Assembly (NCBI GenBank): GCA_945905765.1
Contig: CAMDPZ010000026.1
Span: 1 to 32,220, forward strand
Direction: 5' to 3'
Length of the DNA: 32,220 bases
Source of the DNA: Nitrospira lenta
GTDB taxonomy: Bacteria; Nitrospirota; Nitrospiria; Nitrospirales; Nitrospiraceae
In this document: positions 1 to 32,220 of the stretch, in pieces
How positions within the stretch are numbered: the first letter of the stretch is position 1
Layout of the letters: the number at the start of each line of letters is the position of its first letter
Notes under the pieces: generated by a model
The model's database searches: none
Told to the model about the DNA's origin: nothing
The model's input: the letters and a program-made list of their open reading frames with translations, nothing else
Made by a program: the position numbers and the translations under genes

Positions 1-18
1 TTCGCCATGCGTTCATCC

Positions 19-99
19 AGTGATCGGTGATGAATGATGAGTGAGCAGTGATCGGCAAGAGCCGAGGCTATCCCCACTCATCACCCTTCACACATCACT
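19..99. repeat. Intergenic imperfect inverted repeat (TGATGAG type)
   Basis: Two 25-base arms at 19-43 and 75-99 are reverse complements at about 20 of 25 positions, with a loop of about 31 bases. The left part also holds a direct repeat of CAGTGATCGG (18-27 and 46-55). It lies upstream of the small TPR gene. It could be a terminator for a gene left of the window or one of the low-complexity palindromes that recur between genes here (compare 4516-4586 and 9425-9477). No T-tract is present, so the terminator role is uncertain. Confidence 0.6.
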
Positions 100-180
100 T
101 CTGCGAATCGTAGCATGCAGGAAAGCGCATAGACAACGAGCGTTCGCCGCTGCTATCGTCTCCTATACTTGGAGGGAATC

Positions 181-498
181 ATGGCGAACCGCCGCATCGA
201 ACCGCTCAAAAAAGTCCTGGAAATCGATCCGACCGACGAAGTTGCCTGGTTCGGTCTCGGGAAGGCCTATATGGAAGATGCAAACTTCGAAGAAGCGGCC
301 AAGGCCCTGCGGCAATGTGTCACGGTCAAGCCCACCTACTCAGCCGCCTACTATGCCCTGGCCCAATCACTGCACAAGCTGGATCGCATCGACGAATGCC
401 GAACCGTCTGCGCCACCGGCATCGACGTCTCCACGAAAAACGGCGACATGATGGTCACGAAGAGTCTGGAGTCGCTCAACAGCTCGCTGCCTGCCTAA
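181..498 (+). CDS. Small tetratricopeptide-repeat (TPR) protein
   Basis: This 105-residue protein consists almost entirely of TPR-type helical hairpins. A first unit begins near residue 5 (PLKKVLEIDPTDEVAWFGLG) and a second follows with the A-x-Y-A-L-A-x-S pattern around residues 58-66. There is no signal peptide or membrane segment, so it is probably a cytoplasmic scaffold; its partner cannot be told. I chose ATG 181 because GGAGG at 171-175 sits five bases upstream; the in-frame TTG at 169 would put the ribosome site inside the gene. The gene converges with the next one and overlaps its stop by four bases. The fold is certain, the function unknown. Confidence 0.85.
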   Translation: MANRRIEPLKKVLEIDPTDEVAWFGLGKAYMEDANFEEAAKALRQCVTVKPTYSAAYYALAQSLHKLDRIDECRTVCATGIDVSTKNGDMMVTKSLESLNSSLPA

Positions 499-839
499 AC
501 CGGCTCCGCCCGTTCGTCATCATCGTCATCGTCATTGTCGGATATCAGGCCGAGAGATTCCGGCTCGCGCTTGGAAATTTCCTCGTACACTTCATCCAAC
601 CAGCGGCTTGCGTAGCCCAGGATCTCCCGGACTAAGGGTTCCGGCTGGCCCGTGCGCTTGATCGTCCATTGACAGACATATTCCAGCAGCACTTCCCGTT
701 CGAACCGGGCTGACGATTGCGTGGCGAGCGTCGTCATTTCACCAAGGCCGGTTGTCAGAATATCGGCCACCATGTCACGCCCGTAGGACGTGCTGGCTGT
801 GACATATTGAATGGCCCGATTGAGTTCTTGGTCGGTCAT
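495..839 (-). CDS. Hypothetical protein with acidic C-terminal tail
   Basis: This is a 114-residue protein I do not recognise. It appears mainly alpha-helical, has no signal peptide or membrane segment, and ends in a strongly acidic tail with seven consecutive aspartates (residues about 102-108). The start ATG (837-839) is preceded by GGAGA a few bases upstream, which supports expression. It overlaps the 3' end of the TPR gene on the opposite strand by four bases and lies divergent to pepF. The overlap and good ribosome site argue for a real gene despite the lack of a family assignment. Confidence 0.7.
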   Translation of the reverse strand: MTDQELNRAIQYVTASTSYGRDMVADILTTGLGEMTTLATQSSARFEREVLLEYVCQWTIKRTGQPEPLVREILGYASRWLDEVYEEISKREPESLGLISDNDDDDDDERAEPV

Positions 840-943
840 GAGGTCTCCATTAATCTTTTTGCATCATACCGAGATGCCTGAGCAGATGGAAGATTTCCCC
901 TGAACTCGGCAGGAGAAAATTTCTCCGGCCTCGCCAACGGGAA

Positions 944-952
944 TGGTATGAT
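944..952 (+). promoter_or_regulatory. Candidate extended -10 promoter for pepF
   Basis: TG-G-TATGAT at 944-952 fits an extended -10 element, with no convincing -35 at the right distance. Transcription would begin near 959, giving a leader of about 40 bases before ATG 998. A seven-base inverted repeat around a single base (912-926, arms GGAGAAA and TTTCTCC) lies just upstream and could be an operator. Motif-based inference only. Confidence 0.35.
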
Positions 953-997
953 CCTGAGCCCTCATAATGTGAGTGAGCGATGAAGGAGATCCGACCT

Positions 998-2821
998 ATG
1001 TCTGTGAAATCCGATCGAAAGAAGTCAGCTTCCCGCAAGACCTCTTCCCCGAAGCGTCAGAAGCTCGCCTATGCCGAGCGCTGGGACCTCTCCCACTTGG
1101 CAGAGGATCCGGTCAAACATTTTGACACCCTGCTGGCAAAGATCGAGTCCCAGGTGGCGCAATTCGAAGCGGCGCGAACCCAGTTCAGTCCGACCATGGA
1201 GACCACCGTCTTCCACCCGCTCCTGACACTCAGTGAAAATATCGCGGCGGCCTCATCCAAGCTCAGCGCCTACGCCTATCTCTGGTTCTCCGAAAACACC
1301 AAAGACCTCGCTGCCCGCTCGTTTAAGGACAAGGTCGAGGAGCGGCTCACAGCGCTCCAAAATCGAATGGTGTTCTTCGACCTCTGGTGGCAAAGCGTCG
1401 ATGAGGACAATGCGAACCGGCTCATGGCCGGAACCGGCTCGCTTCGGTACCACCTCGAAACCATCCGCCTGTTCAAGCCTCACACGCTCTCTGAGCCGGA
1501 AGAGAAAATCGTCAACATCAAGAACATCACGGGGCGCAGCGCCGTCCATTCGCTCTACGATGTCGTGACCAACGCCTTCACCTTTACGCTCACCGTCAAG
1601 GGTAAACGAACGACGATGACGCGCGAGGAGCTGACCGTGTATCTGCGCCATGCGCAAGGGCGGCTGCGCGAAGCCGCCTATCGGGAACTCTACCGCGTCT
1701 ATGCCGATCACCACGATCTGCTGGGCGAAATCTATAAAACCCTGGTCAACGACTGGAAAGCCGAAAATCTTCAACTGCGCCACTTCGCCAGCCCCATTGC
1801 CACCCGCAACCTGGGCAATGACATTCCCGACGCAGCCGTAGCCTCGCTCCTCAAGGTCTGTCAAAAAAACGCCGGCATCTTCCAGCGCTACTTCCGCATC
1901 AAAGCGCGCCTCTGCAAGATCACGCCAATGAACCGCTACCACATCTATGCGCCGCATCGCACGGAACAGAAATCCTATCGCTATCAGGATGCCATCAACA
2001 TGGTGCTGGAGGCCTATCGGGGATTTTCTCCGCAACTAGCCGACCTGGCTGAGCGGGTGGTGCATGAACGCCATATCGACGCCCGGACGAGACCGGGAAA
2101 AATCGGGGGCGCCTATTGCTACAGCGTCGTGCCCAGCATGACCCCCTACGTGCTCCTGAACTTCACCGGCGAAGCGCGCGATATCGCCACAATGGCCCAT
2201 GAACTCGGCCATGCCGTTCACGGCATGCTGGCGCAGCATCATTCCATGTTCACCTTCCACTCCACCCTCCCGCTGGCGGAAACCGCCTCAGTGTTCGGGG
2301 AACGTATCCTGTCCGATGCCCTCATGAGCCAGGAGCGGGACAAGAAGGTGAGACAGGGGCTCCTGCTCAACCAGCTAGACGACATCTACGCCACGGTCCT
2401 CCGGCAGGCCTATTTCGTCCAATTCGAAAATCACGCCCATGAGATGATCGCCCAGGGTGCAACCGTGAAGGATCTGGCCAAATCCTATCTGGCAGAGGTG
2501 CGGCAACAGTTCGGGAAGGGGATCAAGGTCCCGGAAGAGTTTCAATGGGAATGGCTGACCATTCCCCACATCTTCGCCAGCCCCTTCTATTGCTACGCCT
2601 ACAGCTTCGGGAACTTACTGGTCCTCGCGCTCTATCGGATGTATCAGAAGGAAGGGGCCTCGTTCGTACCCAAATACCTGGAACTGCTGAGCACAGGCGG
2701 ATCGGAATCTCCGCAAACCATTCTTGCCAAAGTCGGCGTCGATATGGCCTCGGAAGACTTCTGGCAATCGGGGTTCGACACGATCGGCGAGATGGTGGAT
2801 CAGCTCGAACAAACGCTGTAG
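998..2821 (+). CDS. pepF: M3-family oligoendopeptidase F-type metallopeptidase
   Basis: Predicted cytoplasmic zinc oligopeptidase of the M3 (thimet/PepF) family, which hydrolyses short peptides. The HEXXH zinc site is at residues 401-405 (HELGH, preceded by TMA) with the third ligand Glu 428 in AETASVFGE, the M3 arrangement. The length of 607 residues matches PepF. A lysine- and serine-rich N-terminus of about 25 residues precedes the helical N-domain; there is no signal peptide. I prefer ATG 998 over the in-frame ATG 980 because AAGGAGA (983-989) sits eight bases before 998 and nothing comparable precedes 980. The gene is monocistronic on the plus strand, and its stop is four bases before a palindromic repeat that may end its transcript. 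The family is clear; the precise substrate is not. Confidence 0.93.
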   Translation: MSVKSDRKKSASRKTSSPKRQKLAYAERWDLSHLAEDPVKHFDTLLAKIESQVAQFEAARTQFSPTMETTVFHPLLTLSENIAAASSKLSAYAYLWFSENTKDLAARSFKDKVEERLTALQNRMVFFDLWWQSVDEDNANRLMAGTGSLRYHLETIRLFKPHTLSEPEEKIVNIKNITGRSAVHSLYDVVTNAFTFTLTVKGKRTTMTREELTVYLRHAQGRLREAAYRELYRVYADHHDLLGEIYKTLVNDWKAENLQLRHFASPIATRNLGNDIPDAAVASLLKVCQKNAGIFQRYFRIKARLCKITPMNRYHIYAPHRTEQKSYRYQDAINMVLEAYRGFSPQLADLAERVVHERHIDARTRPGKIGGAYCYSVVPSMTPYVLLNFTGEARDIATMAHELGHAVHGMLAQHHSMFTFHSTLPLAETASVFGERILSDALMSQERDKKVRQGLLLNQLDDIYATVLRQAYFVQFENHAHEMIAQGATVKDLAKSYLAEVRQQFGKGIKVPEEFQWEWLTIPHIFASPFYCYAYSFGNLLVLALYRMYQKEGASFVPKYLELLSTGGSESPQTILAKVGVDMASEDFWQSGFDTIGEMVDQLEQTL

Positions 2822-2825
2822 ACGA

Positions 2826-2943
2826 ATGCTGAAAAAGTCCGCCAGCATCGTTCTCAGCTCATCGAAATCCTCAACGTGCCCCTGAAGGGCACGCCTCCGG
2901 TTTCGACTCGCCTGCGGCCTTGCTGGACGAACTTTTTGAGCAT
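2826..2943. repeat. Palindromic intergenic element, copy A, with terminal inverted repeats
   Basis: The ends at 2826-2846 and 2922-2943 are imperfect inverted repeats (ATGCTGAAAAAGTCCGCCAGC against ATGCTCAAAAAGTTCGTCC on the other strand; two substitutions and one indel over about 21 bases). The centre folds as a second hairpin with arms CGTGCCC and GGGCACG (2875-2881/2887-2893), and TCGAAA/TTTCGA pair around it. The terminal sequence matches the ends of copies B and C. It carries no plausible gene. The 212-base gap from pepF to the flavodoxin gene holds this element and nothing else I can identify. Confidence 0.85.
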
Positions 2944-3033
2944 CCGTCAGAGATGCGCCCATCATGTCCCAGCCGCGCAAGCTATCAACGTTTTGCTGAG
3001 TCGAACTGGTTTTCTAAGACCTGGCAGGACAAG

Positions 3034-3669
3034 CTACTTGGCAGAACCGGCTTTGAACCTGGCGGCGACTTCAGCTACGCGCTGGCCTAGGGCCTTGGCC
3101 TCGGCCAGTTCCTTGGTATCGATGCCGGGACTGTCGCCCTCCGTCGTGGCAGAGGCGCCGAAAGCCCCACCGCCGCTGACGACGATCATCTGATTCCCCA
3201 ACATCGCAGCCAGAATCGTCAACATCGTCACTTCTTTGCCGCTAGAAATCTGGCCGCCGGTCGCAAAGGCCGCGCCGACCTTGTTCTTCATCTTGAATTC
3301 GGGAAACACACCGAACTTAAACTGCCAGCTGTCGAAAAAGGTCTTCACCTCGCCCGACATGTTCGACCAATAGACCGGCGAACCGACCACGACCGCATCG
3401 GCGGAAAATAGATCCTCCGCCGTCACCTGGCCGACCCGTTTCAGCAGCACCTCGGTGCCAGGCAAGCCTCTCGCGCCCTCTGCCACCGCTTCAGCCATGC
3501 GTTCGGTATTGCCGGAGAGAGAATGGTAGGTCACGAGGACCTTCACCGGTTGGGCCGGCTCGTCGGCGAAGGTTTCGCCGGAGCCGATGCCCGATATCAG
3601 AAGCAGGACACAGAGGAATAGCGAGCCAATGGAGCGGAGTCGTAGGATGGAGATGTGAGCAGACAACAT
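3034..3669 (-). CDS. Exported flavodoxin-like (WrbA/NADPH-dependent FMN type) protein
   Basis: The 211-residue protein has a flavodoxin fold: the FMN phosphate loop YHSLSGNTERMA comes straight after the first strand KVLVTYHS, then the GSPVYWSNMSGEVKTFFD segment typical of WrbA-like and NAD(P)H:quinone oxidoreductase families, and the GGQISSGKE and GGGAFGAS loops. With ATG 3667-3669 the N-terminus is a classic signal peptide (RLRSIG then a leucine/isoleucine core, likely cut after TFA near residue 36). A longer frame reaches 3786, but its extra 39 residues overlap the zinc-ribbon gene and precede the signal peptide. The ribosome site at 3669 is weak. It follows the zinc-ribbon gene by 44 bases. 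A periplasmic location is unusual for an FMN flavodoxin; the reaction is unknown. Confidence 0.85.
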   Translation of the reverse strand: MLSAHISILRLRSIGSLFLCVLLLISGIGSGETFADEPAQPVKVLVTYHSLSGNTERMAEAVAEGARGLPGTEVLLKRVGQVTAEDLFSADAVVVGSPVYWSNMSGEVKTFFDSWQFKFGVFPEFKMKNKVGAAFATGGQISSGKEVTMLTILAAMLGNQMIVVSGGGAFGASATTEGDSPGIDTKELAEAKALGQRVAEVAARFKAGSAK

Positions 3670-3713
3670 CGACTCACAAGGAGCAGGAATCGACGCACAG
3701 GCTTGGCGCCGAT

Positions 3714-3899
3714 TCAACGGCGGACGATTTCCTCTTCCATACGCTCTTCGACAGAGACATCCGTGAGGGCTCCGCGGTAATCGCACTTATGACAGCGGAC
3801 CCGCCAGGCTTCGATCCACTTTTCCTGCACATAGGACTGCCGGCATGTCGGACAGACAAACACGCCTTTGACGTAATGGACTTTCCTCGTCTCTTTCAT
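3714..3899 (-). CDS. Small zinc-ribbon protein
   Basis: This 61-residue basic/acidic protein has two CXXC knuckles, CPTC at residues 17-20 and CHKC about 17 residues later, followed by DYRG, which is a rubredoxin/zinc-ribbon layout likely to bind one zinc ion. It has no signal peptide. The start is well supported by AAGGGAGG a few bases upstream of the ATG. It is the first gene of a minus-strand pair with the exported flavodoxin (gap 44 bases). Such ribbons serve in nucleic-acid or protein contacts; nothing in the sequence decides which. Confidence 0.8.
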   Translation of the reverse strand: MKETRKVHYVKGVFVCPTCRQSYVQEKWIEAWRVRCHKCDYRGALTDVSVEERMEEEIVRR

Positions 3900-4007
3900 G
3901 AGCCCCTCCCTTGCTTAAGTTAGCCGAGGATCTCATAGGCAACAATATGATTGCAAGATACCAGGGCCACGGACGCCAATGGCCCTTGCCACAGCACGGC
4001 CCTCAGC

Positions 4008-4036
4008 TTGACTCATCCCCGACTGGCCGATAGGAT
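4008..4036 (+). promoter_or_regulatory. Candidate sigma-70 promoter giving a near-leaderless DUF192 transcript
   Basis: TTGACT (4008-4013) and TAGGAT (4031-4036) are separated by 17 bases. The start codon at 4043 is only seven bases past the -10 hexamer, so the first transcribed base would be at or next to the A of ATG. The AGGA inside the -10 could instead act as a ribosome site if transcription begins further upstream. Confidence 0.45.
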
Positions 4037-4042
4037 GCCGCC

Positions 4043-4504
4043 ATGCAACAACGACTCGCAGCAGTCTTCATCCTGCTCCTCCTATTCCCTTGTTCCACTG
4101 AGGCGGGAACCGACCAGGCTCCATCGGGCCTGATCCCGATTACCCTCCCCGGCGGCGCCATCATCCATGCGGAACTGGCCGACACGCCTCAGAAACGCGC
4201 GGAAGGCTTAATGTACCGCACGCACCTGGGAGCCGACCGCGGCATGCTCTTCACGTTCCTCCAGGCACAGCCCTGGACCTTCTGGATGAAGAACACCAAG
4301 ATCCCGCTCGACATCATCTGGATGAACGACAAGAAGCAGATCGTCCACATCGAGCCGAATGTCCCGATCTGCACGAGACAGGACGACAGTTGCCCGCAAT
4401 ACCGTCCGAACGACGAGTCGCTCTATGTCCTGGAACTCGCGGGAGGCAGAGCGGAGAGTTTAAAGTTGCAGCGGGAATCGAAGCTTCAGTTCAAGGTTCC
4501 GTAA
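4043..4504 (+). CDS. Exported DUF192 (COG1430) family protein
   Basis: A 153-residue protein with a cleavable signal peptide (residues 1-22, core AAVFILLLLFPCS) and one DUF192 domain. The family signatures are visible: RAEGLMYRT near residue 52, DRGMLFTF, then PWTFWMKNTKIPLDIIWM around residues 77-96, and the closing VLELAGG. DUF192 proteins are widespread and exported, and no biochemical role is established. This copy has an extra loop with two cysteines (CTRQDDSC near residues 110-117) that could form a disulfide in the periplasm. It is divergent from the zinc-ribbon gene and convergent with rel. Confidence 0.88.
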   Translation: MQQRLAAVFILLLLFPCSTEAGTDQAPSGLIPITLPGGAIIHAELADTPQKRAEGLMYRTHLGADRGMLFTFLQAQPWTFWMKNTKIPLDIIWMNDKKQIVHIEPNVPICTRQDDSCPQYRPNDESLYVLELAGGRAESLKLQRESKLQFKVP

Positions 4505-4515
4505 TAAACGAAGTA

Positions 4516-4586
4516 GGTCTATCTGGTCTTCTGGTCTGTCTAGTCTATTTGGTTAATCTCATACAACCAAACAAACCAGATAGACC
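4516..4586. terminator. Inverted repeat between convergent genes (TCTGGTC type)
   Basis: Arms GGTCTATCTGGT (4516-4527) and ACCAGATAGACC (4575-4586) are perfect complements, and TTTGGTT (4548-4554) pairs with AACCAAA (4565-4571) inside them around a ten-base loop. The region between is built of degenerate TCTGGTCT/GTCTA units. Its position between the convergent DUF192 and rel genes suggests a bidirectional terminator, although no T-tract follows on either side. It may equally be a repeat of the kind seen at 19-99. Confidence 0.6.
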
Positions 4587-4613
4587 GAATAGACATCAGA
4601 ACAAGACAGGCGC

Positions 4614-6794
4614 TTATGACCGTTCCTGCCAGGCCCGTAATCTTCTCGCGGTAATGACGCCATCCACCCGTTCGACGGCTTTCAGCACCTGATCAAGATG
4701 CTGGGTGCCGGACACTTCCACGACGAAATCCAGCACCGCCTTCTGATCCTCCCGCGTCGTAATCTCGGCGCGGCTGATATTGGCGTGGCAGGCTGCAATC
4801 GCAGAGGACACATTCGCCAGCACCCCGGTCTTATCGACGGCCACAATGGACATTTTGACCGAATGGGTGCCGGGCGTGGCCACATCCCACTCGACCTCTA
4901 CCAACCGTTCTTTATCGTAATCCAGCGCCACAAGGTTCGGACAATCGACCGCATGAATCGTCAACCCGCGCCCTCGCGTGATATAGCCGAGGATGCGATC
5001 GCCAGGCACGGGATGACAACAACGCGACAACTGCATGAGCAGGTCGCGCGATCCCTTGACCTGCACCCCGGCGCCGTCGCTCTTCCCTCCCGCCACTTTC
5101 TGCGCGGCTGGGCGCTCCTGAACGGACTCCTGCGTTCCGGACGGGGGAGCCGTGAGTTTGCCGATGACCTGTGACGTCGCCACGCTGCCGAAGCCCACGG
5201 CGGCGGTCAATTCCTCCGTGCTGTCGAAGCCCGATTGCCGGGCCGCCTCCAACAACTCCGCCGACTTGAACATTTGAGCCGGCGCCATGCCATGACGGCG
5301 GAACTCCGACTCCAGCAACCGGCGGCCGATCTCGACGCTCCGTTTCTGTTCTTCGAGCTTGATCCAATGTTTGATCTTGGTCTTCGCGCGCGAGGTGCGG
5401 ACGAACTTCAGCCAGTCCTTGTGCGGCGTTTGCGTGGGGGAGGTCAGAATTTCGACTGTGTCGCCGCTGGCCAGCTCATGCTTGAGCGGCACGATCTTCC
5501 CGTCCACCTTGGCCCCGACGCAGTGGTCCCCGACCTCGGTATGAATCGCGAAGGCGAAATCGACGGGCGTCGATCCTTTCGGCAGCTCCTTCACGATCCC
5601 TTTGGGCGTGAACACATAGACCACATCGTGAAAGAGATCGAGCTTCACCGAGTCCATGAATTGCCGGTTATCCGACAAATCCTCATGCCACTCGACGAAC
5701 TGGTGGAGCCAGCCGAAGGCCTTGCTGTCGCGATCGGCGACCTGCCCTTGCTCCTTGTACTTCCAATGCGCCGCGATGCCGTGCTCGGCGATGCGATGCA
5801 TCTCCTCCGTGCGGATCTGGAACTCGACGTGCTCCCCCTTCGGGCCCACCACCGTCGTATGGAGCGACTGATATAGATTGGACTTCGGAATCGCAATGTA
5901 ATCTTTGAAGCGCCCCGGCACGGGCCGCCAGAGGGAATGGATCACGCCCAGCACGGCATAACAGTTCATCTTGAGGTCCGTCACGATCCGCAACGCGGTC
6001 AAGTCATAGACCTCCTCGAACGTAATCGACTGCTTGTTCATCTTTTGATAGATGCCATAGAGGTGCTTGGGGCGGCCGTACACTTCTCCGACCAACCCAT
6101 TCTCCTGCATGGCCTTCCGCACAAGCTGGCTGACTTCATCGATGTACTGCTGCCGATCCTCATCCCGTTTCGCCACGCGGGTACGCAGCATCTCATAGAT
6201 ATCCGGCTTGAGATGTTTGAGACAGAGGTCTTCCAGCTCGTTCTTCACCCACCCGATCCCGAGGCGATTGGCCAGCGGCGCGTAGATCTCCAGCGTCTCC
6301 TGGGCGATCTCCTGCCGCTTGGCCGCGCCGAGATGTTCCAGGGTGCGCATGTTGTGGAGCCGGTCGGCGAGTTTGATAAGAACAACCCGGATATCGTCCG
6401 CCATCGAGAGCAACATCTTGCGGAAATTCTCCGCCTGCTTCTCTTCATAGCTCCGGAACGTGATCTTGCCGATCTTGGTCACCCCGTCGACCAGATGCAG
6501 CACGTCCTTGCCGAACTCTTGTTCAAGTTCGTCAGCCGTGGCGACCGTATCTTCCAGGGTATCGTGAAGGAGGCCCGCGACGATGGCGGTCACATCCGTT
6601 TTAAGCGAGGTGAGAACTCCGGCGACCGCGATGGGATGCTGCAGGTAGGGTTCTCCGGACCGGCGCCGCTGCCCTTCATGCGCTTTCGCAGAGAATTCGT
6701 AGGCCTTGCGGACTAAGCCGAGATCGGCATCGGGTGCATAGCTCTTGATCCGATCCAGCAGCTGGTCAAGATCTGTGACGGTTTCATACACCAT
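4614..6794 (-). CDS. rel: Bifunctional (p)ppGpp synthetase/hydrolase (RelA/SpoT family)
   Basis: A full-length long RSH enzyme of 726 residues that makes and degrades the alarmone (p)ppGpp in the cytoplasm. The hydrolase HD domain is intact: H53, H77-D78 and E81-D82 (LLHDTLEDT). The synthetase domain has GRPKHLYGIYQKM, the RFKDYIA motif typical of bifunctional enzymes, YQSLHTTV, EFQIRT and EHGIAAHW. A TGS domain (VYVFTPKGIVKELPKGSTP), the conserved-cysteine region (RCCHPVPGD) and a C-terminal ACT domain follow, so ribosome-linked regulation should be present. No synthetase or hydrolase key residue seems lost. ATG 6794 lies seven bases after the recJ stop, with GGAG upstream, so the two genes are probably co-transcribed. 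Confidence 0.96.
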   Translation of the reverse strand: MVYETVTDLDQLLDRIKSYAPDADLGLVRKAYEFSAKAHEGQRRRSGEPYLQHPIAVAGVLTSLKTDVTAIVAGLLHDTLEDTVATADELEQEFGKDVLHLVDGVTKIGKITFRSYEEKQAENFRKMLLSMADDIRVVLIKLADRLHNMRTLEHLGAAKRQEIAQETLEIYAPLANRLGIGWVKNELEDLCLKHLKPDIYEMLRTRVAKRDEDRQQYIDEVSQLVRKAMQENGLVGEVYGRPKHLYGIYQKMNKQSITFEEVYDLTALRIVTDLKMNCYAVLGVIHSLWRPVPGRFKDYIAIPKSNLYQSLHTTVVGPKGEHVEFQIRTEEMHRIAEHGIAAHWKYKEQGQVADRDSKAFGWLHQFVEWHEDLSDNRQFMDSVKLDLFHDVVYVFTPKGIVKELPKGSTPVDFAFAIHTEVGDHCVGAKVDGKIVPLKHELASGDTVEILTSPTQTPHKDWLKFVRTSRAKTKIKHWIKLEEQKRSVEIGRRLLESEFRRHGMAPAQMFKSAELLEAARQSGFDSTEELTAAVGFGSVATSQVIGKLTAPPSGTQESVQERPAAQKVAGGKSDGAGVQVKGSRDLLMQLSRCCHPVPGDRILGYITRGRGLTIHAVDCPNLVALDYDKERLVEVEWDVATPGTHSVKMSIVAVDKTGVLANVSSAIAACHANISRAEITTREDQKAVLDFVVEVSGTQHLDQVLKAVERVDGVITARRLRAWQERS

Positions 6795-6801
6795 GGCTCA
6801 C

Positions 6802-8499
6802 TCACTCCATCACACTCGGTCTCACATCGCGAATGCGGAGCTGAATCCTGTCACGGCCGTTCCAATGATTCAGTTCAGGCGTAAAGGCCAGATCCACCGG
6901 CGTGCGGGACGGAATGCCCCGCTCCAACAATGATTTGATCCCGAACGCAATACTATCGAACGGCACCGAGGAGCCTTGCCGCACCGTCATTTTCAGATGC
7001 TTCTCGCCGACCGTGCGGGCCTCCATCACTTCAAGGCGGGTCACGGCAAAGGTGGGCTCAGGATTGCCGGCCCCGAACGGATGCAGCGAACAGATTTCCT
7101 GGATCAGTTTCAGATTCACTTCGTCCAGCCGGACCTCGGCATCGACATTCAACGTCGGCACCTTGGCCCCCTCGTGGGTCCAGCCTACGACTGCATCAGA
7201 AAATTTGGCGCGGAACTCGTCGATCCTGGATTCGCAAATCGTCACTCCGGCAGCGCTGGGATGGCCGCCGAATGCCTCCAGCATCTCCCGGCAGGACGCC
7301 AAACCTTGATAGAGATCAAACCCGCCGGTCGTCCGCGCCGAGCCCTTCGCAATGCCCTGCTCATTGATCGCCATAACGATCGCCGGACGCTGAAACCGAT
7401 CGACTAAGCGAGCGGCGACAATCCCGACCACGCCAAGATGCCAATGGCGGGACGCCAAAACCAATGCGGGCGGCAACTCTTTATCCTTCAATGACGCCAG
7501 CGCCTCTTCCATGATGTCCACTTCGATGCGCTGCCGTTCCCGATTCAACTGCTCCAACCGGTCTGCCAACTGCTGCGCCTCGAGCGGATTGTCGGTCGTC
7601 AGCAACCGCACGCCTAGCATGGCATCGTCCAATCGCCCGGCGGCATTGATACGGGGCGCCAGCTTGAAGGCAATCGTTTCCGCCGTGCAATCCCGCGTCA
7701 CCCCCGCCACCTGCTTCAAGGCCCGCACGCCGCAGCGCGCGCCGCGCGACAACTGAACCAGCCCCTCACGCACAAAATTTCGATTCTCATCGTGCAACGG
7801 CACCACATCGGCCACTGTCGCCAAAGCCACGAGATCGAGCAACGACTCCAACGGCACCCCGGCCACCCCGTAACGCAACTGATAGGCCTGCGCCACCTTG
7901 TAGGCCAGCGCCGCAGAGCAGAGCCCGCGGAAGGGATAGAGGGCCCCGGCGCGATGGGGATTGAGCACCGCCACAGCCGGAGGCATCTCCTCGTCGCTCT
8001 GGTGATGGTCGGTCACCACCACATCCATGCCCAGCTTGGCCGCCAACGCGATTTCTTTGTGCGAAGTCGTCCCGCAATCGGATGTCACCAGCAACGAGAT
8101 CCCTTCGTCATGCAGCCGCTGGACGGCGCTGAGATTGAGCCCATAGCCTTCGCGCAAACGATGCGGCACATAGGCGCGCACGTTAGCGCCCAACCCGCCG
8201 AAGAACGACATATAGACACTGGTCGCCGTAATCCCGTCGACATCGTAGTCGCCATAAAAACAAATCGGCTCCCGAGTCGTGACCGCGCGATGCAACCGTT
8301 CGACCGCCTGCTCCATATCGGGAATCAAAAACGGATCATGCGGCGACTGCAACGACATCCAGGCCGTGGCTTCATCCGGCGTGGTCACGCCGCGAGCCAA
8401 AAAGAGCGAAGCCGTGGCAGGAGAAATGGACAGGGCCTGAACCAACGAAGACCGCTGAGAGAGATTGATGTCACGGAAGACCCAGAGCTTGGATTTCAT
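6802..8499 (-). CDS. recJ: Single-stranded-DNA-specific exonuclease RecJ
   Basis: RecJ degrades single-stranded DNA 5' to 3' in recombination and mismatch repair. The 565-residue length is normal. Catalytic motifs of the DHH phosphoesterase domain are visible: YGDYDVDG (D84, D86, D88), TSDCGT (D141) and VTDHHQ (D164-H165-H166). The DHHA1 part follows, with INAAGRLDDA and later GGFDLYQGL and FGGHPSAAGV, and then the C-terminal OB-fold region (HPFGAGNPEPTF). ATG 8499 has AAAGG six bases upstream. It is the first gene of a pair with rel. Upstream lies the large palindromic element, so its promoter must be within or close to 8500-8670; I found no convincing one. Confidence 0.96.
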   Translation of the reverse strand: MKSKLWVFRDINLSQRSSLVQALSISPATASLFLARGVTTPDEATAWMSLQSPHDPFLIPDMEQAVERLHRAVTTREPICFYGDYDVDGITATSVYMSFFGGLGANVRAYVPHRLREGYGLNLSAVQRLHDEGISLLVTSDCGTTSHKEIALAAKLGMDVVVTDHHQSDEEMPPAVAVLNPHRAGALYPFRGLCSAALAYKVAQAYQLRYGVAGVPLESLLDLVALATVADVVPLHDENRNFVREGLVQLSRGARCGVRALKQVAGVTRDCTAETIAFKLAPRINAAGRLDDAMLGVRLLTTDNPLEAQQLADRLEQLNRERQRIEVDIMEEALASLKDKELPPALVLASRHWHLGVVGIVAARLVDRFQRPAIVMAINEQGIAKGSARTTGGFDLYQGLASCREMLEAFGGHPSAAGVTICESRIDEFRAKFSDAVVGWTHEGAKVPTLNVDAEVRLDEVNLKLIQEICSLHPFGAGNPEPTFAVTRLEVMEARTVGEKHLKMTVRQGSSVPFDSIAFGIKSLLERGIPSRTPVDLAFTPELNHWNGRDRIQLRIRDVRPSVME

Positions 8500-8673
8500 G
8501 AAGACCTTTCGAATGGTTCTGAGTCGAGACAGAGGCTAACTATCTGAGAATTAAAGGGATACTAGCCGCTCGTTGCTGCGTTGTCAAACCAGCGACCGGA
8601 AAGCCGCATCAGTATTGGTTCTCACGCGAGCGCATCGAGAGTCTCCATGTTGGCACGCCAGGAAAGCACTCCC

Positions 8674-9009
8674 GCAGGATGCTCAAACCATCCGTCCAAC
8701 AAGGCCGCAGGCAAACGATCCAAGATGGTCCTTCCAAGCTTGCTCGTGTACGTTTCTCAGGCTGGCCTGGATGAATCCCCCACTGCGCGCGTCCAACGAT
8801 ATAGTACTCCCTCCAAGCTCGCTTGTTTTTCTCTTCAAAGGGTGACCTGGTCGATCCTCGATTGCGCGCGTCGAACGAGCACATTCTGATCGTGCGCGTT
8901 CCGCGAGCAGGAGGACGACCAGGCTACCCTTCTTCTCCCACGCGTTGCGCGAGCACAGGGGATTCACCGGGCCAGCCCACCCTGTTGGCGAACGGTTTCA
9001 GCATCCTGC
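8674..9009. repeat. Nested palindromic element, copy B (one element interrupting another)
   Basis: Terminal inverted repeats lie at 8674-8700 and 8984-9009 (GCAGGATGCTCAAACC against GCAGGATGCTGAAACC). An outer stem of about 20 pairs is at 8760-8780/8958-8977, and an inner one at 8838-8859/8911-8931. The conserved core halves TGCGCGCGTCCAACGA (8784-8799) and CGCGTTGCGCGAGCAC (8941-8956) are separated by a second, diverged core (TGCGCGCGTCGAACGA at 8863-8878; GTGCGCGTTCCGCGAG near 8892-8907). The left flanks of both units also match (CTTCCAAGCTTGCT near 8731, CCTCCAAGCTCGCT near 8810). The whole 8500-9054 stretch has no credible gene; short frames in it are palindrome-derived. Confidence 0.85.
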
Positions 9010-9054
9010 AGAATATCGACCGGTGAGATGAGGAGAAGGAGAGGAAGAAAAAGA

Positions 9055-9079
9055 GGGGAGTAGCCTGTCGCTACTCCCC
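9055..9079 (-). terminator. Rho-independent terminator overlapping the end of pup
   Basis: GGGGAGTAGC (9055-9064) and GCTACTCCCC (9070-9079) form a perfect ten-base stem with a five-base loop. On the minus strand it is followed by TCTTTTTCTTCC, a good T-tract. One arm includes the last codons and TAG stop of pup, so the terminator is partly coding. On the plus strand the hairpin is followed by CCCTTTTT and may stop transcription from the other side too. Confidence 0.85.
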
Positions 9080-9268
9080 CCCTTTTTGCACGTAGTTCTT
9101 AACGAATTCTTCTGCGTTTTTCTCGAGGACGTCGTCGATTTCATCGACCAGCTTGTCGATGTCTTCTTTCATCTTCTTGCCGGCTTCGACGACCTTCGGA
9201 TTGGCCTTAACGTCGTCTTTCCCCTGCGGTTCTCGCTTGGGCTCTTGTTTGCGCTCCTGTTTTTCCAT
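9071..9268 (-). CDS. pup: Prokaryotic ubiquitin-like protein Pup
   Basis: A 65-residue, highly charged protein whose C-terminal half carries the Pup signature: DKLVDEIDDVLEKNAEEF followed by VKNYVQKGGE. Pup is attached through its C-terminal side chain to lysines of target proteins by PafA and directs them to the bacterial proteasome. The terminal residue is Glu65 after Gly-Gly, so the activating deamidation by Dop needed for Gln-ending Pups is not required here. The disordered N-terminal half is rich in K, E and Q, as in the family. ATG 9268 has a strong GGGAGG site. No dop, pafA, mpa or proteasome subunit gene lies in the window, so pup stands alone between a palindromic element and hppA. 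Confidence 0.93.
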   Translation of the reverse strand: MEKQERKQEPKREPQGKDDVKANPKVVEAGKKMKEDIDKLVDEIDDVLEKNAEEFVKNYVQKGGE

Positions 9269-9315
9269 CCGAGCACCTCCCGTACAGCTGGGAAACTCTC
9301 GTGGACCAGCACAAC

Positions 9316-9360
9316 GTGATCCCTGCGATCACCTTACTCCAAGGCCATTTCAGCCGTCAA
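9316..9360 (-). promoter_or_regulatory. Candidate pup promoter with overlapping palindrome
   Basis: On the minus strand TTGACG (9355-9360) and TAAGGT (9331-9336) are 18 bases apart, about 60 bases upstream of the pup ATG. The inverted repeat GTGATC-CCTGC-GATCAC (9316-9332) starts at the downstream edge of the -10 and covers the expected transcription start, a typical repressor position. The -10 match is weak, so this is tentative. Confidence 0.35.
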
Positions 9361-9424
9361 GCCAACCGAAAAAACCGTCAAACGTGAAACGTAAAACCTG
9401 AAACGACGTAAACCCTTAGCTATC

Positions 9425-9477
9425 AGCCGTCAGCATTCAGCCATCAGCACGGAGCTGAAAGCTGAATACTGACGGCT
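9425..9477. terminator. Inverted repeat downstream of hppA (possible terminator)
   Basis: Arms AGCCGTCAGCATTCAGC (9425-9441) and GCTGAATACTGACGGCT (9461-9477) pair with a single mismatch over 17 bases and a 19-base loop. It begins about 15 bases past the hppA stop on the minus strand, so it may end that transcript. It lacks a T-tract and resembles the other low-complexity palindromes of this window. Next to it (9376-9415) are degenerate GTGAAACGTAAAACC-like units. Confidence 0.6.
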
Positions 9478-9492
9478 TCCATGCTCGTCCTA

Positions 9493-11544
9493 TCACACGA
9501 GCAACGAGACAATAAGAAGAGCCACAATATTAATAACCTTGATCATCGGGTTGATCGCCGGACCGGCCGTATCCTTGTAGGGATCGCCGACTGTGTCGCC
9601 GGTGACGGCAGCCTTATGCGTGTCCGTCCCCTTCATGCCCTGCTCTTCAATATATTTCTTGGCATTGTCCCAAGCGCCGCCGCCGCTCGTCATCGAGATG
9701 GCCACGAACAGACCGGTCACGATGCTGCCGACGAGCATGCCGCCCAAGGCCTGCGGCCCCAGGACCACGCCAACCAGAATGGGTGAAATGACCGGGATCA
9801 ATCCCGGCACCATCATCTTCTTGATCGCCGCCTGCGTCACGATGTCCACGCAAGTCCCGTATTCCGGCTTGCCCGTGCCTTCCATGATCCCCTTGATCGT
9901 CCGGAACTGCCGCCGCACTTCTTCCACCACGAGGCCTGCTGCTTCTCCCACGGCCTTCATACAGAGGGCCCCGAAAATGAAAGGCAGCATGCCGCCCAGG
10001 AAGAGTCCGACCAGGACCGAAGGATTGGAAAGGTCAAACGTACTCGCCCCGCTCCCCTTCGCCACTTCGCGGGCATATTCGGCGAACAGCACCACCGCCG
10101 CAAGGCCGGCCGATCCGATCGCATAGCCCTTCGTCACGGCTTTGGTCGTGTTGCCGACCGCATCCAATGGATCAGTGATGTCCCGCACCTCTTTGCCGAG
10201 GTGCGCCATCTCCGCGATCCCGCCCGCATTGTCGGTAATCGGACCAAAGGCATCGATCGCCACCACAATCCCGGCCATCGACAACATCGAGACAGCCGCA
10301 GTGGCCACACCATACACCCCCCCCGAAGCCGCGCCGCCACAGAGCCAGTAGCTCGTCAGAATCGCCGCGCCGATCACCACCACCGGCAAAGCCGTTGCCT
10401 CCATTCCCACCGCTAAACCCGCAATGATGTTCGTCGCATGGCCCGTTTCACTGGCCTTGGCAATCGCCTTCACCGGCGCATAGCTCTTGGAGGTGTAGTA
10501 ATCGGTGATAAACACGAGGGCGAGGGTCACGGCCAAGCCGATCAACGAGGCGAGGTAGTAGCTCATCCCGCTCACGCCACCCACACCCTCCATGATCGAG
10601 GTTGTCACGGGGTAGAAGGCCACCGCAGCGATGCCGCCCGCCACGAACAGGCCCTTGTAAAGCGCCGGCATGATCCCGCCGCCTTCGCTCACCTTCACAA
10701 AGAGGATGCCGATGATTGTCGCGAAGATCGTCACGCCGCCCAACGCCAGAGGATAGAGAATCGGCGCGCTATTCCCTTTGAACAGGGTAAACGCCAGGAC
10801 CATCGCCGCGACCGTTGTCACGGCGTAGGTCTCGAAGAGGTCCGCGGCCATACCGGCGCAATCGCCGACATTGTCGCCCACATTGTCCGCGATGACTGCC
10901 GGGTTGCGCGGATCGTCTTCCGGAATCCCCGCTTCCACTTTTCCGACAAGGTCCGCTCCGACATCCGCCGCTTTCGTGTAAATACCGCCGCCCACCCGGG
11001 CAAAGACCGAAATCAAACTGCCGCCGAATCCAAGGCTCAGCAGGGCATGAATCGCCTTCTCCTGCCCGGCAATCTGCGACGCCACCACATAGAACGTCGT
11101 GATGGCCAGCAGGCCCAGGCCGATCAACAAGAGCCCCGTCACCGCGCCGCCACGGAAGGCCACGGTCAGCGCCGCATTCATCCCATTATGCGCGGCCTGC
11201 GCCGTCCGTACGTTCGCCCGCACCGCGATAACCATGCCCACATAGCCAGCCAGCGACGACGCGCCGGCGCCAATCAAAAATCCAATCGCAGTCAGCAGAC
11301 CGAACTTGTCAGAGAACGCCCCTGCGCCCCACAACATCGCGAATAACACAGCGGCGACGACGCCAACAGTCCGATACTGGCGGTTCAGATAGGCGCTCGC
11401 GCCTTCCTGAATGGCCTTGGCAATTTCTTGCATCTTTGGATTGCCGGCATCCAGCTTAAAGACCCACATGGCCAGATAGAGGCCGTAGGCAATGCCGGTC
11501 ACCGCCGATACCAACGCAAACGTAATGATGGATGAGTCGCTCAC
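9493..11544 (-). CDS. hppA: K+-independent membrane proton-pumping pyrophosphatase
   Basis: An integral inner-membrane enzyme of 683 residues that couples pyrophosphate hydrolysis to proton translocation. The membrane runs are consistent with the usual 16 helices. The catalytic loop [19 protein letters not shown], then [20 protein letters not shown], and the C-terminal [14 protein letters not shown] are intact. Lys468 in [10 protein letters not shown] replaces the alanine of K+-dependent enzymes, which by established family rules marks the K+-independent, H+-pumping subclass. The start is GTG 11542-11544 with AGGAGGAG six or seven bases upstream. The leader from the candidate promoter at 11682-11710 is about 130 bases and has a small hairpin (GGGTGT/ACACCC) just before the ribosome site. 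It is probably monocistronic. Confidence 0.96.
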
Positions 11545-11681
11545 AATGGTCTCCTCCTGTTAGGGGTGTTGGGGGACACCCATTTCCTCTGGCCTCCATC
11601 CATCACGATGACGTGTTCGATGGGAAACCGCGAAGTGGTACAGAATCGATCCGTGCAGCTAACTAACTGAAAAGTCGGGCC

Positions 11682-11710
11682 ATTCTATACAAGTGAGAGA
11701 AGGGGATCAA
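11682..11710 (-). promoter_or_regulatory. Candidate sigma-70 promoter for hppA
   Basis: On the minus strand TTGATC (11705-11710) and TAGAAT (11682-11687) are spaced by 17 bases. Transcription would start near 11675 and give a leader of about 130 bases before the GTG start. The promoter lies next to palindromic element copy D. Confidence 0.4.
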
Positions 11711-11733
11711 GGACGAAAAAGTGGAGTGATAGA

Positions 11734-11813
11734 GGCTGAGGATCTTCTGTGCTCGCGCAACGCGCGGCCTCAGAAGGCCCTCGTTGGACGCGCGCAATGG
11801 AAGATCAACAGCC
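11734..11813. repeat. Palindromic element core, copy D (no terminal repeats)
   Basis: This is the same core hairpin as copy C in inverse orientation: GTGCTCGCGCAACGCGCGG (11750-11768) through to CTCGTTGGACGCGCGC (11780-11795). An outer stem GGCTGAGGATCTTC/GAAGATCAACAGCC (11734-11747/11800-11813) has two mismatches. The apical stem GGCCT/AGGCC (11766-11770/11775-11779) replaces GGCTT/AAGCC of copy C, a paired change that keeps the helix. I could not find terminal repeats. The gene-free stretch 11545-11957 otherwise holds only the hppA promoter and leader. Confidence 0.8.
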
Positions 11814-11957
11814 CCCATCCCATAAAGAGAACAATCGAAACTGGAAGAGAGACAGAAGCGGGCATCTTCCAGAGAGAACATGGAAAGGGGATCACAGCAG
11901 CTGACTGGTTTGCGGATCAAAAAGAGAGTTGTTATAGTCCGCGCAGGTGGAGGGCCT

Positions 11958-12212
11958 ATGGGAATGGAACCGAATTACATCGTCATCGACGGGCAGACGT
12001 TCAGCAAGGCGAAGCTGTCGCTGGACAACCACGTCTACAAGAATTGTGCGATTGACGACTGCGACATCTATTTCAGCGGTGGGCAATACGAGCTGCTCGA
12101 CACCCACATCACCAATTCCCGCCTCATCCTCAACCACCCGGCGAAGGGCATGTACAGCGCCGTGCAAATCTTTAAGATGAAGTCGCCTGGCTCACAAGTT
12201 ATTTTCGAGTGA
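11958..12212 (+). CDS. Small hypothetical protein, possible beta-strand repeat
   Basis: I do not recognise this 84-residue protein. It has short alternating strands with regularly placed hydrophobic and Asn/Asp/Cys residues (KNCAIDDCDIYFSGGQYE, then LLDTHITNSRLILNHPAKG), which looks like two or three turns of a pentapeptide- or right-handed beta-helix-like fold. There is no signal peptide. GGAGGG at 11949-11954 supports a start at ATG 11958 (short spacing) or ATG 11964 (longer spacing); the frame is open back to 11880 but without another ribosome site. It stands alone on the plus strand, convergent with the cytochrome operon (15 bases between the stops). Confidence 0.65.
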   Translation: MGMEPNYIVIDGQTFSKAKLSLDNHVYKNCAIDDCDIYFSGGQYELLDTHITNSRLILNHPAKGMYSAVQIFKMKSPGSQVIFE

Positions 12213-12227
12213 CCCGCTGACCTCTCG

Positions 12228-13466
12228 CTACTTCGCAGTCGAGATATTCGCCGCAAACTTCACGATCTCGATCGACTGGAAGACCGGATCTTGCGAGCCT
12301 TTGGAGGACTCCGCTTCGACTCGCTGCAGGAAGGAGGCCGGGCCGGTGATCGGCGCATAGTTGAGGGTGACTTCAACATCGAAGGTCTTAGTGTCTTTCG
12401 GCGTGGGGAAGGTAAAGGTCTCGACGCGTGTCTCTTCCGGCTTCAAGACCGTATCCTCGAGAACTTTGACCGCCTCGAAGTCGAAGCTGGTCTTCTGCCC
12501 CTTGGCATCCTGATAAACCCGCCCATAGACCCGCTTGTCGGTAAAGACGGTCTTTAAATTCTTTCCTTTGATATCCAGTTCCAGCGCCACGCTCGCCCAG
12601 GCCGGATGGGTAGTCGGCAGGCTGTGCGGCACGAGACTCTGCACCTTCACCGTGACGATGGTCTTGTCGCCCTCGATTTTCGTCTGCACGTCCAACTTAG
12701 CCGCTTCCTGGCGGAGCTTGCCGATACGACCAGGGAATGTATGGTTCGCGGTTTTCCGCTTCTTCTCCCCGTTGGCCGACTCCCCCACCTGCTCCGGCAT
12801 GTGGCAGCTCTGGCATTCTTTACCTGACTTTACCGCCTTGCTCTGATCCCAATTGCCCAGCAGATCATTACTCTTGCCTAAGTTGGCAGCAGAAGGCACA
12901 GACTGGTGGCAATTGAGGCAGAGATCGGATTTCTGAAAGAGCCCCAGCTCCATCGACTGGTGAGCCAGGTTCTGCACAAAGTCCTTATAGGGACCGTAGA
13001 GCGTCTTGCTCCCCAATTCGTACTTGGGCTCCGGCGGCTGTTTGGTCCGGTCGACCTGTTTGATCAAATGGCATTGCGCACAGGCCACCCCATCCAGCGA
13101 AGGGTCGCCGGCCTTGGCCTGATCGATAAAGAGCTGGGCCTGTTCGGGGAATTCGCGCACATGGGGCGCATGGCAACGGAAGCAGAGGGCCTTGTCTTTT
13201 CCTGCCGGAGACGCCAGGAACGCATCGAGCGAGGCGCGGAAGGCCGGGGAATGAATGGACTTCGAGAGCGGCGAGGTTTCCCATTCTTCAAACACGCGCT
13301 CATGGCACCGCTTGCACTTGCTGGAGCTGGGAAAGGCCTTTTCAAGGGTGGGCTTAGGAACCTCTTGCGCATAGAGGGCATGATCGAGCCACTGCGACAG
13401 ACACAAGGCCGCCACAATCACTGCGCCAATCCCAAGCTTCACACCCATCGAATGTCGTCCCATCAT
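12228..13466 (-). CDS. Five-haem c-type cytochrome (cytochrome c554-like), second of a tandem pair
   Basis: A 412-residue exported cytochrome. A signal peptide (about residues 1-34) ends in LYAQ. Five CXXCH haem sites follow: CKRCH 51-55, CFRCH 95-99, CAQCH 129-133, CLNCH 183-187 and CQSCH 218-222. The second half has no haem sites and looks like a beta-sandwich (VTVKVQSLVPHSLPTTHP, later FTFPTPKDTKTFDVEV). The haem region resembles the cytochrome c554 group of multihaem electron carriers; a periplasmic electron-transfer role is inferred. It shares CHLIK-x-V and YGPY-x-D with the upstream paralogue, 22 bases away in the same operon, so the pair arose by duplication. ATG 13466 (double ATG) has AAGGG upstream. 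Confidence 0.9.
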   Translation of the reverse strand: MMGRHSMGVKLGIGAVIVAALCLSQWLDHALYAQEVPKPTLEKAFPSSSKCKRCHERVFEEWETSPLSKSIHSPAFRASLDAFLASPAGKDKALCFRCHAPHVREFPEQAQLFIDQAKAGDPSLDGVACAQCHLIKQVDRTKQPPEPKYELGSKTLYGPYKDFVQNLAHQSMELGLFQKSDLCLNCHQSVPSAANLGKSNDLLGNWDQSKAVKSGKECQSCHMPEQVGESANGEKKRKTANHTFPGRIGKLRQEAAKLDVQTKIEGDKTIVTVKVQSLVPHSLPTTHPAWASVALELDIKGKNLKTVFTDKRVYGRVYQDAKGQKTSFDFEAVKVLEDTVLKPEETRVETFTFPTPKDTKTFDVEVTLNYAPITGPASFLQRVEAESSKGSQDPVFQSIEIVKFAANISTAK

Positions 13467-13488
13467 GCGGCCCTTCTACTTCAATGGC

Positions 13489-14793
13489 TCAGAAATTTTT
13501 CGCCCGATACGTTAAAAGGCGTGGCTGCGTATATTCGTCAAAAATTTTCCTGGCAAGCTCCCGCTCTTTATCGGTCGCCAAGGTGGCGAGATACTTTTCC
13601 TTGAGCGCGGGCTCCGGCGTCGGGATCAACGCATAGTTCAAGACCGCTTCAATCGAGGCAGCCGTCGTGCCGGCCGGGAGCGCCAGAGAGAAGGGCACTT
13701 TCCTCGTGTGCCCGCCCTTGATGAAGGGGTCTGGAATCGGGCCGCGGAGAATCTTGTCATAGGGCAAACCGAACTGCTTGGTCTCTTCCTTCAGCACCTT
13801 GCCCTGCGCATCCTTGGCGGTCAGAACCAGATAGAACTGCTTGAGCACCGGATCTCCGTCCGGAAAACTGTGCGGAAGGCTGCCGATTTTCACCAGCGCC
13901 GTTCCCTCCACCGCCGAGGCAGACTTGGTGGTCTCAAGATCCACGCGGGGCATCCATTCGGCCTGGAGGTTGCGATTCTTGAGGAGCGTACCGGGGATCA
14001 CCACGCCGCGGAACCAATGGCGGCCGATCGCGCGGGTCATGGACCCGCGCCGCGAAGTGGAGCTACCTGTCGAGGGCTCCATATGGCAGTCCTGACATAC
14101 CGTCCCCTGCAAAATCTCCCCTGCCAGATCCTTCTGCGTCACATCCTTCACCTTATCGAAGTGACAGGAGGCGCAATAGTTCGCGCCGCGAAACAAATCG
14201 GACTGCGCCGCAGGATGGACGAGATTTTCCTCCGGATCCGCATAGGGACCATAGATCATCTTGCCTGGCTCGATCTTGAATGAAGGCGGAGAGTTCTCGG
14301 TCTGTTCGACCTTCTTGATCAGATGGCAGGAGGCACAACCGATGCCTTCCACTTGCGGCTTACCAGACAATACCTGGGCCACGATCTTCTCGGCATGTTG
14401 CGGGAACACGGTCGTCGAAGGCACATGACAGGAGAGACAGCGGCGACGCTCGTCAGTGGTCGGATTGGTCTGGAGCCAGACGCCCAACACGGTACGGAAG
14501 ACCGGCGACTCCAGCGAGGTGCCGTGCAAGAGCGCCGCATCGACCCGGCCAAAGGTCTTGAGATCCGGCGTCTGCTCGCGCACGCCTTTCCACTCTTCAT
14601 AATGCCGGTCGTGGCATTGCTTACAGTCTTCCGATCTGATGAAGATCTTTTCGATTTCCTCCACCCAATCGGACGACGCCTTGACGTCTGACTTCTGGGC
14701 GATGGCAGGGCCTTGAGACAGGCCAATGGCGCCCATCATGAACAGAAGAAGAAAACCGGCCGCAATGCGATGTCCAGGCCTGCGTCGTAGCAT
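13489..14793 (-). CDS. Five-haem c-type cytochrome (cytochrome c554-like), first of a tandem pair
   Basis: A 434-residue exported multihaem cytochrome. The signal peptide is MLRRRPGHR plus a hydrophobic core, probably cut after AIAQ near residue 33. Haem-binding motifs are CKQCH 57-61, CLSCH 119-123, CASCH 153-157, CASCH 207-211 and CQDCH 233-237, with a haem-free C-terminal domain (residues about 260-434) that again contains a SLPHSFPDGDP turn like its neighbour. I chose ATG 14793 because it gives a normal signal peptide and follows the PDZ gene's stop by two bases; the frame extends to 14838 inside that gene. Likely a periplasmic electron carrier, translationally linked to the PDZ protein. 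Redox partner unknown. Confidence 0.9.
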   Translation of the reverse strand: MLRRRPGHRIAAGFLLLFMMGAIGLSQGPAIAQKSDVKASSDWVEEIEKIFIRSEDCKQCHDRHYEEWKGVREQTPDLKTFGRVDAALLHGTSLESPVFRTVLGVWLQTNPTTDERRRCLSCHVPSTTVFPQHAEKIVAQVLSGKPQVEGIGCASCHLIKKVEQTENSPPSFKIEPGKMIYGPYADPEENLVHPAAQSDLFRGANYCASCHFDKVKDVTQKDLAGEILQGTVCQDCHMEPSTGSSTSRRGSMTRAIGRHWFRGVVIPGTLLKNRNLQAEWMPRVDLETTKSASAVEGTALVKIGSLPHSFPDGDPVLKQFYLVLTAKDAQGKVLKEETKQFGLPYDKILRGPIPDPFIKGGHTRKVPFSLALPAGTTAASIEAVLNYALIPTPEPALKEKYLATLATDKERELARKIFDEYTQPRLLTYRAKNF

Positions 14794-14795
14794 GA

Positions 14796-15269
14796 TCAAT
14801 CCCGCCTGCATCCGACAAAATGGAAATTCACACCCCACCCGACCGGATCGCCTGGATCGGCAGGCTCATAGGTGCCGACGGTGAAGTTGCATTCTTTCAT
14901 CCCGCGCTTGATCGCTTTCCCGAAGTCGAGCATGTTCCTGATCTCGGTCTTGTCGATTTCCTTGATGACGGACCGGACCTTGATGCCGGCATAGTCGGCG
15001 CGCGAGTTTCCGATCACTTCAAACACGGCGACACCCTGCGCCCGTTCCAACTTCAATTCTCGTTTAATCTCCTCGTCCACATCTCCGACGATCACGCCGA
15101 AATCTTCCCCCAGCTTCGCGGCTTCCTCCACGGTCATCGGCTCCAATTCAGCCGCTGACGCAAGACCACTCACTAGTCCAAGGCTGAGTCCAAAACACAA
15201 AAGAAAGGCCCTTCCACTCCGAAGGGCCTTTGTGCGAGCGCTCACTGAGCCGATACGAACATCCTCCAA
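14796..15269 (-). CDS. Exported PDZ-domain protein
   Basis: A 157-residue protein with an arginine-rich n-region, a hydrophobic core (FLLCFGLSLGLVSG) and a probable cut after ASA near residue 39. A single PDZ domain follows: GVAVFEVIGNSRADYAG as carboxylate loop and strand, IKVRSVIKEIDKTEIRNMLD and the closing helix. There is no protease domain, so it is probably a periplasmic peptide-binding adaptor. Two cysteines remain in the mature form (KECN and VGCRRD). The start is TTG 15267-15269 with AAAGG eight bases upstream; GTG 15245 is the alternative. It leads the operon of two five-haem cytochromes, so a role in their assembly or anchoring is a reasonable guess. A terminator-shaped hairpin lies in its 5' coding part. 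Confidence 0.82.
   Translation of the reverse strand: MEDVRIGSVSARTKALRSGRAFLLCFGLSLGLVSGLASAAELEPMTVEEAAKLGEDFGVIVGDVDEEIKRELKLERAQGVAVFEVIGNSRADYAGIKVRSVIKEIDKTEIRNMLDFGKAIKRGMKECNFTVGTYEPADPGDPVGWGVNFHFVGCRRD
15204..15231 (-). terminator. Terminator-like hairpin inside the 5' end of the PDZ gene
   Basis: AAAGGCCCTT (15204-15213) and AAGGGCCTTT (15222-15231) form a perfect ten-base stem with an eight-base loop. Read on the minus strand it is followed by CTTTTGTGTTTT. This is the shape of an intrinsic terminator directed into the PDZ-cytochrome operon. It covers codons about 13-22 of the PDZ gene if the TTG start is right, so it is either an attenuator within coding sequence or part of an untranslated leader. 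Confidence 0.6.
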
Positions 15270-15331
15270 CGTGTGCGCCTTTCTACGGCCATCCCACCAA
15301 GAGACTTAGCCGGCTTCGGAAAAACCATCCC

Positions 15332-15500
15332 GCAGGCTGCTCAAACAGTTCGTCAGCAAAGCCGCAGAAGAACTATCCTTCTCTAAGGGGTGGCTGGGAT
15401 GATCCCTACTGCGCGCGTCCAACGAGGGCTTTCTCAAGCCGCGCGTTGCGCGAGCACGGGGATCGTCCCAGCTACCCCGTCTCCCTTTTCAGCAGCCTGT
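15332..15500. repeat. Palindromic intergenic element, copy C, with terminal inverted repeats
   Basis: The ends CAGGCTGCTCAAA (15333-15345) and TTTCAGCAGCCTG (15487-15499) are inverted repeats with one mismatch. Inside, a 20-base stem without mismatches other than two G-T pairs joins 15387-15406 and 15459-15478. Within that is the core hairpin 15411-15455, with apex GGCTT-TCTC-AAGCC (15427-15440). The right end is immediately next to the stop codon of the NxrC-like gene (15501-15503). The element shows no gene of its own. Confidence 0.88.
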
Positions 15501-16325
15501 CTAGAGCTTCGCAACCGGATCAATCACCAACTGAAACCACGGCGCGACAGATTTCTGCCCGTTCCGTTCTTTGTTCTCACCGTTCCACACGGCAAAGGAC
15601 ACGGTTTGGACCCGGCCTGGAATCAGCTTGGCTTCATTCTCCTGCTCTTCGCTCACCAGGGGTCTGCGCATGACCACATGCCAGACTCCGTCTTTCCAGA
15701 CAGCCTTGCCCTGGACCCGCCCCTGCTTTTCTTTGGTCGTTAAGGTACTGAAGCCTCCGCCGATGAGGTCTTCAACCGACGAGACCCGCCGCGGAATGAC
15801 TTCGAACGTCCGCACGCCCTCGCGGGCCCTCTCCGAGGCCCGGGCGGCCCGGCGATCGATATCGCTCTGCCAATCGGCTTTCCAATGCCAGATATTGATG
15901 TAGTGATCAAGTTGGCCCATGCAGAAAAATGCTGGAGCATCGCCGAGCGGCAACCCGATCGCGACGCCGTCGCGAAAAGTTCCTGGCGTCAAACGATCGT
16001 TCTTCGTGTTGTCCTGCCATTCCAGCAGAAACGCGATTTCGATGCCGTTGTGGAGCGTCCGTACCGTTAAAGCCCGCGCCGTCGGCTCAGGCCAGACCGG
16101 TCTGGTAATGACCTGTCCGCTCAAGGGAAGGGTCATTGGCGCCACGGTGGCCCAGGCGGCATCCTCCGGCCCAACCGGCAGCTCCCCCTCGACGACACGC
16201 GCGCGAATGATCATCCCCTCGGAACTGACGAGGGGCACGCCGAAGCCGACGAACACGCCGGCAACGACCAGGATGAACAGGAGCAACAGTAACGGGCGGG
16301 AATCAATCTTCGTCGTACGCACCAT
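15501..16325 (-). CDS. Short NxrC/EbdC-like heme-b-binding protein
   Basis: A 274-residue member of the ethylbenzene-dehydrogenase gamma (EbdC/NxrC) heme-b family. A hydrophobic segment at residues 11-30 is a signal peptide or membrane anchor. Shared with the protein at 22070-23023 are PLSGQ-x-IT, LEW-x-D-x-TKND, F-x-CMGQ (Met136), NIW-x-W-x-A-x-WQ, VSSVEDL, GFSTLTT and ERNG-x-K (Lys258). In EbdC heme b is held by a methionine and a lysine, so Met136 and Lys258 are the likely ligands. It lacks the long loop of its paralogue after WQ. ATG 16325 has GAGGA upstream. It follows the NHL gene by 91 bases with a candidate promoter between, and its stop touches palindromic element C. Confidence 0.85.
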   Translation of the reverse strand: MVRTTKIDSRPLLLLLFILVVAGVFVGFGVPLVSSEGMIIRARVVEGELPVGPEDAAWATVAPMTLPLSGQVITRPVWPEPTARALTVRTLHNGIEIAFLLEWQDNTKNDRLTPGTFRDGVAIGLPLGDAPAFFCMGQLDHYINIWHWKADWQSDIDRRAARASERAREGVRTFEVIPRRVSSVEDLIGGGFSTLTTKEKQGRVQGKAVWKDGVWHVVMRRPLVSEEQENEAKLIPGRVQTVSFAVWNGENKERNGQKSVAPWFQLVIDPVAKL

Positions 16326-16368
16326 GCAAGGTCCTCGGGTGACCGCGCGAGTACATCGTGAGGGGCTC

Positions 16369-16397
16369 AGAATAGCACAAAGCCCGAGCGAGACCAA
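16369..16397 (-). promoter_or_regulatory. Candidate promoter for the short NxrC-like gene
   Basis: On the minus strand TTGGTC (16392-16397) and TATTCT (16369-16374) are 17 bases apart, in the 91-base gap between the NHL gene and the NxrC-like gene. It would give a leader of about 35 bases. The hexamer matches are moderate, so read-through from the NHL gene remains possible. Confidence 0.35.
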
Positions 16398-16416
16398 TCC
16401 GACTGCGTGCGGATGG

Positions 16417-17670
16417 CTACCAGAGTTTCACTCGGCGAATTTTGTTTTCGCCACGCTCACAGATATAGAGATAGCCCTGGGAATCCAGCGAGAGCCCGAC
16501 GGGAGAGTTGACGACGGCCTCGATGCCGAGCAGTCCGTCTCCATGCTTCACGGTCCCCGACGATTCTTTCGCCACAAACCGCGCCGCGCCGCAACCGCCC
16601 ATATTCTTATCTTCGTACCCGCTGTCTCCGTTGCCCGCCACCGTCGTAATCACGCCGGTCGCCACGTCCACTTTGCGCACGCGATGGTTCATCGTGTCGG
16701 AGATGTAGAGATTGTCCTGCTGATCGACCACCACAGCTTCCGGCGCATGGAGCATGGCTCTGATCGCCGGCTTGTCGTCACCGTCGTAGCCGTACCGGCA
16801 GACGCCGGCCACGGTCGAGATGATGCCGGTCTGGTGATCGATGCTGCGGACGCGGTTGCTACCCTTATCGACGAAAATGATATCGCCTTTCCCGTTCACC
16901 GTGAGTCCGACCACATCGTAGATGCGGGCTTCCAGCGCGGGCTTGCCATCGTCGAGGTACATGGACATGTCCAAACCGTCCGAACAGACCGGCATAAGCC
17001 AGCCATGGTCGTCGCTGAAATCGATGCCGATGGCATCGCCGGAGAGCACGACCAGATTCCGCGCCACGAGCGGCTGCTCGCGGGCTTCGTCTTCGGCGGT
17101 CCAGGCCCCTGCCACCGTCGTGACCATGCCGGTCTTGGGATCGTAGCGGCGGATCCGGTGCGCCTGAGTATCGGCAATGTACATCACGTCGTGAGGATCG
17201 AAGGCAATGGCCGCAGGCCACGTGAGATTGGTCTCCAGCGCCGGGCCATCGCCATTGAAGCCATGTTGGCCGGTGCCAATGATCGTCGTGATGATGCCGG
17301 TCTCGTGGTCGATTTTTCTGATGCGGTTACTGCCGGAATCGCAGATATAGAGATCGTTGTGAGAGTCGAACGCCACGTCGAGCGGCAAATAGAGTCCCGC
17401 CTCCCCGCAGAGGCCTTCGTCGCCGCTATAGCAGGTTTCGCCGATACCGGCAAAATTATGGAGCGTGCCCTCCTTGAGGCTCACCCGTCTGATGCGATCG
17501 GATCCGGACTCGGCAAAATAAAACCAGGTCTCGTCCTTGTCCAATGCGGCATGATGGGGCAAGGGAATCCCCGACTTGACCGCCCGCTTCCCATCGCCGG
17601 TGCTCCGGGCCTTGCCGTTGCCTGCGAAGGTTTCGATATAGCCGACTGCGAGCTGGAGTTCGGTTTCCAT
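16417..17670 (-). CDS. NHL-repeat beta-propeller protein
   Basis: A 417-residue protein made of NHL repeats. At least five copies of the unit with D/E-x-G-S-N/D-R-I-R and TTVAG-type turns are visible (ESGSDRIRRV, DSGSNRIRKI, DTQAHRIRRY, DKGSNRVRSI, DTMNHRVRKV and a last ERGENKIRRV), so a six-bladed propeller is expected. Between them come GDG/GYDGD loops. No signal peptide or membrane segment is visible at ATG 17670, so it is cytoplasmic unless exported by another route, which is notable beside tatA. NHL propellers bind proteins or ligands, and some are enzymes; none of the known catalytic signatures stands out. It follows tatA by 26 bases in what seems one transcript. Confidence 0.88.
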   Translation of the reverse strand: METELQLAVGYIETFAGNGKARSTGDGKRAVKSGIPLPHHAALDKDETWFYFAESGSDRIRRVSLKEGTLHNFAGIGETCYSGDEGLCGEAGLYLPLDVAFDSHNDLYICDSGSNRIRKIDHETGIITTIIGTGQHGFNGDGPALETNLTWPAAIAFDPHDVMYIADTQAHRIRRYDPKTGMVTTVAGAWTAEDEAREQPLVARNLVVLSGDAIGIDFSDDHGWLMPVCSDGLDMSMYLDDGKPALEARIYDVVGLTVNGKGDIIFVDKGSNRVRSIDHQTGIISTVAGVCRYGYDGDDKPAIRAMLHAPEAVVVDQQDNLYISDTMNHRVRKVDVATGVITTVAGNGDSGYEDKNMGGCGAARFVAKESSGTVKHGDGLLGIEAVVNSPVGLSLDSQGYLYICERGENKIRRVKLW

Positions 17671-17696
17671 AGACCTCAGGCCTTAATCCCGGCTGA

Positions 17697-17990
17697 TTAG
17701 CCGCGTGAAACTGATTGAACGGTCTCGACTGGCTGCGCCACGGGCGTTGCGGCTTGCACGGTCGGCGCGACGATCGCTGGCTGCGGCGCCGCGGCCGTCT
17801 GCTGCTGAGCCGCTTCTTGAGCGGCCAGGGCGTCCGCTTCGATCTGGTCCGCCTCATGCACGGACTTCTTGAAGCCCTTGATCGCCTTGCCGATCCCCTC
17901 TCCCAGCTGCGGCAACTTGCCTGCGCCGAAAATGATCAGCACGATGAAGAGGATCAAAATCAATTCTGTAAAACCAAGACTCCCAAACAT
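17697..17990 (-). CDS. tatA: Twin-arginine translocase subunit TatA
   Basis: A 97-residue TatA/E-type protein. The single N-terminal membrane helix ([20 protein letters not shown]) runs into the conserved [20 protein letters not shown] amphipathic helix. The C-terminal part is rich in Ala, Gln and Pro and unstructured, as is common. TatA multimers form the pore for folded, often cofactor-containing proteins bearing RR signal peptides. ATG 17990 has GGAGG six bases upstream. No tatB or tatC is in the window. Its place amid NxrC-like, TPR and NHL genes suggests it serves export of the neighbouring redox system, which is inference. Confidence 0.94.
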
Positions 17991-18018
17991 GGTGTGTTCC
18001 TCCGTTTGAATGGGTAAC

Positions 18019-18825
18019 TTAGGATGTGGTCTCTTTGGCCCGCTTGGAAAACCGTTCCTTCAACCGATTCCTGGCCTGCTCGGCCTGTTCGAACATCTTG
18101 GCCTTATCGTAAACGCTGATCAAATTGTAGTAGGCCAGCGGCTCCTCGGGATTCTGTTCGACGGCATCCTCCATGACCTTGATGGCCAGGTCCGTCTTCT
18201 TGTGATTCATCGCCAGCTCCATCAGCTTGAAACTGCCCTCCAGATGCTTCGGGTCCAGTTCGAGCGTGCGGATGTAGCACTGAATGGCCATGTCGATGGT
18301 GTTGTAGTCCGAGACCTGCGGGTTGTCGAGCTCGACATAGACCCCGGCAAGATTGTACCAGGCCATGGGATCGTCCGGCGTGATCTCCACGAGGCGCTCG
18401 TAATAATCTTTGGCTTCCATGAACTTCTTTTTGTCGGCATAGACACGACCGAGATTGAACAGCGCCAACACATCGTGAGGGAATACCTCAAGCGCATGCT
18501 TGAACTCGGTTTCCGCTTCGTCCGTCATGGCCTTCGTCGCGTAGATCGTGCCCAGATTCGAATAGTACATCGCGAGCGAGCGGTTCATTTCGGCGCGGAG
18601 GCCCTCCGCCATCTCAATCGATTTCTTGACCTCGACAAGCGCATCGTCCATCCGGCCCTTGCTGAAATAGAGTTCGCCCAACCGGCAGCGGGCCTGAAAA
18701 TCGTCCGGCTCAATCGCCAGCAGTTTTTCAATCTCGGCAATTTCTTCGTCCGGATTCAACGGCTGATCGCCGGGATCGACAACGGTCTGACCTGGATCGG
18801 AAACAGAAGAGGTTGGTTCGTTCAT
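18019..18825 (-). CDS. TPR-repeat protein
   Basis: A 268-residue protein of about six tandem TPR units starting near residue 43 ([74 protein letters not shown]; and two weaker ones). The first 30 residues are acidic and proline-containing, and the tail is basic. There is no signal peptide. It is likely a cytoplasmic protein-binding scaffold. It is placed between the polytopic membrane protein (26 bases) and tatA (28 bases) in a compact series, with AGGGA upstream of its ATG, so it probably works with those proteins. Partner unknown. Confidence 0.88.
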
Positions 18826-18851
18826 ACGATTCCCTATAGTAAAAAGGTTCG

Positions 18852-19973
18852 TTAGATATGTCCGCCCGCCAATGAATCCGGCGTGCCGATCACCGGCGCA
18901 TTCGTCGCCGGCGCCGATTCAGCCGCATCGCGTCGATGCCGGTCCATGGTTAAGAGCATCACGCCGAGCACCACCATGAGCGTCAAATTCGAGTACAGCA
19001 GCGCATAGCCCGCAATAAACATCAGCCCGATCCCATAGCCGGCCAGCCGCCCCATCGTCAGGAGCTTAATGACCGTGTAGGCCCAGCACAACAGGCCTGC
19101 CATGTAGAGCGCAAAGGGAAGGAAGAACGTGTAGCCCATGCCGAACTGAAAGATCCACCCGATGCCGTCCGCCGCTTTCCGAATGTTGCTGGCCAGCCCC
19201 GGGTCGTACTGTTTGAGCAGATAATCCAGGAACAGCATCAGCGTGAAAATGGACCCGGCGGTGGCCCAAAACCAGATGGCGCGGCGGCGCTGCCGCTGGT
19301 TGCGCGTCCGAAACGAGACGCCCCGCCCATAGGCCCAAAACACCAGGATGCTGGACAGGACCATCAAGGCCTCGCCCGCGCGATGGGCCTCGTAGACCAG
19401 CGGCGGCGCCGCCACGGTCCCGATGAAACTATAGGTCGTGGATACGATCTGATAATAGAGCCAGCCCCCGATCCCCAGGAGATAGGTGAGTCCCATCGCG
19501 CGATGAGACCATTCGGTATGGGCCGAGAGATACTCCGTCATCAGACAGACCAGCGCGACCAGGGCCACGAAGTTATAAATCGCCGATCCCAAAAACGCGG
19601 GAGGGACCATCAGGAAGCCAGCCGTGAGAAGCAACAGAAGCGTCACAGCGGGGACGACGATCCGGTTCGAGCCCACGAACCCGCGCCCGGCCATCCGATT
19701 GACGACGCCCACGGCCAGGGCGAGGAACAACAGAATCGCCACGACGTTGAGCAGCCACTCGCCGATCCCTGTCAGCGCCGTGAAGGTCGGAATGATCCAC
19801 TCATGCGTCTGCGCCAGTTTGCTGAGATGCATCCCCAATCGCGATACGAGCCGATAGAGGATCAACTCCGAGAAGGAGACGATCAGGACGAGCTTGATCG
19901 TGTACTGGAACAACAACGATTGGTCGTTGATCCGTCCCGTCATCCGGTCAATTAAGACATTCGCGGCAATCAT
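18852..19973 (-). CDS. Polytopic membrane protein of unknown function
   Basis: A 373-residue integral membrane protein with roughly nine or ten hydrophobic helices, for example around residues 25-40, 60-88, 105-140, 160-180, 205-222, 236-255, 280-305 and 320-345. An early loop (RLVSRLGMHLSKLAQTHEW) and several membrane-facing histidines are present, among them the one in EAHRAGEAL. It does not match a transporter family I know; conserved His in or near helices could bind haem, as in quinol-cytochrome modules, but this is only a suggestion. The tail is a hydrophilic Ala/Pro segment. It sits between the radical SAM gene (47 bases) and the TPR gene. Confidence 0.78.
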   Translation of the reverse strand: MIAANVLIDRMTGRINDQSLLFQYTIKLVLIVSFSELILYRLVSRLGMHLSKLAQTHEWIIPTFTALTGIGEWLLNVVAILLFLALAVGVVNRMAGRGFVGSNRIVVPAVTLLLLLTAGFLMVPPAFLGSAIYNFVALVALVCLMTEYLSAHTEWSHRAMGLTYLLGIGGWLYYQIVSTTYSFIGTVAAPPLVYEAHRAGEALMVLSSILVFWAYGRGVSFRTRNQRQRRRAIWFWATAGSIFTLMLFLDYLLKQYDPGLASNIRKAADGIGWIFQFGMGYTFFLPFALYMAGLLCWAYTVIKLLTMGRLAGYGIGLMFIAGYALLYSNLTLMVVLGVMLLTMDRHRRDAAESAPATNAPVIGTPDSLAGGHI

Positions 19974-20020
19974 GCGGTCTATCCTTACAGGAAACTCGAA
20001 TTATACCGATCGAACCCGCA

Positions 20021-21802
20021 TCACAATCTCGCCGGCTGCGGCACGCCCACTTCTTGCGCCTTGGCCCGCGCGATGTACAGCAACCCGTCCGCCATAGAGT
20101 AGTTGAACGGCAGCTCGCACACGACTTCGCTGATCTTTTCGTAGACCTGCTGATAGAGGGCTTCCGATTCATCGGGCGTCATGCCTTCGGACACTTCATA
20201 GAAGAAGCCCAGGCTCAAGTCCTCCGCCGACGGGCGCATGATGCGCCGGATGCCGTAACTGCCGGGGTCGCTCATGATCGGCGCTTCTTTTTCCAAATCG
20301 AAGAGGCAGGGCTGGCAGGAGAAGCCGTAGGAGTTGTGCAGCCGCTCGTTCTCGACGATGAAATTCATCGTCTCGCGCGCTTCTTCTTCTTTTTCGGTCG
20401 GGAATCCCACGATAATGTAACAGTGGACCGCGATCCCCAGATCGACGCAATCGTCGGCGATGCGCCGCACCCACTCCTGCTTGATCCCCTTCTTCATAAA
20501 GTCCATCACCCGCTGGTTGAAGGACTCCAATCCGAAAACGATCTTCAGGCAGCCGGCGTCCTTCATCGAAGCCAGGAGATCCCGCGTCAGGTGCTTCTCG
20601 AAGCGCATCTCGCAAGTCCACTTGATATCCAGCTTCTTGTCGATGATCTGCTGACACAGCCGCTTGGTCGGCGAGAGGGCGAAACATTCGTCGGTAAAAA
20701 AGAACCGGCTGGCGCCGTAGCGCTGTTTGAGCCATTCCAGCTCCTCGACGGTGCGCCCCGGCTCTTTCTGCCTGAAATTCTGGTGATCCAGCGTGAGGGC
20801 GCAGAACGCGCAATCCTTGTAGTAACAGCCGCGCGAAAACTGCACGGGCAAGACCGGCTCCGGCGACAGATACAGGCTCAGCGGAAAGCCATCATAGTTA
20901 GGCGCAGGCAGCTGGTTGATATTTTCAGAATAGAAGGGCTGGTTGACCGTAATCTTCCCGTTCTGGCGATAGATCAAGTTCGGGACCTTGCTGAAGTCCT
21001 TTTTCCCATCCAGCTGATGCACCAGTTCGAGCAAGGCCGTTTCGCCCTCGAAGACGATGATGTCGTCGGTCAGATCGAAGAGGCTCGGGCAGCGGCGCAA
21101 ATTATCGACCAGCCTGGTGAAAATGCTGCCGCCGATGGTCAGATGGATATTGGGCGCAGCTTCCTTAATCAAGCGACAGAGCGTCAAACCAGGAATAATC
21201 TGCGAGGTCGCCGTAATCGAGACGCCAATCAAGTCCGGCTGATCCCCGATGATCGATTTCAAAAAGCGCTCGCGAAACAGTTTGATGTAGGGGTTCTGGG
21301 ATTCATCCCTGATGATCTTCATCAAGTCTTTGGACGAATAGATGGAGCAATTGCCGAATTGATTGTCGACGACCGTCAGCCTGGTCGGGAAATAGAGCGT
21401 GGAGAGGACCTCCAGCCATTTATCGATAAGAAACAGACTTTCTTTATAGGACTCGAGATCGTAGAAGCCCTCCCCTCGCAAGGTCTCCTTGGCCGGCTCG
21501 ATCCGGTCGATGAGATAGGGGAATCGGTCCAGCGACTCGACGATGCGCGCCAAGTGCTCGGCGCTTCCCGGTCCCGTATCGCCGGTGTGGCTCTGCTCGA
21601 GGGCGCGCTGTTTATCGACCAATTCCTGATAGAGCTCGGCCCCGTAGGATTGGGTGACGACTCCGTCTAAAAGTTCGATGCCGAGATCACGTTGGGAGAC
21701 ATTGTTGACGCCGCCTTGCACCAAGAACCCCGTCAAGGAGGGGAGACTCAGGTAGGGCTGTGATGGATGCCAGGTTGGAGGGAAAAACAGTGAGACTTTC
21801 AT
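20021..21802 (-). CDS. Radical SAM protein with B12-binding-like N-terminal domain
   Basis: A 593-residue cytoplasmic enzyme. The N-terminus (KVSLFFPPTWHPSQPYLSLP, later GVSITATSQIIPGL and HLTIGGSIF) has the Rossmann pattern of B12-binding radical SAM proteins, although the cobalamin DxHxxG signature is not visible. The cluster site is CYYKDCAFC (Cys326, Cys331, Cys334), a CX4CX2C spacing rather than the common CX3CX2C. FFTDECFALSP, FGLESFNQRVMDFMKKG and CYIIVGFPTEKEEEA are typical radical SAM barrel segments. Substrate unknown; it may modify a peptide or cofactor of the neighbouring redox proteins. It heads the minus-strand series down to the NHL gene, and a good sigma-70 promoter lies about 60 bases upstream. 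Confidence 0.88.
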   Translation of the reverse strand: MKVSLFFPPTWHPSQPYLSLPSLTGFLVQGGVNNVSQRDLGIELLDGVVTQSYGAELYQELVDKQRALEQSHTGDTGPGSAEHLARIVESLDRFPYLIDRIEPAKETLRGEGFYDLESYKESLFLIDKWLEVLSTLYFPTRLTVVDNQFGNCSIYSSKDLMKIIRDESQNPYIKLFRERFLKSIIGDQPDLIGVSITATSQIIPGLTLCRLIKEAAPNIHLTIGGSIFTRLVDNLRRCPSLFDLTDDIIVFEGETALLELVHQLDGKKDFSKVPNLIYRQNGKITVNQPFYSENINQLPAPNYDGFPLSLYLSPEPVLPVQFSRGCYYKDCAFCALTLDHQNFRQKEPGRTVEELEWLKQRYGASRFFFTDECFALSPTKRLCQQIIDKKLDIKWTCEMRFEKHLTRDLLASMKDAGCLKIVFGLESFNQRVMDFMKKGIKQEWVRRIADDCVDLGIAVHCYIIVGFPTEKEEEARETMNFIVENERLHNSYGFSCQPCLFDLEKEAPIMSDPGSYGIRRIMRPSAEDLSLGFFYEVSEGMTPDESEALYQQVYEKISEVVCELPFNYSMADGLLYIARAKAQEVGVPQPARL

Positions 21803-21861
21803 GCTGAATCACTACCAACTAGGTGAAAATTACGGCGTTATCTCAAGAAAATGCACCTGTT

Positions 21862-21891
21862 TTTATACACTCCGCCATCGGCCAAATGCAA
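21862..21891 (-). promoter_or_regulatory. Sigma-70 promoter candidate for the radical SAM-TatA series
   Basis: On the minus strand TTGCAT (21886-21891) and TATAAA (21862-21867) are 18 bases apart, with the radical SAM ATG about 60 bases further on. It lies between that gene and the terminator of nxrC, so the downstream series has its own transcription start. Confidence 0.55.
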
Positions 21892-21969
21892 CCATGGGAG
21901 CCGTCTCCCTGCTTACTGAGAAGGAACCAAACGAATAATCTTTGCAGCTGATCACCTCCGCAGAAAAAG

Positions 21970-22010
21970 AGAAAACCCCAGCCCGGCCTGATGCCGGACT
22001 GGGGTTTTCT
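21970..22010 (-). terminator. Intrinsic terminator after nxrC
   Basis: AGAAAACCCCAG (21970-21981) and CTGGGGTTTTCT (21999-22010) form a perfect 12-base stem, continued after one mismatch by CCGGC/GCCGG with a five-base loop. The minus-strand reading is followed by CTTTTTCTG. It lies 60 bases past the NxrC-like stop. A smaller hairpin (GGTCTC/GAGACC, 22047-22062) lies between. Confidence 0.9.
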
Positions 22011-22069
22011 CGCTACACTATCACTCACGCCTTAAGGGTGCGAGATGGTCTCTCCAGAGACCGGTTTCC

Positions 22070-23023
22070 CTACTGCAACTTCAGGGTAAACCAGGTGGAG
22101 AGCGCCTTCATGCCGTTACGTTCGACGTTGTTGCCGTCCCAGACCGCGAAGGCGACTGGCACGGACGCGCCGGACTTGAACTGGGTATCGTTGGCATCAC
22201 CGGTCTCCAACGTGCGCTTGACCACCACGCGCCAGGTCGGACCGGAGTAACCGCCGCCCTTGACGGAGCCTGATGGCTCCCACACGCCGTTCCCGATGAC
22301 ATCCTGATGCGCTTGCGTGGTCAGGGTGCTGAAGCCATTGGCGTTCAGATCCTCGACCGAGCTCACGCGCAGCGTCGGGTCAGACATGATGTTGCCGGAC
22401 CAGATACCGGGATTGAAAGGCCCAAGGCTGCGACCGATCCGGTCAGGATAGGTCACGCCGCCCGCAGGCTCTTCAAAATAATAATCCCAGAAAATGCCCG
22501 GGTATTGATCGTCCACGTCCCACATGCCAGCGCTATCCTTGCCGAGATCCTTCTGCCACTCTGCGTTCCACCGCCAGATGTTGGTAGTGCCGCCGGACTG
22601 GCCCATACACTGGAAGGGGGGCGCGCCAGCCGTATTGACTGGGAACATGATCGCGACCTGGTCCCGGAAATCCTGAGGACCGATGGTCGTATCGTTCTTG
22701 GTCTGATCGTTCCACTCTAAACGCAGGCCGACTTCTTTACCGTTGGTCATGGCTTTCACGAACACCGACTTCACCGAAATATTCGGGTGCATCGGTGTAG
22801 TGATCAGCTGTCCGCTCAACGGAACAATCACGCCAGGGACGCTCTCCCAAACTGGGTTCGCGCCGTCCATGGGAATCGCTCCCTTGATGGCCTTCGCCGG
22901 AATCGTGACCGGCTGGCTGACAGCCAACGGCACCTGCCCGATCGTCAGCATCACGCCAACGATCAACGCAGAGAGAAGAATGCCAAACACCACACGCTTA
23001 CTGTGTGTCTGCACAACTCTCAT
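22070..23023 (-). CDS. nxrC: Nitrite oxidoreductase gamma-type (NxrC/EbdC-like) heme-b subunit
   Basis: A 317-residue exported protein of the EbdC/DMSO-reductase type II gamma family, which passes electrons from the iron-sulfur subunit through one heme b. A signal peptide spans about residues 1-37 (basic start, core VVFGILLSALIVGVML, cut after AVSQ or nearby). F-Q-CMGQ (Met140) and ERNGMK (Lys306) match the methionine and lysine heme ligands of EbdC. Residues 161-215 form a loop rich in Trp, Tyr and Pro absent from the shorter paralogue at 15501-16325. ATG 23023 has AGGAGGAG upstream; the frame is open to 23137 but overlaps torD. It follows the TorD-like gene by 88 bases and ends at a strong terminator. 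The NXR assignment rests on context and my memory of Nitrospira NxrC; the heme-b family is firm. Confidence 0.8.
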   Translation of the reverse strand: MRVVQTHSKRVVFGILLSALIVGVMLTIGQVPLAVSQPVTIPAKAIKGAIPMDGANPVWESVPGVIVPLSGQLITTPMHPNISVKSVFVKAMTNGKEVGLRLEWNDQTKNDTTIGPQDFRDQVAIMFPVNTAGAPPFQCMGQSGGTTNIWRWNAEWQKDLGKDSAGMWDVDDQYPGIFWDYYFEEPAGGVTYPDRIGRSLGPFNPGIWSGNIMSDPTLRVSSVEDLNANGFSTLTTQAHQDVIGNGVWEPSGSVKGGGYSGPTWRVVVKRTLETGDANDTQFKSGASVPVAFAVWDGNNVERNGMKALSTWFTLKLQ

Positions 23024-23111
23024 AGGACTACTCCTCCTCTCGATTAAAAGATTAAGAACGGTGGCCCAAGATAACTGACAACAACCAAAAACCCTCACGC
23101 ATATTTGATGG

Positions 23112-24083
23112 CTAGGCGGTTCCGACCGGCCCGCCATCGTCCTTGTCTTTTCCTTGATCTTTTTTATCCAAGAATGATTCGGCGCCGACTTCGTTCAACA
23201 ACAAGCTGAGCTCGTTGCCTTGGTCTTGCGCGCCGCACTCATAGGTCTGACCTTCCGGCGCATTAAACGTCGCCGGGCGATAATCGGTTTCCGAATAGGG
23301 CTGCGGCACGACGCCCAGGAACGCGGCTTCGAAGTCCATCCATTCCGCCATCAAGTCCGCCACATGCTTATACAGACCTGAATCGGCTTTTTTGACCAGC
23401 ATCCGGCAGAACAGCGGCACCCATCGCCCGATGTGGTTCTTGACGAACTTCTTCTGCGCATCCAGAACGATCTGCGTCTTGTCCGCTCCGTCGTGGCAGC
23501 GCGAGTAGGATTCTTTGTAGGCCAGAAAATGCATGAACTCGAACTCGACGCTCAAATGGTCGAGCCGTTCATGGATGTCCTTGGACAACTCGACCCCGAA
23601 CGCCCGATAGAATCCGGCGATATCGCCCATGACTTGCGATTGGGCAAACACGTGGTCGTTTCCAAACAGGGTTTCGTAGGGGGGGCAATCGAGGGTAATC
23701 ACGTTGCTGAACACGCGGCGATGTTCGGACTGGAGATCGCTGAGCTGCCAATTGACACATTCAGACGCCACGACTTTTTCGAGCTGATCGAACTGCTTGC
23801 GCAGCAATACCAGCTTCTGTTTCGCGCGTTCGCCGCCGATTCCGTCGAGCACCAGGCTCAGGGCATCGACCGCGGCTCGCCCGTCCTCGACAAATTCGCC
23901 GCATTGCACGTAATCAAGAAATTCGTCGTCCTCGGGATAGAGCAGGCTCCACGACACGAGCAAATAGAGCTTGCTGCGATTGAGGGCGCGTTCGACTGCA
24001 GGTGAGTCTTTAATGGCCGGCGGAGCCGCGATAACCGCAGCTCCTGCTGGAGAATTCGTTTGCACCGGCTGTTTACTCGTCAT
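23112..24083 (-). CDS. TorD/DmsD-like molybdoenzyme chaperone
   Basis: A 323-residue all-helical cytoplasmic chaperone that would bind the immature catalytic subunit and guard cofactor insertion. The TorD-family signature CPPYETLFG then GDIAGFYRAFGVEL is at residues about 136-167, and DHLSVEFEFMHFL, the conserved histidine/acid stretch, lies near 175-187. The N-terminal 40 residues are low complexity (Ala/Pro), and the C-terminal end is acidic-basic (KKDQGKDKDD), making it longer than typical TorD (about 200). ATG 24083 has GAGGAG nine bases upstream; an in-frame extension to 24134 has none. It is followed by nxrC, and a near-consensus promoter drives the pair. This strongly implies a Tat-exported molybdopterin enzyme in the organism. 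Confidence 0.87.
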   Translation of the reverse strand: MTSKQPVQTNSPAGAAVIAAPPAIKDSPAVERALNRSKLYLLVSWSLLYPEDDEFLDYVQCGEFVEDGRAAVDALSLVLDGIGGERAKQKLVLLRKQFDQLEKVVASECVNWQLSDLQSEHRRVFSNVITLDCPPYETLFGNDHVFAQSQVMGDIAGFYRAFGVELSKDIHERLDHLSVEFEFMHFLAYKESYSRCHDGADKTQIVLDAQKKFVKNHIGRWVPLFCRMLVKKADSGLYKHVADLMAEWMDFEAAFLGVVPQPYSETDYRPATFNAPEGQTYECGAQDQGNELSLLLNEVGAESFLDKKDQGKDKDDGGPVGTA

Positions 24084-24165
24084 GAGAATCAGCTCCTCGG
24101 TTTCCCCTGTTGCCCGATTGGATATCCTGGACATCGGGGATCAAACCTTTGGCACAGGCTCGCGT

Positions 24166-24194
24166 ATGATAGGTAACAGCCCTGGGGTTGTCAA
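24166..24194 (-). promoter_or_regulatory. Near-consensus sigma-70 promoter for torD-nxrC
   Basis: On the minus strand a perfect TTGACA (24189-24194) is followed after 17 bases by TATCAT (24166-24171). The start codon of the TorD-like gene is about 75 bases downstream of the predicted transcription start. It is the best promoter in the window and implies strong expression. The AT-rich stretch 24200-24290 upstream may be an UP element. Confidence 0.75.
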
Positions 24195-24315
24195 GCGCGA
24201 ACTCGTACTCTCGAATTGATAATCTAAGATAATGATTTTTCACGTCATTTCTCACATTTTCTCGCACGATTTATTCCTGATTTTCCCTCTTGCTTTTGCC
24301 TCACGTTTTTGCCTC

Positions 24316-24915
24316 TCACGAAAGCGACCGTGCCAGCAACCTGAACGGTGTCACACGAATCGCCACCTGATCGTTCACGGTCCGGCAGACCTGTTCGCAT
24401 AGGCCGCACCCAACACAACGTTCAGTCGTCACACCCAATCGCTGCGTATTAAAGTCCATCGATAAGGCATCCGTAGGACATTTAGAGGCACAGGCATGGC
24501 ATCCCTGCCCTGCCGTGCAGACACGATGGGAGACGATGGCTAGGCCCATTCGCACCTGATCGGGCCTACTGACGGCAAGCAATGCCTCTGTCGCGCAGGC
24601 TGCGATGCAAGGCACATCCTCGCAAAGATAGCACGGGATCTGATCCGCAAAAATGACCGGAGTGCCATCCTGCTGGTGAAACGTGATCGATCCGTGAGGA
24701 CAGACCGTCGCGCAGTCCCCGCACTTCGTGCACCGCTCTAAAAACAGCGTCTCATCCACCGCCCCGGGAGGACGCAACCAATCCGTCCGCACCAGTGGAG
24801 CCGATCGTTCCAGCACAACTTCCTGTTGCTTGGAAAATTCCTGAGCCGCCTTAGCAACAGAGACAACCGAGTCCTTCAGGAAATCACGCCGGCCATATGT
24901 CGGATCGTTTGCCAC
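24316..24915 (-). CDS. Four-cluster ferredoxin of NapG/NapF type
   Basis: A 199-residue iron-sulfur protein with four cysteine sets: CTKCGDCATVCP, CYLCEDVPCIAAC, CTAGQGCHACASKCP and CVGCGLCEQVC, enough for four [4Fe-4S] clusters, as in NapG/NapF and related electron-transfer subunits. The N-terminus has GRRDFLKD (R9-R10), which fits the twin-arginine motif, but the following stretch (SVVSVAKAAQEF) is only weakly hydrophobic, so export is uncertain. The start is GTG 24913-24915, with AAGG about nine bases upstream overlapping the stop of the preceding gene (gap ten bases), so the two are translationally close. It probably shuttles electrons to the neighbouring molybdoenzyme system or its maturation. 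Confidence 0.88.
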   Translation of the reverse strand: MANDPTYGRRDFLKDSVVSVAKAAQEFSKQQEVVLERSAPLVRTDWLRPPGAVDETLFLERCTKCGDCATVCPHGSITFHQQDGTPVIFADQIPCYLCEDVPCIAACATEALLAVSRPDQVRMGLAIVSHRVCTAGQGCHACASKCPTDALSMDFNTQRLGVTTERCVGCGLCEQVCRTVNDQVAIRVTPFRLLARSLS

Positions 24916-24925
24916 AAGAGCGACC

Positions 24926-25924
24926 TTACATCACGCCGTCGGCGCGCAACTTGTAGACCTCGACGCAACGGTCGCAGGCCCCGAATTCGATATCCCAGCC
25001 CGGATGATTCTCGCGGATAAAATCGAGCACGTACGACTCAATCTTATTGCCCATATCCTCGACCCATGAATAGGTCGGGAATCGGCACAAGGGGCACGGG
25101 AACCCCGGCATCAACATAACTTTGTTTTCGGTTTCCGGAACTTCACCGCCCTCGACATCCACGGCGCGATCCATCACGCGCAAGGTGTCCGAGGCCATTT
25201 CGATCAATTCAGAGTGGGTAAAGAAACTCGTCTGCCACAGACCCTCGAACACCGACTTCAACTGTGGCGCGGGGATTTTGCGATACCAGGAGCGAAACTC
25301 TTTGAACCGGTCTTCCTTCCGCAACATCGGCTCTTTGCCGGCGGCCGTCAGACGGCTGTCGACAGTGAGACTCCATAAAATACGATAGCGATGGAGAATG
25401 AGGGTTTCTTCGCCGGGGTTTTGTCCGACCTTGGTATCAGGATCATAGCCGAAGACCGGATCCAGCATATCCGAGATATGCAGCAACTCATGGCGACAAT
25501 AGCGCGTGAGCGCGGGATCGTAGAAGCGACGCGGGATGAGCTTGATCCCGACGCCCCTTAATCCTTTCTCTTCGAACTCCCGGGCCATCTCATGCTCGAC
25601 GGAGCCCCACTTCCTGAGAATGTCGACGCCTTCCTGATCTTCCTTGAGCACGCCCTTAACCAGGACGATACCGACCCGTTCCTTCAACAGGGGATATTCG
25701 TTGAACGCATCCCGGATGATGTCGGAAAAGCCCCAAGTCCCGAACATATACTGGTAGAGCTTCTTAAACTCGCTCTCCCGATCGTCGAGCGTAAACTTCT
25801 CGTAGATCGGATCGGCCAGCTCGTGAAATTCCTTATAATAGGTCGGGTCGCCTTCGCGCTCCGTCTTTTCGACGAACGAGTCGATGACCTCTTGCAACAA
25901 TGCTGGCTGAAAACGCAGTTCCAT
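24926..25924 (-). CDS. Unknown protein with HEXXH motif and two CXXC pairs
   Basis: I cannot assign this 332-residue protein to a family. It is largely helical and has no signal peptide. In the middle is a HEXXH site, RHELLHISDMLDP (H145, E146, H149; D152 or D155 as possible further ligand), the shape of a zinc metallopeptidase. Near the end are CPLC (C277, C280) and CDRC (C317, C320), which can bind a zinc ion or an iron-sulfur cluster. The start at ATG 25924 has AAGGA six bases upstream; an extension to 25966 lacks this. It is first in a pair with the ferredoxin and has a near-perfect -10 in front. The context suggests a factor for the NXR-like enzyme, but the function is unknown. Confidence 0.8.
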   Translation of the reverse strand: MELRFQPALLQEVIDSFVEKTEREGDPTYYKEFHELADPIYEKFTLDDRESEFKKLYQYMFGTWGFSDIIRDAFNEYPLLKERVGIVLVKGVLKEDQEGVDILRKWGSVEHEMAREFEEKGLRGVGIKLIPRRFYDPALTRYCRHELLHISDMLDPVFGYDPDTKVGQNPGEETLILHRYRILWSLTVDSRLTAAGKEPMLRKEDRFKEFRSWYRKIPAPQLKSVFEGLWQTSFFTHSELIEMASDTLRVMDRAVDVEGGEVPETENKVMLMPGFPCPLCRFPTYSWVEDMGNKIESYVLDFIRENHPGWDIEFGACDRCVEVYKLRADGVM

Positions 25925-26059
25925 AATAGTCCTTGATCGTCCAATCCGGACTGGCATGGCCGGCACACCCCGTTGAGGGATGCGAACCGGCTCTCATCGC
26001 GGCTTGACTTGGTGGCAGGGCTTCTCTTACGATCACCTCAAGCCGACAAGCCGACGCGA

Positions 26060-26089
26060 ATTATACTGGCCCGAATCGCCGATTTGCAA
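26060..26089 (-). promoter_or_regulatory. Promoter candidate for the HEXXH-ferredoxin pair
   Basis: On the minus strand a perfect TATAAT (26060-26065) is preceded after 18 bases by TTGCAA (26084-26089). The leader would be about 130 bases. Immediately downstream is a tandem of two 8-base units (AAGCCGAC repeated, 26040-26055 as read on the plus strand) that could be an operator. Confidence 0.6.
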
Positions 26090-26145
26090 TCAAGCCGGTC
26101 GCCGCGGGCCGTTCCATCTTGCTCCGACCGTAAGGATTATGAACC

Positions 26146-27246
26146 ATGGCTGATCAGATTGCGCCTCAACTGGCCCCCTCGCCCTCTCCACTCACGCCAT
26201 CATCGGGCGCAGGCAGCGCCCCGGTCGATTTTCTTGAGTATTGGAAGAGCGGAGTGCGGGAACTCACCACCTATCGCGGCCATTCGCATGGAGTCTGGTC
26301 GGTTGCCTTCTCACCGGATGGACTGACCCTCGCCAGCGGAGGAGTCGACCGGCTCGTCCGTATCTGGGACATCGAAACAGGGCGCTTGCTGCGCTCCCTC
26401 CGGGGCCACACGGCGGACATCCGATCCGTCGTGTTCACGCCGGACGGCCAGACCTTGGCCACGGCCAGCGAAGACCGCACCATCCGGCTCTGGAACCCGC
26501 ACACCGGCGAATCGAAAAAATTACTCTTCACGCGCTACGACCACAATGTCGTCAGCCTCTCTCTCTCCCCGGACGGCCTCATGCTGGCGCGCGGCAGCCA
26601 CAACAAAGACATCAAGATTTGGGAAGTCACCACCGGCACCGAGCTCATGACCCTCCTCGGCAAGGATCAATACGACCACCATTGGTCGGTCTGCGTCGCC
26701 TTTTCACCGGATGGCATGCACCTCGCCAGCGGAACGGACATCGGCAAGATCAAACTCTGGGAAGTGCTGCCCAGCGGAGAAGAAAAGATCCTGCATAACG
26801 GACATTGGAAGCAGGACGAAGATGATAGCAGCGAAACCCGCGGCTACTTCGTCGAAGACGATGGTGGGTTTCAAAAGCCGATGGACTATTGGATCGGCGC
26901 GATGACCTTTACCCCCGACGCCAAACTGCTCATCACCGGAAGCCGTGATAAAACAATCAAGCTGTTCGACATGCCGAACATGACGGAGCAACGGACCCTG
27001 AAAGGCCACACAGCCTGGGTGCGCACACTCGCCGTCACGCCGGACAATAAAGTGCTCCTCAGCGCCGGAGACGATGAAACCATTCGGTTTTGGGATTTAT
27101 CGAACGGCCAATGCTTCAGAACGCTCAAGGCCCATACAGGCGGCATTCGCAGCATCACCCTGTCACCGGACGGCATGACCTTGGCCAGCGCATCATGGGA
27201 TCGCACGGTGAAATTGTGGACCGGGGGAGCAGCGCCCGCCGAGTAG
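26146..27246 (+). CDS. WD40-repeat beta-propeller protein
   Basis: A 366-residue protein of seven WD40 repeats, each with the GH/SH turn, SPDG/TPDG loop and terminal I/L-W-D/E/N or L-F-D dipeptide (RIWDIETG, RLWNPHTG, KIWEVTTG, KLWEVLPSG, KLFDMPN, RFWDLSNG, KLWTGG). The first 40 residues are an Ala/Pro/Ser linker with no signal peptide. The fifth region carries an acidic insert of about 27 residues (QDEDDSSETRG, then YFVEDDGGF), unlike a normal blade. Bacterial WD40 propellers act as protein-interaction platforms; partner unknown. AAGGA nine bases before ATG 26146 supports the start. It is divergent from the HEXXH gene and convergent with the NtrC-type gene. Confidence 0.9.
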   Translation: MADQIAPQLAPSPSPLTPSSGAGSAPVDFLEYWKSGVRELTTYRGHSHGVWSVAFSPDGLTLASGGVDRLVRIWDIETGRLLRSLRGHTADIRSVVFTPDGQTLATASEDRTIRLWNPHTGESKKLLFTRYDHNVVSLSLSPDGLMLARGSHNKDIKIWEVTTGTELMTLLGKDQYDHHWSVCVAFSPDGMHLASGTDIGKIKLWEVLPSGEEKILHNGHWKQDEDDSSETRGYFVEDDGGFQKPMDYWIGAMTFTPDAKLLITGSRDKTIKLFDMPNMTEQRTLKGHTAWVRTLAVTPDNKVLLSAGDDETIRFWDLSNGQCFRTLKAHTGGIRSITLSPDGMTLASASWDRTVKLWTGGAAPAE

Positions 27247-27258
27247 CGCCCGCCGAGC
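27231..27258 (+). repeat. 14-base tandem duplication across the WD40 stop codon
   Basis: AGCGCCCGCCGAGT (27231-27244) and AGCGCCCGCCGAGC (27245-27258) are adjacent copies with 13 of 14 bases identical. The TAG stop lies across the junction. Without the duplication the reading frame would continue or end differently, so the C-terminus of the WD40 protein may vary between strains. Confidence 0.8.
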
Positions 27259-27282
27259 TGTAAAACTTTGCAGGAGCGTCAC

Positions 27283-27316
27283 AAGGCCGTTCAGCAGTGT
27301 TATGCTGAACGGCCTT
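27283..27316. terminator. Hairpin between convergent WD40 and regulator genes
   Basis: AAGGCCGTTCAGCA (27283-27296) and TGCTGAACGGCCTT (27303-27316) are a perfect 14-base stem with a six-base loop. It sits 36 bases after the WD40 stop and 11 bases past the stop of the regulator gene on the other strand, so it is probably a bidirectional terminator, although there is no clear T-run. Confidence 0.75.
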
Positions 27317-27327
27317 AACCTATTCAA

Positions 27328-28767
27328 CTAGGCATTTCCCGGGTCGTCCTTCGCCGGGAGAATGCCGTAGCGTTTGCACTTTTCCCAGAGGGCCTTACGA
27401 GAGATACCGAGAAGCTTCGCCGCTGTCGTCCGGCTCCCCTCTACCCGTGCGAGAGCCGAGACAATATATTCCCGCTCGAACTGTCCCCGCGCCCTCACCA
27501 GCGAAGTCAGCACGCGCTCCTCGCGATTCGCCCCCGTCAGGCCTTCGCTGCAGAACCCACACGACTCTTGAGGGAGCCCACCCGTATAGGGACAGGACTG
27601 AAAACCGCAGAGGTCAGCCGGTTGAATCATCTCACGGTCCCGACCCAACGCCACCGCCCGCTCAATCATATTTTCCAATTCCCGCACATTCCCGGGAAAC
27701 GAATAACGCAAGAAGAGTCGGCGCGCCAGGGCGGAAAACCCTTTCACCGTCTTCTGCATCTTGTGAGCGCACACTTTCAATACATGTTCCGCGATGACCA
27801 TGATGTCCTCTTGCCGCTGGCGCAAGGGCGGAATCACGATCTGCACGACGTTCAAGCGATAAAACAGATCTTCTCGGAACCGCCCCTGCGACACTTCCTT
27901 GCGTAGATCCTTCTGCGTCGCACAGACCAGGCGCACGTTGACCTCGATCGAGTCGTTTCCCCCGACACGTTCGAACTGCCGTTCCTGGAGCACCCGCAAC
28001 AGCTTCACCTGGATAGCCGGATAAATTTCCCCGATTTCGTCGAGGAACAAAGTCCCGCGATCCGCCAGCTCGAATCGTCCACGCCGCTGCTTCATCGCCC
28101 CGGTGAAGGCCCCCTTCTCGTGGCCAAAAAGCTCCGCCTCCAGCAAGGTTTCCGGCAAGGCCGCACAACTGACCTTAATCAGGGGATGCGTAGCTCGCGC
28201 GCTGTTTTGATGGATGGCATTGACCACCAGCTCCTTGCCTGTGCCGCTCTCTCCCAGAATCAACGTCGTGGAATCCGTGCCGGCCACCAGCTTGACCTTA
28301 TCGAGCACCGCGCGCATTTGACTGCTCGCACCGAGGATACCCGCGAAGCTGAACTTATCTTCCAGCGCTTGCTTAAGGTTCTGATTCTCGCGCCGCACCG
28401 CCACCGCACGCCCCACCCGCTCGATGATCAATAAGAATTCGTCCATCGCAAACGGTTTGGTGATGTAGTCGAAGGCGCCGAACTTCATCGCACCGACCGC
28501 CGTCTCCACCGACGCGTGGGCGGTAATCACCACGACCTCCGTCTGGGGCGAGTGCTCCTTGGTCCCGATGAGCACCGTCAGGCCGTCCACGCCCGGCAGA
28601 CGCAAATCGGTAACCACCAAATCAAAGGGCCGCCGCCGGATGGCGTCGAGACCTTCCGTGCCGGATGCCCCCGTTTCCACGTCATGGCCGGCGGCTTCCA
28701 GCGCATCGGCCATCGAGAGTCGCATCAACGGCTCGTCATCCAGGAACAGAATGCTAAGCTTAATCAT
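27328..28767 (-). CDS. NtrC-family sigma-54-dependent response regulator
   Basis: A 479-residue transcription activator. The receiver domain (1-120) has the phospho-acceptor Asp54 ([12 protein letters not shown]) and Lys104. The AAA+ domain has Walker A GESGTGKE (172-179), the sigma-54 contact loop GAFTGA (219-224), Walker B LFLDEIGE and the [11 protein letters not shown] sensor. A Fis-type helix-turn-helix ends the protein ([20 protein letters not shown]). The linker between AAA+ and HTH has four cysteines, Cys387, 392, 403 and 406, spaced CX4CX10CX2C, which is not part of the standard NtrC architecture and may bind metal or sense redox. It overlaps the kinase gene by ATGA, so it forms a two-component pair. 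Targets are unknown; it would need a -24/-12 promoter. Confidence 0.94.
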
Positions 28768-31700
28768 GAGACGCCCTTCAGCAACGAACCTTCGCGCTCG
28801 ATCGGCAGATAGAGACTAAAGGTCGTCCCCGTCCCCACTGCACTCGCCACCGTGATCCGTCCTCCGTGGCGCTCCGCAATGCCGAGGCTGACCGACAGGC
28901 CAAGGCCGGTCCCTTCCCCTTCGCGCTTCGTCGTAAAAAAGGGATCGAAGATGCGCGGCAGGACCTCCGGCGAAATGCCCGACCCCGTATCGCGTACTTC
29001 GACCAGATAGACTCCTTCGACGACCACGGTTTGAATCGTCAGCGTCCCGCCATCTTTCATCGCGTGCACCGCATTCAACACCAGGTTCATCAAGACTTGC
29101 TCGATCATAGACCCATCGACCATGGCAGGTGGCAGCCCCTGGTCCCGCACCCGCTCCAAGACGATTTGGTTGGGAGCAAAGAGGTGCGTCGTCAACGCCA
29201 AGACCTGGTCGAGGAGCACATTGATGTCCGTCAAGACGAACGCCGGCTCATGCTGCTGGGAGAAATCGAGCAACTGCCGCACAATCTTTTGTACCCGCTC
29301 CACCCCGTTTTCCATGGAGATCTGATATTCCTTTTGCCGGCTCGCCGACACGGTGCCCTTCCGTAAGTTGTAGAGGCAATTGAGGATGCCGCCAAGGGGA
29401 TTATTGATTTCATGGGCCACCCCGGCGGCTAAACGTCCGACCGATACGAGCTTCTCCGAGCTCCTGATCTGCTGCTCCAGCTTCCTGGTCTCGGTCATGT
29501 CCCGCGCAATACCCAGCACACCGAGAGTCTCCCCGCCGGCCCCATACAGGGGGGAAATGCTGACCACCACCGCCCTCCGCTCCCCCGTGCGCGTGACGAT
29601 TTCAATCTCATAGACCTGTTTGGCCTGGAGGCGCATGGTGCTCTCCTCCCATTCCATGAGGCCCACCCCGCTGGCCAGCAGGGTGCTGTAGGGACGGCCG
29701 AGCAGATCCTCTTTCTGATAGCCCCAAGCCTGGATCTTGCTGCTCACATAGGTAAACCGGTGCTCGCCGTCGAGGGTATAGATGACATCGTTCGCGTTCT
29801 CGAGCAAATTCTCCAGATACTCTTTGTTAGCTCCGATTTCCGCCGTACGTGCTTGCACTTCCTGCTCCAACTGTTCCCGATACGTCTGTAAGTGCCGCTC
29901 AAGCTTCTTCCGGTCGGTAATGTCGCGCACCTGCACCATCGTCAACACTTGTTCGCCCGCGTCGATTCGAATCAAGTCGATCTCAACCGGGATTTCCAAA
30001 CCGTTGGCACGGCGCACCCGCATCTCTTGCGTAGGGATTTTTCGCTGGCCCCCTGCTAGACTCCTAAATCCGCGGCGCAAAGCAGCATGGTGCGAGACCT
30101 CCACGATGTCGAACAGGCTGCGGCCGACCGCCGCCGCCTCTGTATGACCCAGGGTCTCCTCCTCCCGTTTATTGACCGCTGCGATCGTGCCGGTTTCATT
30201 CACCATGAACACGGAATCCGCGACCAAATCAAACAGGCCCTTGTAGCGTCTCTGCGACGTCACCAACTGCTGGGTTCGCTCCGTCACCACAGCTTCAAGA
30301 TTGGTCGTATATTGCTTCAGTTGTTGTTCGAGGCGGCGCTGTTCGCTCGCGTCGCGCAGAACGGCGCGAGCATGGATCAGCTCCTCCCCGTCCTCATTGA
30401 GCACGGATTTCGTCTGAATTTCCGCATCAAGCGGACGGCCCTCCTTGGTCAGAAACACCGTCGTGATCGCACGCTGGCTCTCGGTCACTGATCGATCCAT
30501 ATATGAGAAGGCAGCGGACTGCGCGCGCGGGAGCAGATCCGACAGCTTCATCACCAACATCTCATCCAGCGTATAGTTCAGTTTCTCGAATCCCGCCTTG
30601 TTCACATGGACGAATTCGCCCCTCCGGTTAACGTGGTAAATCATCTCCGGCGCATTTTCGACCAAATCGCGATACTGCATCTCCAGCTGACGGACGTCCT
30701 CGCCCTGCCGCTCGATCTGCCCGAACGACTGCTGGAGGTTAGCGGCCATCTCACCGAACGACTTGGCAAGCTCGTGGATTTCGTCGCCGGTCCGGAAATC
30801 CAGCGGCCGGTCCAAGCCCACGATCCCGAGCTTCCTCACCTTGTCAGATAATATCTGAATCGGCTTGGACACCAGACGGGCCACGACTACCCCGACCCCA
30901 CATAGTAAGGCCAGGACGAGCACCCCGTAGCCTTCCCACTTCACCACCAATCGGGCCAGCGGCGCATAGGTTTCCTCCGAGTCCTGCCGCACCACGGTCA
31001 TCCACTGTTTGCCGCCGAGGCTTTCCGGAGCCACGTTGTCGCTGAACTGAACCGGTGCGAAGCCGATCAATGCATTCGCGGCCCCATGCGAATCGTCCGC
31101 CACAGTGGCCCACCCGGACTGCAACCCGCCGAGCACACTGACAAAATCCGGGCTTACCGTATGCCTGCCCAGAGCCATGACCGGACAGACCACCGGCACC
31201 CCGCCAGAATTGAACAGCATCGCATGGCCAGTCGCTCCGACGGCGCCACCAGCAGTAGCACGAAAAATCACCTCGCGACGCACCACAATGATGACGGCGC
31301 CGATCACCCCCCTCGGGGCCTGCGTCTCGTCCAGAATGGGAACGGCAATCACAAACGCCTCGGCTCCACGGCCGGGGGCGAGCACGATCTCGCTCAGATA
31401 GCTGGTGGGGCCTCCCACTTTCATCACCGCTTGCCACTCAGGCGTCATGGCGAGAAAGTGCTGCACTTGCGGGGAGGATCTCACCACCACCGCACGCTGC
31501 TTGTCGACCGCCAGAATCCCGATATAGTCGGCCTTCCGGATGTCGTACCATCGGGCCAAATAGTCGGTGACGAGATGAACCGTGCTGCGCATGCCCCCCT
31601 GGGGCGACCGCTTCGGCAAATCTTTGATCAGGCCCTGGATGCCACTCGCATGCTCCATCTCGTACATGCGATTGGATTCCGTGATGGCTACGTGAAGAAG

Positions 31701-31940
31701 CGGAAGGCTCGCGAGCTCCTGGGCCTCGTCCATGTCGCGGTTGACCTGCACTCCAATACGGCGAGCGGACTCGACAGCGGCTGCTTTGAAGCCCTCGCCG
31801 CTCATTTCGCGAAGCTCGTACTTCTCCTCGACGTAGATGAGGCTCAGCAGGATTGCCAGGGGGAGAAGACCGACCAGCACGATCGCAGCGGCGATCTTGT
31901 GAGAGAACCTGTAAGTTTGGAACCGGAATATCATGGGCAT
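28764..31940 (-). CDS. Membrane sensor histidine kinase with extracytoplasmic sensor and three PAS domains
   Basis: A 1058-residue kinase. A first membrane helix is at about 14-33, an extracytoplasmic sensor of roughly 300 residues (Cache-like by size and position), a second helix at about 333-355, a HAMP linker, PAS domains near 425-530, 565-680 and 700-815, then the dimerisation domain with His843 (AAGVAHEINNPLGG) and an ATPase domain (VRDTGSGISPEV, FDPFFTTKREGEGTGLGLSV). The signal is unknown. The stop overlaps the regulator's start by four bases (ATGA), so translation is coupled. ATG 31940 or 31934 are the possible starts; neither has a strong ribosome site, and an 11-base hairpin (31955-31981, arms GCTGCGACCGG and CCGGTTGCAGC, one mismatch in the minus RNA) lies just upstream. 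Confidence 0.93.
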   Translation of the reverse strand: MPMIFRFQTYRFSHKIAAAIVLVGLLPLAILLSLIYVEEKYELREMSGEGFKAAAVESARRIGVQVNRDMDEAQELASLPLLHVAITESNRMYEMEHASGIQGLIKDLPKRSPQGGMRSTVHLVTDYLARWYDIRKADYIGILAVDKQRAVVVRSSPQVQHFLAMTPEWQAVMKVGGPTSYLSEIVLAPGRGAEAFVIAVPILDETQAPRGVIGAVIIVVRREVIFRATAGGAVGATGHAMLFNSGGVPVVCPVMALGRHTVSPDFVSVLGGLQSGWATVADDSHGAANALIGFAPVQFSDNVAPESLGGKQWMTVVRQDSEETYAPLARLVVKWEGYGVLVLALLCGVGVVVARLVSKPIQILSDKVRKLGIVGLDRPLDFRTGDEIHELAKSFGEMAANLQQSFGQIERQGEDVRQLEMQYRDLVENAPEMIYHVNRRGEFVHVNKAGFEKLNYTLDEMLVMKLSDLLPRAQSAAFSYMDRSVTESQRAITTVFLTKEGRPLDAEIQTKSVLNEDGEELIHARAVLRDASEQRRLEQQLKQYTTNLEAVVTERTQQLVTSQRRYKGLFDLVADSVFMVNETGTIAAVNKREEETLGHTEAAAVGRSLFDIVEVSHHAALRRGFRSLAGGQRKIPTQEMRVRRANGLEIPVEIDLIRIDAGEQVLTMVQVRDITDRKKLERHLQTYREQLEQEVQARTAEIGANKEYLENLLENANDVIYTLDGEHRFTYVSSKIQAWGYQKEDLLGRPYSTLLASGVGLMEWEESTMRLQAKQVYEIEIVTRTGERRAVVVSISPLYGAGGETLGVLGIARDMTETRKLEQQIRSSEKLVSVGRLAAGVAHEINNPLGGILNCLYNLRKGTVSASRQKEYQISMENGVERVQKIVRQLLDFSQQHEPAFVLTDINVLLDQVLALTTHLFAPNQIVLERVRDQGLPPAMVDGSMIEQVLMNLVLNAVHAMKDGGTLTIQTVVVEGVYLVEVRDTGSGISPEVLPRIFDPFFTTKREGEGTGLGLSVSLGIAERHGGRITVASAVGTGTTFSLYLPIEREGSLLKGVS

Positions 31941-32009
31941 GCCAGCGAACAGCTGCTGCGACCGGATGGCCCGGTTGCAGCCTCGTGTCTCTCCGTCAAC
32001 GGTTGCAAA

Positions 32010-32220
32010 CTAGCTCCGCTTCAAGAGCCGCCCAGAGGCCTTGGGCCATAGTAGCAGCAACGGACTCGCGACGAAAATAGATGAATAGGTCCCGAAGATC
32101 ACGCCCCACAACAGCGCGAGCGAGAAGTCATGCAAGACCTCGCCTCCGGCCAGCGTCAGAGGAATCAACACCAACACGACGGTCAAACTCGTAACGATCG
32201 TGCGGCTCAAGACCTGGTTC
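32010..32220 (-). CDS. secF: Protein-export membrane protein SecF, C-terminal part
   Basis: The last 69 residues of SecF, running off the right edge; only the end of the gene is in the window. NQVLSRTIVTS, then GGEVLHDFSLALLWGVIFG and TYSSIFVASPLLL are the conserved last membrane segments of SecF, the SecDF component that uses the proton gradient to help pull exported proteins through SecYEG. It ends in a TAG stop at 32010-32012, followed after 69 bases by the kinase gene on the same strand. A hairpin (31955-31981) lies in between. The rest of the gene and its start are outside. Confidence 0.93.
   Translation of the reverse strand, partial: NQVLSRTIVTSLTVVLVLIPLTLAGGEVLHDFSLALLWGVIFGTYSSIFVASPLLLLWPKASGRLLKRS

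What the first reader, a model, noticed from the sequence alone, without database searches (positions are those of the whole stretch)
2826..15500. A family of nested palindromic intergenic elements with terminal inverted repeats
Copies A (2826-2943), B (8674-9009) and C (15332-15500) share the ends CAGG-C/A-TGCT-C/G-AAA and the same 20-odd base inverted arrangement, and B, C and D share a core (TGCGCGCGTCCAACGA ... CGCGTTGCGCGAGCAC). The ends look like those of a non-autonomous mobile element (MITE or REPIN-like), yet there is no transposase in the window. The whole of copy C can fold into one long hairpin: a 20-pair stem, a second core stem and an apex. Seen directly: the repeats. Inference: that they move and are transcribed.
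Basis: partly seen in the sequence, partly recalled or inferred. Interest (0 to 1): 0.75.

Follow-up and report, generated by a model that had tools for sequence, protein, structure and literature searches.

The report
Nitrospira hairpin repeats at stop codons
The repeats are real, but they are two things mixed together: a small jumping-DNA-like element that often sits right behind TAG stop codons, and a separate folded hairpin, with a fixed tip and a varying but still matching stem, that often lies just behind the stop codons of genes in Nitrospira and its near relatives.

Summary

(1) A MITE-like element. Copy A is the left 123 nt of a unit of about 200 nt with inverted CAGG ends and a probable 4-bp YTAR target duplication. 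Half of this genome holds 39 copies, and 59% of a close relative 86; 17 and 35 of them begin exactly behind a stop codon, mostly TAG. No RAYT gene occurs in either genome, and no autonomous partner was found in the DNA searched.

(2) The B/C/D core is a separate 48-nt hairpin tip (62 copies in 2.69 Mb) on an outer stem that covaries. It mostly points away from stop codons of any type and also stands between atpD and atpC, and nuoA and nuoB. All 31 matching genomes of 148 sampled in the phylum belong to the window's family.

B and C are chimeras: MITE arms around core hairpins, with one core nested in another in B.

Most likely: a new REP-like hairpin family acting in mRNA behind stop codons, partly carried by a new MITE. 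The function is inferred; a purely selfish reading stays open.

The parts
2819..2821 (+). TAG stop codon of the upstream gene (980-2821, peptidase M3 family); copy A starts at the next base
2822..2947 (+). Copy A: A-type hairpin, the left part of the MITE-like unit; end form ACGAATGC...GCATCCGT; no clear second end was recognised to its right
8674..9009 (-). Copy B: MITE arms around a core hairpin whose tip is split by a second core hairpin; 61 nt from the stop of the small called gene 9071-9268
8784..8799 (-). One half of the outer, split core of copy B
8863..8910 (-). Inner, intact core of copy B
8941..8956 (-). Other half of the outer, split core of copy B
11728..11823 (+). Copy D: core hairpin without MITE arms, between two divergent called genes (11544 and 11958), so not behind a stop codon
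11749..11796 (+). 48-nt core of copy D
15332..15500 (-). Copy C: C-type chimera, CAGG arms around a core hairpin, one base behind the TAG stop of the gene 15501-16325 (minus strand)
15410..15457 (-). 48-nt core of copy C
15501..15503 (-). TAG stop codon (CTA on the plus strand) of the gene next to copy C

Best explanation
Two families share the space behind genes. (1) A non-autonomous MITE of about 200 nt: inverted ends beginning CAGG, an internal 123-nt hairpin and a 4-bp YTAR (mostly CTAG) target duplication of the kind known for IS5. It enters CTAG-like sites, and TAG stop codons are where such entries survive, so copies abut stop codons. (2) A structured core hairpin: a conserved 48-nt tip with fixed mismatches and a GA bulge, on an outer stem that stays paired while its sequence varies. 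It lies mainly in the sense strand just behind stop codons, also inside operons (atpD-atpC, nuoA-nuoB). I think it acts in the mRNA as a post-stop or intercistronic hairpin, as reported for E. coli REPs close to a stop codon, and is not a terminator. C-type copies are MITE arms carrying a core hairpin. Shown: copies, ends, placement, orientation bias, covariation, restriction to one family among the genomes sampled. Inferred: past transposition by an IS5-like enzyme, action at RNA level, and any effect on translation or stability.
For: MITE: 39 and 86 copies with unrelated flanks; second end in 40 of 171 copies, 34 of them at 57-66 nt; 15 of 40 with a 4/4 target repeat, including CTAA/CTAA twice and CTAT/CTAT once; one clean empty site; begins exactly behind a stop in 17 of 39 and 35 of 86 copies, TAG in 11 and 26 of these although the three stops are used about equally; stop TAGs occupied 26 of 418 against 16 of 4408 other intergenic TAGs in G001, and 11 of 352 against 0 of 2890 here. 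Core: unfiltered stem pairing 63.2% against 47.5% shuffled, best of 2000 shuffles 51.3%, 87 non-redundant copies; the core pair 10-38 is CG in 46 and GC in 39 of 87; sense gene on the left in 46 of 60 and 68 of 89 copies; 46 arm-less copies 8-36 nt behind a stop, with TGA 21, TAG 20, TAA 5, and a T-rich stretch behind only 2 of 46; intercistronic positions in atp and nuo; 9 of 10 genomes with an intact (8) or truncated (1) core directly behind atpD; 31 of 148 phylum genomes matched, all of the window's family.
Against: No expression data. Target repeats: because CTAG is so frequent, 20% would match 4/4 by chance. At the two sites compared in several genomes the 7 empty genomes carry TAA or TGA, not TAG, so a pre-existing TAG is not shown there. 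In this genome 0 of 13 non-abutting copies follow a TAG, unlike 14 of 38 in G001. Core: 33 of 120 arm-less copies have an antisense gene on the left; copy D lies between divergent genes; three copies of own+G001 lie close to an antisense stop only. No transposase with these ends was found. Gene calls come from a simple caller of my own.
Confidence: 0.55

Rival explanations
1. Both families are purely selfish palindromic DNA. Stem pairing is kept by DNA-level processes (template switching, arm-to-arm correction, or single-strand folding during movement), and the position behind stop codons only marks where insertions are tolerated.
For: Fast turnover: of 36 comparable A-type sites I read only about 11 as still A-type in the other genome; nested cores; two old stem alleles exchanged between species at atpD; no known function.
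Against: Sense bias of cores (68 of 89, nearest antisense stop 80 nt away in the other-species set); conserved mismatches and bulge in the tip; retention at the atpD site in 9 of 10 genomes, counting one truncated copy; 22 of 31 core sites kept between two species.
Confidence: 0.3
2. The elements are bidirectional transcription terminators that spread as repeats.
For: A-type arms have an A-tract, a GC-rich stem and a T-tract; copies sit at gene 3' ends.
Against: Core hairpins lack a T-rich stretch (2 of 46) and stand between atpD/atpC and nuoA/nuoB, where termination would be harmful; in the A-type the two tracts lie far apart.
Confidence: 0.1
3. They are REPINs moved by a RAYT (Y1 tyrosine) transposase.
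For: Palindromic intergenic repeats; 33 of 61 relatives have a PF01797 match; one-sided TAG next to the end recalls the GTAG tag of REPs.
Against: No PF01797 in this genome or in G001; six RAYT-type loci without full copy or close arm; a second end and probable 4-bp target duplication, which single-strand Y1 movement does not make (recalled).
Confidence: 0.04

Closest known systems
REP / BIME elements of E. coli, especially REPs within 15 nt of a stop codon (PMC12306157, passages)
   Same: Palindromic intergenic repeats in many copies, some right behind stop codons, where they are reported to stall ribosomes and lower translation.
   Different: Sequence unrelated as far as recalled; here a 48-nt tip is fixed and the outer stem varies with compensation; strong sense bias; no RAYT in the two genomes read; a covariance model matched only one bacterial family in the sample.
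GTAG- and CGTC-tagged palindromic repeats (PMC3733652, passages)
   Same: Short palindromes with a tag tetranucleotide beside the hairpin; CGTC types lack a dedicated transposase.
   Different: Nitrospira is not named in that text; here the tag is YTAG/YTAR beside a 123-200 nt unit with a second end.
MITEs derived from IS5-type elements (YTAR target duplication: PMC10359306, two passages)
   Same: Inverted ends, no gene, many copies, YTAR-like target repeat.
   Different: No parent element found; PF01609 absent from this genome and from G001.
ERIC / IRU and Correia elements (recalled, no call)
   Same: Palindromic MITE-like intergenic repeats of about 100-160 nt.
   Different: Recalled to use TA targets and to have other sequences; not tested here.

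Membership tests
MITE | terminal inverted repeats with precise ends | tested here: met
   left end in all 30 aligned copies; second end in 40 of 171
MITE | target-site duplication | tested here: inconclusive
   15 of 40 match 4/4 against 20% expected across copies; CTAA and CTAT cases informative
MITE | many copies, no transposase gene inside | tested here: met
   39 and 86 copies of a ~200-nt unit
MITE | autonomous partner with the same ends | tested here: not met
   none in 2.69 Mb or in 80 scan loci; most other genomes were not read through
REPIN/RAYT | RAYT (PF01797) gene in the genome | tested here: not met
   absent from G000 and G001
REPIN/RAYT | RAYT gene flanked by the repeat | tested here: not met
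   0 of 6 loci with full copy or close arm, one weak internal match
IS701-derived | PF13546 transposase in the lineage | tested here: not met
   1 of 31 genomes, an order-level relative; none of the 19 genomes of the genus searched
IS5-derived | YTAR target duplication | tested here: inconclusive
   mostly CTAG, also CTAA and CTAT
IS5-derived | DDE transposase PF01609 in the genome | tested here: not met
   absent from G000, G001, G015, G020; present in 3 of 7 genomes searched
Intrinsic terminator (core hairpin) | T-run behind the hairpin | tested here: not met
   2 of 46
Known Rfam RNA | match to an Rfam model | tested here: not met
   none at gathering in the window; none near the copies at E up to 5
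Structured RNA motif | covariation beyond shuffled controls | tested here: met
   (the second on a filtered alignment)
Structured RNA motif | transcription | not testable with these tools
   no expression data
Integron attC site | attC box motifs at the hairpin base and cassette arrays | not tested
   only compared by eye with recalled boxes

The most novel reading that the evidence does not exclude
The core hairpin is a lineage-wide RNA device of the Nitrospira family: a constant tip (fixed mismatches and a GA bulge) read by an unknown protein, placed right behind the stop codons of many genes, including inside the ATP synthase and NADH dehydrogenase operons, with a stem free to vary or be exchanged as long as it pairs. 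A MITE that targets TAG stop codons has captured the hairpin (C-type chimeras) and so carries this post-stop signal to new genes.
Probability: 0.2. Interest if true: 0.85.

Novelty: new variant of a known kind. Interest (0 to 1): 0.6.

Why it matters
Nitrospira genomes carry many such repeats at gene ends (48-348 first-look candidates per same-genus genome for the A-type query, of which only about 14 per genome were scored). I found no description of them (full-text searches; only openly licensed papers are held). If the core hairpin acts in mRNA it is a genome-wide post-stop signal in important nitrifiers, and the fixed tip on a covarying stem says what a binding protein would read. The MITE shows how mobile DNA can use stop codons as safe harbours and could spread a regulatory hairpin.

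Tried and rejected
REPIN/RAYT: rejected on the absence of PF01797 here and in G001 and on six RAYT-type loci without full copy or close arm. IS701: suggested by YTAG (recalled), not supported by PF13546. Autonomous copies: spans between two ends in 2.69 Mb and in 80 scan loci held host-type genes or one unmatched ORF; two PF01609 loci of other genomes showed no pair of these ends (one of them partly masked). attC/integron: considered because elements follow stop codons; compared only by eye with recalled boxes. Intrinsic terminator: rejected for the core.

An early idea that the hairpin copies its target as an inverted repeat (note) was not borne out: pairing inside the coding sequence was 10.3 bp against 9.3 with swapped right flanks. 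Seven of 14 ortholog pairs had element identity below 0.6, which looked like rapid stem rewriting; the ten-genome atpD panel shows exchange of two old alleles instead, and some of the 14 pairs with weak flanks may not be true orthologs. The first pairing register gave no signal; register +2 did.

Limits. Gene calls are from a simple codon-usage caller. The A1 alignment was filtered for copies pairing at 10 or more of 14 positions and below 70% arm identity (24 kept of 105, plus three window copies), so its covariation counts are flattered; one search is unfiltered. In one search the kinship of 97 genomes without a match was not listed.
Full report
WHAT WAS CHECKED. The window is contig C26 of a 2.33 Mb, 115-contig genome, 90% complete. 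Copies A, B, C and the fourth copy D (11749-11796) are in the sequence as described. Each folds better than its shuffles (z -5.6 to -7.8). Copy C finds 45 places in its own genome (40 of 94 candidates scored), copy A 40 (40 of 148 scored). They are a genome-wide repeat, not chance.

FAMILY 1, THE MITE-LIKE ELEMENT. The 30 fetched A copies align from end to end while flanks differ. In 1.16 Mb of this genome I find 39, and in 1.53 Mb of the close relative G001 86. A consensus query matches 56 of 61 relatives, including all 31 of the same genus, at 94-99% identity in the matches listed. Comparison of right flanks showed that copy A is only the left part of the unit: a second end, TTTTTCCGCAGCCTG, is recognised in 40 of 171 copies (4 of 171 with shuffled flanks), in 34 of the 40 at 57-66 nt, giving a unit of about 200 nt. 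The 4 bases outside the two ends agree fully in 15 of 40; 20% would by chance, since CTAG is so common, so the informative cases are CTAA/CTAA (two) and CTAT/CTAT (one). One site gives a clean before/after picture: a unit between TTAG and CTAGAGGC in G001, and CCCTAGAGGCC here. YTAR is the reported target duplication of IS5 (PMC10359306, two passages). No IS5-like parent was found.

WHY STOP CODONS. In one fixed orientation the element begins at the base after a stop codon in 17 of 39 own and 35 of 86 G001 copies; the stop is TAG in 11 and 26 of these, although the three stops are used about equally. In 34 copies read from loci of other genomes of the genus the preceding triplet is TAG in 19. 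Among copies that abut no called gene it is TAG in 14 of 38 in G001 but in 0 of 13 here. Stop TAGs are also preferred over other TAGs: 26 of 418 against 16 of 4408 in G001, 11 of 352 against 0 of 2890 here. The simplest reading is target choice plus survival. At the copy-C stop codon 16 genomes show A-type (6), C-type (4), other interiors behind a CAGG arm (3) or nothing (3); at the copy-A stop codon 4 of 8 are occupied. The 7 empty genomes have a stop at the same place, but TAA or TGA, which speaks against a simple pre-existing TAG at those two sites.

FAMILY 2, THE CORE HAIRPIN. The shared core is a separate 48-nt repeat, 62 copies in 2.69 Mb, 45 of them without a CAGG arm. Its tip is nearly invariant, with conserved unpaired or mismatched positions. 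The outer stem varies in sequence: in 87 non-redundant copies 63.2% of the stem positions pair, against 47.5% when right arms are shuffled among copies (best of 2000 shuffles 51.3%). Within the core one pair is CG in 46 and GC in 39 of 87. A 27-row alignment, filtered for good pairing and therefore flattering, has 18 of 28 pairs with changes on both sides and 143 double-change cells against 50 in shuffles. No Rfam family matches near the copies.

PLACEMENT. Read in one direction, the core has a sense gene on its left in 46 of 60 copies here and in G001 and in 68 of 89 copies of the other-species loci; in the latter 27 of 57 arm-less sense copies begin 9-33 nt behind the stop, while the nearest antisense stop is 80 nt away. 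Against this, three copies of own+G001 are close to an antisense stop only, and copy D of the window lies between divergent genes. Over all sets arm-bearing copies are 27:2 and arm-less ones 87:33 sense to antisense. Forty-six arm-less copies lie 8-36 nt behind a stop; stops are TGA 21, TAG 20, TAA 5, so this is not the MITE's TAG preference; only 2 of 46 are followed by a T-rich stretch. Two lie between genes whose proteins match ATP synthase alpha/beta and epsilon-chain families, and NADH dehydrogenase chain 3 and 20 kDa families.

SPREAD. A covariance model matches 31 of 148 genomes sampled over the phylum, all of the window's family, in 5 genera; one listed genome of the family has no match, and 97 genomes without match are not listed by kinship.

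HOW THE TWO MEET. Copies C and B have MITE arms with a core hairpin inside; 17 of 62 cores have such an arm. In copy B and in two other places a core is split at its tip by another core hairpin, which explains the nested palindromes.

EVOLUTION, BOTH WAYS. Of 86 A-type copies of G001, 36 had their left flank in the own sequence in hand; I read about 11 of these sites as still A-type, 3 as C-type, 2 as arm only, 3 as remnants and 17 as without (by eye). For cores 22 of 31 comparable sites hold a core in both. Seven of 14 ortholog pairs had very different elements. The ten-genome atpD-atpC panel puts this in place: one stem allele in G000, G003, G017, G013 and G008, another in G001, G010, G011 and, truncated, G009, while G015 has another hairpin without the core. 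The atpD proteins of G000, G001, G003 and G015 are listed at 100% identity, so alleles were exchanged rather than rewritten by fast mutation.

VERDICT. The more interesting part is the core hairpin: mostly sense-oriented, covarying, post-stop, and seen in one bacterial family among the genomes sampled. I think action at RNA level more likely than not, but no expression data were available. In the papers searched I found no description of either family; one survey lists palindrome counts for Nitrospira moscoviensis in a table (PMC12306157, passages).

Noticed in passing
window 21969-22011: A 19-bp near-perfect inverted repeat with a 5-nt loop, terminator-like in look.
   Followed up: no
window 26302-27192: Four 39-nt direct repeats 126-459 nt apart inside one reading frame, probably protein repeats.
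   Followed up: no
window 15501-16325 and 22070-23014: Two related genes: the first matches the ethylbenzene dehydrogenase family and its protein also matches the second. Nitrite oxidoreductase-type subunits are possible (recalled).
   Followed up: partly
L387 (G015, behind atpD): A different hairpin without the core stands directly behind the same stop codon; other unrelated palindromes behind stops appear, so a hairpin at this position may matter more than its sequence.
   Followed up: partly
G001 C3 near 75651, own C2 near 75202 and others: Lone stop-side arms followed by a GATGAACGATGA-type repeat: a further palindromic repeat type behind the same arm.
   Followed up: no
own contigs C3 (about 2-12 kb) and C6 (about 1-8 kb): A block of several genes occurs on both contigs: a duplication or an assembly artefact. 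Counts of copies may include a few duplicates from it.
   Followed up: no
downstream of several core hairpins, e.g. behind the inner core of copy B (read on the minus strand, about 8800-8845): A tail resembling AACGAGCAAGCTTGGAAGG follows many core hairpins and may belong to the mobile unit.
   Followed up: no
L240 648-710: A weak internal A-type match (14.6 bits) lies just upstream of a RAYT-type ORF at 765-1607.
   Followed up: no
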